Shown: one piece after another, positions 1-64,000 of the stretch
Position numbering within the stretch: position 1 is the first letter of the stretch
Layout: each line of letters starts with the position of its first letter
Assembly: GCA_020466095.1 (NCBI GenBank)
Contig: CM035808.1
Coordinates: 72,595,188 to 72,659,187 of the forward strand
From: Chlorops oryzae
Lineage: Eukaryota; Arthropoda; Insecta; Diptera; Chloropidae
Reading direction: 5' to 3'
Length of the DNA stretch: 64,000 nucleotides
Made by a program: the position numbers and the translations under genes
Notes under the pieces: generated by a model
The model's input: the letters and a program-made list of their open reading frames with translations, nothing else
The model's database searches: none
What the model was told of the DNA's origin: nothing

Positions 1-588
1 AAACCAGATAATTTGGCAACGAGTGCACTAGAGTTCCGCTCGCGCAAGTAGATTGGCGGTGGCTTTAGAGTTTTAACTGGCTGATATTCGGAATTTTCGC
101 TGATTGTTTCAGCTAGAGAAGCGAAACGGTTTCCCGCTAGTGTTGTTTGGAGAGGAATTTCCGTTTTGTTTAACTTGGCCCTGGCATCAATTTTCCCGAC
201 AAGACTTCTTTTCCTCTTCGTAATATTAATATACCTATGCGTACCGATCAGCACCGGGTGCTGTTCATTTTCCTTTTTACTCGTTTTATCCGAGTCAACT
301 ATTTTGTTTTGTTTGGGCGAAACGGGTTTAGTTTGAGCACTAGGAGAAGTGGGTGCAGGGTCACAAGAACTCGAACTTTCGAAAGTTTTGTTGGTCCTTG
401 TATCCTTGCTGGCACAGCAATTTATTCCACTAATATATCGCGATCTTTGTCTCTTAAATTGACTTTTTGTGTTAGAAATTTGGCTTGTACCTGGGTGTAC
501 ACTGTTGGCTTATTGCGCCATATGTAAGTCCAGCTGCTTTGTGGTTCGTGTCTAGGCTACTCAAGGGAGGTGAACTATTCACTGGCAT
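1..588 (-). pseudogene. Jockey-clade LINE ORF1, copy 1, cut by window edge
   Basis: Minus-strand remnant of the gag-like nucleic-acid-binding ORF1 of a Jockey/X-element-type LINE. A start codon lies at 586-588. The first ~30 codons are in one frame. The reading then moves to a second frame that has a TAA at 510-512 but is open from 509 to the window edge. That frame holds a motif reading RYINITKRKRS and, close to base 1, KPPPIYLRERNS, which in this family precedes the pre-C2HC and zinc-knuckle region. Two more copies lie at 8383-8998 and 39235-40845, all on the minus strand. Family assignment is from motif memory and the three-way match; the frame break makes it a pseudogene. Confidence 0.7.
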
Positions 589-3079
589 CACCTTCTTTAA
601 TTAGATTCCTAGCCGGCAAATGGCAGCTGTTAACAGCTGAAGAGACCAGCTGTCTCTCTTTCGGGTTTGTCTGCAATTAGATGGTACTACTCTGATGATA
701 GATCTACCACTATTTTCACTTTCTACCACGCAAGGTCCAAATCAAATTTTTTTTTTTGTACTTATTTATGCCTTTGGTTTACTTATTTTATGATCATTTC
801 AAATAATTGAGAACATAAAAAATATGTTGGCGGCTTCCTATTGTCAAGAATATTGTCAAGAATGGCAGTATTGGCGCTGAACGACATCCAATAAATATTG
901 ATACATTTTTTATAATAAGAGAAGTTACCAAATATATAAAATATTTAAGGAAGTTTCCCAAGTGTTTACATGATCAGATGTGATATACTGTATTACTGTT
1001 ATAAACAATTTTTAATCAACAACTTCTTATTCGAATCTACCCCTTCTTCTTAAAAAATCTACCACCTTTACAAATATTTTAATCCAAGCATTGAACCCTG
1101 CCTTTGATTTAAAAATTTTTGTAGGCCCTGTTCGTACAAAATTAAATATTTACTTGGCACAGTGAATATATATTTAACGTGCAGAGTATGATATTTCAAA
1201 AATTAATCTGCACAGTTTATATGAGCGCGTGAACAAATTGCAACAATATGTTCCGAAAATTTTGTTACGTCTTATATGTTCATCAATGCTTATGAGAATT
1301 ATAGGTTGAAGTAATGTAACCAAAGAATTTATAACTACTAACATGCCCAAGGCTGCAATTATAATGAAACTTAAGCTGAAGCGGAGGCTTTTATGTTTTT
1401 GATGCAATTTGTTATTGCGAAAATACAACAAACACATAATAGCTTCACGCTGATTGCAGTCTAACGCTCATACAAACGAACAGCGACACGCAAATTTTAA
1501 AAACTTCGAAAGAGTATGCAGGGGGGGGTGAAAATATTCTGTTGCTCTGTTATTTTCTTTAAAAATACAGGATTCAAGAATTTTTCTTTGTTTTTCAAAT
1601 TTATTTGTTCACATATCCAAAGAGTATGTAATGCTTAAACAGGATACAGAGTACTCTATCGTTGCTTTTAAATATCAAACACTGAATGCATGAGATCAAG
1701 GAACGAAAGAAAACATTCTATATGAAGACTACGCAAACGCTAGGAATACGTAGAAACGATCACGGGAAGATTGTTTGATTGTTTTTCGGCAGTCTCCGCT
1801 TGTCTATATGCGCTTGTCAGTCGATTGCGTGACATGTGTGAATTTGTGTGTGCGCCCATACCCATACGTAAATTTGTGTTTGGGTAATTTCTTCTCTTGC
1901 TTGTGAAGAGACGATTGAGACGATTTGCTTTCTCATGAGAGCAAACTCTCTGCTCTAAACTGGTTTGAAATTTTGTGTATTTGAGTGTGTTTGTGTGTCG
2001 CGTAAATTGAACGATGAACATGTTGAACGCACATTGAAATCACCGGCGTAATTTTTTCGATGCTTGAGTGTCCTATTATCGATTTAATAGACGTTATCAC
2101 GTCAAAAAATGTTTTTTTTATCTGCGAATAAGATTTTTGAATTGAAAAATGAATTTTTTTCGCATGAAACCAAAAAAAAATAATCTTCAGTGATGATATT
2201 TTCATTCGGCTAGTCAGATTTTTTGGAAAAATAACCTTTTAAGTTGCCAAATATTTACAACAGGTAACATCTTTTCATATATGTATATGTATATAGATTT
2301 TAATAACCTTAAAATTTTGTATTAAAATTATTAAACGCGGATTTCTCGGAACTTAGATCATATATCCCGCGTGATTGCGAAATTGAAATTTTGGTGCGGA
2401 ATTGGATTTCTAGTTGCGCTGAAACTTATGCCGTCGTTAAATAACTAACTCCGCAACACAAATTTGCTGCTTCACAAAAAAAAGCGGTCAGGTGCGAGTC
2501 TGAGTAGAGCGAATTTTATAAAATAAAATTTACTATGAAGAATTTTTTCACCAAACGACAGATTGGTTTTTAGCAAACGTCCGTTTTTTGATAGATAAGA
2601 GGGTTCTTAAATTCTTGAGTGCACCGAACAACAGTATACTCACACTGAAATATTAAAAAATCATCGAGAAGTTTTTTTCTTTCTTTGGAATTCAGATACA
2701 TTATGAAGTGCTCAATCATAGAAAGCTACCTTTTTGATCCAAGATACCAAAAATTTTTTATCACTGCTGGTAGGGCCACAAGTGGAGGAGGCCCGGAGCC
2801 ACTGGCCCGGCTGGCTCCTTTATAATCCGGCCCTAATTACGGGCCTCGGCTTATGAAGAATGGGCTTTTCTGATGTGTGTGTAAGATCCATTGTAATAAA
2901 GCTGGCGTTGGATATAAAATCAATATACGTGAAATGGATTGGACGAAGGAGTCCCTATTTTATTAGCTAGGATAGCTGTGTTTGAAAATGTGCATGGATT
3001 GCACGCAAAAACCGAGTTGCCAATCAGCTAGGAAAGCTATGTCGTTGGATGCGCATGGACGGCACCTTTTCGATTACAA
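589..3079. other. No gene seen; AT-rich, with LINE 5' leader at its left end
   Basis: About 2.5 kb without a supportable gene. The first 100-150 bases probably belong to the 5' untranslated part of the LINE ending at 588. A short GC-rich patch near 2770-2850 and TG-rich DNA near 1790-2020 are visible, but no protein domain, terminal repeat or target duplication was recognised. Confidence 0.5.
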
Positions 3080-3470
3080 TAGCAGTAGAGAGGACGAATT
3101 TAAGGAATCTTGAGTTAGAAAAAGGTTGCTTGCTATGGAGTACTATTTGGATCCGCTGGTCGATCATTTATATTTAGCCTCGACCAGCGTCACGTATAAG
3201 ATAGTGTACGTGCGAGAGGACTCCCGCGTGCTTGCATTTTATAAGTATATTTTTCTTTGAGTTTAGTGAACTCCGTTCTACTTTAAGCTCTCTATGTATA
3301 CTTTCATTTGTAATAAACCAAGGAGTTCCTGTAATATTCCCTAGAATTTTGGTTTGTGCTCTCTGCAGAATATATATTTTTGAAGCGCTTTTGTATCCAA
3401 GCAACTGCAGACCATATGTCCATATTGGCTTTATAACTTGTTTGCATAGATGGACTTTATAATAAAAATT
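3080..3470 (-). pseudogene. Jockey-clade LINE ORF2 C-terminus fragment
   Basis: Minus-strand fragment of the end of a Jockey-type ORF2, downstream of the reverse transcriptase. Reading from about 3470 downward it shows the family segment KPIWTYGLQLLGYKS, then LQRAQTKILGNITGTPWFI and a basic tail. These match the well-known IxRFQNKxLRxIxxAPWYxxN signature after the RT of Jockey elements. Frameshifts and stops follow. The RT core is absent, so this is either the 3' end of a 5'-truncated insertion or a piece left after rearrangement. Which of the ORF1 copies it belonged to cannot be decided. Confidence 0.65.
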
Positions 3471-3639
3471 TAGATGAGAGCGATTACACTCGTGTACGAA
3501 AACTAAAAAAATATTAATGAAAACTTCCAGAAGTTTGTTTTAACAACAATGCTTGTAAAAAATCGCTTTTAGTCTAAATTACACAGTCGTACATTTATTT
3601 ACATTTTTCTTTCTTTTTCTGACATCAAAGAATTACTTT

Positions 3640-4760
3640 TAAGGAAGAAAGAAAGCCCACGTCGGACAAATTCGCTTTAAGAATGTGGCATATGGGGCAT
3701 TCCATGTGAAAACAACTTTTTTTTTATGTCTCCGAATCTTTCTAGTATGCCTGGCGTATGCGTACGTATCCCATACGAAAACAGGGCGTTGATTTTTGTA
3801 CCCGACACACTCTGTGTCGAGGGTATATTGCGTTTGTGTGGTTGTGTGTAACACCCAGAACCAGTCGAGATAGACTATACAAAATCTATATAGAAATGAT
3901 CAGCGTCACCAGGAGATTCTATTTAGACGTGTCCGTCAATCTATCTGTCCATCTGTCCGTCTGTCCATCTGTCCGTCTGTCCATCTGTCCGTCTGTCCAT
4001 CTGTCCGTCTGTCCATCTGTCCGTCTGTCCATCTGTCCGTCTGTCCGTCTGTATGTCGGTATATAGTTTTCTTATCGAAGGAATTGTGCTATCTTGACAA
4101 AATTCGGTATGCCCACAGGGAGATAAGTAAGAACAAGTTCGAGAATGGATCCGATCGGACCATTTTTAGGGGTACCTCCAGTACTACGGTCTGTCACGAA
4201 GATCACAAAAACTGATATCAAATCGAAGTTTTTCTAGATATGTTCATAAAATTTTATATTTGAACATGTTTAAGGGTATTTAATTTGATTTCCGAATGTT
4301 GGAAAAGTGGGCGTGGCAGAAGAAAATTGTTCGAAAATTGAGTCCTTTAAATTGTAACTTAAACGAAAAGTGACAATTATGCTTCCTTTGTAGCCATAAA
4401 CATCCTCCCAAAAACTTTCCTTGATTCCATTATTAAGGGTACCTGCAGTTCTAGGGTCTGTCACAAAAACCTTAAAAGTTAGTCAATATCTGACTTTTTC
4501 GAAATATTTCCATGTAACTTAGAACTTAAGCATATATTTAAGCCTCCGATAAGAATTCAAAAGAATATTGGGAAAATGGGCGCGGCAAAGATTTTCAAAA
4601 TGTTATTTAACAAAAGTCGGCATATGGAGCCCCTTATGGCTTTAAACACCTCTTGATAATAAAAACTATTCGAGCATGCGGTTCTGTGTCAGGTATTTTA
4701 TTGTCAGGCTCGCCTGATTATAACACCCTTACTGGTTTGATATGAAAAACGTGATGTTCC
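3640..4760. repeat. Unclassified dispersed repeat
   Basis: A stretch of repeat character. Its left part (about 3680-3745, containing GGCATTCCATGTGAAAA) recurs inverted at 7930-7998. The middle carries a CTGTCC minisatellite. The right part has phrases typical of non-coding fly repeats, such as GATCGGACCATTTTTAGG and GGTACCT-AGT-CT-GGTCTGTCAC, the latter occurring twice (about 4171-4198 and 4438-4465), suggesting internal duplication. No ORF in it is convincing. Confidence 0.5.
3948..4053. repeat. CTGTCC[A/G]T minisatellite
   Basis: Tandem 8-mers alternating GTCCATCT and GTCCGTCT (16-bp higher-order unit) for about 100 bases. Any reading frame across it is low-complexity and not a gene. Confidence 0.9.
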
Positions 4761-5118
4761 CTAGCATTTTTTAAGTTTTCTCTATAAATCCTTGTCGGCC
4801 CATAAATTTTTATACATCATTTTAAAGATAATAGTTAAAACCAGCATGGTTATAAAAAAAAAAAAAATAGAAGCGTGCCGCTCGTTGATATATTGCCAGA
4901 TTTATTTTTTTTACATAAAAATAAATATTATCCGCTGTCCAAATTTCCCTTGTTCAAAAAAATCTAATGATATTTTCCTACTTCATGAGCTTTTAAATGT
5001 CAATAACTTCGATCAAAATTTTGCAATTTCCTTCCTTATTACCAAAGATAAGATCCTTTACAAGAATTCAGTTCAATATATAAAATAAATATTTAAACTG
5101 AATCTTTATCGAATCTAT
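4761..5118. other. AT-rich spacer, nothing recognised
   Basis: Very AT-rich DNA between the unclassified repeat and the hAT-like element. A 98-codon frame is present but is rich in K, I, F and N as expected from base composition. No feature supported. Confidence 0.5.
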
Positions 5119-5146
5119 ATTTTATTCAGACCTGGGCAGTCCAATT

Positions 5147-5335
5147 ACAAAATTTTTGCAATTACAATTACAAGTAACTGTATTTGAAAAAATTTCAATC
5201 ACAATTACAAACTGTAATTGTAATTGAATACTTTTCAATTACAATTACAAGTAATTGTAATGGATAAATCTTCAATTACAATTACAATTTGTAATTGAAA
5301 AAACTTCAATTAAAACTTGTAATTGTAGCTGTAAA
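5147..5335. repeat. Left subterminal AATTAC array of hAT-like element
   Basis: Repeated CAATTACAATTACAAGTAATTG-type units in both orientations, each largely palindromic. Subterminal repeats of this kind commonly bind transposase in hAT elements; here that role is inferred. Confidence 0.8.
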
Positions 5336-6094
5336 AAAATTATTTAGATATATACACACACATTTCATAGATTATTTTAAGAAAAATTAAGAGCGGACCT
5401 TTTTTAATATAGGTTTTAATGCATTTTTTTTTTTCATAAATTTTGTACATACTAAAACGGTATTTTATTTTAATAAAAATAAGGAACATAAATGTGTCGT
5501 TGACTAAAAAGAAAAAGAAACATAAACAACTGGCATTCCTAGGGCTAAGTCGGCTTTCACACATACTATCGTTAACACAAGCGAAGGGATGATTAATAAT
5601 CGCTGATTATAAAGTAATCGTTTGTACCACTTTTATCGCTATTGACCGCTTCACGCTGCCGTAAGAAAGAGAGAAAGAATTTTTGTCATATTTCCGACGA
5701 GTTTTCATTACGAAATTATATTTTAAGAGCGTCCAATTCTGTGATTTAGAGTGGCCAATTTTACATTAGGAGTGGCTAGAGCGGCCAGAGCGGCCGCCTT
5801 AAAATAATCCATGACACATTTATTAAATAATTTATAACTATAATAACTGTAAATATGACATTGAGTCAGTAGCTCTATGAGGAAACCTAAGATCCGTCAC
5901 TGCCGTCCGACTGATCATTGAGGCACTGCTGAAGCTAAAAAGGAAAGATTAGCTCCATCCGTATGGCGGGAACTCCAAGTTGAAAAAAAATATGCATGGA
6001 ACGGTATAATTAATGGATTTTTGACCAGGTGCCAAATGGTCTTACACGGCGCTGCTTTGGCTCATTTTGCCTTTGATAGTAAAAAAAAACTCTT

Positions 6095-6168
6095 ACTTTG
6101 TGGGGAATTGAACCCCCATCCGTCGGATTACAAATCAAGCGCACTACCCCTTCACTACCGACGGCCTT
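6095..6168 (-). pseudogene. tRNA-like sequence, Thr(TGT)-type loop
   Basis: On the minus strand, an A-box-like AGTGAAGGGGTAGTGCG is followed by an anticodon-like loop TTTGTAA and a B-box GGGGGTTCAATTCCCC whose T-stem pairs. The 3' acceptor half does not pair with the 5' GGCCGTC, so a functional tRNA is unlikely. It fits a tRNA-derived SINE head or pseudogene. It lies inside the inserted part of the hAT-like element. Confidence 0.5.
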
Positions 6169-6235
6169 GTATTGTCAACTTCATAATATTATAATAAAAT
6201 CAACTGTGCTGAATTAAAAAAGTTTAAAAAAAACC

Positions 6236-6305
6236 GCATCTGCCAGAAATCGAACCCGGGTTCCATCGCGTATCAGTTAAGCATTCTTAATCTAACATAC
6301 TGACT
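6236..6305 (-). pseudogene. Second tRNA-like sequence
   Basis: Minus strand: a B-box-like CCCGGGTTCGATTTCTGG preceded by a degenerate A-box region about 55 bases upstream. The stems are weak. It lies less than 100 bp from the other tRNA-like unit and in the same orientation, so both may be parts of one SINE-derived insertion. Confidence 0.4.
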
Positions 6306-7586
6306 CATTTTACAATCCCAATTCAAAACCGTAAGTTTAGTTCTTAAATATTTTTCAATACTTCAAAAATGTAATTATTACTATATATCGTTACCTTAAT
6401 GTAGAAAGGCCCCAACTAACAAATTTAGAATTTTACAGGAGATAGAAAAAACTTAATTTAAAGCAAATAAAAAAACCAAAAATTATTCCAATTTTGGGGC
6501 ACAGCAGAAAGCTCTATTCCAAAGTTCGACTCAGTGGGTCCAAAATTGTGAAATTTAGCTACCACAAAAGAAGTCAGTTAGGGCTTTTTGTTTAAAGAAG
6601 GGTTTTTAGTTAGGTAGGGCTTCGTTTTTAAATAATTGTACATCCGTGATTTTTGATCTCAGAACCTGTACACGCGATAACTGTAAACGGACTTTAAGAC
6701 TTAACTTCAATTCGGGTCAACTGTATGCCATGCAACGAGACTGCAATCCTGTCAATCATTAGGAGCCACTTAATTGCAGCCTTGTTTATGGTAACCATAA
6801 TTGTCACGGCAATATATCGGTTTGTCTCGTTCTCTCCTTTGGAGAACAGAAGATTTCATTTTTATATCGGTCGCGCTTCCGGTTTTTTGGCGTGCTTAGT
6901 TCACTTTTTCTTCATCATCGTTTGCGAACACCACGCTTCGGGCGACTTATTGATTTTAACCATCGTGGTGCGTTTCGAGGCAACAAAAAAAGAAGATCAC
7001 GCGTTTCTGGATCAATCGTTCACCTTTTGAAACGCTATATTTGTGATCGAGTTGCATCGCTATTTTAAAATCCGTTTCGTATCCAAATTTTACGGATATC
7101 GGTGAAACGCTTGGTAGAGTTGGCTACAGTTGGCGCTCGCCACATTGTTCCGTCGCGAAACCCATCGGAAGACGTCTTCCATCCTCCTCGTTCACATTGG
7201 CTGCCCTCGTATTACCGCCGTTCGAGTAGGATCAAACATCCATATAATAAAGGCGCTATTTAAAGCGAAGTAGCAATCTTAAACCTGGTGTGTAATTCCG
7301 TCCCTTTGGGTTGTGGATGTTCGTCGCAGAGACCTATAAGGCATCCCTCCTGCTTGTGAGTATCATTTTGCGCTCCTTGTGGACCCATTCCCTAATTCAT
7401 CCTATTATGTCCACCGACGTCTGTGCAACACAAACAGAACCTAAACTTTTTTTTATCATGGTGTATTTGGGGGCGGTATATTGAAATATGCAAAAAAGTG
7501 AATTTAGGAAAAGTTGTTAGTTGGGGCCTTTCTACATTAAGGTTACGATATGCTTCAATTATTTTCATGTAATTGATTTCACACTC

Positions 7587-7785
7587 AATAAAAATTACTT
7601 GTAATTGTAATTGGGAAAATTCAATTACAATTACTTGTAATTGTAATTCAAAAAAATCATTTACAATTACAAGTAATTGTAGTTGAATTTTCCCAATTAC
7701 AATTACAATTAATTGTAATTCAAAATTTTCCAATTACAATTACAAGTAATTGTCAATAAGTGTGTAATCAATTACAATTTTGTTA
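7587..7785. repeat. Right subterminal AATTAC array of hAT-like element
   Basis: Counterpart of the left array, made of TTGTAATTGTAATTG-type units, ending in the right terminal repeat. A frame of over 100 codons across it is repeat translation. Confidence 0.8.
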
Positions 7786-7810
7786 TTGAACTGCCAGGTC
7801 TGATTTTATT

Positions 7811-8382
7811 TTTCACTAATCAACAATCAAGAAAACTGTTTTTTTTTAGAAAGCAAAGTAACATGATTTAACTAAAAAATATTATGAGAAAACAAATTAA
7901 TTATATATATATATATACAAAACAAAAAAAAATTGGCAAGATTCGGAGATATAAAAAAAAGTTGTCCTTTTCACATGGAATGCCTCATATATAAGCATTT
8001 CATTAAAACTAATTAAAACTTAATTTTACTAAAAGTACCGATTACACAGGCAAACAAAAATATGAAGTTCTCTACCCTACGTTTCTTGGCATGCTGAGCA
8101 AGGTGGGTGCTGGGGGTTTCTGGGGCGGAATCGGAGGGTGATCTTGAAAACCGTTCTACTTAAAAACCATTGGAGCATTGAGAGCAAATGCTTGTGTACA
8201 AACGCAAATGGCAACAAGAAAGCAGAGAATTCAAAATCATTTTAGTCTGACCACAGACAGCGAACGAGCACGACTCATGTCGGAGGATGCATGAACATAT
8301 TTGTTTCTTTGCTTCGCTCTATTTAATACAACTAACATTTTTTTGTTGTGTGCAACGCACGCGCACACATTCACAAGATTTC
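7811..8382. other. Spacer with an inverted repeat copy; no gene
   Basis: AT-rich DNA. The stretch 7930-7998 is a reverse-complement relative of 3680-3745 (shared GGCATTCCATGTGAAAA and a T-run followed by TCTCCGAATCTT). The remainder is unrecognised. Confidence 0.5.
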
Positions 8383-8998
8383 AATGAAGTGGTGAGCATA
8401 GCTATTTATAACCGATCGAGCGTGAAAGCCCTTTTCTCATCGCTTATTTTCTATCTCATTTGTATCACAGTCTGCTGCAAAGCCTTTGATCACAATTTTA
8501 GTCCCTTTGCAACTCTTTAGCTGGTATGTATACAATTTTGAAACAGTCACTTCAAACTCTTTTAAGCCCTGCGGAAATTTTCCTCGGTGTAAGTTTGGAT
8601 TTTTGGTTAATGAATGTTACCCGTTGTTAAGTGAATAACATGAAAGCTGTTATTTTCTAACGTACTAGCTTATTTGGCAAGAAGTGCATTAGAGCTCCGC
8701 TCGCCAAAGTAGATTGATTGCGGTTTAAGTTTTTTGTCTTGCTGTATTTCCAAATTTTTGCTCAAATTTTTAGCAAGTACAGCGAAACGGTGCCCCGCTT
8801 ATATTTTTTGGGAAGAAGAAGTTTCCGTTTTGTTGAGTTTGGCAATAGTGTAATTTTTTCCAGCAGGACTTCTCTTTTGCTTTGTGATATTGAAATACCG
8901 ATGCGTATTGATCAGCATTAGTTCCTGTTTGTTTTCGTTGTTACTCATTTTATACGAATCAAGGACAGCTGGCAGCTTAAAACAGTTGCAGAAACCAG
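8383..8998 (-). pseudogene. Jockey-clade LINE ORF1, copy 2
   Basis: Minus-strand remnant of the same ORF1 as copies 1 and 3. From 8950 downward it shows NKQELMLINTHRYFNIT, KRSPAGKNY and AKLNKTETSSSQ. An in-frame stop follows near 8799, and then a continuing match ending in ...IYFGERSSNALLAK. The pre-C2HC region (8383-8600) is recognisable only by nucleotide similarity to copy 3 (for example TAACCGATC-GCGTGAAA). The N-terminal side is cut at about 8998 where the Harbinger-type element begins. Confidence 0.65.
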
Positions 8999-9000
8999 GG

Positions 9001-10075
9001 GGGGTGATTCTGTATCGCGTTTCGTATTGCAAATTTCACGAATTCGGGCAGTCAGTACTCTGTAATGCGATTTTTGCATTGAACTTTATCCCCTTTCGCG
9101 TTTTCGCATTTTGAGCACTCTGAATGCAAAATCAAATATCACAGTCATTCGAAAGTGCGAAATTGATTACGATAGCTGTTGAGCGTACGCAAATGAAATA
9201 GATTGCAAGTTAAAAAAAAAAAAAATTTTGAACGAATTTATTTATTTAACTTAAAAAATTTATTTTTCAGTTACACTTATAGTGAAAACGCCTACACAAA
9301 TGCAGCTCAATTTGAAATTCTCTTCGAATTTATGAGAACGCATTCCGATTTGGGCAAGAGAGAGCAGTAGCTAAAAATCTTTGGCCAAAATTGTCAACGG
9401 ACTTTAATGCCGCTGGTCCACCTGCTTGTGATGTAGTTCGCAAAATTAAGATATATCACTTATGTACAACAAGAGTGTCATAACCTAAAATTTGGAATTT
9501 TGCTGAAAACGCAAATTAACTCATGCAGTCTGGGAAAATTTATAAGACGAAGAAACCGCTGATTTGCAAAAACAAAAACACAACTATGAGTGCGCGATTA
9601 GGTAGATCTGTGAACAAATTTCTTTCATTAAGCCCAATTTGACAAATTTTGAGTTGTGACACTCTTGATGTGGGATATGTTTTTGTGAAATATATTTTGA
9701 TATATGTATGTAGAATTAACAATAATAATTAAAAGAGGGGACAGACTACAAAAACCATGTGAAGGCAATATTACGAGTAGGAGCATTCCCGACACCGGAG
9801 CAGGCCCCTCGCAAAACTATAGTCTGAATCGGTTGGAAAATAATCTAGTCCAATGGCTCTCAATGGAAGACTCGGTGCAGGTCACAAGCGGTACCCAATG
9901 TTTTGGAGTAGGTGACCTTGCAGAGAAAATGTTGCAATTTGCTTGAAGTGAAGCATTTGCGTGAAGTTTTACGAAAGCAATTGCGAGAGCGCAACCGAGT
10001 GCCGATTTCCCTTCGAAACGCATTTGAGTTTCGAATCGCGTTGGTTTTCGAAACGCGATAAAGAGAGACTGCCAG
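9001..10075. mobile_element. Decayed Harbinger-type DNA element
   Basis: Bounded by an inverted repeat: TATCGCGTTTCG at 9013-9024 and CGAAACGCGATA at 10049-10060 are exact reverse complements, with 3 more matching bases outward after one mismatch. The interior encodes pieces of a Myb/SANT-like (zeste-type) DNA-binding protein, the usual second gene of PIF/Harbinger elements. No DDE transposase is present. The left end adjoins LINE copy 2. I could not define exact ends or a 3-bp target duplication. Confidence 0.55.
9262..9946 (+). pseudogene. Myb/SANT-like (zeste-type) DNA-binding protein fragments
   Basis: Around 9291-9460 two frames together resemble the zeste-like Myb/SANT domain: FEILFEFMRTHSDLGK, then in another frame LWPKLSTDFNAAGPP, matching the family pattern F..LVEFM..H.DLAKG...LW..L...LNA.GP. 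A second block at 9704-9946 (IPDTGAGPSQNYSLNRLE and a later SGTQCFGVGDLAEK) resembles the C-terminal half of the same accessory proteins. Between them are stops and frameshifts, with perhaps a lost intron (ATGTATG near 9703). Non-functional; assignment from remembered family patterns. Confidence 0.5.
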
Positions 10076-10340
10076 TTTTGCGTCTTTGGGCTTTTGCCTA
10101 AGACCTTATATGGCTTCATTTTCTCTGCTCTTTGCTCCATTGAAATTTAAATGTGATTGCTCATGCGCAAAATCTCGCTGTTTACGCGACAAGGGCCGCC
10201 AAGTGAGCCATCTTTGAATTAAAAAAAAATTAATTAAATCCAAAATATTGAACTATAATCGATAATATTCCAACGTTGACATTTTCCGAGAGCATTCCAC
10301 CTTCCTTGCGAATACCCCTAATGTAAGACTTTTCTTGCAG

Positions 10341-10723
10341 GAGTCGGAAAACTTACACGTATCCCAGAACTGCGACTTCACGAGCTCCATGCAGAAAAAT
10401 ATAATGGGATGGTTAGAATGCTTAAGCCAGGTTGTAGAACAATAATATTAATTATTGACTCCTCGACTCAACAAACACTGACTCCACCATTTTACAAAGC
10501 AATTTGGCCATATCGAAAAACAAAAACAACATATTTTGGGTATATGCTTATCGAAAAAGGAAAAAAGTGGTTCGCCGAACTAATGAGACTATCATCATAT
10601 GAAAGAAAACGCTTGCATCTTAACCCAAAACATGTTGTCGGGACTGTTATTGTCCTCAATGGTCATCGAAAATGTTTCAGCATTTATCATCCAAGGCACA
10701 GTGATGAGATACGAACCTCACAG
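10341..10723 (+). CDS. Internal exon of a host gene, possibly DnaJ-C16-like
   Basis: A 383-bp open exon bounded by an acceptor (TTTCTTGCAG ending at 10340) and a donor (CAG|GTAAAT at 10723/10724). It encodes about 127 residues with balanced composition, e.g. LKPGCRTIILIID, FYKAIWPYRKTKTTYFGYM and VGTVIVLNGHRKCF. It enters with two bases completing a codon and ends in phase 0. Nothing about it looks transposon-derived. From memory it recalls the C-terminal part of insect DnaJ subfamily C member 16 proteins, but I cannot verify that. The exon at 58250-58438 is on the same strand and starts in the matching phase. Confidence is high for exon status, low for identity. Confidence 0.6.
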
Positions 10724-11675
10724 GTAAATTTAATTTAGTTGCCTTTCGCACAGTAAAGCTAAGCACTGAATAGCGCCTCAAAAACCAATTTTAAAAACAC
10801 TTAAGCACAACGCAATAAAAACAATATCTAGCCCTATAACTCCAATGTGTTGTGTGCTAGGGATGAGGCCGTCTTTAAGCGAGACGTACTTATTTACGAC
10901 TTCGTATTGTATTAGAGCCTTAGTGCATTTACTACGACTTGTCGTTGGTTAAACCATTTCTGATAATCACAGGTAAGTGGAGGAGATCAGTAGCACTTGA
11001 ATATTGATCTCAATTTGAGATTAATTGCTAGCACTTAAACAATAATCAAAGCCGGAAGTAATTAATCTTTACTTTTCAGGTGTCCAAATTATGTCTGTTT
11101 ATTGACATTTATTTCTTATGTACTACTATATTGCTAGCTTATAAATTATTCGAGACAGCAGAAAGAAGCACAAAAATTCAAAGTTGCCTTAACCTTGAAT
11201 GAAAAATCAAATTTCTTCTCCAAATGAAGTGCATTACTCTTAAATGACAAATACGCAATTAAGTCGTCGCTACAGTCCAACCTTATTTAGCTTTGCTTTT
11301 GTCTTGCTTTTGTCCAGCTTTATTTTGATGTAAGTCATAAAAACTCGTACACTTCTAACACGCCTAATGCATGCATGCTCATATAAGCAAACATCAATCT
11401 TTGGCATTCTGTTCTTAACACAGCCCGGCTTGACTTGAAAAACGCAAATAATTGGTTAGAGTCTCGCATTTTGTTTCACATTTTGCTGACTCAAGCGATC
11501 TGCAAATTGAGCAAGTGTGATTTGTTCATTTGCTTCATTATTCGTTTGCTACTTGCTCTTTGTTAATAACAACAAACTTTCGGAATTTAAAAATTCAGGA
11601 ATTCTTATATATGAACTAAAGAGTTATTATAACTGGAATTTTGAAGTTGTAGTTTGCGACTTTGATCTAACATAC
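10724..11675 (+). other. Start of putative host intron, no element recognised
   Basis: AT-rich sequence downstream of the donor at 10724. No coding frame, terminal repeats or RNA-like structure stood out. Confidence 0.4.
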
Positions 11676-12110
11676 ACTCCGCGCCACTTGAATAGCACAC
11701 AAATCAAGTTCTCAATAAAACTGCTTCAAACAAAGAAATTTCTTGGCGGATAGCAGTTAGTTTTTCATAAAACTTCTTTTTAGCTCTTTTGCGTTTTCAA
11801 TCACAATATTCATTACATGTGCAACATTATAAGAATTTCAGCTATTTTGTTTGGTATTAACGAAAATCAAGCAAAAATTTTGCGCCACTTTAATAGAATA
11901 GTGTTTCCAATCGAATAGTTTTTGTGTGGCTTTCAACACAAACTAATTGGTTTTTTATAATTCAATGACCTGACGTATTTGCGATGCAAAATACAGTTGA
12001 AATTGGTCGTGGAAAAGACTAAAATGAGACCGAAAAGGGCAAAATCAAAGCTCACACGACTTCATAGCAAAGATAAGGCAAAAAGAAAGTGTTAGTGCGA
12101 GTTTAACTAT
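11676..12110 (+). mobile_element. Possible Tc1-like element left end
   Basis: GCGCCACTTGAATAG at 11681-11695 recurs as GCGCCACTTTAATAG at 11882-11896 in the same orientation. This is the layout of Tc1-like ends of the inverted/direct-repeat type. The first copy sits just inside TACACTCC. About 150 bp further on, a short basic frame begins MRPKRAKSKLTRLHSK and soon hits a stop. No catalytic domain follows, so only a weak call is possible. Confidence 0.3.
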
Positions 12111-12213
12111 CATGAGGAGTCTAATAGCGAAAGCTGGCCATATTCAAAGACTTAAAACTAATAACACTCAACCCCGCCCGTAAGGAGCACCACCTCAAAT
12201 TCTGCCGCGCCAA

Positions 12214-12364
12214 CATGTCATGTGTTTTTGTGGTAAACTAATAAATGGGAATATGTTAAATAAATTGGTAATATTGAGAAGAACACAAAACGATTGAAGG
12301 CTTTAAATAAAAGTAAGTTTTCACGGGTACGCCAGCCGGAGGAAGTGAACCTCCATATATAACA
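12214..12364 (+). repeat. End of 5' LTR of Gypsy element A
   Basis: The sequence ends ...TATATAACA just before a primer-binding site, as an LTR should. The left boundary is uncertain: TGTCATGTG at 12214 is a possible TG start, giving a short LTR. There is no second LTR to compare, because the 3' end of element A is missing. Confidence 0.45.
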
Positions 12365-12366
12365 TT

Positions 12367-12377
12367 TGGCGCAGCCG
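12367..12377 (+). other. Primer-binding site of element A
   Basis: TGGCGCAGCCG two bases after the LTR end. The same motif occurs in element B (20619-20630). TGGCGCAG-type sites pair with a serine tRNA in related fly Gypsy elements. Confidence 0.7.
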
Positions 12378-13179
12378 CGGAACCAACTTTCGCAAGTTGG
12401 GAAAAAGGACCTAAGGAGAGTCCTTCCGGGCGCGTGTGCGGTGAAAAGTTTTGTGTTCAAAAGAGTAAGAAAAGAAAAAATTTGATTTTAATGGTATTTA
12501 AAATAGCAAGGAAGAAATAGTGATCACCGCAGTGAAAAAAAAAAAATATATATAGATATATAATAATAATAAAAAAAAAAGAAAAAAATGTCTTTGTAAA
12601 AAGAATGATCACTATTACGCTTATCTGAAAATCTAAATCAAAAGTTCATAATTTAAGTGCAGTGAAAAGTGTTTTTTCACGAACGTTTGTTTCCCAAAAA
12701 AAAAAGCTTTTTGATTGAGCCAAACGGACAAAATCGAAAGAGTAAAACAGAATACTTGAGCCGAACATTTTGAATCAAAAATAGAAATGGGATTGGTGAG
12801 TTTTCCTGGTAATATGTCGCAAATATAAAATTTAATAAATATACGAATTTTTTATTGGAAATTGTTGATTTGTCATGCCAAATTTTGTCGTTAGCAAACG
12901 CAGGTGATATTAAATTTTTGTGTTTTTGGTAAAATCGTATGCGGTTAGTACAGGATAAAAAAAAAGAAATTGAAGTAAAAAGTTAAAACTTTAGTTATTT
13001 TGTGTGAATTCAAATAGAGTAGATTTTGAATGACGTTCTGACTGATTGCAGGTGTGGCTGTTGATATACATAAATAAATAATTCTGCTTCCGAGATTAAT
13101 ATTGTATGAAAAATTGCCGGGTTGGGGCACAACGTAAGCTCAGGTAGCTGTAGCTTAGGAAGTGGTTTAGGAAAATTTA
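12378..13179 (+). other. Untranslated leader of element A
   Basis: About 800 bp of AT-rich leader between primer-binding site and gag start, as in element B (about 510 bp). No ORF or structure identified. Confidence 0.5.
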
Positions 13180-15097
13180 ATGGAGGAAAAGAGAAACAAT
13201 ATAGAGCAGTTAGCGGAACGAGCAAAGACATACTCGGTAGATGTACAGAGACTAAAAAAAAAATTGTGGGAGGTATTAAAACGATTAAATAACAAAGAGG
13301 AGTTTGCGGAACTAACCAAAGATAGAATTAGGGAATCGCAAGATACTTCGATTTTTGGGGAGTGAGACATTCTGCTAGAAACTATCTTAGATATAAACGA
13401 GAAGAGCTCTGCGGATTCTGAAGAAGAAATAAACGAGTTGCGAGTGGCCAACAAAAGATTGCAGGCTTATGGGGAAACATTAAAGACAAACCTTAAGTAT
13501 TCAGAAAGGTTATTAGAAGAGTCAGAAGAAGCAAATCAGACACTCAAAGAAGCACTAACAACTAAGTACACGCCAGAGCAGGTGGAAGAGCTTGCATAAC
13601 ATAAAAGGCGTTTGGCAGAAGGTGAGAAAGAAATACAAGGGCTAAGACGTCAATTAAACAAGACAAGGAAAGATTTAGAAGCAATTCAGAGAATACGTTC
13701 AACTAGCATTTCAGTGGATAGAGAAGATAATCAGGGAGAACCCCAATATCAAAAGAAAGTAACAATAGTTGAAACTATTGTGAAAACAAGGAATTACCCG
13801 GAAAAACTAGTTGTAACTGAAGAACATTTTCCCCAATGCCATCCCCAGCAACAATACCAGTTCCACCCCTTCCCCCCTCAATCGCTTCCTACAGTAGAAG
13901 AAAACGAGACAGAGGAAATGCCAATTGGTTTTGCAGTAGCGAAAAGTATATTGCAGGAACAGCTGGCGCTGCCGACCAACACTAACAGAGCAGAACATAG
14001 TAAAACTATGCAGTCACGACTAGACGACAGAAATGGAGGAGTAGGGAACACCATGCGCGTAGCTCAAAGTAATTCAAGAGGGAAAGCTTTACTGAAATTA
14101 GTTGAAGCATTAGTGCCATTATTTGCAGGAGTACCTACACCAGACCGAAAAACGGAAGTGACCAAATTCATAATGGGTTGCCAGTTTCTTAAAAGAGAGA
14201 TAAGCGCAAATGAAGAACTATATGCGATCGATCTCGTAAAACATAGGTTGTTGGGTGAGGCTTTTCAGCAGATTGGCACCACGCGGTTCACAACGTTGGA
14301 CGAGTTGTGTCAGATAATGAAAGAGTTATACACCCGTAAAAGAGATATAGATGACATAAGAGCAGAGCTCGCAAGCTGCAAGCAAAACATGCGAGAGTCG
14401 GTGAAACAGTTTGGTATGCGCATCGAACGTCTGTTGAATGAAGCGGAGGAAGCTCTGAATGAGTCTTGGGGTGACACTAGCATGATGCGGTTTTTCCGAA
14501 AACTCGCTGTCAAAACTTTTGTAAAAGGGCTAAGAGACCAATCTATACGGAACATATTTGTGGGGCAGCAGGACGCTTCAACTGGGAAACTGGTAAACCT
14601 GGTATTACAAAATATTGATCTATTAGGCGATAACAATTCTAATATAAATTACACGATAGAATTAGAGAATGATACCCCAGCTAGCTGCCATTTTTGCAAG
14701 AAGTCAGGCCATTTCTATGCCCATTGCAGCGAAAGGCTAAAATGCTGGATGTGGGAAAACAGCGGTAGTCCAAATAGCCAATAATCAAGGGTAATCGCGG
14801 TTCAGTGATTATTGCAAACGCGAGGGGCATGTAGAGGCACAGTGCTTCATAAGAATGCGTGCACTTTTTTGCAATAAATGCCAGACCCCCGGCCATGAAC
14901 AAAATAGGTTTTGCAGAGGATCGACAGGAGGTGGAAACAACGGGTTTCAAAGGGAGACCCCTAGAATGCCACCTCTGAATAGAGATACCTGTGCAAAATG
15001 TAGGGAGAAAGGCCACTGGGCACGGAATTGCCCAAAAGAGGAGCAACCGGGTAGGCCACTAACGGGAAACGCACAAGGCGCCAGTCTAAGCAAATAG
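13180..15097 (+). pseudogene. gag: Gag of Gypsy element A (broken)
   Basis: Starts with a coiled-coil-rich segment at 13180. It stays in one frame to 14784 apart from in-frame stops at 13363 (TGA) and 13597 (TAA), then shifts frame before 14855. A capsid-like region (about 14090-14640) reads KFIMGCQFLKREIS, FVKGLRDQSIRNIF and similar, closely paralleling Gag of element B. Zinc knuckles follow: CHFCKKSGHFYAHC near 14687, then, in another frame, CNKCQTPGHEQNRFC and CAKCREKGHWARNC. The two elements clearly belong to one lineage. Stops and frameshifts make this copy inactive. Confidence 0.8.
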
Positions 15098-15489
15098 GCT
15101 GAGGAGAATAACGGGGTTTGTTTAAGGAGATGAATGGGGACAACATAAGCCAGGTAGATCTTTCGGAAGAGGAGCATAAATGGAAAATTAGGAGAAAAAC
15201 AGGGAAGCAAAATGTAACCCTTACAGGTGTTGACGAAATAAGAATTATTCCAAGCAGAATAGAGGAAGAAGTGAGAAGTGGGAGAGTAAAAAGAGAAGTG
15301 AGAACAAATCCACGTAGTATGGCGGGAGTAGAAAAGTCATAAAGTGCAAGGATCAAAGCACAGAAAAACAATTTGCTAACAAGTTAACAAAATAGTAACA
15401 AGTTTATAATAGGATCAAAATTTGGAACGAATAGTTTTGCAACTAGGGAGATCGGAATGCATTCATAAAAGAGCCATGTGCAGAGGCAA

Positions 15490-17729
15490 TTAATGGAGAG
15501 CTTTGGTTATTAGTTGACTCAGGGGCGGATACAAGTATAGTAAAAAGGGGATCATTGGTGGCAGGTGTGCCACTCGACCAAACTTCACGGAAATGGTTGA
15601 ACGGTCCGTTTAAACGGGGTCGCAACTGGTGGCTTAGTGACCATCCAACACGCCACAAAGCTCATGATGAAGCTGCAAATGCAGGTTGTGGACTTGGACA
15701 GAGGTATACCAGCGGATGGACTCTTGGGTAGGGACATCCTCTGGAACCAGTTCATATTAGACACAGTGGGCAAGCAGCTGAAATTCTTTCCAGAGGGACA
15801 AAGGCCTATTTGCTAAGAGCTATTAACGCACAAGGAGAGGAAGGGTATATGTTCCATAAAAGAATTTTCGGTACCACCAAGATCAATCAGAATTGTTCCA
15901 TTACAGTTTCAAGCACCGGAAAATAAAGTGAATGTGCAGAAAAAAGAAATAAGTGAAAACGTTTTCTTAGGAGAAACGCTTACAAAGATAAGGGATGGAA
16001 TAAGGTATGCTCCAATACTCAACGCTAATAATCAAGAGGTAGTGATCAAGCTTTTTAGTGACATAGAATATGCAAAGAAAGACGAATTTAACGAGATTTC
16101 AGAAGCAGAACTAAATTTAACAAACAGTATTGATGTGGTAGATAGGGTTAAGCAAATTTTGAAAGGTGTCCAAGCGAATGTAATTTTGAATTCAGAAGAA
16201 AGGGAATCATTAGAAAGGGTGGTTAAAAAGTATAGCGATGTTTTTCAGTTGGAAGGTGACGCACTGACATATACAGATGTTCTAAGGCATGCGATTCCAA
16301 CCATTCCGGGGACAGCTCCAGTGAATCGGCGGCAGTACCGCCTGCCAGAGGCACATCCTGACGAAATCAAACGGCAGGTAAATGACATGCTGAAGCAGGA
16401 CATTATAGTCCCGAGCAAATCACCGTGGAATTCACCGATTATCCTAGTCCCGAAAAAGTCTGGGGAGGATGGGCAAAAGAAGTGGAGATTAGTGGTAGAC
16501 TTCAGAGAGCTGAATGAAAAAACGATAAGGACAGTGTTCCCCATACCAATGATAGATGAAATATTAGATCAGTTGGGGTATAGTAGGTATTTTACTACGC
16601 TAGACTTGGCAAGTGGGTATCATCAGGTTATGGTAAATGAGAAGGATAGAGAAAAAACAGCGTTTAGTACGGGTCTTGGTCACTACGAATTTAAGCGTAT
16701 GCCATTCGGACTAACAGGTGGGCCTTCGACGTTCCAACGAATCATGAATACTATTCTAACGGGACTGCAAGGCGTAGACTGTTTCGTGTATCTTGACGAT
16801 ATTGTTGTCTATGGAAGAGATCTGAAACAGCATGAGGAGCATTTCCTTAGAAAAGAAGTGGTTTATTTGGGGCACAAATGCTCAGAGGAAGGGGTTCTAC
16901 GTTCCTCAAAAAAATATAAAAGATTTACAAGCCCTTCTTGGTTTCATGAATTATTACAGAAAATTTATCCCGAATGCTGCTAAGATGGCTTTATTGCTCA
17001 CGAATTTGTTGAAAAAGAGAGTTATGTTCAAATGAACTGAAGAATGCCAGACGGCCATGAATGAACTAAAAGAAGCAATTATAAGGACATCGCTTCTAAA
17101 TATGTCGCTTTCACCCACCCATTGCTGCTCACTACAGACGCCAGTGGAGAGGCTTAAGGTGTGGTGATTTCCCACGGGATTCCAGGAGAAGATTTACCTC
17201 TGTGTTACGCCAGTCGCGCGCTCAGTGATACAGAAAAACGATATTCAACAATTGAGAAAGAGTTCCTAGCGATTGTATTGGCAGCGAAGGTGTTTAGACC
17301 ATATCTACAGGGAAGACCATTCAAGGTGCTTACCGATCATAAGCCGCTCAAGGGCATTTCAAATCTGAAAGATCAGACATCACGATTGCCTAGATTCAGA
17401 CACAAACTTTCAGAATACGACTTCGAAATTGTGTATAAACCTGGAAAGCAGAATCTAAACGCGGACGCTCTAAGCAGAGTACCAATCAGTAAATCAGAAG
17501 AGACGGAAGCACAAGTAGCAGTGGTCACACGGGCACAGGCAAAGCAGAGCGAGGATATGAGCAATCTAGAAGCCAGTCAACCGCAGGAAAAAAACTCAGA
17601 GGCCAATGAACTTGGTGACGGCGAAAACAAACCTCGAAAGGGCGATTCATCCAAGAGTAGACAGAGTGAAGCCAAAATCCTAACTCATCCAAAAGAACTT
17701 CAATAAGTATTGAAAAGGTTCCATGACTC
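15490..17729 (+). pseudogene. pol: Pol of Gypsy element A (broken, truncated)
   Basis: Order of pieces: protease with LVDSGADTS near 15510 and a later DGLLGRDIL; RT frame 15928-16983 with intact LDLASGYHQV and YLDD; then a deletion of roughly 27 codons and a frameshift just after the YLDD region; RNase H pieces (TTDASGEA, IEKEFLAIV, TDHKPLK, NADALSR) with a stop near 17156. The sequence breaks off at 17729 at the start of the integrase zinc-binding region, where an oppositely oriented LTR begins. Whether A once carried the phosphatase found in B therefore cannot be seen. The RT active-site aspartates are present here, unlike in B. Confidence 0.8.
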
Positions 17730-18728
17730 TGTTTTGTGTACTGGGGAGAAAAGGACCTCTATAAAGCGCCAACGATGAACTTCTATATTTTTCAATTAAA
17801 ACACTCTTTTGCATTTAAGTTTTATTCAGTTTATTCATTAAATTTCGTTCATATACTTTTAAGGCTCTACTCTATCTTACTTTTACTGCCCTAATTCCCT
17901 AGTTAACACTGAGATCCACACTTGGTCGTCCTGGCTCGTAAGTAGGTGCGCCAAAGTTGAGATCTTCTTAATACTCGGAGTGCCAATCGATGATAAGTCC
18001 CTTTTGTCAATCGAACTTCGCTTTTATAGTCAAATATTGCTCCGTTCGCAATATCGATAGTTGCTAGCGTCATAGGTTTCTTCTTCAGCTGACCTCCCCG
18101 CAAGCGTCCCTCGGTCACCGTTTATTCTGCATTTCGGCTTTTTCGGCGATTGCATAAGTGCCGTTGTCTTCTATTTATTCGTCGTGCCACATATTCACAA
18201 TCAACTAAATATGCCGATCACTCCAAACCCATTCGACATATGTACGGTTTAATGCAAGCCAAGTGCACACACAAAAAACGTAAAGAGTGAAATGTTATAC
18301 GAACAAGCAAACGCATGCCGTAAACATCCCTTGTTGTGTGTGGTCCACATGCTGACTCGGCGGCTCGTGTTCTTTCGCCTTTCGTCTGCCTGCTTTCCCT
18401 TTCGATCGATGGCCTTGAACGATCGATTCTCGGTTGACATCGACGGTCTGTTTGTCATTATGTGCCCGTGTTGTTGTTGTTGCCGTCTCCGGTAACAGTG
18501 GCTCTTTCTTTGATATCGAACGCCGACCGTTGTTGCTTTGTTGAGGCGTTCGATTTCATGCTCGCTCGTGCTGTTGTTGTTCGAGGTGTTAGCTTTCGAG
18601 CTCAAACGGTGCCGTTGCATTTGTTTATGCTGCATTATTTATTGCACTGCTTTTGTCATAGCGCTGATAGCGTGACGTTGATACTAGTGCTGGTAGCGTT
18701 ACGCCGTGTTACTTCGTGACTCACAACA
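17730..18728 (-). repeat. LTR of a second LTR-element family, minus strand
   Basis: On the minus strand the sequence starts TGTTGTGAGTCACG at 18728, right after a polypurine tract, and ends ...CCCCAGTACACAAAACA at 17730, giving 999 bp with TG...CA ends. Part of it (GCACCTACTT-CGAGCCAGGACGAC-AAGTGTGGATCTCA) recurs in the LTR at 57441-58053. It abuts the broken integrase region of element A. A 128-codon frame inside it (18249-18635) is GTT-repeat translation. Confidence 0.65.
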
Positions 18729-18741
18729 TCCCTCCCCTCTT
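18729..18741 (-). other. Polypurine tract before the minus-strand LTR
   Basis: GAAGAGGGGAGGGA immediately upstream of the LTR start on the minus strand. It shows that at least the 3' end of an internal region is still attached. Confidence 0.65.
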
Positions 18742-19760
18742 CGGCAAGTCGTGAGCATCACGACTGGTTTTCTGTCTGAAGGATGCGGTTGTTGTAGCCA
18801 GGCATACTTCATGCTTAGTTTCGTCTCGATGATACAGATGAGGCGAGCTGAATACGGTTTTATTAATTCCGGCTCGTGTTGTTGATGTTGTTGCTTAAAT
18901 GTTGCTAACTCGCTGTTGTAGTGGGCGTGTTGACTTTGTTCACCCATATGTCTTTGATGATGTTCTTAGCGGTGTTCGATAGACCGATGCTGCTGCTATC
19001 TGGTATTTTGTATTAGATAAAATTTTTGTCGCTGTCGTGTTCGCTGTGATACTGCCGCTTCTTGATCCATATTTATCGCTGAAGTGTAGTGGATGTCTCA
19101 GTGAATTCTTGATTTTCTATGAACTAGTGTTTTAGTTTTCGGGATACAGTTCAAACGGTGTTACTGGCTAAATATTCTAGTTCTACGTAATGCTTATATA
19201 GTCAATACAGTTTTTTTTTTTTTTTTTTTTTTTTTTGAATTACTCGACATTGAAAAAATGAACTTTGCTTATGCTATTTATATAATTCTTAGTTAGAGTT
19301 TGCTGACTTTCTTTTCACTGCTGGTGCCACGTGCTACTACCCCTTCCCCCCTTTAAAGAAGGTTCATGTTTTATGCTGATTTGTCAAAATATTGCAGTGT
19401 AGAAGACACAAAAAAAAAATATATAAATCCGTCAATGCATTATTGGAAATATTCTACATGTGTTTTGCTTGCAATTGCTTTTCCAACCGACGCAGTTTAC
19501 TTCGGTAATTAACCATGTGCAAGCAAAATCTATTTCGGATATTGACCATTTTCAAGCATGTGTTTTGCTTGCAAATGCTTTTTACCCGAAATATTTTGTG
19601 AAATTTTTTTTTTTCAAAATTTTCTTATTTATAGTCGCGTCCTCGTCGATTTCTTTTAAGTACGAAATTGACTTTGCTCGAGTAAGTATTTAGTTTTCCA
19701 TATTTTTAGTGAGGCTTGTTTTATGTTTTTCTTTTTCCATACCTTTTATTTCGTTTCAGG
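18742..19760. other. Retroelement-derived non-coding DNA
   Basis: Probably begins with the 3' internal part of the element whose LTR is at 17730-18728. A second purine run on the minus strand (19341-19358) is followed by GTAGTAGCACGTGGCACCAG and may mark another LTR edge. There is a run of about 27 T from 19210. CATGTGTTTTGCTTGCAA occurs at about 19457 and 19556 as a direct repeat. No domain recognised. Confidence 0.35.
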
Positions 19761-20027
19761 ATGACGTTCAACACTTTTTATACTGTGGATGATTACTATT
19801 TACGTGAGGAGCGATACGTGGTCCCGCCTCCACCCTTGAGGGGAATGGATTTGTTCCTGCATTTGCTGGATCCGTGTTGGAGGTTATATGTTGGTGAAGT
19901 GGACTGCAGGTACGACCTTTTAGGGATACCTCCTCGTCGTTATCCTGTCCCTTTAATTTATTGGGCGTCCCTGCCTAACATCTCCCGCATTCCGCATTTT
20001 GCGTTTAGCTTGGAATCATGGGATTGA
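19761..20027 (+). CDS. Unrecognised 88-residue ORF after a splice acceptor
   Basis: The ATG follows a strong acceptor (TTTCGTTTCAG|G ending at 19760), and a donor-like CGAGTAAGTA lies about 80 bp upstream (19679-19688), so a tiny intron is possible. The product is rich in aromatic residues and proline (VVPPPPLRGMDLFLHLLD, YDLLGIPPRRYPVPLIYW), has no transmembrane segment and resembles nothing I recognise. Composition is protein-like rather than AT-driven. The stop is followed by an A-rich tail and AATAAA-like sequence before the LTR of element B. It could be an accessory gene of an unidentified element. Confidence 0.35.
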   Translation: MTFNTFYTVDDYYLREERYVVPPPPLRGMDLFLHLLDPCWRLYVGEVDCRYDLLGIPPRRYPVPLIYWASLPNISRIPHFAFSLESWD

Positions 20028-20101
20028 AAAAAAAAAACGACTGTTAATAAAAATATAAAAAATAATTAATAATAAAATATATTGGTAAATCATGTCACAC
20101 C

Positions 20102-20611
20102 TGTTATGAGTCAAACAGCAGAGCAGCTCATCTTGTAGCTTACGAAATACCGCTAGCGACGGCAGACGGCCAAAAATGCAAGCTGGCATTTTGGACCTTC
20201 ATACAAGCGTGCCAAGTGCAACTTTACAACATAGGTGACCTTACGCAGAATCGCCGAGCATGCGAATTATGCGAATATGAGAATCGAATGTTCGTGGGAA
20301 CAAAACGACCAACAAACCCGGAAGCACACCTGCACAGATCAGCATGCGTCAGCAGGCCCATGACACCGTTCCCGAAGAACAAATCAGCGTCTGCAGAGCG
20401 CAGACTTAGGTTTAAATATATAGAATAATTAGTATATAAGCTTTTGTATTCTGAACTAAGAATCAGTTGAAATCAGTTGCTAAATATAAGTTGCAGTTAA
20501 CAGTTGTAGATAATCGTTTAATAAATAATGATAAATTATAAAACCAAAGAGCGTTTCCTTTAGAAAATTCGGTCCGATAGGCGAGTGAGGGATTTCGGAA
20601 AAATCCTCACA
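20102..20611 (+). repeat. 5' LTR of element B
   Basis: 510 bp, TGTTATGAG...CCTCACA. Compared with the 3' LTR I see A versus G in ACTTTACA[A/G]CATAGG and C versus T in AAA[C/T]... near 20562. ATATATAGAATAATTAGTATATAAGC near 20420 offers TATA-like promoter sequence, and AATAAATAATG near 20520 an AATAAA signal. Confidence 0.92.
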
Positions 20612-20618
20612 GCATTAT

Positions 20619-20630
20619 TGGCGCAGCCGG
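20619..20630 (+). other. Primer-binding site of element B
   Basis: TGGCGCAGCCGG seven bases after the LTR. Same type as element A, consistent with serine-tRNA priming. Confidence 0.75.
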
Positions 20631-20964
20631 TTTTTACAACTACTCAAAGTAGTTGACGTCCTACGAGTACACCATCGCGTCCGCGAAGTATTGCACTTTT
20701 AGGGACATTAAAAAGACTAATAGTCCTTGGTATTCAATAAAATTCTTCCGCAAGAGTAAGCCTTGTTGCACTATTAAATGTTGCTAACTGTTGGATGTGT
20801 GTTCAGGCACTGCTAACAGAGCCCGGGAATTGTGTTCAGGCACCGAGGGTATTGCTATATTTATAGAGCGCATGGTTTTCCCTGTTTGGAGAATAAAGAA
20901 TCCTTGGCGAATTAATCTTTAAATGGACTTTTGTTTTTATATTAAAGAGTAAAACGTACTTTGC

Positions 20965-21040
20965 GTCGCGAAAAAAAAAAATATAATCCACGAAAATAAT
21001 CCGCGAAAAATTGTCCGCGAAAAATTATCCGCGAAATAAA
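20965..21040 (+). repeat. Short tandem repeats in the B leader
   Basis: Three to four near-copies of TCCGCGAAAAATTA in the untranslated leader just before gag. Function unknown. Confidence 0.7.
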
Positions 21041-21139
21041 CTTTTTATTCATCGAAGCCGCCGCATCGGACATAGAATTGAACTATCACAAGCACGATGG
21101 TAAGTACATGAAAAACCATATTAATTTATTGAAATTCAA

Positions 21140-23242
21140 ATGGAAGGAAATAGCGCAATTATAGAAAATTTAAAGCAAGAAGTATTCACTTATGAACGTT
21201 TAACTGCTAGTTATTTTAGACAATTGTGGGAAGTCCTAGAGTCAGTAAATAAGAAAAGATCATTTTTAAATTCAGTTCGCAGTGAAATAGAAGGTAAAAC
21301 TCAAGAAGAGAAATTTGACATAGTACTTGAACATATAAGAGAAAATGCAAGTGATAAAAAGAGTAAAGCTTTTGAAAAAGAAGTAGAAAAATTACAGCCG
21401 AGCAATAAATTATTGAAATCACAGAACAAAAAATTAAAAGACGCGTTAGCGGGTTCAGACATATCCTTGGAAGAACAAAAACTAGAAAACGACAGACTAA
21501 GGGAACTTTTATTAAAAGAAAATTTTAGCGCAGGACAGTTAAACCTATTTGAAAAAAGTAGACAAACGATCGTTGAACAAAAAGCAGAAACAGAGCATTT
21601 GAAGGAGAGATTACGTTGTGCCAACCACGAAAATAGTAACATTGGTCGTCCTCAAATGTCTAACAATAACGAATTAACAGTACATAACGAAGCGACCGGT
21701 AACTTAACACCATTATCAAAAGAACTATCAGAAGCTGGTATCGAAATCTCAAAACTGACTCCAAGTCAAATAGAATATTCAGGGGAACATTCATTAAGTC
21801 CTTCGTTGACTCCACAGCCAACACCTACACAAATACCGCCACCCCCGCCTCCACCCTCAGCAGGTCAATCAAATCAGTTAAGACCGAAAACTGATATGAT
21901 GCAGAACAAACATACCAAATCAGATTCAAATTTTTCAGCTGCGAGAGCTAATTTAGAACATTTCTTTCAATTTGGTGCTAACCAAAGAAATAACAATAGT
22001 TTGAGAGATAACAGTCCACAAGAGAGAGTTTCACACCTCGGAAACATTCCAAAAGTAAATGAGCCCATCGCAGTCAGAGAATATAATCGTCCGAGCCACA
22101 TAAACGTGTCTTCAATGAGAACATTAGTCAGTGAAATGAAAAAGGGAGTTGACATGCTAGTGCCTATCTTTTCAGGAACATCTTGCCCAGAGCTTAAAAT
22201 AGAAGTAGATAAATTTATACAAGGGTGTCAATTGTTCAAGAGAGAAGTCTCACCTGGGGACACAGAGCTCGCAATAAAATGCATAAAGCTGAGATTGTTT
22301 GGAAAGGCGCATAAGCGGGTTGGGGAGAAAAAATTTTCATCAATAGACGAATTTTGCGAATTTATAAAACAAACTTATGCTAAAGCAAGGACTCTAGACC
22401 AAATAAGGGCAGATTTAGATAACATTAGGCAAGGCCCAAGTAAGCCAGTGGTCCTTTTTGGTAGCAGGATAGAGGAATTATTGAAAGAAGCGAATGAATT
22501 CGTAAAAGAAACCTATGGATTAGATAAAATGGAGGTCTTTTTTAAGGATCTTGGGGTAAATGCCTTTATTAAAGGATTGCGAGATCGATCACTTGAGCAA
22601 ATGTTAGCTGGAAGGGAAAACGATTCCATTGGTCAGTTAGTAGATTTTGTCGAAAGAATCCAGTCACAAATAGGCTGCAAAGTAAACGAAGTCAATTTAG
22701 TAGAGGATCTGCTCAAAGAGGATAGCGTTTGTAGTTTTTGCAAAAAATCAGGACATTTTTATGCACACTGTAAGACAAGATTAAATACTGCTTTTTGCGA
22801 AAAATGTAGCATTTACGGTCATGAAAGAGGAACACAATGCGGCCAAGAGGAACGTCAAAAATTAAATTGTACTTTTTGTAAAAAACAGGGCCATTTAGCC
22901 GAAAATTGTCTTGTAAAGTTGAGAGAAATGTATTGCCACATATGTCGTATTGGCGGGCACCTAGCTAATAAATTTTGCAGTATGAAGGCGAAAAATTTTC
23001 AAACACAGAATCCAAGTAGAGAGAATAGCAATCAAACACAAAGCCAAAACACTACTACGTACGACAATAGAGGGCAAAGCAGGTTTAACGATCGTCAAAA
23101 TGTGCCCAAAAATGGTCAAGGGGCTCTTAGAATTGATAATAGGCAGTGCTACAAATGCAAACAGTTTGGCCATATTTCACCAAATTGTCCGTCCGCAACT
23201 CAGAGTCAGGGAAACTATACACGGCCCGGTCAAGGCCAGTAG
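21140..23242 (+). CDS. gag: Gag polyprotein of element B
   Basis: 700 residues. Residues ~20-165 are charged and heptad-like, predicting a coiled coil (LEEQKLENDRLRELLLKE). A proline run (about 230-245) includes IPPPPPPPSAG. The capsid-like region spans about 330-520 (KFIQGCQLFKREV, FIKGLRDRSLEQML). Five CCHC zinc knuckles lie at about 531-690: CSFCKKSGHFYAHC, CEKCSIYGHERGTQC, CTFCKKQGHLAENC, CHICRIGGHLANKFC and CYKCKQFGHISPNC. Gag would form the particle and bind RNA. The start is the first ATG after the leader, in frame with everything downstream. Its stop lies in the loop of the frameshift hairpin and overlaps pol by 97 bases. Confidence 0.9.
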   Translation: MEGNSAIIENLKQEVFTYERLTASYFRQLWEVLESVNKKRSFLNSVRSEIEGKTQEEKFDIVLEHIRENASDKKSKAFEKEVEKLQPSNKLLKSQNKKLKDALAGSDISLEEQKLENDRLRELLLKENFSAGQLNLFEKSRQTIVEQKAETEHLKERLRCANHENSNIGRPQMSNNNELTVHNEATGNLTPLSKELSEAGIEISKLTPSQIEYSGEHSLSPSLTPQPTPTQIPPPPPPPSAGQSNQLRPKTDMMQNKHTKSDSNFSAARANLEHFFQFGANQRNNNSLRDNSPQERVSHLGNIPKVNEPIAVREYNRPSHINVSSMRTLVSEMKKGVDMLVPIFSGTSCPELKIEVDKFIQGCQLFKREVSPGDTELAIKCIKLRLFGKAHKRVGEKKFSSIDEFCEFIKQTYAKARTLDQIRADLDNIRQGPSKPVVLFGSRIEELLKEANEFVKETYGLDKMEVFFKDLGVNAFIKGLRDRSLEQMLAGRENDSIGQLVDFVERIQSQIGCKVNEVNLVEDLLKEDSVCSFCKKSGHFYAHCKTRLNTAFCEKCSIYGHERGTQCGQEERQKLNCTFCKKQGHLAENCLVKLREMYCHICRIGGHLANKFCSMKAKNFQTQNPSRENSNQTQSQNTTTYDNRGQSRFNDRQNVPKNGQGALRIDNRQCYKCKQFGHISPNCPSATQSQGNYTRPGQGQ

Positions 23243-26200
23243 ACCGGAAAGCCGATAATAGATTAGAAAAATTAAGGCCTATTCCAGTACCCGGTGGCGG
23301 CAATGTGCAGAAAAATGAACTAAAGAAAATAGAATTAAAAATTTTAAAAAGAAGCACAGAGGAAAAATCAAACTTATCTTGTCAGTCACAGTCGCTATTA
23401 GAACTGGATATAAATAAAATTGAAGTCGAAGACTGCACTATTAAAATAAACAAAAGTCAGCCACTCTGTAGCAGTGAGCAGATGAAGGAGAATGAAAAAA
23501 CATACGTTAGGCTAAGCGAGCCTATATGTTCCGTTAGAAAGCAAAAAGAAACTAATAAGAAGGTTACATTTTCTGAACAAGTTGTTGAGTATACCTATCC
23601 AAGAGATGTTTATGAAATATCATATTCTAGTGATTCATGTGTAAAGCAATTTTTCACCAAGGGATGGATCATACTATTAAGTATGTTGATTATTTTGTGT
23701 ACTAGTCTACAAGAGTCGCTTTCAAAGGGCTTAGTTGTTTTAGAAAGAAAAACAATGGAATTGCATTTAAACAGAAAATTTAATAAGTCAGAGTCAATTA
23801 AAAAGAAAAGGCTGCTCAAAGACCTAAAACTAAACAACTTTGACAGTTCAACAAATTCTTTAACCATAGATGAGGGATGTCGATCAGATGATGCATTTAT
23901 AGTATTTCCGTGTGGACAAGCTAAAAATGATAAATTAACTCTGCTTATCGATACAGGGGCAGACACTAGTTTGCTCAAATCTGAAGTCTTAAAAGAAGAA
24001 GTTGAAGTTGACAGGTCAGAGGTTAAGCAATTAGGTGGAGCATTTGGTGGTAGTATTAGTACAGAGGGAGCTGTAAGGATATCTCACCAAGAAAACAAAG
24101 CATTAAATTTTAATATGCACGTACTTCCATTTGGTAGCAAAGTACCAGCAGATGGACTTTTGGGTAGAGATGAACTGTGGACCCGTTCGGTTACGAATGG
24201 AGTTAACAAGACGATTTCATTTTTCGCAAATAGCAAGGAAATCGCAAGATTACCACTTTGTTCAGAGCAAGAGACTAGAAGAATATGCGTAGTTGAGTCA
24301 ATTACGATAAACGCTAGAACTTCAAAAATAATTCCAATTAAGGTTAATATTGAATCAGGAGATATAGTGGTACATAAGCAAGAAATTTTGCAAGGAGTAT
24401 ACGTTGGAAATGTAATAACAAGAATCAAAAAGGGAAAGGGATTTGTACCAGTTCTGAATGCAAGTAGAAAAAATGTAAAATTTGGACAGCTAAAGGAGCT
24501 AAATTACACTCTTCTTAGGGATTATGAGGAGTTAGGAAAAACAGGGATAAATTTTGTCAAAAAGGATGAGAAAATGAATGATCGTTTTCAATTGATTATG
24601 GAAACAGTACGTTTAGATAATAATTTAAACGAAGAAGAATTCAATTCTATAAAGAGCGTATTCAGAGAATATTCTGATATTTTTCATTTGAGTGAGGATA
24701 AGCTTTCATATACGACAGTTCTTAAACACGAAATTGCAACAGAGCCAGGGCAGCCACCAGTTAATATTAGGCAATATATACTACCAGAAGTGCATAAAAC
24801 AGAAATAACCTCACAGGTTGACAAAATGCTTAAAGATGGCATTATTTCTCCAAGCAAGTCTCCTTGGAATTCTCCGATATTGTTAGTACCGAAAAAGGCC
24901 GGTGCCGATGGGAAAAAGAAATGGCGACTTGTGGTAGATTTCCGAAAATTAAACGATATTACCATTAAAAAAGTTTTTCCAATTCCTAGAATAGATGAAA
25001 TTCTCGATCAGTTGGGTTGCAGTAGGTATTTTTCAACTTTACATTTAGCCAGCGGATACCATCAAGTGCTTATCGAAGAAAAAGATAAAGAGAAAACAGC
25101 ATTTAGCACGGGAATGGGACATTTTGAATTTACCAGAATGCCTTTTGGGCTCACGGGAGCACCTGCAACCTTTCAACGCATAATGAATAGCATTCTCACT
25201 GGTTTGCAGGGAATTGATTGTTTTGTTTATCTTGATAATATCGTTATTTATGCTAGGAATTTAGAAGAGCATGAAGAAAGATTATGTAAGGTTTTTGAAG
25301 TCTTAAGACATAACAGTTTAAAACTTCAAACAGAGAAATGTCAATTTCTTAAAAAAGAAGTTATATATTTAGGGCATAAATGTTCGGAATCAGGCGTGCT
25401 GCCAGATCCACTAAAGGTAGAAAGTGTACAAAAAATATCACCACCCAGAAATGTAAAAGAGTTACAAGCTTTCCTTGGATTAATTAATTATTATCGCAAA
25501 TTTATACCAAATGCGGCAAAAATTTCAGTTCCACTAAACAAATTATTAAGAAAAAACGTTAAGTTTGAATGGAACAATGATTGTCAGAAGGCCATGGAAC
25601 AGCTTAAAGCTGCGGTAACCTCACCTCCTTTACTTCAATATCCAGATTTTTCGAAAACTTTTATTCTAACAACAGACGCTAGTAATGAAGCCTTAGGAGC
25701 TGTTCTCTCGCAAGGAGAACCAGGGGAAGATTTGCCTATTTATTTTGCCAGCAGAGCGTTAAGTGAAACTGAGAAACGATATTCTACAATTAAAAAAGAA
25801 TTTTTGGCAATAGTTTGGGCTGTGAAAAATTTTAGGACCTATTTATTGGGGAGACCTTTCAAAATATACACCGATCATAAGCCATTAAAAGTTATAGCCA
25901 ATTTAAAGGAACAAGATTCGAGAGTAGGTCGTTTTCGCCTTAAACTTTTAGAGTACGATTTTGAAATTTTTTATAAGCCGGGAAAAAATAATCAAAACGC
26001 TGACGCTTTGAGTAGAATTCCACATATCGACAGCACAATATCTGTAGTAACAAGAGCTCAGGCTAAAGAAAACACTGATGAAATAACTGATGAAAATATT
26101 GAAGAAGACATGGCACAAGTTTTAACTGACCCAAAGGAGATTGTAAAGGTCCTTAAAACATTTCATGATTCACCCATAGGAGGTCATAAAGGGACAATGA

Positions 26201-27984
26201 AGACGTTTTTGCGAATTAGAAAACAATTTAAGTGGCAAGGCATGCAAAAACAAATAAAAGATTACGTGAAAACATGTGAACTTTGTCAGAAAAATAAAAG
26301 TTCAAAGGTCGAGAAAATGCCGATGGTTCTCACAAAGATATATAAGATATATATGGACATGGTGGGTCCCCTACCAGTCACTTCAAGCGGTAATAAATAT
26401 ATTCTTACATTTCTAGACGTTTTTTCAAAATTTTTCATATGTACAGGCATTCCCGATGCAGAATCATCGACAGTAGCAAAAGCGTTTTTTAACGAAGTAA
26501 TTTCAAAATTCAATATTCCACGAATTCTTGTCACTGACAATGGCACAAACTTCACTTCAAAACTTTTTAAGGAAGTATGCAAGCTAATGGGAATTAAGAA
26601 AATAGAAACTTCTCCATATCATCCGCAAGCCAATGGTGCTTTAGAAAGAAGCCATAGACCATTAGCCGAATTTTTAAGAACTTTTGCGAAAGAACACGGT
26701 ACAAATTGGGATGATTGGCTTCATCATGCCATGCATGTACACAATAATACTGTACACAGCACTACGAAACAAACGCCTAGCAAAACACTTTTTGGTTTCG
26801 ATTTTGATGTACCTGTTAATCTAAAAAGGAAGCCCGCTCCTCTATACAATATTGATGATTATTCAAAAATATTAAAGTACCAGATTCAAAGAACGCATGA
26901 ATTAGTTCGACAAAATCAAGAAAAAGGAAAGCAAAATTCGAAAATATACTATGATAAGGGATCGAAAAATAGAGAATTTAAGGTAGGAGATAAGGTCTGG
27001 CTGAAAAACCAAACCAGAAAGAATAAATTTTTGCCTATTTGGGAGGGACCTTATAGAGTTGTATCAATTCCCACTTCTGTAAATGCTAGAATTTTAATCA
27101 AGGGCAAAGAAAAAACCTTCCACAGAAATTTGTTAAAAGTCAATCAGGAAAAAGCGAACATTCAATACATAAAAGCATGGAAAGAGTTAGAAGATATTAA
27201 ACGCAAGCTAACCGAAGAGCATGCACAATTGATTCGAATTCCAGTCAAGGGATCTTTTAAACATTTTCTAAGAAATTCAGAAAAAAATCGCTATAGGAAC
27301 GTGCCTTGTTTTGACCACAGTCGTGTAAAAATTTCACGACAACACGAGAACATGTCAGGATATATTCATGCTAGTTTTGTGGATGGATACAAAAAGACGA
27401 AGTCATATATAGCTACGCAGGGACCTCTCGAAAATTCCATACAAGACTTCTTTCAAATGGTATGGGAACAAAATTGTAATACCATAGTTATGCTCACGAA
27501 GTCGAGAGAGTGTGCTAGATACTGGGAAGCTGACGTAAATTCCACCAAAATATTTTCCCAATTTCGCGTTAAAACTCTCAATAAAAATGAAAACAAGAAT
27601 TTTGTTTGTACGGAATTAGAACTATACGATCAAAAATCAGAAACTTCTAGAACAATTTACCATTGGCAATTTAGGTGTTGGGCCGATCAAGGCATACCAA
27701 ATGCTAAATTATTATGGCAATTTATAAGATTAGTTAAGGAAAATCAAAAGAGGTTAACTACTAACATAACAAATCCGCCGCCGATGATAGTTCATTGCGC
27801 TGCAGGCATAGGTAGAACATGCGTTTTTATAGCTTTAAATATCGCCTTAGATTTGAAAGAAAATAAAAAGAACATCAAGGTACGGGAAATAGTAAACAAA
27901 ATACGTGCACAAAGGGCGCAAGCAATTCCAAACGCCACACAATACATATTTTGTTACCAGGCCCTTAAAGTACTACTTAAATGA
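23146..27984 (+). CDS. pol: Pol polyprotein of element B with C-terminal tyrosine phosphatase
   Basis: An open frame of 1,612 codons, probably expressed as Gag-Pol from about 23209. Landmarks by codon of this frame: hydrophobic stretch 174-188; protease IDTGADTS with D269; RT about 520-720; RNase H about 840-970 (TTDASNEALG, KKEFLAIVW, YTDHKPLK, NADALSR); integrase zinc-binding H-H-C-C; catalytic D1071, D1131, E1167 (35-residue spacing); a GPY/F-type WEGPYRV near 1300; then the phosphatase from about 1365 to the stop. The RT is odd: motif A reads LHLASGY (H633 for the usual D) and motif C YLDN (N698 for D), so polymerase activity is probably lost. Protease, RNase H and integrase residues are intact. 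Confidence 0.92.
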   Translation: MLQMQTVWPYFTKLSVRNSESGKLYTARSRPVDRKADNRLEKLRPIPVPGGGNVQKNELKKIELKILKRSTEEKSNLSCQSQSLLELDINKIEVEDCTIKINKSQPLCSSEQMKENEKTYVRLSEPICSVRKQKETNKKVTFSEQVVEYTYPRDVYEISYSSDSCVKQFFTKGWIILLSMLIILCTSLQESLSKGLVVLERKTMELHLNRKFNKSESIKKKRLLKDLKLNNFDSSTNSLTIDEGCRSDDAFIVFPCGQAKNDKLTLLIDTGADTSLLKSEVLKEEVEVDRSEVKQLGGAFGGSISTEGAVRISHQENKALNFNMHVLPFGSKVPADGLLGRDELWTRSVTNGVNKTISFFANSKEIARLPLCSEQETRRICVVESITINARTSKIIPIKVNIESGDIVVHKQEILQGVYVGNVITRIKKGKGFVPVLNASRKNVKFGQLKELNYTLLRDYEELGKTGINFVKKDEKMNDRFQLIMETVRLDNNLNEEEFNSIKSVFREYSDIFHLSEDKLSYTTVLKHEIATEPGQPPVNIRQYILPEVHKTEITSQVDKMLKDGIISPSKSPWNSPILLVPKKAGADGKKKWRLVVDFRKLNDITIKKVFPIPRIDEILDQLGCSRYFSTLHLASGYHQVLIEEKDKEKTAFSTGMGHFEFTRMPFGLTGAPATFQRIMNSILTGLQGIDCFVYLDNIVIYARNLEEHEERLCKVFEVLRHNSLKLQTEKCQFLKKEVIYLGHKCSESGVLPDPLKVESVQKISPPRNVKELQAFLGLINYYRKFIPNAAKISVPLNKLLRKNVKFEWNNDCQKAMEQLKAAVTSPPLLQYPDFSKTFILTTDASNEALGAVLSQGEPGEDLPIYFASRALSETEKRYSTIKKEFLAIVWAVKNFRTYLLGRPFKIYTDHKPLKVIANLKEQDSRVGRFRLKLLEYDFEIFYKPGKNNQNADALSRIPHIDSTISVVTRAQAKENTDEITDENIEEDMAQVLTDPKEIVKVLKTFHDSPIGGHKGTMKTFLRIRKQFKWQGMQKQIKDYVKTCELCQKNKSSKVEKMPMVLTKIYKIYMDMVGPLPVTSSGNKYILTFLDVFSKFFICTGIPDAESSTVAKAFFNEVISKFNIPRILVTDNGTNFTSKLFKEVCKLMGIKKIETSPYHPQANGALERSHRPLAEFLRTFAKEHGTNWDDWLHHAMHVHNNTVHSTTKQTPSKTLFGFDFDVPVNLKRKPAPLYNIDDYSKILKYQIQRTHELVRQNQEKGKQNSKIYYDKGSKNREFKVGDKVWLKNQTRKNKFLPIWEGPYRVVSIPTSVNARILIKGKEKTFHRNLLKVNQEKANIQYIKAWKELEDIKRKLTEEHAQLIRIPVKGSFKHFLRNSEKNRYRNVPCFDHSRVKISRQHENMSGYIHASFVDGYKKTKSYIATQGPLENSIQDFFQMVWEQNCNTIVMLTKSRECARYWEADVNSTKIFSQFRVKTLNKNENKNFVCTELELYDQKSETSRTIYHWQFRCWADQGIPNAKLLWQFIRLVKENQKRLTTNITNPPPMIVHCAAGIGRTCVFIALNIALDLKENKKNIKVREIVNKIRAQRAQAIPNATQYIFCYQALKVLLK
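23209..23254 (+). promoter_or_regulatory. -1 ribosomal frameshift signal between gag and pol
   Basis: In the gag frame a heptamer reads G GGA AAC (23209-23215), fitting X XXY YYZ. After a 6-base spacer, CGGCCCGGTC (23222-23231) can pair with GACCGG (23242-23247) and, past an AAA bulge, GCCG (23251-23254), with a 10-base loop. Pol is in the -1 frame relative to Gag and open here. Heptamer, spacing and stem are textbook; efficiency is untested. Confidence 0.8.
27250..27981 (+). other. Protein tyrosine phosphatase domain within Pol of B
   Basis: About 245 residues, the normal size of a classical PTP domain, in the position where env would lie. Visible motifs: phosphotyrosine loop NRYRNVPCFDHSRVKI (from N1381); GYIHASFVDGY in place of the usual YINAS; IATQGPLENSIQDFFQMVWE; WPD loop changed to WAD with the acid D1514 kept; P-loop HCAAGIGRT with C1551 and R1557; Q-loop PNATQ, losing the first glutamine but keeping Q1599. 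Catalytic Cys, Arg and Asp are all present, so activity is plausible. The family is normally cellular; bracoviruses also carry such genes. No intron interrupts it, which suggests capture through RNA. No protease cleavage site could be identified. Confidence 0.9.
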
Positions 27985-29523
27985 AAATTTATAGAATAAA
28001 TTCATTCTTTGCTTTTTCTTATTTTCGAAGCGATCCTATTTCAAACTGGCGCTACCAGAAATTAAGCTCCACCACGCGACAATTACATATCTTAAAAAAA
28101 TAAAAAATTAACAATTTTCTGTTCAAGACAAAAGTGCTCGCATATCAAAACAAGCGAAGACACAATAAAAGCAAAATAATTTTTTTTTTTAATTTTTGAA
28201 TAGTAGAAGCTAGCCGCGAACTAAATCTTGATGAACAAACACAATTTTTTTTATAGTGCACTTGACATTGCAATATTGGAAAAAATAAGAAAATAATAAT
28301 TGAACTCAAACCAATAAAAGACAGTCAAAAGGAAATAGGTCAAGTTCGAAAGCAGTTATGCAAAAATTCAAAATTGTCAAGTTCGATTTGGACAGCCGAA
28401 ATAAAGGCAGGGACACGAGAATAGTTGTAGCACAGGTAGGGAATAATTTCATGTTTTCTTTTTCTTTTCAGGAAGACCAATAAGGCTTAACGATGGATAT
28501 CAGACGTAAAATTTCCCTTCTAAAATTTGGAAACTCAATTGAAAGTGTTGAAATTCCTAAATTCAATTTAGATTCCAAACTAAGAAGAGGGGAAGAGTGT
28601 TTGGTAAGAAAAAAAAAAAAAAATAATAATAATAATAATAAAAAAAAATAAAAAATCAAGTATCTAAATTAACAAAATTTGACATTACACTTCACTTAAA
28701 AAAAAGGAGTAATTTCCCACTAGTTGCACTTCAAAGTTTAAAGAAAAGAAAAGCGAATTATTCAAAAAATTATAAATATAAAATATATAAAATCATTCAA
28801 AATTATTTAAAAAAAAAAAATATATATATATATAGATACATATTTGAATGGAAAAATATTCTGAGGAAAAAGCAAAATTTAAAATTCAAAATGTTCGAAA
28901 TCATGAAATTTAAATAGATCATACTAATAGTAAAAGACTAAAATTTCGATAACATATATGTATATAGTTGTAAGAAAAATCGAAAAATTAGTAGCTTAAA
29001 ACTGAATTATATAATTAAGAATATTAAACAATTATTATATTATAAAATTAAAATATAGATTATAATCTGTAAGTCAAATTTTTGTAAATTACAGGTGGGA
29101 GACAGTTGAAACAAAGAAAATATTTAATGAAAAAAAAAGAAAGAAAAATAATAAATAAATTGAACATGAGAAACCCATAATTAAAAAAAAAAAAAAAAAA
29201 AAAAATAATAAAAAAAAAAAAAAAAAAATTGTTATAAAAACACACTCCAACTGTCTCAATCGAATCTATAGCAGAATGACGCAGGAGAGGACATCGATGG
29301 GATGCTGACCATGCTGACCACAAGCTTCGTAATTAACCAATATATCGTAAGGTCGTCACCTACCAGAACCAGAAACAAGAAAACTCAAAACGTTAGTCGG
29401 AAGTTCGAGCAGTTCCAGAGTTGCACCAACAAAAAATATGAAAGTTAAACCACTTAAAATTTTGGGACCAAATAAATAGTTTTCCTGTCGGATCCCAACA
29501 AGCAGCCAATCTTCCTATAACAG
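27985..29523 (+). other. 3' region of element B with splice-like sites
   Basis: No long ORF. A possible mini-intron runs from CACAG|GTAGGG (28436) to TTTTCTTTTCAG (28470), only about 35 bp. Then ATGGATATCAGACG opens a 36-codon frame (MDIRRKISLLKFGNSIESVE...) that reaches a donor-like TTG|GTAAGA near 28602. An acceptor-like TTTGTAAATTACAG sits at about 29081-29094. The intervening DNA is A-rich with long A runs. The arrangement suggests spliced subgenomic RNA feeding the frame at 29524, but this is inference. Confidence 0.45.
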
Positions 29524-29967
29524 ATGACTCAAAACACTAAGATGGCTTTTGCGGCAATCCTTACAATAGCAATGACAAACTTACCTTCCACCGTTAATTT
29601 GAATGCCAAAACGTGGCATCGTCTTCAAAAGGGGGAGGGATGTTATGAGTCAAACAGCAGAGCAGCTCATCTTGTAGCTTACGAAATACCGCTAGCGACG
29701 GCAGACGGCCAAAAATGCAAGCTGGCATTTTGGACCTTCATACAAGCGTGCCAAGTGCAACTTTACAGCATAGGTGACCTTACGCAGAATCGCCGAGCAT
29801 GCGAATTATGCGAATATGAGAATCGAATGTTCGTGGGAACAAAACGACCAACAAACCCGGAAGCACACCTGCACAGATCAGCATGCGTCAGCAGGCCCAT
29901 GACACCGTTCCCGAAGAACAAATCAGCGTCTGCAGAGCGCAGACTTAGGTTTAAATATATAGAATAA
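29524..29967 (+). CDS. 147-codon frame running through polypurine tract into 3' LTR
   Basis: Begins right after an acceptor-like CTTCCTATAACAG. The N-terminus MTQNTKMAFAAILTIAMTNLP looks like a signal peptide (hydrophobic core about residues 8-20). Codons 1-39 lie upstream of the LTR, and codons 40-147 are LTR sequence with several cysteines (CQVQLYS, CELCEYENR). The LTR portion stays open in all three LTR copies in this window, and the complete frame recurs intact at 34258-34701. No homology recognised. It may be chance openness in a short LTR; it is reported because start, splice site and signal-like segment coincide. Confidence 0.35.
   Translation: MTQNTKMAFAAILTIAMTNLPSTVNLNAKTWHRLQKGEGCYESNSRAAHLVAYEIPLATADGQKCKLAFWTFIQACQVQLYSIGDLTQNRRACELCEYENRMFVGTKRPTNPEAHLHRSACVSRPMTPFPKNKSASAERRLRFKYIE
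29627..29640 (+). other. Polypurine tract of element B
   Basis: AAAAGGGGGAGGGA directly before the 3' LTR, the usual plus-strand primer. Confidence 0.85.
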
Positions 29968-30150
29968 TTAGTATATAAGCTTTTGTATTCTGAACTAAGA
30001 ATCAGTTGAAATCAGTTGCTAAATATAAGTTGCAGTTAACAGTTGTAGATAATCGTTTAATAAATAATGATAAATTATAAAACTAAAGAGCGTTTCCTTT
30101 AGAAAATTCGGTCCGATAGGCGAGTGAGGGATTTCGGAAAAATCCTCACA
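29641..30150 (+). repeat. 3' LTR of element B
   Basis: 510 bp, TGTTATGAG...CTCACA, near-identical to the 5' LTR. Immediately followed by minus-strand RNase H sequence of element C. Confidence 0.92.
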
Positions 30151-31760
30151 ACAGACCATATAGGTAGTGTCTTAAATTTTTTAAAGCCCAGACAATTGAA
30201 AGTAACTCTCGTTCATTAGTTGCATAATTTTGTTCGGTGGTAGATAAAGTGCGGGATATCATGGTAATGGGTTTTCCCTCTTGCGAAAGCACAGCTCCTA
30301 ACGCGACGGAGGATGCGTCAGTAGTCAGGTCGAAAGGTTTTGAGAAATCAGGATGGACCAAAAGAACGTCTTCCGATGCAAGAATAGCCTTCAGCTTGTT
30401 AAATGCCTGAACAGCTTCATCGTTTAATGCGATCAATTTATTTTTCGATTTGTTTTTTCCTACATGCCCGTTTTAACCAGAAAGGTATGTTGTTAGAGGT
30501 TTGGCTATTTTCGCATAATCGCGTATAATGAACGCAGTGCTCGAAGTGTTTTAGGGGTCGCGAAGTTGAGAATATCGTTTATCTTATTTGGAGAGGTTGA
30601 GATTCCCTTTTGAGAAACAACAAATCCCAGAAATTCTGTTTCAGTCTTAAAAAATTTTGATTTTTCCAAAGAAAAGCGCATTCCTGCAGTTTTAAGTTTG
30701 GATAAAATTCTATTGATATGTTCTTAGTGTGAATAATAATCCGGTGAAAAAATAATTATGTCGTCAATATAGACATGGCAAATTACTCCAATGTCTTCCC
30801 GAAGAATATCGTCGATTGCTCGTTGGAAAATAGCGGGAGCATTTCTTAGGCCGAAGGGCAATCGGCAAAATTCATATTTACCATTATTGACATTAAAAGC
30901 GGTTTTTAGACGATCTGTTTTTTTCATTGTAATCTGATGGAATCCAGATTTAAGGTCCAAAGTGCTAAAAAAATTTCCATTTTCCTAAATTTGCCAGGAT
31001 CACCGTAGTATCGGGTATGGGGTATCTGTCCGGAATTGTAATCTCGTTAATCTTTCTGAAATCTATAACCATTCTTAATTTTTGTTTACCGTTTTCGTCC
31101 AACCCTTTCTCGTTAACAACATGAATCGGAGAGCTGTACGACGAAGACGATTCTCTAATAATACCATCCCGCAGCAAAGATCTAATTTCGTTGTTAACAA
31201 ATTCGGCAGCAGAGATAGGATAAGGGTAGCTTCTAGAATAAACCGGTTCATCTGACTTGGTTTTTATTGAAGCTTCGACTTTTGTATTGTAAGGAAGTGC
31301 CCTATTCGGTTTCGCAAATGCATCGACATTTTGTGCAATTACCTGCTTGAATTCTTCGTTTATGCAAGGTGGCACAGAGGAATCGTCGATTGCTATTGTG
31401 TTAACTTGTTAGAATTTTGAATGTCTTAAAGGTTCTACTCCATTGTTGTAATAAAATTTATTATTGTGGGTATCAAGTGTGGCCTCTATTTCTTTCAAAA
31501 AATCATAATCAATAATACCGTCGTAATTTTTTACTTCGTTCAATATAAAGAATGTAGTTTTTTTTAGAGAGGATGTTAACATTGCATTTGTGTTTTATTA
31601 AGTTTTCCCCATTGACTGAACAAACTCTAAGAGGACGATCCACCAAGGAAATGCCGGTAGAAAATATGTTGGGACGTATATAATTTTTTGCAGTACCAGT
31701 ATCTATTAAAAATCGTAGCTCTTTTCCGTCTTTAGTTTTTTTTTTAACTATAAACGGTAA
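30151..31760 (-). pseudogene. pol: Errantivirus-like element C pol fragment, copy 1
   Basis: Minus strand, order protease to RNase H. Protease LIDTGTAKNY near 31690-31725; RT in two frames (30965-31375 and 30724-30960) with MDLKSGFHQI and YIDD; RNase H piece 30151-30436 with [10 protein letters not shown] and [10 protein letters not shown]. It ends abruptly at 30151 against the LTR of B, in the middle of RNase H (LRHYLYG). Breaks include a frameshift at the RT motif A junction, a stop in the linker near 31409 and another near 30722. The same breaks recur in copy 2, so the element was dead before duplication. Integrase, env and 3' LTR are not in the window. Confidence 0.85.
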
Positions 31761-31929
31761 GAGCGACCTTAGTATAAAAAATGTGCTTCATCTTCGAAGA
31801 CAGATTGCACTTCCGATTCCTCATTGCAAGAATCGAGTACATCTTCACAATTTTGTTGTTCTATTTGATTGGACTGAAAGTATTGCTCATGTGGTGCAGG
31901 TAGTTCCATATGATTGACCCGTTGATTTT

Positions 31930-33064
31930 TTACTTGGGGCATGTTAGCGTTGGTAGGGTTATTAAGTGGTTGTGCGGTTCGTTTGGGTGCAAGAGCTCCA
32001 AGTCGGGGCTGTTCATTAAAAAATTGTGGAAACTGTTGTAGCTGCGGATGCTGCTGAGCTGTTGGCTGCAGTCTTGGCTGTTGCCATTTTTAATTGTTCC
32101 TAAATTGCGTTGCTGTATGGACTTGAAAATTAGTTGGTCTTCTAAAGTACGAGGTTCTTGGGTCAACTTACATTGGAATGGGAGGGTCCTGTTGTTTATT
32201 TGGGTAAGCCAATTGAGGGTGGGTAAAAGTAAGATTCGTATTTCGTGTTTGTGGTGTAGTTCGGACAGAGTCTGGATTAATTTGTTGAAAAGCATGATTG
32301 GGAGGTTTTCCATATGATTTCGCATTCGCATATGTGTTCGCGAAATCATATCTCTGGCGGTTACGCTCCAGTTCTTGTGCGATACCCAATGCATGGGGTA
32401 AATCCTTTGGGCGGACCGAAAAAAGAGTGTCACATAATGGTCGCTTGAGTCCCGAAATAAAAACTCGTAAAGCGTTTTCCCTAGCACGTTCGTTAAAAGC
32501 ACTCGTCAGGTCTTCATTTCCGCTATACGTCATTATATTTTTATTCAATATCAAGGTCAGTTGCTTATCCACAGCGTCGTAGTACTCATTTTTTGAAAAA
32601 CGGCCCTGTCGTAAGGTATTTAGTTCATTTTCCAATATATGTAATGGTCGCTTATCAGAATAAATTTGATCGAGCCTTGAAATGATTGCTTTAAAATTTA
32701 AGGGGGTATTGAAGGAGCTCAAATTTTCGTTAGCGGAGCCTGTAATTTTATTTCTTTGGATACCCATAGCAATATAATAGGTTTCTTAACCCTCTGTATA
32801 ATAGCTAATTGCAAAATTCGTTGCCTCTCGCCAAGCAGGGTATTCTGTGTGACTTCCTTTAAATTCTGGAAGAGATTTTATAAGGCTTAAATCTGTTCTA
32901 CGATTCAATACGTTTGGAGTTATAGTAACGGGAGCAAAAGTTTCAACCGATGGAGGTCTCAAATTTTGAACAGCCTGAGTCAACCCACGAATTTTTTCTC
33001 TAATTTCATCTCTAGCGACGTCCAGCGAGGCTTCAATCAGACTTGTAACCTGTGACCTATCCAT
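31930..33064 (-). pseudogene. gag: Errantivirus-like element C gag, copy 1
   Basis: Starts at 33064. The N-terminal 92 codons end at an in-frame TAA (32786-32788) inside a conserved stretch around AWREATNFAISYYTEG. The same frame resumes and runs to 32168 (KITGSANENLSSF, ADKRPLH-like SDKRPLHILENELN). A Q/P-rich C-terminus continues in another frame to about 31930. No zinc knuckle, as in Gypsy/17.6-type errantiviruses. The internal stop is shared with copy 2. Confidence 0.85.
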
Positions 33065-34257
33065 TATGATTCAACCAACCAACACCGCCTGCCGGAACAA
33101 AACGAACCACTTTCAAATATTAACTTTTGTTTTCAAGAACACAATTTTAGAAAGCCTAATTCACAAGTTATTTTTATTTGTATATTTTTTTTATTTTTTT
33201 TTTTATTTTAATGGATATCAGACGTAAAATTTCCCTTCTAAAATTTGGAAACTCAATTGAAAGTGTTGAAATTCCTAAATTCAATTTAGATTCCAAACTA
33301 AGAAGAGGGGAAGAGTGTTTGGTAAGAAAAAAAAAAAAAAAAATAATAATAATAATAAAAAAAAATAAAAAATCAAGTATCTAAATTAACAAAATTTGAC
33401 ATTACACTTCACTTAAAAAAAAGGAGTAATTTCCCACTAGTTGCACTTCAAAGTTTAAAGAAAAGAAAAGCGAATTATTCAAAAAATTATAAATATAAAA
33501 TATATAAAATCATTCAAAATTATTTAAAAAAAAAAAATATATATATATATAGATACATATTTGAATGGAAAAATATTCTGAGGAAAAAGCAAAATTTAAA
33601 ATTCAAAATGTTCGAAATCATGAAATTTAAATAGATCATACTAATAGTAAAAGACTAAAATTTCGATAACATATATGTATATAGTTGTAAGAAAAATCGA
33701 AAAATTAGTAGCTTAAAACTGAATTATATAATTAAGAATATTATACAATTATTATATTATAAAAATTAAAATATAGATTATAATCTGTAAGTCAAATTTT
33801 TGTAAATTACAGGTGGGAGACAGTTGAAACAAAGAAAATATTTAATGAAAAAAAAGAAAGAAAAATAATAAATAAATTGAACATGAGAAACCCATAATTA
33901 AAAAAAAAAAAAAAAATAACAAGTATGAAAAAAAAAAAAATAATAAAAAAAAAAAAAAAAAATTGTTATAAAAACACACTCCAACTGTCTCAATCGAATC
34001 TATAGCAGAATGACGCAGGAGAGGACATCGATGGGATGCTGACCATGCTGACCACAAGCTTCGTAATTAACCAATATATCGTAAGGTCGTCACCTACCAG
34101 AACCAGAAACAAGAAAACTCAAAACGTTAGTCGGAAGTTCGAGCAGTTCCAGAGTTGCACCAACAAAAAATATGAAAGTTAAACCACTTAAAATTTTGGG
34201 ACCAAATAAATAGTTTTCCTGTCGGATCCCAACAAGCAGCCAATCTTCCTATAACAG

Positions 34258-34701
34258 ATGACTCAAAACACTAAGATGGCTTTTGCGGCAATCCTTACAA
34301 TAGCAATGACAAACTTACCTTCCACCGTTAATTTGAATGCCAAAACGTGGCATCGTCTTCAAAAGGGGGAGGGATGTTATGAGTCAAACAGCAGAGCAGC
34401 TCATCTTGTAGCTTACGAAATACCGCTAGCGACGGCAGACGGCCAAAAATGCAAGCTGGCATTTTGGACCTTCATACAAGCGTGCCAAGTGCAACTTTAC
34501 AGCATAGGTGACCTTACGCAGAATCGCCGAGCATGCGAATTATGCGAATATGAGAATCGAATGTTCGTGGGAACAAAACGACCAACAAACCCGGAAGCAC
34601 ACCTGCACAGATCAGCATGCGTCAGCAGGCCCATGACACCGTTCCCGAAGAACAAATCAGCGTCTGCAGAGCGCAGACTTAGGTTTAAATATATAGAATA
34701 A
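34258..34701 (+). CDS. Second copy of the 147-codon LTR-spanning frame
   Basis: Same predicted protein as at 29524-29967, within the duplicated unit. No amino-acid difference noticed between the two. It lacks an upstream gag-pol of its own because only the 3' part of B was duplicated. Confidence 0.3.
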   Translation: MTQNTKMAFAAILTIAMTNLPSTVNLNAKTWHRLQKGEGCYESNSRAAHLVAYEIPLATADGQKCKLAFWTFIQACQVQLYSIGDLTQNRRACELCEYENRMFVGTKRPTNPEAHLHRSACVSRPMTPFPKNKSASAERRLRFKYIE

Positions 34702-34884
34702 TTAGTATATAAGCTTTTGTATTCTGAACTAAGAATCAGTTGAAATCAGTTGCTAAATATAAGTTGCAGTTAACAGTTGTAGATAATCGTTTAATAAATA
34801 ATGATAAATTATAAAACTAAAGAGCGTTTCCTTTAGAAAATTCGGTCCGATAGGCGAGTGAGGGATTTCGGAAAAATCCTCACA
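34375..34884 (+). repeat. Third LTR copy of element B
   Basis: 510 bp, same ends as the other two, preceded by the same polypurine tract (34361-34374) and followed by the same C sequence ACAGACCATATAGG. It is a duplication product, not a separate insertion. Confidence 0.9.
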
Positions 34885-36500
34885 ACAGACCATATAGGTA
34901 GTGTCTTAAATTTTTTAAAGCCCAGACAATTGAAAGTAACTCTCGTTCATTAGTTGCATAATTTTGTTCGGTGGTAGATAAAGTGCGGGATATCATGGTA
35001 ATGGGTTTTCCCTCTTGCGAAAGCACAGCTCCTAACGCGACGGAGGATGCGTCAGTAGTCAGGTCGAAAGGTTTTGAGAAATCAGGATGGACCAAAAGAA
35101 CGTCTTCCGATGCAAGAATAGCCTTCAGCTTGTTAAATGCCTGAACAGCTTCATCGTTTAATGCGATCAATTTATTTTTCGATTTGTTTTTTCCTACATG
35201 CCCGTTTTAACCAGAAAGGTATGTTGTTAGAGGTTTGGCTATTTTCGCATAATCGCGTATAATGAACGCAGTGCTCGAAGTGTTTTAGGGGTCGCGAAGT
35301 TGAGAATATCGTTTATCTTATTTGGAGAGGTTGAGATTCCCTTTTGAGAAACAACAAATCCCAGAAAATTCTGTTTCAGTCTTAAAAAATTTTGATTTTT
35401 CCAAAGAAAAGCGCATTCCTGCAGTTTTAAGTTTGGATAAAATTCTATTGATATGTTCTTAGTGTGAATAATAATCCGGTGAAAAAATAATTATGTCGTC
35501 AATATAGACATGGCAAATTACTCCAATGTCTTCCCGAAGAATATCGTCGATTGCTCGTTGGAAAATAGCGGGAGCATTTCTTAGGCCGAAGGGCAATCGG
35601 CAAAATTCATATTTACCATTATTGACATTAAAAGCGGTTTTTAGACGATCTGTTTTTTTCATTGTAATCTGATGGAATCCAGATTTAAGGTCCAAAGTGC
35701 TAAAAAAATTTCCATTTTCCTAAATTTTGCCAGGATCACCGTAGTATCGGGTATGGGGTATCTGTCCGGAATTGTAATCTCGTTAATCTTTCTGAAATCT
35801 ATAACCATTCTTAATTTTTGTTTACCGTTTTCGTCCAACCCTTTCTCGTTAACAACATGAATCGGAGAGCTGTACGACGAAGACGATTCTCTAATAATAC
35901 CATCCCGCAGCAAAGATCTAATTTCGTTGTTAACAAATTCGGCAGCAGAGATAGGATAAGGGTAGCTTCTAGAATAAACCGGTTCATCTGACTTGGTTTT
36001 TATTGAAGCTTCGACTTTTGTATTGTAAGGAAGTGCCCTATTCGGTTTCGCAAATGCATCGACATTTTGTGCAATTACCTGCTTGAATTCTTCGTTTATG
36101 CAAGGTGGCACAGAGGAATCGTCGATTGCTATTGTGTTAACTTGTTAGAATTTTGAATGGCTTAAAGGTTCTACTCCATTGTTGTAATAAAATTTATTAT
36201 TGTGGGTATCAAGTGTGGCCTCTATTTCTTTCAAAAAATCATAATCAATAATACCGTCGTAATTTTTTACTTCGTTCAATATAAAGAATGTAGTTTTTTT
36301 TAGAGAGGATGTTAACATTGCATTTGTGTTTTATTAAGTTTTCCCCATTGACTGAACAAACTCTAAGAGGACGATCCACCAAGGAAATGCCGGTAGAAAA
36401 TATGTTGGGACGTATATAATTTTTTGCAGTACCAGTATCTATTAAAAATCGTAGCTCTTTTCCGTCTTTAGTTTTTTTTTAACTATAAACGGTAAGAGCG
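34885..36500 (-). pseudogene. pol: Errantivirus-like element C pol fragment, copy 2
   Basis: Duplicate of 30151-31760, with protease, RT (YIDD) and truncated RNase H in the same order. It adds single-base homopolymer changes, for example AAATTTTGCC versus AAATTTGCC near the RT motif A junction, which extend one frame to 35659 while breaking its homology. Non-functional. Confidence 0.85.
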
Positions 36501-36664
36501 ACCTTAGTATAAAAAATGTGCTTCATCTTCGAAGACAGATTGCACTTCCGATTCCTCATTGCAAGAATCGAGTACATCTTCACAATTTTGTTGTTCTATT
36601 TGATTGGACTGAAAGTATTGCTCATGTGGTGCAGGTAGTTCCATATGATTGACCCGTTGATTTT

Positions 36665-37800
36665 TTACTTGGGGCATGTTAGCGTTGGTAGGGTTATTAA
36701 GTGGTTGTGCGGTTCGTTTGGGTGCAGGAGCTCCAAGTCGGGGCTGTTCATTAAAAAATTGTGGAAACTGTTGTAGCTGCGGATGCTGCTGAGCTGTTGG
36801 CTGCAGTCTTGGCTGTTGCCATTTTTAATTGTTCCTAAATTGCGTTGCTGTATGGACTTGAAAATTAGTTGGTCTTCTAAAGTACGAGGTTCTTGGGTCA
36901 ACTTACATTGGAATGGGAGGGTCCTGTTGTTTATTTGGGTAAGCCAATTGAGGGTGGGTAAAAGTAAGATTCGTATTTCGTGTTTGTGGTGTAGTTCGGA
37001 CAGAGTCTGGATTAATTTGTTGAAAAGCATGATTGGGAGGTTTTTCCATATGATTTCGCATTCGCATATGTGTTCGCGAAATCATATCTCTGGCGGTTAC
37101 GCTCCAGTTCTTGTGCGATACCCAATGCATGGGGTAAATCCTTTGGGCGGACCGAAAAAAGAGTGTCACATAATGGTCGCTTGAGTCCCGAAATAAAAAC
37201 TCGTAAAGCGTTTTCCCTAGCACGTTCGTTAAAAGCACTCGTCAGGTCTTCATTTCCGCTATACGTCATTATATTTTTATTCAATATCAAGGTCAGTTGC
37301 TTATCCACAGCGTCGTAGTACTCATTTTTTGAAAAACGGCCCTGTCGTAAGGTATTTAGTTCATTTTCCAATATATGTAATGGTCGCTTATCAGAATAAA
37401 TTTGATCGAGCCTTGAAATGATTGCTTTAAAATTTAAGGGGGTATTGAAGGAGCTCAAATTTTCGTTAGCGGAGCCTGTAATTTTATTTCTTTGGATACC
37501 CATAGCAATATAATAGGTTTCTTAACCCTCTGTATAATAGCTAATTGCAAAATTCGTTGCCTCTCGCCAAGCAGGGTATTCTGTGTGACTTCCTTTAAAT
37601 TCTGGAAGAGATTTTATAAGGCTTAAATCTGTTCTACGATTCAATACGTTTGGAGTTATAGTAACGGGAGCAAAAGTTTCAACCGATGGAGGTCTCAAAT
37701 TTTGAACAGCCTGAGTCAACCCACGAATTTTTTCTCTAATTTCATCTCTAGCGACGTCCAGCGAGGCTTCAATCAGACTTGTAACCTGTGACCTATCCAT
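36665..37800 (-). pseudogene. gag: Errantivirus-like element C gag, copy 2
   Basis: Duplicate of the gag at 31930-33064, starting at 37800 with the same in-frame TAA after about 92 codons. One extra T in a T run near 37040 truncates the second frame at 37012, about 40 codons earlier than copy 1. This copy keeps its natural upstream leader. Confidence 0.85.
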
Positions 37801-38277
37801 TATGATTCAACCAACCAACACCGCCTGCCGGAACAAAACGAACCACTTTCAAATATTAACTTTTGTTTTCAAGAACACAATTTTAGAAAGCCTAATTCAC
37901 AAGTTATTTTTATTTGTATATTTTTTTATTTTTTTTTTATTTTAATATTTTTATTATTGAATCTTTCTATATTCGGTTTATAGAAACTAACAATATGTAT
38001 ACAAATCCTAGGGCTACTATTCATGAATACTTCCAGCCAGTGCTGGTAGGTATTTTGTATTAGTGATAATTGTTGTTGAAATAAGTACAAAGTGGTATGT
38101 AAATTTGTTGCATCAATTATAATAATATAGTTGAGTTATATATTTGTATATATAATTTTATATTTATATTTTTACAATTTTTATTTTTGAATAACGAAAA
38201 AAGGCTAAAATGCTTACTTACAACAATTTAAAAAAAAAACATTTCGTATCCGAGATCTTTCTGTTCCTCTCCGATGA

Positions 38278-38385
38278 CGAAACCACTGTAATAGCTGCTG
38301 TCGTTTTGCTTCGATGGATGAACCACTGTAATAGCTGCTGTAGTTTTGCTTCGACGAGGGAACCACTGTAGTTTTTGTAGTGTGG
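38278..38385. repeat. 51-bp tandem repeat, about 2.1 copies
   Basis: GAACCACTGTAATAGCTGCTGT plus a TTTTGCTTCGA segment repeated in tandem, last copy partial. Frames across it (QNYSSYYSG-like) are repeat translation. Confidence 0.85.
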
Positions 38386-38679
38386 CGTTTTTTCCCCCTT
38401 TTTGGCACAGACAAACTTTCTCGCTTTTATGGTGTTTTGTTTCAAGTAATTTTTTTTTTTTTTTTTTAGAATTTTGTTGGCGAAAAGTCAATGGAAATAT
38501 TTTATGAATGCCGTATGTTTTGTTTATTTGTTTTTTTTTCTTTTTCTGCTTTGAGATAATTTCGAAGAACGTTTCTTTTTTGATTTAGTTTATGAAGAGT
38601 CACTTAAATATTTTCTTATGTTTGTGCGTTTTTTTGTTCTTACTGTTTCTTGTTGTTGGATGCCAGCTATGTAAATTGA

Positions 38680-38960
38680 ACAACACTATGTGTTTAAATT
38701 TACAATATTTATTCTAACACTATGTGTTAGTTTTTTTTATTATTTAATTAAACAAATAAAATGCTTTCAACACTATGTGTTTTCAAAAATATAAAGGTTC
38801 AAAGTTTTTATAATTAAACAAATTAAATGTTTGCAACACTATGTGTTTTCAAAAAAAAAAGTTCGGAGTTTTTATAATTAAACAAATTAAATGTTTTCAA
38901 CACTATGTGTTTTCAAAAATATAAACTTTCGAAGTTTTTATAAGCACTATATGCTCTTGT
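38680..38960. repeat. Array of palindromic AACACTATGTGTT in AT-rich spacers
   Basis: About five copies of CAACACTATGTGTTTTC, each with AACAC/GTGTT inverted halves, separated by about 60 bp of AT-rich sequence including TTTTTATAATTAAACAAATTAAATG. Sited in the leader of an errantivirus-like element, the position of the su(Hw)-binding insulator array in Drosophila gypsy. Confidence 0.8.
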
Positions 38961-39234
38961 TGAGTTGTACTTCCAAACTGTTCATTCTTACATTTTAAAT
39001 TCATATCTTTGCCTAAGATTGAAAAAATTTTGCTGCGCTCGGCAGTTTATTTTGTTGAAGCAGCTAGGGTTTTAAGGAGGTTTCGGATATCAGTGCAATG
39101 CAGAAAGTAAGAACAAAGGCGAGTCGTGGGAAACTGCAATGCAGCAAAATTCCAAGCGGACAGTCACGTTGGTAGGCACGTTATCTCAAAGCATAATACA
39201 CAGACGGGCAAATATGTTGGCGGTTACGTTAACT
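38961..39234 (-). repeat. Probable 5' LTR of element C
   Basis: On the minus strand it begins AGTTAACGTAACCGCC at 39234, the AGTTA-type start common in errantivirus LTRs, exactly where LINE endonuclease coding sequence is interrupted. The inner end is not defined and there is no second LTR to compare. Confidence 0.45.
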
Positions 39235-40845
39235 TGTACGAACTAGAATAAAATATTGTATTTTTCTACGAATAAGTATACCCGCGCCCCCATGCGCCTT
39301 GCCATCTTTGTGGCAGGGTTGATAAAATATATACCCGGGGTTTGAAATTTTTGTTTGTTAAATGTGTTTCAGAGAGAAGTATAACGTCAAATTTTTCCTG
39401 ATTTAACAAATTCTTTATTTCTAGCTTATGCTTATGTAAACCGTTCGAATTCTAGGCAAAATTTTTTAGGAAATTCATATTTTAGCCAAAAGTGCTGTCG
39501 TTAGTTGTGTTTGAATTTGCACAATTCTGTCGAGTGAGTTTTGCATTGTTGGCATTAATTGGGACAAACTTTGAGTTAGAGTAGATATCATTATCTCAAG
39601 ACTACTGTTAATAGGAGAATTAATAGGGGTCGCGCGTTTAAGTGCATAAGAAACTCCTGGAGTTACAGGTTCAAATTAAGGTTGTGAGAGGATAATGGTA
39701 CAGAAACAGTAATATTTTTTGTAGGATTACGATTCATTTTTAATATTGACTCGTTTTTTCAGATCTTCATAAACTAGACAACCTCTGAAATTTGCTGAAT
39801 AATTTCCATCGCAGTTACTACATTTAAGTTAAGTGCGATCATTTTTTGCTTTTTTATCACAGACTGAGCTGTGATGAAGCTCGCCACATATTACACGTAC
39901 GGTGCGCAATTATAATACGATTTTGTGTACAAAGTCTTGGCAGTTGGTACATTGTATGGGACAATTTCTTTAATGTGGCTCTTCTACCGGTAATTTTCGA
40001 TGCAACAGGAAATGCAAATTGTATGTCGGATGGATTTCGTTTTTTTAAGCTTAAAATTGACCGGCAACAGATTAACTTTAAACATAGGCTGAGGAATTTT
40101 AGCTTTGTTAAATATATACATAACCGATCTTGCGTGAAAACCATTCCCTTCTACCGCACTCTTTATTTCGTTTGTGTCAACATCTGCTTCAATACCTTTG
40201 ACCATGACTGTAATACCTTTGCTGCTCTTCAGCTGGTATGTGTAAAAACTTTTATTCGCTCCTTCAAACTCTTTTCCAACTTTTCATAAACTATCTTGCG
40301 TGTTTGTTTGAATTTTAGTTTCATGGATATAACCCCTAGTTAAGGAAACCTTGTAAAAATTTCTATTTCCTAATAAATAAGCTAATTTGGCAACAAGTGC
40401 AATCGAGTTCCGCTCGCGCAAGTAGATTGGGGGCGGTTTAAATACTTTTTTTGGTTGATTTTCTGTTTACCGATTACCAATCAGTGTTTCTTGAGAAGCA
40501 GGAGTTTCCATTTTATTAAGTTTGGCCCTTTTGTAATTTTTTCCGGAAGGGCTGCTTTTCCTCTTCGTAATATTAATATAACAGTGCATACCGATTAGCA
40601 CCGCCTGCTGCTTATTTTGCTCTTTATTCATTTCAGAAACTATTGAACTTTGTTTGGACGAATTAAGTCCAATTACGTCTCTAGGAAAAGCGTCCAAAGG
40701 GGAATTTGGTTAAGTACTCTAGGGAGTGTCGTTAGGGCTATTTTTCTGAACGCTTAGAAAACTTATTCCACAGGTAGAGTTCGATCTCTTCCTTTCGAAC
40801 TGGGTTTTTATATTTTTGAATTGGCTTATACCTGGCTGTTCCCTT
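39235..40845 (-). pseudogene. Jockey-clade LINE, copy 3: ORF1 and start of ORF2
   Basis: Minus strand. ORF1 starts beyond about 40700. Motifs in order: INITKRKSSPSGKNY, a pre-C2HC block VKGIEADVDTNEIKSAVEGN and FNKAKIPQPMFKVNLLPVNF (about 39990-40200), a zinc-knuckle region, then LKCSNCDGNYSANFRGC, with several stops and frameshifts. ORF2 begins near 39480 and carries part of the endonuclease, with PGYIFYQPCHKDGKAHGGAG near 39290-39350. It breaks off at 39235 where element C starts. The high-coordinate end is cut near 40845 by a satellite array. Confidence 0.75.
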
Positions 40846-40859
40846 GAATTCTCGGTTTC

Positions 40860-41435
40860 AGGTTAGGCTCACTGATACCAGAATCAGCGGGAATCTCGAT
40901 TTTGGGTAGAAAACGCCAAAACTAGTTCCGAAAATGGGAGGAAGAAATCCCGATTTCAGGTAAAGATCCCTGAAACCGGATGTAGCGGCAAACTCGATTT
41001 TGGTTATTAAACGCCAAAACCAGATGCGAAAACGTGAGGAAAAAATCGCGGTTTCAAGTAAAGAGCACTGAAACCAGATTCAGCGGCAATCTCGATTTTA
41101 AGTATGAAACGCCAAAGCCAGATGCGAAAATGGGAGGAGGAAATTTCGATTTCAGGTATAGATCACTGAAACCAGGTTCAGCGGCAATTTCAATTTTGCG
41201 TACAAAACGCCAAAAACAGATGTAAAAACGGGAGGAAGAATTCTCGGTCTCAGGTAAAGATGACTGATACCAGATTCAGCGGCAATCTCGATTTTTGGTA
41301 GAAAACGCCAAAACCAGATGCAAAAGCGGGAGGAAGAAATCCCGATTTCAGGTAAAGATTTCTTAAACCAGATTCTGCGGCAATCTCGATTTTGGGTAGG
41401 AAACGCCAAAACCAGATGCAAAATTGGGATAAAGA
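40860..41435. repeat. 98-bp satellite, about 5.8 copies
   Basis: Head-to-tail units with period 98 bp, judged from AATCTCGATTTT-type starts at 40891, 40991, 41088, 41186, 41284 and 41382. Each contains AAACGCCAAAACCAGATGC and CCGATTTCAGGTAAAGAT. Units are visibly diverged. Frames crossing it on either strand are repeat translation. Confidence 0.9.
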
Positions 41436-41939
41436 TTGCTTGGTCCAAAATATGTGAACTTGACCTACGCGAATCCTTGTTCCTTGGGCGATTTCCGAAG
41501 TGTTCTTTCTTGTCCACCGGATTCCAAGTCGAGAACTGACTCAGAAGATAACTCGCGAACTGAATTGCCCGTTTGAGATCTTTTGTCACGTTATATATGA
41601 CCAAAGAGATGAACCAAATGAGAACTGTAGAAAATAAATGGAAGAATCCCGACTTGGTTCGGTGTGAGTTGGTTCCGCACAGTGTCACGTGAGCGGAAAA
41701 AAATGCAAAAAATCGAGTTCCAAATTATAATTATTTTGCAATTTTACACTTGATGGAATAGCAAAAAGAATAGCAAATGCTACAAAGAGCAGTTCCTTAC
41801 GAAATACTGGAATTGGCTAAACTCGTCTTTCGAAGCACGTTTGAGTGTAAGTGCATTTCAAATTTACATTATGGAAACTGATTATGACATAGTGCTTCTC
41901 GTTTTCTACAGAAGGTGCAGATGGTGGATAAGTGACTCT
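41436..41939. other. No gene seen between satellite and CR1-like LINE
   Basis: About 500 bp, part of which may be the 5' end of the following LINE. Nothing else recognised. Confidence 0.4.
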
Positions 41940-42630
41940 TCAATTGCTTTATATCGAAATCCTTAATTTGAAAAAGCTGAACACTGAATACCTTAATCAA
42001 TTGCAGCTTCTTACTGATGAAAATAAATTATTGACCTCTAAAATCGACGTTCTTGAAAATAAGCTACACAAGCTTGAGCAAAGTTAGCTAGGTAATGTCA
42101 TCGACATTGTTGGTGTATCTAACGCGAACAATGTGAACGCTAGAGAGCTCTCTCTTAAAATATTTAGAGAAACGCTTAATGTTGAGGTACCAGATAATCA
42201 GATAATTGACTGCTTTGTAAAGCGCGCTCGTGGACGCCGCAGTATTGTTGATAATACCTCTACTACTAGCGCAACAGATAGAACAAATAATAACAACAGT
42301 TTTAAGTCTAGCTTATCAACGATTTGTGTGAAATTCTCTACGTTTGAAGTCAAAAAAGCGGTTCTGGCTGCAAAGAATGCATCGCGCACAAAATTAAATG
42401 CTGCTTTAATCAATAATAAATTCAAAAATAAAATATTTATAAATGAAGCCCTCTCTGGATATTTTCGTGACTTATTTTTAACAACCAAAAGTACCCAAAT
42501 TGAAAAAAAACTTTAAATACATGTGGTACTCTAATTGCAGTCATTTATTCAGAAAAGAGCCAAACAGTAAAGTTGCGGTTGTTCATTCGTTTGTCGATTT
42601 AGGTAATCTTCAAAAAAGCACGCTTTAATG
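41940..42630 (+). pseudogene. CR1-like LINE ORF1
   Basis: Starts in a leucine-rich coiled coil (LTDENKLLTSKIDVLENKLHK), with a stop at about 42087. It continues in frame through a region resembling the FP25K-type RNA-binding ORF1 of insect CR1-group LINEs: VGVSNANNVNA, VKFSTFEVKKAVLAAK and IFINEALSGYFRDLF. A frameshift near 42500 is followed by a matching basic tail ending near 42628. Such proteins bind the LINE RNA. ORF2 follows directly. Confidence 0.65.
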
Positions 42631-44650
42631 CACAACACAGAAAATTTAACAAACAACAACTTTACTGCTAACATTTGTAATGTTTTTTCTAATAGCACTT
42701 TCAACTCTTATTCTAATAATAACTCTATTTTAATTTTTCATCAAAATGTAAGGAGTCTTAGGTGAAATTTTGATCTTCTCGTGACCAATTTGAATTCAAT
42801 AAACAGATTACCGGACTTAATTTTTGTTTAAAAAATTTGGATTTACTCATTTGAAGGTGAAGATTTCGTGATACCTAGATATAAATTTTATGCCTTTCCT
42901 AACGATACCTATGCTGCGGGTGGTTTTGGAGTGTTTATTAAAACGAAATTCTCGTGCAGTGCTATTAGTGGGAACTTAAAAGACGCTGAAGTAATTGAGG
43001 TAAAGGTTGACATTGGCAAAGATTCTTCCACATTTCTTTGCTTTTATAAATTGCATTCTCAACCTGTTAATTTCACGAGTTTGATTGCCTGCTTACGCAT
43101 ATTTGCCCTCGAAATGTAGTGCTTGTGGGCGACTTTAATATTGATATCCTATCAAATGTTGATTTTGTTGATTCGTACACTGTTATTTTAGCCAAGCATG
43201 GATTTTACTCGTTTCTTAATGAACCTACAAGACATCCTACTGGCACATGCTAAGACCATGTAATTGGACGATTTTCTCTACAAGATAATCACTTCGACTG
43301 CTTTAATTTCAATCTTAGCGTATCTGATCATTGTATTACGGGTATCGCATTAAAAATTGTTTGCGAGAAAGACAAAGCATCTAAACGTGAACCTGTATAC
43401 AAAAGTGATTTCGGTGAATTAAATTCTCGCCTTATTTTTGAGCCGTGGGATGAGGTCTATGCATCAAATAACGTTTCCACTGCGTACTTAGCTTTTTCAG
43501 AAATTCTCGATAACCATATTAGTTTTTCAATGAAAACATTAACTTCACCAAATAAAAATTTATGTCAGCTTAAGCCCTAGATGAATCCTACTTTACTGAA
43601 AATAATTAAGCTTAAAAATAAATTAAGCCTCAAATGTAAGGATCATCCCATGAATTTATCTCTAAACAATCGTTTTAAACCGTTTAATAAAGAAATCCAG
43701 CGCGATATTTCGCTGACTATAGAAAATTACTACCGAAACAAGTTTTCGAACTGTGAAAACAATTTAAAAAACAATGGCAATTAGTGAGCGAGTTAACAAA
43801 TAGGCTTCAGTACGACCACAACGTAGATTCTTTAGATATTGATAATACGATCATCTTAAATGAGCAACTTGTATGTAATGAATTTAATCGCCATTTTACT
43901 TCCATAGCTCCTAATTTAGATTCCACGGTAAAAAGTTCTGACTCATTAAACCTAGGAACGTTTCTGAATGCTCAAATAAATTTTTTTTTGCAGATATAAC
44001 AGCCTTAGAGATAATCAAATTAAATAACTCTCTAGACAACTCCAATTCCAAGGGTTTTGACAATATCTCTAATAATATGCTGAAACAAATTTCATTCAGT
44101 ATCTCGGATATAATCGCTTATTTATTCAATTTTAGTATACGATCTGAAGTTTTTCCTGATGATCTTAAAAAAAGCAATTGTTATGCCTTTATTTCAAAAA
44201 GGAGATAGACATAGCGTTAAAAATTATAGGCCGATTTCTCTTCTTTCCGCCTTTTCAAAACTTTTAGAAAAAGCTGTAATAAAATGGATGTTAAACTTCG
44301 TAGACACTACAAATTTCTTTAGCTCAGCACAATACGGATTCAGAGAAGGCATGTGTTCTGAAGATGCTCTCCTCGAATTCAGTTTTTTTATATTAATAAG
44401 TCTAGATAACCGAAAGCGTTGTGCTGCTCTCTTTGTTGACATAACGAAAGCTTTTAACATGGTTGATCATAAGTTACTTTTAGAAAAAGTCTTTTCAGTT
44501 GGATTAAGAGGAAAAAAAAAATAATTGGTTTGCCTCGTACTTAAAAAATAGATCACAAAGAGTAAGAATTGCTGGCTCTTTGAGTGACACAGCTTTTATT
44601 AAACTGCGGGTACCCCAAGGCTCGGTATTAGGCCCGATTTTTTTTTAAAT
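42630..44650 (+). pseudogene. CR1-like LINE ORF2 (endonuclease and RT), truncated
   Basis: Start codon at 42630. APE-type endonuclease motifs include ILIFHQNVRSL, GGFGVFIK, a VGDFNID-like segment near 43125 and VSDHCITGIAL near 43320. The RT part (43990-44640) shows KKAIVMPLFQKGDRHSVKNY, RPISLLSAFSKLLEK, VDITKAFNMVDH and VPQGSVLGPIF. It then stops before the YxDD box because BEL element D begins. Stops (for example 42762 and 42829) and frameshifts make it dead. In RT motif A the usual AFD is AFN. Confidence 0.75.
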
Positions 44651-44665
44651 TCTTTTCTTAATTTA

Positions 44666-44862
44666 TGAAAACTACTCGTTCGGCTTGGAATTCGCTGTGG
44701 TACTAAAAAGGCGATTCAATTTAAGCGTACACTTTTATTGTTCTTAATAATATTGAGAGATGCGAGAGTGAGTTGAACACACGCTTATATAAACCTTTTT
44801 AGGCGGAAAAACATTCCAGTCCTGGAAGCATACTGGGTTCTATACTTAAACTATAATTTACA
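44666..44862 (-). repeat. 3' LTR of element D
   Basis: About 197 bp on the minus strand: TGTAAATTATAG...AGTAGTTTTCA, with a TATATAAGCG box and AATAAAAG signal. Related to but clearly diverged from 51511-51695 (shared AGTAT-CTTCCAG). Confidence 0.5.
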
Positions 44863-44876
44863 TTTCATTTTTAACA

Positions 44877-45383
44877 TCAATTCATGCGCTTCAATTTGCT
44901 GATTTTACACAATTCAATATTTCTGATTTTATACAATTCAATTCTTATTAAGTCCTTGAAAAGTGAAAGAGCCTTCAAGACATCATCCAATACGCTCTGA
45001 GACGATCCTTTGCCTTTTTTCAGCAATTTTAGTCGGGCATCCTCTGAAGTGGTAGGTTCCCGTGGTTTGGAAGCACGTCTTGGGGATTGGTGGCGGGAGT
45101 TTGCGGTACCCTTTTGGTTTTGGATACGTGGCGACTGACGCTGGGCTTTATGAATACCACCGTTCCCTTTTGCTGCCTTTGAGATGGTTTCGACATGCAG
45201 CATTGTGTGATGCAAGGCCTGGCAGCGTTTGCACTGCTCCTTTGATTGACAATTTTCCAAGTCATGAGAATTTGCCAGACAGTTGGTGCAGTAACCCAGT
45301 CGTAAGGCCGATCGTCTTCGTACAGGTTGTTTCATTGCCGCAAATAGGCGGCAGACACGCAGCGTGTGGATTCGGTTGCTCAT
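44877..45383 (-). pseudogene. Zinc-knuckle ORF downstream of BEL integrase
   Basis: 168 codons directly 3' of integrase in another frame. The N-terminus has IHTLRVCRLF followed by GYCTNCLANSHDLENC and CKRCQALHHTMLHVE, the same double knuckle style as the Gag C-terminus of this element (CKKQHHTMLF at 49224-49448). A basic, proline-poor middle and a lysine-rich tail follow. Some BEL elements carry such a C-terminal knuckle, so it may be an original third module, or a captured gag piece. The ORF itself is uninterrupted. Its role is unknown, presumably nucleic-acid binding. Confidence 0.55.
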
Positions 45384-45454
45384 TGGTCATGGGAGTTTTC
45401 GGAAAAGAGAACTTCGAAAAGTAAGAATTAGTGGGTTGTCATCATGCTTCGGGT

Positions 45455-46633
45455 TTACTTGTCTTGCAGGTACGCCTGAATTTGTGCGGATTGATGCAAT
45501 TCGCATGTGCCTGTCACGTGCTGGTGGAGTTCGGTTATACGACCGCTCCGCCATTCGGATGGGAGTAGGAAATCATCTTTGATGATGACGATGAAATCAC
45601 CAATTTTCACATTTATTTGGGGAGTTTTCCATATGTGTCTCTCTTGAAGCTCTCGCAAATACTCTTCCTTCCATTGCCGACTGAACTGGTTATGGAGGAC
45701 TTTTAATTTTCCCCATCTATTGAGTAATGATAAATTTTGTTTATCGGGTTCTGGGATAGCTAAGAGTGGTTTACCTCGAAGAAAATAGCCTGGAAACAAA
45801 GGTAAAGGGTCTGAAGGGTCAGAGCTCAAACTTGAGATAGGTCGGGAATTGAGTACAGTTTCAATGCGAGCTAAAAGGGTGAAAAATTCTTCGAAAGTGA
45901 ACTTATGAGCACCAGCAGTCTTTTTTAAATGCATTTTCAAGCTTTTTACCGCTGCCTCCCATAAGCCACCCATATGCGGACCCTTAGGAGGAATGAACGA
46001 CCATTTTATTCCTTGATTAGTGTATTTTGGTACCAGATCTTGGGCTGTATTCTTAAGGAACATTTTAAATTCCCTTTGCATGGATCGGTCTGCACCGATG
46101 AAGTTGCGTCCGTTGTCGGAGAATACCTTTTGTGGGAGTCCTCGTCTCCCAACAAACCGGGCAAATGCAGCTTCTGAGGCTTGGGTGCTCAGATCAGGGC
46201 ATACTTCAAGATGTATGGCTCTTTTCCTGAAGCAGACGCATACGCCTACGAAGCCTTTTGTTAAGGGTGCCTTTCGAAGCGACGATGTCCGTAATTGAAA
46301 TGGGCCTGCAAACTCAACACCAATAACCGTGAAAGGAGGTGAGAAGTTGACTCTCTCAGGTGGCCAAGCGGCCATAATTTGGTGTTTGGTGTGTTGTTTG
46401 TAAATCATGCAAGGCCTACATTGGCGAAGACATAGTTTCACCTGATCTTTGGAGCGAGGAATGTAGAATACTTGACGGATTATTCGAATCATTAAAATGT
46501 GTTCTGCTTGGAGTAATAGCTTATGGGTAATCTGTATGAGTAGGGTGCAAAAGAAAGACTTGGTCTGAATGATGATAGGGTGTCGTTCATTATATGTAAG
46601 AGTGGCATAAGCCAGGCGAGCATCAACTCGCAT
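45455..46633 (-). pseudogene. BEL element D integrase
   Basis: 392-codon frame covering most of the integrase. The zinc-binding region has CRPCMIYKQ; the core shows GVEFAGPF, FSDNGRNFIGA and GGLWEAAVKSLK. The second Asp and the Glu are present, but the first catalytic Asp of the usual VDFAGPF is Glu here. A C-terminal SH3-like part ends with IGDFIVIIKDDF and WRSGRITEL. The upstream portion continues in another frame to about 47034 with stops. Inactivation is likely from the surrounding frame breaks. Confidence 0.8.
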
Positions 46634-48608
46634 GATTTCCTCTTTATAAGGAAAGGGTTTACTAAAAGTAGTGAGCTTTTGCGTGGAAAGGGTTGGGAAT
46701 TTAAGAGAGCGTTATATTCGTCAGAAAAGCATCTCTGGTGGTTGGTTATGAGAACCGATTTAGCATGCGAAATTTCCTCTGGGGTTAAATTCCTGTTTAT
46801 GCGGTCTTGTCTTTGACAATTCGTAAAGAATCGCAAAACATATGCAATCACTCTGAGTGCTCGTGAGAAACATGAGAAGTGCGATAGAATATCTTCGCTC
46901 TCTATCTTGGTGTGAAGAGTTTCCACTTTTCTCATTTCAGGTGGACACATAGTGGATAGGGTGGTTTTGTTCCAAAATTCATCAGTCTTTTTCAGCCAGT
47001 GCGGTGCTTCCCACCAAAACAAGCTGACCGACAACTTGTTTAAATTAAGACCTCAAGTGCCTAAATCGGCAGGATTCTCTGCTGACGGGACACGTCTCCA
47101 TGTCGCATTTCCCACATTTCTTATAATATGTGAGACACGATTGGCAACAAAAGTTTGCCAATGACAGGGTGGTTTTTCTAACCATGCCAAGACTATAGAG
47201 GAGTCTGACCATAGGGTGATTTTTGTGTATTTTATTTGAAGATTATCGATGACCGTTTTCAACAACTTCGAGAGTAGAACAGCAGCACACAGCTCTAATC
47301 GTGGCAAACTGATAGTTCACAAAGGTGCGACTTTACTTTAAGCAATAATAAGGTTTGTTGCAAACTCATTATTAGGTCGTTTTGACCGAACATAGAATGT
47401 AGCGCAATACGCCTTTTTAGATGAGTCGCAAAATCCGTGTATCTCGATTTCATTGTCAGGATGTGTTTCAATCCAACGGGGTATTTTTAGAGTGTCAATT
47501 GCTATTAGACTAGAAATAAAAGAATTCCATTTTAGCAATGACAGGGGTTTGAAACATGTTTTCCAATCATCTCCTTCCAACCAAAGTTGTTGAATAAGAA
47601 TTTCGGCTTGGATGATCAATGGGTTTAACTATCCGGCTGGATCCTTAAGGCTTGCTATAGAAGAAAGCATTTGCTTTTTTGTGATGGATGTTGTTGTAGA
47701 AATGGGAATGACAGTGTAGTGAAATGCATCGGAAACTGCATTCCATTTTATTCCCAACGTTTTTGTCTGACTTGTTAAATCAAATTTGAGAAAATTTTCA
47801 TCGAACAAGTCATAAAATGCCACATTGGCAAGCAAATCCGGATGATTTGCTGTGATTTTCCGTAAATGAAAGCCAGCTGATTGTAGAGTGCTCTGGAGTT
47901 GTGATAAAGCTTTTTTTGTTAGTGTGAGATCATCTACCTGATAAAATATTATCAACATCTGTTTCAGTTTTAAGAATAGCGGATGCTAATAGGTTAAACG
48001 TTTCTTCATCTTCAGCAAGCTGCTGCAGCGTTCGAAAAGCCAAGAAGGGTGCACAGTTTACACCAAATTTAACTGTCTTAAGTTGGAAATCTTCCACTGA
48101 ATTTTTAGGGTTTATTCGAAAAACGAACCGTTGAAGGGGTCGATCTTCTGGGTGTACATAAATTTGTCTGTACATTTTTTCAGTGTCTCTATTGAACACG
48201 TATATATGAGTGCGCCATTTTAGAAGAATGGTCATCAGATCTTTTTTCAAAATGGTTACCAGTGTGTAGTATATCATTGAGTGATACACCACTTGGGGTA
48301 CGTTTAGACGCAGTGAACACGATTTTCACTTTAGTCGTTGTACTATCGGTTTTCATAACTGCATGATGCGGAAGATAAAAAGGGTGATAATTGCCATCTT
48401 GCAGAATTTCAGGTCGAGAACATGGTTCAGCGTGGTTGATGGTTAAATATTCGTTTAATACTTCGAAATATTTGGGTTTTAAATGGTTTTTTTTCGAGTG
48501 TTTGCTCAATGCGGTAAAATTGTTTGGAAGCAATGTAGCGTGAAGGTCCCAACGACATTTCACCTGGAAATTCGTCTTTAAAGAGTAAACGAACTTAATA
48601 TTTTCCAT
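46634..48608 (-). pseudogene. BEL element D RT and RNase H
   Basis: Several overlapping minus frames. RT pieces: 48189-48608 ([26 protein letters not shown]), 47930-48292 (EKMYRQIYVHPEDRPLQRF, KFGVNCAPFLAFRTL), where the YVDD box reads DVDN, then 47629-47958. RNase H pieces 47338-47619 (GFCDSSKKAYCATFYVR) and 47053-47307 (MPRLELCAAVLLSKL, LWSDSSIVLAWL). Stops and frameshifts separate them. Standard BEL order, non-functional. Confidence 0.8.
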
Positions 48609-50832
48609 CAGCTAGACGAGTTGTAGTTTTTTTTGTAAAAATTTTCGCAGAACTGATCTGAGTCGGAAAGGCTTTGTTTTTCTGGAACTTCTTCTATCTC
48701 CCAAAATAATTTGCTTTGATCACTCAAATCGAGGGTTTCCTCAACCTGTACTCCCGTTGAGAAACTGGAAATATGTGGAGTGACTGTACCGCTCAGAAAC
48801 CAGCCAAATACCGTGTTTTGTGCCAATAATGTACCACTTGAATTTTTTCTGGCTCCTTCCAGCATAATGAGAAGAATAACGTCACTTCCTATCACCATGT
48901 CAATTGGCGCTGTCCTATTGAAATTAGGGTCGGCAAGGGTAAAGCCGTAGAATGCAGATAGGTCAGGCATTGCAAACGAGCATGATGCTAGAAAGTTCAT
49001 TGGTTTTGGGAGCATAATTGCTTTTAGTGGAACTTCGAGGCAATGAGATTGTGGTTAATGCAAACGATTTTGTAACATTCTGGAATGAGTCTCCTCCCAT
49101 GACCATATTCGTTGCATTAATGGGTTCGCATGGAAACATTAGACGTTTCTGAATTCGCTCAGAAACGAAAGTGCGTTGAGAACCTTTGTCAATTAAGGCA
49201 CGCACCGTGAATAATTCTCCAGCCTATAGAATAGAAACCAGTGCTGTTGGGAGTATAATATTATCTTGATTTGACGTGTGGAAACTGTTAACATCTTGGG
49301 TTCTCCGAACATTGGTGGAAGAGCTTGTAGCTTCAGTAGCTGGAACTGTAGGGATTTGAGTGTGGAGTGTTGAAGTAGTTCCAGGGGTTTGAGAAGTGGG
49401 TGCTTGTTGCATAAAAAGCATCGTATGATGCTGCTTTTTACAATGCAAGCATGAAAAAGTGCTTTAAAAATTCTTTTTTGTATGCAAAATAGCTAAGCAA
49501 TTGGAACATCATTTATGTGCTCTTACGAATTTACTCCTGTCTTGAACAGATATATTCTTGAAAGTAGCGCACAATCTTATTGGGTGCGATCCTTTGCATA
49601 GTGGGTTATTAGTTTTTTGGGGTTTCTTACTAACTTCTGCATGTAAAGATTGTGTCGTGGCATTGGGTTTATTATTAGGGTTGAACTGTGGTCTGCCTTG
49701 CTGACGCAAAGAATTATTTGGAAAACCTGATTGAGCTTGATTATGGAAAGTGGGTGGTTTTAAGTTGTTAACTCGTTCAACTGCTTCTGACCTTGAAACT
49801 TAAAATCTTTCCACCTCTTTTCACGATGGCACATCCTAATGGGAATTCAATGACTGCTCCCATAAAGATAGAGTCATCTAAGGAAGTTTACTTGAACATA
49901 AGTAAACTAATATAGGGTTCCAATTTCGTGTGCTTATTTCTTATGATTCCAATGCAGCAAGGCAGTCACTGATAGTGATTTGAACTATTTAGATTGCTTC
50001 ACCACTTTCGGTAGTAGCTCTGGGTTTATTCAATAGGGGTTTCAGGTTATTTTCCACGAGAACACGTCTATTATCATAACGAGCACGTAATGCCTCCCAT
50101 GCTAGCGAAAAATTTTCGGTTGAGAGCGGGTAGTGCTGAACGTTTTTCCCTGCACTGCCTTTTGTCTTTTACCTTAAATAATACAATTTCTGTATCGGGT
50201 TAAGGCGGGTGTTATTTATATAAATTGCCGTAAACAGGTGTCTTAAAGCTGGCCAGGTTTCATAGGAGGCTTCAAAGGCCTCCGTTTCACAGGGTGGGAA
50301 GGACATACTGGTGGGTTGCGTTGTCCAGCAAAAATTATGATTTGTTATGGAGGCTTTGGGTGCCAACTTTGGCGACAGCACTAAAACTCTGCAACATTTG
50401 TTGAATTTTTGCCTTACATGCATTAAATGATTCAGTGCATTTATCGAATTTAGCATCAGATGATTTTTAAAATTTTTCCGTAGATGCCTCTTCATTGCTG
50501 AGCATAGCCTTTTCGTTAGTAACGAAAGTGTTCCACCTACGGTCTAAGTCAGGTAACTAAGACTCCATTATGCCTTGGGTGGGGACCTCTAATGGTGTGG
50601 TATCAATTTTTGCGCAAAATTTTATTAAGTCGTCGGATCGAGAAAAAAAAATTGAGGCACACGCAATTTTCGCAGAAGTGGGTGCATCATTTTCTTGCTG
50701 AAACATTCTGCCGGCGTTTTGATATCGAAAATAAATGAACTCGAATCGAAATTTTATTTTAAAAGATGTTTGATTGTTATTTAAGGTGCGCAAATAAATT
50801 ATTAAGAAAAACCGTAGGGTGCGAATAAACAA
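48609..50832 (-). pseudogene. BEL element D gag and protease
   Basis: Gag begins within the frame starting 50832, probably at MFQQENDAP, with stop near 50557. Decayed pieces follow, then the knuckle region (49509-49709 and 49224-49448) with CKGSHPIRLC and CKKQHHTMLF. Protease is at 48963-49205 with ALIDKGSQRTFVSERIQKRL, where the catalytic Asp-x-Gly is kept with Lys in the middle. At least six stops or shifts lie between gag start and RT. Confidence 0.7.
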
Positions 50833-51510
50833 TTATTAATATTGCTTTGACTATGAAGAGGATATATGGGTATATGTATAAAATCGTTCCAAGTACACTT
50901 TTCGAAACCGACTGCAGAGCGCAGGGTTTGAAACTAACAATTTGCTTATCAACTGTTCACTAAGGAAAGAGAAAAAAACATTTTTTTTTTAAATTGGCAA
51001 ATGCAAATTAGGGTTGATATTTTTTCTATTGGGTTGTTGTTGTTGTAACAAAAAGAGAATAGAAAAAATGCGCTTTATATTCTGTATATATATAAGTATA
51101 ACGCTTTTAATTTTCCGCGCTCTTTCTGCTAGGGTTTAATATATAAGCTCTTGTATGTATGTATAATGGACGATTTCCCGCTTCTAAATTTTTTTAGGTT
51201 AAGGTATTTTTTCTCCTAACCTATTTTCCCGTTTGAATGTATTTAATTAAATATTACTTTCCTTGTTTTCCGAGTAGCAATACGTTTTGTTTTTTTTTAT
51301 TTTTTTTTTTATTACATTTTGTTCTTTCCGTTTTAACGGGTGTTCTTTTTTTCTTAAAGAGTATTTTTGGTTTTTTCGTATTAAGAGTTTTAGAGATTTT
51401 GCTCTGAATACAGATTTTCACAACTTTACATTTTTTCTTATAGACTTTTTCTTTAAACTTTTTTCTCGGAATACTTTTCACTGATCCGTTTTTTTTGCGT
51501 CGATGGACCA
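50833..51510 (-). other. BEL element D leader with primer-binding site
   Basis: TGGTCCATCG (plus-strand 51501-51510) directly follows the 5' LTR end, and CGGATCA occurs a few bases later after an A run. Together they resemble the TGGTCCTTCGAGCCGGAT site common in fly BEL elements. The remaining leader is AT-rich. An 85-codon lysine-rich frame at 51254-51511 starts in the site and is not considered real. Confidence 0.55.
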
Positions 51511-51695
51511 TGTATTAATTTCGTACACTGCAAAGCGGTTTCGGGTTTTAAACAGTAGCTTTAATGTTTGATTTTAGTTAGAACAAAAAAACCCCAAAGA
51601 TCGACAGCAGGAGATTTTTATATTCTTCCTTAGGCTGGAAGAATACTCTTGTACTTAGAATAATACAGGTTTTTAGCAATGTAAGTCGGGTTTAC
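51511..51695 (-). repeat. 5' LTR of element D
   Basis: 185 bp on the minus strand: TGTAAACCCGAC...ATTAATACA, with an AATATAAAAATC TATA-like box. Similar only in parts to the 3' LTR. Confidence 0.5.
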
Positions 51696-52337
51696 ATTTC
51701 AGTTTACAATTTAATGTCTTCATTTACATGAAAATAAGTTAACAATTCAAAATAAAATTCAGATACTTAAAAAAAAAATTCAATACTTCGTCTCCGACAG
51801 TGCTTATTAAATTGTTTCACCTCAAAATTATTCACTTAAAATTGAACCATTAAAAAAAAAATAAAAAAATAAAACCTTTAAAATTAAGGAGACAAATTTT
51901 TCTTCCAAACAACTACACTATGACCAAAAAAAAAACTGTAATAAAAAAAAATAAGAAAAACTCCAGCCGCCAGCAGGGATAGAATCTCGAACATTGCGTT
52001 CGTCGGGCTACACTTTAAACTACTGAGCTATCGAACCCTCTGAGGACTATTGGTCAGAATGCGAAGTTATACGTTTAAGTGAACGAAAGTTGAACATGAA
52101 AATTAACTATCTTTCAACTCTTCATTTGAATTTCTTTTTCAGTGCATTTAACGGAAAATACGGGTTATTTTACCACTCTTAATTTAACTGTTCTAAGTAG
52201 ATGGTTTCACTATTGTTATATCCCTTGGTTTATAGTTTTTATTTTTATGACTTTATGCAAAAAAGACACTATTAATTTATATATAAATTATTATTACTGC
52301 AATTTTTGAATACGACTAGGAATGCAACGGTTTACTG
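51696..52337. other. AT-rich spacer with one tRNA-like sequence
   Basis: No gene. Long A runs at 51765-51960. The tRNA-like unit at 51968-52042 is listed separately. Confidence 0.5.
51968..52042 (-). pseudogene. tRNA-like sequence
   Basis: Minus strand: TAGCTCAGTAGTTTAAAG resembles an A-box and TGTTCGAGATTCTATCCC a B-box, about 35 bases apart. 5' GAGGGTTC does not pair with the 3' side. It is a SINE head or tRNA pseudogene. Confidence 0.45.
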
Positions 52338-52575
52338 TGGTGTGATTCAAAAGGCGTTTCCTTTTTTAAGCGAGATTCATGGACCTTTGCAATGGACCTA
52401 CCAACATGATATCGCTCCGATTCACACTGCCCGGGCTGTAAAGTCCAACATACTTAGCAAATGCTTTTAAGCTGGCCATTCTTATATTGCTTGACTAGAC
52501 GAATCCATGCCAAACAGGGTGCTTGAAGTTAGAACCAACAAAGGGAGTTCCACCCATTATTAAATGATGTTCTTT
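52338..52575 (+). pseudogene. Tc1-like transposase fragment
   Basis: One frame reads FLSEIHGPLQWTYQHDIAPIHTA, matching the second catalytic Asp region (QxDNAxxHxA) of Tc1-like transposases. A C-terminal MPNRVLEVRTNKGS follows, like the family end. The intervening DWPxxSPDLNPIE segment has been deleted or mutated, and stops are present. No terminal repeats found. Confidence 0.6.
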
Positions 52576-52589
52576 TTTATGGAAAATTT

Positions 52590-54049
52590 TCCTTCTTTCC
52601 GTTTTTTTTTTCTAGGTGTTCTTTCCCGGCTTATACCGGGGTCCGCTTGTTTTGAATTTCACTCCATTTCCTTCTATACATTGCATCCTCGATTTTTAGA
52701 TCCATTGCTTGGTGGTCCCTTTTCAAAATGTCTAGCCATCTATGTTTTGGTCGTCCTCTTGGCCGAACACCTATTACCTCAAGGCCCAAATCTCTCTTTG
52801 CCAAAGTGTTCTCAGCAGAACGCAGTATGTGTGATCGTGTCGTTTGGTATCCGATCAGGACGTGTCAGCCCGGAGAACCAGCGCAGCATCTTTGTTTTCA
52901 TTACCTGAGGCAACGTTCCGCTTTTTTCGTTAGTGGCCAACACTGTGAACTGTTTAGAGCAACGGGTCTAATGTCCGTGCGATGAATCTTAGATTTTAAG
53001 TGGTCGGGTATCTTGTTATCGCATAGCACGCCAGTTGTTGAGTGCTACTTCAATCAAGGAGCGTTGACTCTGTCAGTAATTGCACGTGAGAATTTTCCAT
53101 TGGCAGTGATTGTTGAACCAAGGTATTTAAATTTTTCAGTAGATCATTTTTATCAGTCGAAACAAGAAGAATGTCGTCGGAATAGAGCAAGGTCCAGGGA
53201 GCTGTTCTTTGGAGATCAGCTGAAATTGTATCCATTACCAAAACAAACAAAAGTGGGGACAATGCTGAACCTTGGTTAACGCCGACAGGAACTTTAAAGT
53301 AAGAAGAAATTTCAACTGCGGTCTGCACTCGGCTTCTGGGATTAACATACAGGAGTTTTACTTATTCCACTAATTCGGTACGGTTCTGGTACGGAGTGTT
53401 TTCTAAGTGAATACCAGATAAGATCGTGTGTAACGCGATCAAATGCCTTTTCTAAGTCGATAAAGGCAACATGAAGTGGAATTTTCTTTTCTCTATGTAT
53501 TTAAAGCAAAAGACCACCTTGTGAATTACATCAGTCGTCCCAAAGTTCTTAACGAACCCGGCTTAATTTACTTTTAGACTGACTATTTCACGGATTGCCC
53601 TTCTTTTTCCACACTGAAACAGTTGTACTTAATAACCAGTCTGAGGGGGTTTTCTTCTCTTGAATTATTCGGTTAAGGAACTCCGTTATTCAAGAGTGAA
53701 ATTTCCCATACCTCCATACCTCAGCCGGCACATCGTCAGGTCCATAAACCTTCCAAGTCTCTATTTTTTATAGCTTCTTCTACTTCGTCTAGTGAAAATC
53801 TTTAAGAAGGACCACTTGTAATATCTGCAGTTGGAATAAGCCGATGCAAGATTTCTGCTGTTGATATTTTTTCAAATTTTCATTCTGGAACTTTTCAATG
53901 TCTTCAGAAGAACGCTGACGGGATTTCACAAGACGATACACATTACTTTCGCCACCTCTCGTATCTAGGAGCTCATAAAGTTCAGCAAAGTGCACCGCTC
54001 TTGTACTGGCTATTGCTCTTTTGCAGGCTTTTGCAACTATCAAAAGCAA
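52590..54049 (-). pseudogene. RTE-clade LINE ORF2 fragment
   Basis: Minus strand. N-terminal part of RT at 53789-54049 (HFAELYELLDTRGGESNVYRL, VKSRQRSSEDIEKF). A middle with stops contains GPDDVPAEVWR near 53730. At 53050-53328: GVNQGSALSPLLFVLVMD and YSDD in place of the usual YADD. The C-terminal stretch to about 52600 has GVRPRGRPKHRW. This order is characteristic of RTE-type elements. Several stops and shifts; both ends missing. Confidence 0.75.
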
Positions 54050-54779
54050 CGCAAGGCAGAAATGACCAAATCTAAATTCTGTAAAAATATTGAAAGCTTG
54101 ATATCACAATTAAATTCAATACTAATTTCAACACTTAAGACACCAGCGGAAAAAGTAGCAATGATCAAATCGAATGAGATGATAGCCCTAAATGTGCGAA
54201 AGTGAGGCATAACAAATGCCAATAAAGCACAAACAAGATGATTTTGAAGGGGACAGTTTTTGCGTTTATACGTCGGTGTTATTTGCAAATACATACATTG
54301 TTAAAAACAGAAAAGGCCTTGTATTTAATTTGCGAATGACCCTATGCTATTCAGAACTTATTTTTGTCACAGATACCTGCAAATTGAAATTGAATTCAGT
54401 GTTTACACCCTCAATATCTCGACTTCAAAAATCTTTGTTTGCAAATAAGGTGTACGTTTAAACGAAGTTAGTGCTTGTTTTTTACAGTGCTATCTGATAC
54501 TACGTAAATTTGAAATCCAGAGTCATAAAGTGCACATACTTCGCAGCTGCGACCGTTATTCACAGTTTATCTTATTTTTGCTGATGCAAGGAAGATGAGC
54601 TTGTACCTAGCAGATGGTTGGATGGATATAGCTACCGTAGCCTGTGTGTCTGTTGTTTTTATCCACATTTGATTCCCTTTGCTCTATAGCCACTATTGAC
54701 GTGTCGTTAACTTTGTCATTTGAAGATTTAGTTTGTTCTAAGTGTAATAAAATATAATGTTTTTTGGGGCACTAAGACC
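54050..54779. other. No recognised gene
   Basis: Weak frames on both strands, none with a domain. One plus frame (53990-54205) ends LNSILISTLKTPAEKVAM and might be an old fragment, but nothing supports it. Confidence 0.4.
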
Positions 54780-56334
54780 AAGATTTGGCTGAGCAGTTTT
54801 TTGATTGATGGTCGTGTTTTAAGCAGTGGACACACAGCTTGTCGTTTAGTGTCCATGTAAGTCGTTCTGTTAGAGACATTGTTAAGAATTTTCCCCGCAC
54901 GCCTAGGAGTTGGTTGCTGTAGCCGACGTTGCTACATTCGCCTTTTCCTTACCCCCAACGGCTTCCAGAGCTTGAAACCGAAGTTCTATTTAAAATTTAA
55001 GCAAATGTTGTGTTTAGGTTTAAGCAAGATTTGAATGAAGATTCAAATAGAATATGGCTTTTTAAATCCAATTTTTAAACTAAAATATGTAGCAGGAGAG
55101 GACTGCATTGATTGGTATCAACACCTATGTTCTGTAATGCAAGTAAACTTTCATGTATGGTGTCATGAAAATTGCATACGCCGTTTTTCTCAGGTGTTTA
55201 GTTTTTAAGCTCCACAATCTTTTCAATAATGAAGCCAGCACGCATTCGCTTGTTGTTGAAACGGTCTTCTAGAGTTGTCCATGCTGGTGTAAAGATTTGT
55301 TCTGTAAGGTTTAGATGCCGTATCAAGCTCTCTGCTTCTCTAGTGAGGGTGATTTTAAAATACCTCATTTTCTGTATGTCCTGAGGAAATGTTATCTCAG
55401 GGCGGCAGCGTGAAGGTGTCTTGGTTTCCTTTAGCAAGTTGCTGAAAGATGTTAGTTTTTGATGATCTGCACTCTCGATATTTACAAATTCATGGATGTT
55501 GTATCCCTATTGTGTAAGATCATCGAAATATTGATAATTTTCAAAGTGTGCAGTTTTAATTAAGTTATAGAGTTAATTTGTTGCATTAGTTCCAAGTTCT
55601 GGAGACTCGTTCACTGCTGGAACTTGAAGCAGTTTCGAAAGGGAAGACATCATTGCTTGTTGCTTCTATATCAAAGGTCTGATATCAGTTGTAGAATGCC
55701 GGTTGTCGTTTTTAATAATTGTTGGATTTGACGTAGGAACAATTTTTGTATTGTTCCTGAGCGCTAAAGTCTTAAAGTCCAATAAAGCTTTTTCTAATTG
55801 CTCTTTAAATTTTTCCACCAGCTCAAGTGTTTAGGCTTAGTCGTCTTTAGTGAAGTTATCATAATTGAGTGAAACCTAAGTGAATGTTGTTGTCCACGAG
55901 CTCAAACCGCTGTTACGCACTGTGTTTGATTGGTGCGTTTGTGGAATTGATAGTGGGTCTTTTTTGGTAATTACGGATGATGGTTTTAATGTCTTCCGTA
56001 TTAATATTTTGTTCCACCTTCAATTGCTTAAACTCTTCCATTATATTGTTTATGAAATACGTTTGTTTGTTGATCTGTAGATTAATGGTAGTAGTCCTTC
56101 TTTATATGTAGACAGGATCTGCTATAATATCCGATGTCCAGCTTTTGATTGCCCTCCAAGGTGGAAATTGCTGCTTAACAGTTACTCGAGCTGAATGAGT
56201 TTTGACTTCGGTACGAGAAAACGATTTTATTTGCGATAAACTTAATATGAATTTAATTTTCAAACTGGAGTGTATATTTCTGAAATCTACATCCATTTTT
56301 TCGCGTGTATTGACGACAAAACTCAAAAAGAATT
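54780..56334 (-). pseudogene. BEL/Pao element E, gag fragment
   Basis: Minus strand downstream of a primer-binding site. A frame at 55198-55437 has REAESLIRHLNLTEQIF, AWTTLEDRFNNKRMRAGF, the conserved BEL Gag pattern GEA..L......Y..AW..L..RY...R. More N-terminal pieces (55600-56326) are broken by stops. A poor cysteine region near 54800-54870 may be the knuckles. Pol is absent. Confidence 0.65.
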
Positions 56335-56351
56335 CCCTGTCGGGGTCACCA
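56335..56351 (-). other. Primer-binding site of element E
   Basis: TGGTGACCCCGACAGGG on the minus strand, directly after the LTR. TGGTGACCCCGAC is a known BEL-type site. Confidence 0.65.
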
Positions 56352-56618
56352 TGATTAAATGCTCAAACAAATTGAAATACCTTAATACCACTCAGCACAT
56401 AAACTGCAGATATAACTGATTTTATTTGTACCAAATAGCACATTAACCGCTGATACTCGCGTTTAAATCAATTAAATTGATAAACACAAGTCAAAGAACT
56501 GTATTTGAATTTTATTAACAATCTTCGTTTTTGTAATACAAATATTATTGCTAAGTAATCAATATCAAATAATTGCAAATGATATCAAATTCAATAATTT
56601 AACTCAATGTTGCTAACA
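56352..56618 (-). repeat. 5' LTR of element E
   Basis: 267 bp on the minus strand, TGTTAGCAACATTG...TTTAATCA, with TG...CA ends and a primer-binding site abutting. No partner LTR in the window. Confidence 0.6.
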
Positions 56619-57440
56619 ACCAATTATTTTGCATACCGAAAAAAAGGAGGAATGGCATGGCCAATCAAAATATACCACCCTAAATGAATTTATTAATGTT
56701 CTACTTCTCATTCTCACAATCTCGATCTTCATTTCAATTTGTCCGTTTGTTTATGGTGCAGCGAGTAGTCCAGTTAAGCAAATCATCTTCAAAGTTACTG
56801 CAGAGTGGATATGAAGTTTGAATATATGTTTTCATAGTTCATTGATATGAATGCACTCCATATCTTTACAAAAAAACTTTTGGTTCGACTTGGTGTATTG
56901 ACGAGCATGCGAATCGAAAGAGCGTCGCATTACGCTGGCACAAAAGCCAATGACTAACACCCAGCGGCACAAATTGACTTTATGGAATCGAATACTCCTC
57001 AAATATTTAGCAATCAGTATGCCAGAATGAATCGATTCCAAACCAGATCGCTTTTACATACACTGCATTGGAATATTCAGTTGCACTTTATCCTTTTTTG
57101 CTTTTTATAATTTGCGCGGAGATTCCAACTTGGGCCTTCTGACTGCTGAGCTTAAACGCTCTTCACTGCGTTACGCAAACTCAGATTAATACGCAACAAA
57201 TGTGAAATATCAATGTGCGAGGAATTTTCCCCGCTTTTACTGTGAGAAAAAAACTAAATTACTACCCTGATTACAGAATTAGCAAAAGTAATATTTTTTA
57301 AGTGTGCTTTCTGTAAAGCATTTTGTGGGCGCAACTCATTTATCAGTGCGATGCTGGACGTAATCCAAAATCTCTGGCTTTTCGATTTCTCTGGCTTCTG
57401 TGGCCATTTTTTTTTCTTAATACTATTGTAGTCTTGATTC
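56619..57440. other. No recognised gene
   Basis: A plus frame of 61 codons (56629-56814) contains one hydrophobic stretch (VLLLILTISIFISICPFV) but no supporting signals. The rest is unassigned. Confidence 0.35.
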
Positions 57441-58053
57441 TGTTGTGAGTCGTTTTAAACAGAGCTGCCGCTACGTCACACTCCAACGTCACGCTTCCAG
57501 CTGTGAGCAGGCAAAGCGTCAAAGCATATAAAAACAACCAAAACACAGCAGAGGCAAAGCAACAAATACATATTTCTTCAGCAAAGGGCTTATGCAGCGA
57601 ACGAAGTCTCGCCAGTGCAGCCAAACAACATAGACAACCAGTGGTACTTATGCAATCAACGCAACGCACGCAGGCCGTACCAAGACGGTCAGCAGAATAA
57701 CAAATGCAACGTCGGCATAACGGCAGGTGAAGATTGAAAATTAGCTGACGCATAATCAATATCAATAATTGCTAGATCGGCAATATTGGTCTATTTAAGC
57801 GACGCTTCGATCTATGGACGAGGACTTGGAGTTTGAAATCGAAAATAATAACAGATCTCAATTTTTGCGCACCTACTTCCGAGCCAGGACGACAAAGTGT
57901 GGATCTCATTGCTAGCTAGGGATAAGGTTAATAAAGTTAGCCAAAATAGGTTTGTTTAATTTTTACAGAATTTAAATAAAAAATAATTGAAAAATGACTT
58001 CAACGGAGTTTTCATTTCTGGTCTCCACTTAGACCTTTCCCCAGCACGCAACA
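57441..58053 (+). repeat. Solo-like LTR, same superfamily as 17730-18728
   Basis: Starts TGTTGTGAGTCG and ends CCCCAGCACGCAACA, 613 bp. It shares GCACCTACTT, GAGCCAGGACGAC and AAGTGTGGATCTCA with the minus-strand LTR near 18 kb but is shorter. No polypurine tract or primer-binding site is attached, so it appears solo. No flanking duplication seen (GATTC versus GTAGT). Confidence 0.55.
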
Positions 58054-58249
58054 GTAGTTATATAATATGCGGTACGACCATTCGTACTTTTTTTTTTAAT
58101 CTAAATATTTATTTTCAATTTCAAGTCTATAACTTCTCTCTGTTTGTACATATATATGCTTGTTGAAATTGTATCTAAGTCTAACAGTCTAAACAAGATT
58201 GAAAAACCATGTAAGCACCGTACTTAATTGCTTTTTGTTTTCATTTTAG

Positions 58250-58438
58250 AAAATGCGACCCAATGAATCCGCGTCTTATAACCAGCTAGCCTTCGAAAAC
58301 GAAAAATGGAAAACATTTGAAGAATCCATGACAGAAGCTGCTTTACTTAACGGTTTAAGTGAATGGTTGGATCGCGTTTTCGATGGATCAACGCAGAAGT
58401 ATTACATCAACTACTGGCCAAATTTTCCTGCAAAATAA
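58250..58438 (+). CDS. Probable terminal exon of a host gene
   Basis: A pyrimidine-rich acceptor TTTTTGTTTTCATTTTAG ends at 58249. The exon begins AAA ATG CGA in phase 0 and runs 62 codons to a TAA. The product is acidic and aromatic (FENEKWKTFEESMTEAALLN, GLSEWLDRVFDGSTQKYYIN), ending NYWPNFPAK. It is unlike any transposon protein I know. The phase matches the end of the exon at 10341-10723 on the same strand. From memory the GLSxWLDRxFxGxTxxYYINxWPxF ending recalls DnaJ-C16-like proteins of insects; unverified. Confidence 0.5.
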   Translation, partial: KMRPNESASYNQLAFENEKWKTFEESMTEAALLNGLSEWLDRVFDGSTQKYYINYWPNFPAK

Positions 58439-58960
58439 TTAATTTCGGGTTCAGCCCAAAACCTGATGCGCTTTCAATATATTTAAGCGGTCCTTACTTT
58501 AAGTAAAAATCTTAAACAATTCTCATATAAGCTTAAAAGTTCAATACCTTTTCGATTTCTCTCTAAAATTGGGATACATATGGGGCAAAACACGTCATGT
58601 GTACCACCGGAAAAATTTTTTCTCCCCGATTTCGATGAAACTTGGCACAGTTGTTAAGATGTAAGAGTACGTAAAATGTGCAGTGTAAATTTTAATTACA
58701 GATACGAGATACAAGGTGTCAAAAGTTTGATATTTGCTTCGAAGAAAATTTTTCATAGAATTACAATGGGGCTTAAATTCGAAGGGTATAGCACTAAAAG
58801 CATAGTGATTCTGCCCCGGAAGCCGATTTCAACTTTAGTTGTTTTGCTGTTTAGGTAAATGCAAAACATTTAATTTTCGGGAAGGTTTTGCTCTCGATCC
58901 CCAACAGTCCTTCAATATCCTTGATAAAGGTGGTTTTTAGAGAAAGTTTTAAAAAACTCA
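58439..58960. other. Downstream of putative last exon; no further gene
   Basis: Contains repeat-like non-coding sequence (CCGATTTCGATGAAACTTGGCACAG, a phrase frequent in fly repeats). No clear AATAAA close to the stop. Confidence 0.4.
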
Positions 58961-59700
58961 TATCTAAGACAACTATAAAGATAGAATTTTCATTCAAAAC
59001 CATATATATAGAAAATTACTCAGAAAATATTACAAAAATATTTTTCAGGTAATTTTGCTAAAACCAATACATGCTCCCGTGGAAGGATATGTATTGGGCT
59101 TTGGATGGCTGGTAATTTTTCAAAATGCAGGGGTGAATTCTTTTCCAGTTCCAGGTAGACAGGTAGATCTATTCTGTTCACTTTCGGGTTTTATTGCTTT
59201 GTTTACATATTTCATAGATTAGTTGTTTTGCAATTTTTATTTGGGTTAGATTTTTCAGTACAATTAGGGATTATTTGGACTGCGGTTAGATTTTTCTGTA
59301 GGATTAAGCAATTTTTTATTTTTCTTTGTTCTTTGTAACATAAATTCACATGATATGTCAATACGGAAAAATCATATTGATGCATAGCAATCACAAGTAT
59401 ACCTGAGAAGTATGAATTTTTTTTTTTACTTGCCATTTTTAAGGATGTCGCAGGCGCCTGAGCGTATTGAAACCCCAGCATACTTCATCCTGGTATAAAA
59501 TTCTATTTTCAAGGATTCTAATTAAGCTAGTTGCATACCTCGAACAACAACAAAAATTATCATGGGAAAATATCCTTCCACGGGAGCATGTATTGGTTAT
59601 AGCAAAATTACCTGAAAAATATTTTTGTAATATTTTGTGAGTAATTTTCTATATACATGCTTTTGAATGAACATTCTATCTTTATAGTTGTCTTAGATAA
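58961..59700. repeat. Inverted repeat with 130-bp arms
   Basis: Arms 58961-59090 and 59571-59700 are reverse complements with few mismatches (shared TATCTAAGACAACTATAAAG and CCAATACATGCTCCCGTGGA), separated by 480 bp of AT-rich DNA. The right arm's outer edge coincides with the Copia LTR at 59702, so the element may originally have extended further. No coding content. It could be a MITE or a fold-back end. Confidence 0.85.
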
Positions 59701-59701
59701 C

Positions 59702-60043
59702 TGTTGAAGTACGGCTTTCCTTATAATTGATCCTTTCAATTTGTCCCTGAAACTGAATCCTTTCAATGTGATTCAGTTTCCTGTGAATCCTTTCAATTGG
59801 ATTCCGTAACTCCTTAATAAAACACAAGTCCTGTTTTATTAAAGTTACAAGGTTTTTTTTTATTAAAAACAGGCTATGACAGAATCAATATTATATTAAT
59901 CACACACTATAATATTATATTTTTCTAGTTCCCTTTGAATATATATTTCTAAGACTCAATGAATGTTTGACCAGATATTATTTTTCAAAGATCAACACAG
60001 TGAAAATTAAATTTGATAAGAAGTTATTGAGATAAATTTAACA
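59702..60043 (-). repeat. 3' LTR of element F
   Basis: 342 bp, minus strand TGTTAAATTTATCTC...ACTTCAACA. It contains AATAAAAC near 59815-59840 and internal direct repeats of GAATCCTTTCAAT-like sequence (plus strand 59748-59805). Confidence 0.7.
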
Positions 60044-60053
60044 CCCCCTCTCA
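60044..60053 (-). other. Polypurine tract of element F
   Basis: TGAGAGGGGG on the minus strand directly before the LTR and just after the pol stop. Confidence 0.75.
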
Positions 60054-62185
60054 ATTAGATATTAATAAATTTCGAATTGATTCAAAACTTTTACAATCTA
60101 ATGACTTCGTAAAAACATCTGCAATTTGCTTTTGAGTTGGAACATATTCAATATTTAACAGTCCTTTCATAATGAGATCCCGAATGAAATGGTATCTTAT
60201 GTCAATGTGTTTTGACCTCTTGCATTCAATATTTTTCGCCATGGCTATGCATCCTGCGTTGTCTTCAAAAAGTATGAAGGGCTCCTTTGCATCAATCACT
60301 TGATACATCAATCACTTGATACAGATACCTTCTGATGCTGAAGTACTGAGAGCAATATATTCAGCTTCTGACGAAGAGGTTGCAACAGAGGTTTGTTTTT
60401 TACTACACCATGATACTGGACAATCCATAACAAAAAATATATAACCACTTGTTGACTTGCGGTCAATGGTACTAGACGCCCAATCTGCATCAACATAGCC
60501 TTTTAGATCCTTAGAGGTTGAATTTCTTTTATAACACAACTTGTATTCCATCGTTCCTCTCAAATACCTCAATATTCTCTTCAAAGCAATCCAATGTTGT
60601 TCACCTGGATTTTGTTGAAATCGGCCCATATATCCCACTGCATAACAGAGATCAGGACGTACTGAAAGCATTAAGTACATAAGGCGTCCAAGCAATTCTC
60701 TATATGGATTCGAAGTAACTTCATTTAGATCTGCAGGTAACAATTGTAAGCCTTTTTCCATTGGTGTATTTGAAGGCTTACTCCCGGCCATCCCATAGGA
60801 CTCAAGGAAATTCAAAATACTATTTGTTTGAGATAATTTCAAAACTCCTTCCTCTTGATTGTATTCAACACTGGTTCCCAAATAGTGTTTTAAAGTACCG
60901 CAATCAGTCATTTCAAATAAATTTGATAAGTCACTTTTCAGCATTTCAATATCTGAAAGCTTACTTCCAGCAATCAGCAAATCATCAACATACATTACCA
61001 GATACAAAATACTATCACCTCTACTACGCGTATAAAGACAATAGTCATGTGCTGATCGTTTAAAGCCCAGCTTGAGTAATGATGAATTAAATTTGGTATT
61101 CCAACAGCGTGGACTTTGCTTTAGACCGTAAAGACTTATTTGCAATTTTAGCACCTTATTCGGATCAGTTTTCATACCATCAGGAATATCCATATATATA
61201 TGCTCTTCAAGTTCCCCGTAAAGGAATGCAGTTTTTACGTCAAGATCATGGAAATGCATGGATTTGTTCACTCCAACAGCAAGGACGATTCGGATAGTTG
61301 ATAACTTTGCGACTGGTGAGAAGGTTTCCTCATAGTCAATACCGGCTTTTTGCATAAACCCTTTTGCAACTAGTCTTGCTTTGTACCGAACTTTATTTCA
61401 ACTTCCATCTTCCTTGATTTTGAATATCCACTTTGACTTCATCAATTTTACTCTCTCAGGTTTGTCAACAACTTCCCAAACTTCATTTTTCTTCATTGAA
61501 GTTAGCTCATCTGTGACAGCTGTCAGCCACTCTTCTTTATGTTTAGATATCATAATGTCCTCGAAAGTGTTGGGTAAGTCTGCAGATTCGTCATCATCAT
61601 AGTATGTTTGAAAAAGAGAATTTATATAGTCGGTGAATTTTGATGGAACAGTACGCAGCCTTTCGCTTCTTCTGAGCCCTTGAACCGGATTTTCATTTTG
61701 TTGAACAGAATGGTTTTCACTCGATGAATCTTCACACATATCAGAGTTTTTAATATCTTCGTCTGGGTCACCATTATCACCATCACTATGATCTTTATTC
61801 GACCCAGAATTTTCACTCACATCGTACGTAGGACTTTGATTGAAACTTTCCTCCCCCTCTTGTTCAACACGGTTTATGAAAATATTTGATGATTCATCCA
61901 CTGATTTACAGAAAGGAAAGTCAAATTCATTAAACTTTACGTCTCTACTGAAAATAATTTTATTGGAGTCAACGTCCCACAGCCGATACCCATTGGGGCA
62001 ATATCCAACCATAATGTACGATATACTCTTAGCATCAAATTTATGTCTCTTCTGGGTTGGTACCCAAGCGTACGCTCGACATCCAAAAACTTTAAGTTTC
62101 TAAACGTTAGGCTTTTTACCATACCACAATTCTGCAGGCGGTTTGTTACTAGAAACTGCAGTCGTAAGACTTCTATTGGTATTAA
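60051..62185 (-). pseudogene. pol: Copia element F: integrase C-terminus, RT and RNase H
   Basis: From 62185 downward: integrase C-terminal region with the GCRAYAWVP-type motif near 62055; an acidic linker 61398-62012; a stop at about 61396; RT 60312-61355 with DLDVKTAFLYGELEE, SLYGLKQSPRCWN and YVDDLLIAG; RNase H with DADWASSTIDRKSTSGY and SSSEAEYIALS. A 16-bp tandem duplication (ATCAATCACTTGATAC twice, about 60292-60324) shifts the frame; the last 86 codons continue in the frame 60051-60311 (LFEDNAGCIAMAKN, KHIDIRYHF, IADVFTKSL). RT and RNase H catalytic residues look intact. Confidence 0.88.
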
Positions 62186-62456
62186 GGGTTCTCATCTAAT
62201 AGTGAAAACCTGATATACTTTTACCCTCATATATCAACTGTCAAATTTTGTATGAAAGTAAGTTTCTGCGTTTTGCACTACGATATGGTAGCGCAAAACG
62301 TATATATGTATAAAGCGTATAAACTCATTTAGTATAAAATCAGCTGTTTTAACTTCACTTGCGCGTAAAATTTTTCGAAGGTGCGTTCATGCAACTTGCC
62401 GGATAAATTTATTCAAATGTCAGTTTTGCATGTTTTGCACTATAACATGAGAACCC
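62186..62456. mobile_element. MITE with TTAA target duplication
   Basis: 271 bp with inverted ends GGGTTCTCAT-T-ATAGTG-AAAAC, flanked on both sides by TTAA (62182-62185 and 62457-62460). TTAA duplication is the piggyBac hallmark, although its ends usually begin CCC. It interrupts the integrase of Copia element F. No coding capacity. Confidence 0.8.
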
Positions 62457-63606
62457 TTAATATAATTACTTGCATAAATGGCTTCTCCCCAGAGATATTT
62501 GGAGCATTAGCCTGGATTAACAAAGCATGAGCTTTTTCGGTAATTGTACGATTATACCTCTCTGAAACCCCGTTTTGCTGGGGTGTGTACGACATTGTCT
62601 CCAAAATTTGTATTCCTTCATTCTTACCAAACTTTCTCATTTCCTGTGATTGGTATTCTTTGCCTTGATCGATTGTAAGTTTTGATATCTTTGTGCCAAA
62701 CTTTGCGCTTGCAATGGCCTCAAATTCTTTAAATTTCGCGAAAACTTCAGATTTATTTGACAGAAGATATATCATTGAAAAATGAGTATAGTCATCGATA
62801 AATGTAAAAAAATAACGCGAGCCATCCCATGAAGCAGGGTAAATAGGACCGCAAACATCTGAGTGAATTTGTTCTAACGGCCTCTTAGATGTTGGTCTAC
62901 TACCTTTAAACGGATTTCGGCATTGCTTGCTTTGTGTGCAGGTTTCACAAAAGATACTTCTAGTAATATTATCAATGCCACTTACCATGTTATTGTTGAT
63001 TATTTCCTCCATACCTTGGTTACTAATATGACCAAATCGTTGGTGCCACAATTTTCCATTTTCATCTTTAGAAAGAAACGTACCTTGGTTGTTGAGTTTA
63101 AATCGGAATTGAAACAAATTACAGCAACGTTTTGCAATTGCAACCAGCTTTGTGCCTTTTGTTATGATTGCTCTTGAGCTTTTAAACTTGATGTTAATTC
63201 CAGATTCCACCATTTTGCTCACCGATAATAGATTTTCCGTAAATTCTGTACTGTATAGGACATTGTTTATTTTGATATTCATACCAGTATTATTTAAGCA
63301 TTCCATTGATCCAATTTTGGTCACCATAATATAATTATCAACTTTTGCTACAAAGATCTTCTAAGCAGGATTTAAAGTCTGCCATGAAGTCAAAGCCCAC
63401 TCATTTTTCACGAAGTGGTCGGTAGCTCCAGAATACAATGTAAATAGGATTTCCGACTCTGAGGACTTTGATTTCAAGTGTGTTGAAATTCCATTTGTGT
63501 AGCTAGCAATGAAGCTTATCCCTTTGTTACTAGTACTTTCAGCGACATTGGCAGCTTTATTACTCTTCACACGACACTCGGATTTTTTATGACCATACTT
63601 GCCACA
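62457..63606 (-). pseudogene. pol: Copia element F: protease and integrase N-terminal part
   Basis: After the zinc knuckle (CGKYGHKKSEC following a TAA near 63608), the protease signature near 63440 reads LYSGATDHF; the usual catalytic Asp is Tyr. A stop at 63361-63363 follows. The integrase frame 62440-63327 has WHQRFGH and CETCTQSKQ (zinc binding), catalytic HSDVCGP, TIDQGKEYQS and PQQNGVSERYNRTI, then is cut by the MITE. Integrase residues are conserved; protease would be inactive. Confidence 0.88.
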
Positions 63607-64000
63607 TTAATGGCACTTGCCTTGAAATCTGGATTTCTTTCCACCATAAAAAGCCGTTGTATTTTTCTGTTGTATCTCGCATTGTCGATTCTTCAATTTT
63701 ATTTCTTCTCCAAGTAAACGTGTTTTAACCATTGACATTGTTAATTCATTTTCAGATACATTCTCTAGTGCTGTTACCACAGCATCAAACGACGGAGGTA
63801 AAGTTATAAGTAATTGTGCAATTAAATCACCTTCAACCGGTTGTCCTCCAACAGTCTTCAATTCACGAATGAGATTTTCAAATTTTAAAATATGTGTATG
63901 CAAATCTCCACCCTCCAAGAGTTTCAATTGAGCCAATTGCTTCCGAATTATAGTTTGGTTTTGGTAGCTTTTACGTTCAAATGTTGTGCACAATGCATTC
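63607..64000 (-). pseudogene. gag: Copia element F gag C-terminal part
   Basis: Frame open from the window edge to a stop at 63607. It shows a typical Copia Gag pattern: LAQLKLLEGGDLHTHILKF, LLITLPPSFDAVVTALE and VKTRLLGEEIKLKN. The stop falls inside the CCHC knuckle, whose remainder is readable downstream. The N-terminus is outside the window. Confidence 0.85.

What the first reader, a model, noticed from the sequence alone, without database searches (positions are those of the whole stretch)
23146..27984. Gypsy retrotransposon Pol with an in-frame captured protein tyrosine phosphatase
The Pol frame runs from integrase (DD35E, GPY/F-type motif) straight into a PTP domain of about 245 residues, where an env gene would sit. 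Seen: NRYRNV, WAD with acid Asp, HCAAGIGRT, and Q1599. No stop, no intron. The catalytic Cys, Arg and Asp are intact, so it could be an active phosphatase delivered with or cleaved from the polyprotein. Retroelements rarely carry signalling enzymes, and I know of no described case with a PTP. Capture of a spliced host or viral mRNA during reverse transcription is the simplest origin (inference).
Basis: partly seen in the sequence, partly recalled or inferred. Interest (0 to 1): 0.93.

Follow-up and report, generated by a model that had tools for sequence, protein, structure and literature searches.

The report
Fly endogenous retroviruses carrying tyrosine phosphatase
A large group of virus-like jumping elements in a fly genome has welded a working-looking protein tyrosine phosphatase, a cell-signalling enzyme, onto the end of its polymerase-integrase protein and has kept it through many rounds of spread, which suggests the element uses it on its host.

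Summary
A Ty3/Gypsy element (LTRs 20102-20611 and 29641-30150, 508/510 identical) has a pol frame running from integrase into a complete classical protein tyrosine phosphatase (PTP; Pfam E 1.8e-70). It is no one-off. Of 88 PTP loci fetched from this genome, 84 are retroelement PTPs (83 with integrase detected alongside) in 10 clusters; Cys215 and Arg221 equivalents are present in 85 of 85 (window included), the acid Asp in 82. Two Pols from other sequence sets carry the same fusion, and the 21 retroelement PTPs put in a tree form one clade (100/99). Differences shared by copies are more often synonymous than singletons (p 0.002). The PTP does not replace env: in 7 of 8 other clusters sampled (one copy each) a baculovirus-F-type env follows it. 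Three copies of the window's cluster show no env, and the window's reverse transcriptase lacks two catalytic aspartates. PTP-less sisters exist, some with a SUMO-protease (Ulp1) ORF and env; one cluster pair looks recombined across the integrase tail and PTP. Best reading: an insect endogenous retrovirus lineage with a captured phosphatase made as a Pol domain, probably packaged and used against host tyrosine signalling. Activity and target are untested.

The parts
20102..20611 (+). 5' LTR, TG...CA
   Evidence: 508/510 identical to the 3' LTR
20618..20630 (+). primer-binding-site-like TTGGCGCAGCCGG
   Evidence: sequence after the 5' LTR; resemblance to the tRNA-Ser site of gypsy-type elements is recalled
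21140..23242 (+). gag ORF, 700 codons; Retrotrans_gag (20.2 bits, under its 24.1 cut-off) and zinc knuckle (21.3, over 20.8)
23209..23215 (+). GGGAAAC heptamer in the gag frame inside the 100-nt gag/pol overlap; candidate -1 frameshift site
   Evidence: its use by retroviruses is recalled
23146..27984 (+). pol ORF: protease, RT, RNase H, integrase, PTP
23932..24177 (+). aspartic protease region (RVP, sub-threshold)
   Evidence: residues 263-344
24889..25380 (+). reverse transcriptase; two catalytic aspartates kept by P0120, P0121 and P0126 are replaced here
   Evidence: that these are the catalytic ones is recalled
26128..26625 (+). integrase H2C2 zinc finger and core
   Evidence: residues 995-1160
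27148..27273 (+). linker between the integrase tail and the PTP
   Evidence: low model confidence
27274..27966 (+). protein tyrosine phosphatase domain (Y_phosphatase)
28445..28474 (+). 30-nt stretch, pyrimidine tract with AG, 93% like the 5' edge of a related element's env ORF; possible relic of an env splice acceptor
   Evidence: blast E 5.6e-6; splice role inferred
29627..29640 (+). polypurine tract
   Evidence: sequence
29641..30150 (+). 3' LTR

Best explanation
Shown: this is one copy of a large family of Ty3/Gypsy elements, many of whose PTP-bearing clusters also have an F-type env, in which an intron-less PTP is fused in frame to the C-terminus of integrase; the retroelement PTPs form one clade, keep the active site, and show signs of purifying selection. 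Inferred: the PTP was captured once from a host; it is made as part of Gag-Pol (perhaps by -1 frameshifting), is packaged with Pol, is active either fused to integrase or after protease release, and removes phosphate from tyrosines of host signalling or restriction proteins early after entry or during assembly. It would work like the PTPs that bracoviruses deliver to insect cells. The window's own copy shows no env and is probably RT-defective, so it is a passenger copy of the family.
For: Domain order and fold. Own genome: 596 first-look PF00102 candidates, 150 scored, 151 matches of which 150 listed, 33 of the 150 in frames of 1500 aa or more. Of 88 fetched loci 84 are retroelement PTPs; in 70 of 85 (window included) the frame is unbroken from the integrase GPY/F-like motif to the PTP. 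Cys215 and Arg221 in 85 of 85, acid Asp in 82 of 85. Same fusion in P0121 and P0126. 21 retroelement PTP rows one clade, 100/99, in a 74-row tree. Within-cluster mean PTP dN/dS 0.21-0.63 in 9 clusters; between clusters 0.10-0.32 in the 16 of 45 pairs where dS could be computed. Shared differences 76 synonymous/63 nonsynonymous, singletons 94/153, Fisher p 0.0019. Baculo_F (PF12259) in 6 of 6 env ORFs scanned.
Against: No activity, expression, packaging or cleavage was measured. PTP-less sister Pols are found in the same genome (11 of 16 fetched), so the PTP is dispensable for replication. The window cluster lacks the Lys120 equivalent (24 of 24), the L079 cluster has Glu there (6 of 6), the L053 cluster has His at Gln262, and the L066 and L071 clusters lack Gln262 and have Asn for Gly220. 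The shared-versus-singleton trend holds in 5 of 8 clusters and is reversed, on small counts, in L016, L071 and L079. Loci were picked by score to the PTP profile, which favours intact copies.
Confidence: 0.55

Rival explanations
1. The PTP is an integrase tail that steers integration: it binds phosphotyrosine proteins or chromatin partners at the target site, as chromodomains do at the same place in chromoviruses, and catalysis is secondary.
For: It is fused at the integrase C-terminus and listed copies crowd into the middle of C1, C2 and C3. Some clusters have changes (Gln262, Gly220, a few acid Asp) that in other PTPs favour trapping over turnover (trapping recalled).
Against: Cys215 and Arg221 are kept in 85 of 85 and Asp in 82 of 85, more than binding alone would need. 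PTP-less sisters lie in much the same chromosome parts.
Confidence: 0.2
2. Passenger: an old accidental capture carried along with little function, now decaying.
For: PTP dN between clusters (0.20-0.60) is well above integrase dN (0.06-0.23), and PTP-less elements exist.
Against: Between-cluster dN/dS 0.10-0.32 where computable, conserved active site, shared changes biased to synonymous.
Confidence: 0.08
3. The phosphatase acts on the element's own proteins (Gag, Env or integrase phosphotyrosines), controlling assembly or uncoating, not on host defence.
For: Fused to Pol, so made together with it; clusters with env and the window's cluster, in which none was found, both keep it.
Against: No direct evidence either way; faster evolution than integrase fits host-facing targets better (inference).
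Confidence: 0.15

Closest known systems
Insect endogenous retroviruses / errantiviruses (gypsy, ZAM, 17.6; Metaviridae)
   Same: LTRs, gag, pol with PR-RT-RNase H-integrase, and F-type env downstream in relatives; PMC12992720 (passages) names F-type Env as the basis of their infectivity
   Different: Neither PMC12992720 nor PMC13172572 has the word phosphatase in the main text (word counts); here Pol carries a C-terminal PTP; membership of the errantivirus Pol clade was not tested
Bracovirus and ichnovirus protein tyrosine phosphatases
   Same: Single PTP domain of about 300 aa, acting in insect cells, only a subset catalytically active (PMC3573978, passages); delivery by particles is recalled and in the abstract starts seen
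   Different: Polydnavirus PTPs are separate genes of a DNA virus; here a Pol domain of a reverse-transcribing element; kinship not tested for want of sequences
LTR retrotransposons with captured enzymes: orchid Gypsy AlkB demethylase (PMC9289625), bdelloid GDSL esterase/DEDDy exonuclease ORF3 (PMC5408684), SF1 helicase fusions in insects (PMC6338049)
   Same: Stable capture of a foreign enzyme by an LTR lineage; bdelloid ORF3 modules are shared between element types (abstract; passages; first of four parts of the text)
   Different: Different enzymes; the orchid and bdelloid ones are separate ORFs, the helicases are fused; none acts on phosphotyrosine
Chromoviruses (chromodomain at the integrase C-terminus)
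   Same: Extra domain at the same place in Pol (recalled)
   Different: An enzyme with a conserved active site, not a histone reader

Membership tests
Metaviridae (Ty3/Gypsy) | Pol order protease-RT-RNase H-integrase | tested here: met
   the protease match is just under its cut-off
Metaviridae (Ty3/Gypsy) | Paired LTRs with TG...CA ends, primer site and polypurine tract | tested here: met
Metaviridae (Ty3/Gypsy) | Short target-site duplication | tested here: not met
   Flanks differ; the right flank lies in a tandem duplication and only this copy was examined, so this speaks about the locus rather than the family
Errantivirus / insect endogenous retrovirus | F-type env ORF 3' of pol | tested here: inconclusive
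   Not found in the window copy; found in 7 of 8 other PTP clusters sampled, one copy each, PF12259 in 6 of 6 scanned
Errantivirus / insect endogenous retrovirus | Pol inside the gypsy/17.6/ZAM clade | not tested
   No named errantivirus Pol was in the trees
Classical PTP (PF00102) | HCX5R loop, WPD acid, PTP fold | tested here: met
   WAD in the window cluster
Classical PTP (PF00102) | Phosphatase activity | not testable with these tools
   needs a bench assay
Bracovirus PTP | Falls in the bracovirus PTP clade | not tested
   three viral-contig scans with PTP queries gave no relative, so no bracovirus sequence was available

The most novel reading that the evidence does not exclude
Insect retroviruses have evolved a packaged tyrosine phosphatase as an ordinary Pol domain: a particle-borne effector, swapped between viral lineages together with the integrase tail, alternating or coexisting with a second captured effector, a SUMO protease, next to env. 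As far as my searches show it would be the first retroviral protein tyrosine phosphatase, and it would make retroviral control of host phosphotyrosine signalling in insects testable.
Probability: 0.4. Interest if true: 0.9.

Novelty: new variant of a known kind. Interest (0 to 1): 0.8.

Why it matters
Captured enzymes are known in LTR elements, but a signalling phosphatase kept as a Pol domain in at least ten clusters, often with env downstream, points to a host-facing effector of an insect endogenous retrovirus. With 85 copies read here and several hundred first-look candidates in one genome, there is ready material to ask which tyrosine-phosphorylated host process matters to such a virus. 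Such copies could also inflate PTP gene counts in automatic annotation.

Tried and rejected
One-off chimera or assembly join: rejected by the many copies. Host LAR-type receptor PTP as direct source: BLAST scores of the window PTP to receptor PTPs (164 bits) nearly equal that to P0126 (166), but the tree puts the retroelement PTPs together and next to PTPN1/2-like, HD-PTP-like and fungal rows (91/84, not starred); the donor is unresolved. One search (PTP region, long proteins) listed only proteins with no retroelement domains and missed P0121 and P0126, a limit of its word search. One search (PTP alone) listed 22 stand-alone PTPs. PTP replacing env: rejected. Strict co-descent of PTP and Pol: not supported; integrase data reject the PTP grouping (p 0.0006) but PTP data do not reject the integrase grouping (p 0.085) (groups named after seeing trees), so the case for exchange rests mainly on fourfold sites. 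PTP as a universal trait of the clade: rejected. Viral contigs and genome contigs gave no relatives. Teleopsis dalmanni as the host: no, 65-88% per exon. A genome count of Ulp1 was not obtained.

Full report
What is there. The window holds a Ty3/Gypsy element from 20102 to 30150. Its two LTRs agree at 508 of 510 positions, which suggests a recent insertion. A gag ORF (21140-23242) overlaps a pol ORF (23146-27984) by 100 nt in the -1 frame, with a GGGAAAC heptamer at 23209 in the gag frame. Pol contains, in order, protease (just under its Pfam cut-off), reverse transcriptase, RNase H, integrase and a complete Y_phosphatase domain (residues 1377-1607, E 1.8e-70) without a stop. A model of the last 278 residues folds as a PTP (pLDDT 78.0, pTM 0.77) and its best Foldseek match is PTPN9/MEG2 6l03, E 5.4e-23. 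By sequence the nearest solved structures are receptor PTPs such as 2fh7 and LAR 1lar.

It is a family, not a chimera. The genome of the window is held (442 Mb). A PF00102 search had 596 first-look candidates, of which 150 were scored; 151 matches, 150 of them listed; counts are lower bounds. I fetched 88 of these loci (8 with the search, 80, mostly from the top of the list, the rest picked from further down). Four have no integrase nearby and are taken as host PTP exons (L001, LAR-like in the tree; L002, L060, L075). The other 84 are retroelement copies. Integrase was detected beside the PTP in 83 of the 84; L081 showed none in its piece but its PTP belongs to the L071 cluster. With the window that makes 85, in 10 clusters at 80% PTP identity, with 24, 15, 10, 9, 7, 6, 6, 5, 2 and 1 members. 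In 70 of 85 the frame runs unbroken from the integrase GPY/F-like motif to the PTP, in 53 from the core TDNG motif. 33 of 150 listed frames are 1500 aa or longer. An LTR search gave 405 first-look candidates, 40 scored, 40 matches.

It is not confined to this genome. A protein search with the integrase and junction found 279 relatives, 120 listed; 2 of the 120, P0121 (1622 aa) and P0126 (1789 aa), source label jgi, on contigs of about 7 kb, carry PF00102 with the integrase. They align to the window from protease to PTP; over the integrase region the identities are 64% and 58%, over the PTP 33% and 38%. In a 30-row RT-to-integrase tree the window, P0120, P0123, P0121 and P0126 form one clade (100/99).

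One clade, probably one capture. In a 74-row tree the 21 retroelement PTP rows (19 from this genome, P0121, P0126) form one clade with 100/99 support; the next rows are PTPN1/2-like, an HD-PTP-like protein (P0081; name recalled from its Pfam domains) and fungal PTPs, with 91/84 support. Bracovirus PTPs and most insect non-receptor PTPs were not in the set, so the donor stays open. Against: by BLAST the window PTP is hardly closer to P0126 (166 bits) than to receptor PTPs (164).

Active site and selection. On an alignment with a PTPN1/2-like reference, the Cys215 and Arg221 equivalents are present in 85 of 85, Asp181 in 82 of 85 (L044 Gly; L084 and L088 Glu), Gln262 in 68 of 85. Against full activity: the window's cluster lacks the Lys120 equivalent in 24 of 24, the L079 cluster has Glu there in 6 of 6, the L053 cluster has His at Gln262, and the L066 and L071 clusters have Asn for Gly220 and lack Gln262. 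Loci were chosen by PTP score, which favours intact copies. Mean dN/dS within nine clusters is 0.21-0.63 for the PTP and 0.11-0.35 for integrase; between clusters dS was computable for 16 of 45 PTP pairs and the ratio there is 0.10-0.32. In eight clusters of four or more stop-free copies, differences shared by two or more copies are 76 synonymous to 63 nonsynonymous, singletons 94 to 153 (Fisher p 0.0019), as expected if selection acted on the replicating lineage and decay followed insertion. The trend holds in five clusters and is reversed, on small counts, in three (L016, L071, L079). Pairs and sites are not independent, so these figures are descriptive.

PTP and env. I read 3 kb downstream of the PTP in one copy of each of eight of the nine other clusters (L014 was not sampled). 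Seven have an env ORF or its pieces (L105 broken, L106, L108, L109, L110, L111, L112), one (L107) does not; L097, a second copy of the L053 cluster, has env too. Six env ORFs were scanned and all six match Baculo_F. In the window's cluster the three copies looked at (window, L103, L104) gave no env match, though a 30-nt stretch at 28445-28474 resembles the 5' edge of a related env ORF and looks like a splice acceptor (inference). So the usual order in the other clusters is pol(PR-RT-RH-IN-PTP) - env, and the PTP is not an env substitute. L111 also has an Ulp1 (Peptidase_C48) ORF after env.

PTP-less kin and module exchange. A search with the integrase tail gave 2508 first-look candidates, 150 scored. 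Of 16 fetched, mostly chosen because their frames looked too short for a PTP, 11 have a Pol that stops just after integrase with no PTP match within about 2.5 kb; one more (L101) ends in the linker with no PTP found; four (L097, L100, L103, L104) have a whole or partial PTP. Seven of the 11 were put in an integrase tree: they form a clade (100/100) beside the window's cluster (86/78, not starred), among PTP-bearing elements, so the PTP was probably lost there. Four of the 11 (L092, L096, L094, L102) show an Ulp1 match and env, a fifth (L099) a split Ulp1; in six neither was found; only the L092 ORF was confirmed by Pfam. Between the L016 and L021 clusters (L016 with L032) fourfold-degenerate differences jump from 29 of 96 sites to 47 of 62 about 100 residues before the PTP, while the control pairs L066-L071 (55 of 94, then 26 of 63) and L018-L057 (45 of 88, then 37 of 63) show no such jump (sums mine). 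Together with the trees (integrase data reject the PTP grouping, p 0.0006; PTP data do not reject the integrase grouping, p 0.085; groups named after the trees were seen) this suggests exchange of the integrase-tail/PTP part between elements.

The window copy. Compared with P0120, P0121 and P0126, its reverse transcriptase lacks two catalytic aspartates. With near-identical LTRs this suggests it was moved with help from other copies or was disabled recently. I did not check other copies for this.

How it most likely works. As part of Pol the PTP would be made at the low level of Gag-Pol and taken into particles. I think it is used, fused to integrase or released by the protease, to dephosphorylate host signalling or restriction proteins around entry or assembly. 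Packaging, cleavage, activity and target are all inferred.

Known or new. Capture of enzymes by LTR elements is known: AlkB in orchid Gypsy (PMC9289625, abstract and outline), GDSL and DEDDy ORF3s in bdelloids (PMC5408684, passages), helicase fusions in insects (PMC6338049, first of four parts). Polydnaviruses have large PTP families (PMC3573978, passages). In the papers listed by my searches I saw none described as reporting a PTP in an LTR element: (10 of 10 listed; 20 of 22; 20 of 27; 20 of 638; 20 of 58; 28 of 28), seen as titles and starts of abstracts; searches returned none. Preprints and most subscription papers are not held, and Repbase was not searched.

Noticed in passing
L092:1785-2624, L096, L094, L102, L099; L111:2038-2871: Ulp1/SENP-type SUMO protease ORFs next to env in related Gypsy elements of this genome, with or without a PTP: a second captured host-facing enzyme. 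Pfam PF02902 confirmed for L092 and L111, the others by tblastn.
   Followed up: partly
window 28493-37946: A third LTR (34375-34884) and a 3062-bp flank repeated at 99.7%: a tandem duplication with a 4734-bp unit that takes in the element's 3' end; either a segmental duplication or an assembly duplicate.
   Followed up: partly
window 13612-17706: Pieces of a decayed Gypsy-type element (gag and RT) just upstream, same strand; its RT looks akin to this one (kinship by eye).
   Followed up: no
window 45455-46633 (-) and 60312-61355 (-): Pieces of a further retroelement (DUF5641, weak integrase zinc finger) and of a Copia-type element (RVT_2).
   Followed up: no
G000 C1 about 59-117 Mb, C2 44-71 Mb, C3 50-90 Mb: Most listed copies lie in the middle of the three longest contigs seen (173, 118 and 97 Mb), as expected for pericentromeric regions.
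   Followed up: no
proteins P0166, P0171, P0176, P0169, P0216: More distant Pol relatives list other extra Pfam domains (PF00443, PF01661, PF00855 in the precomputed column), so the wider group may be prone to capture.
   Followed up: no
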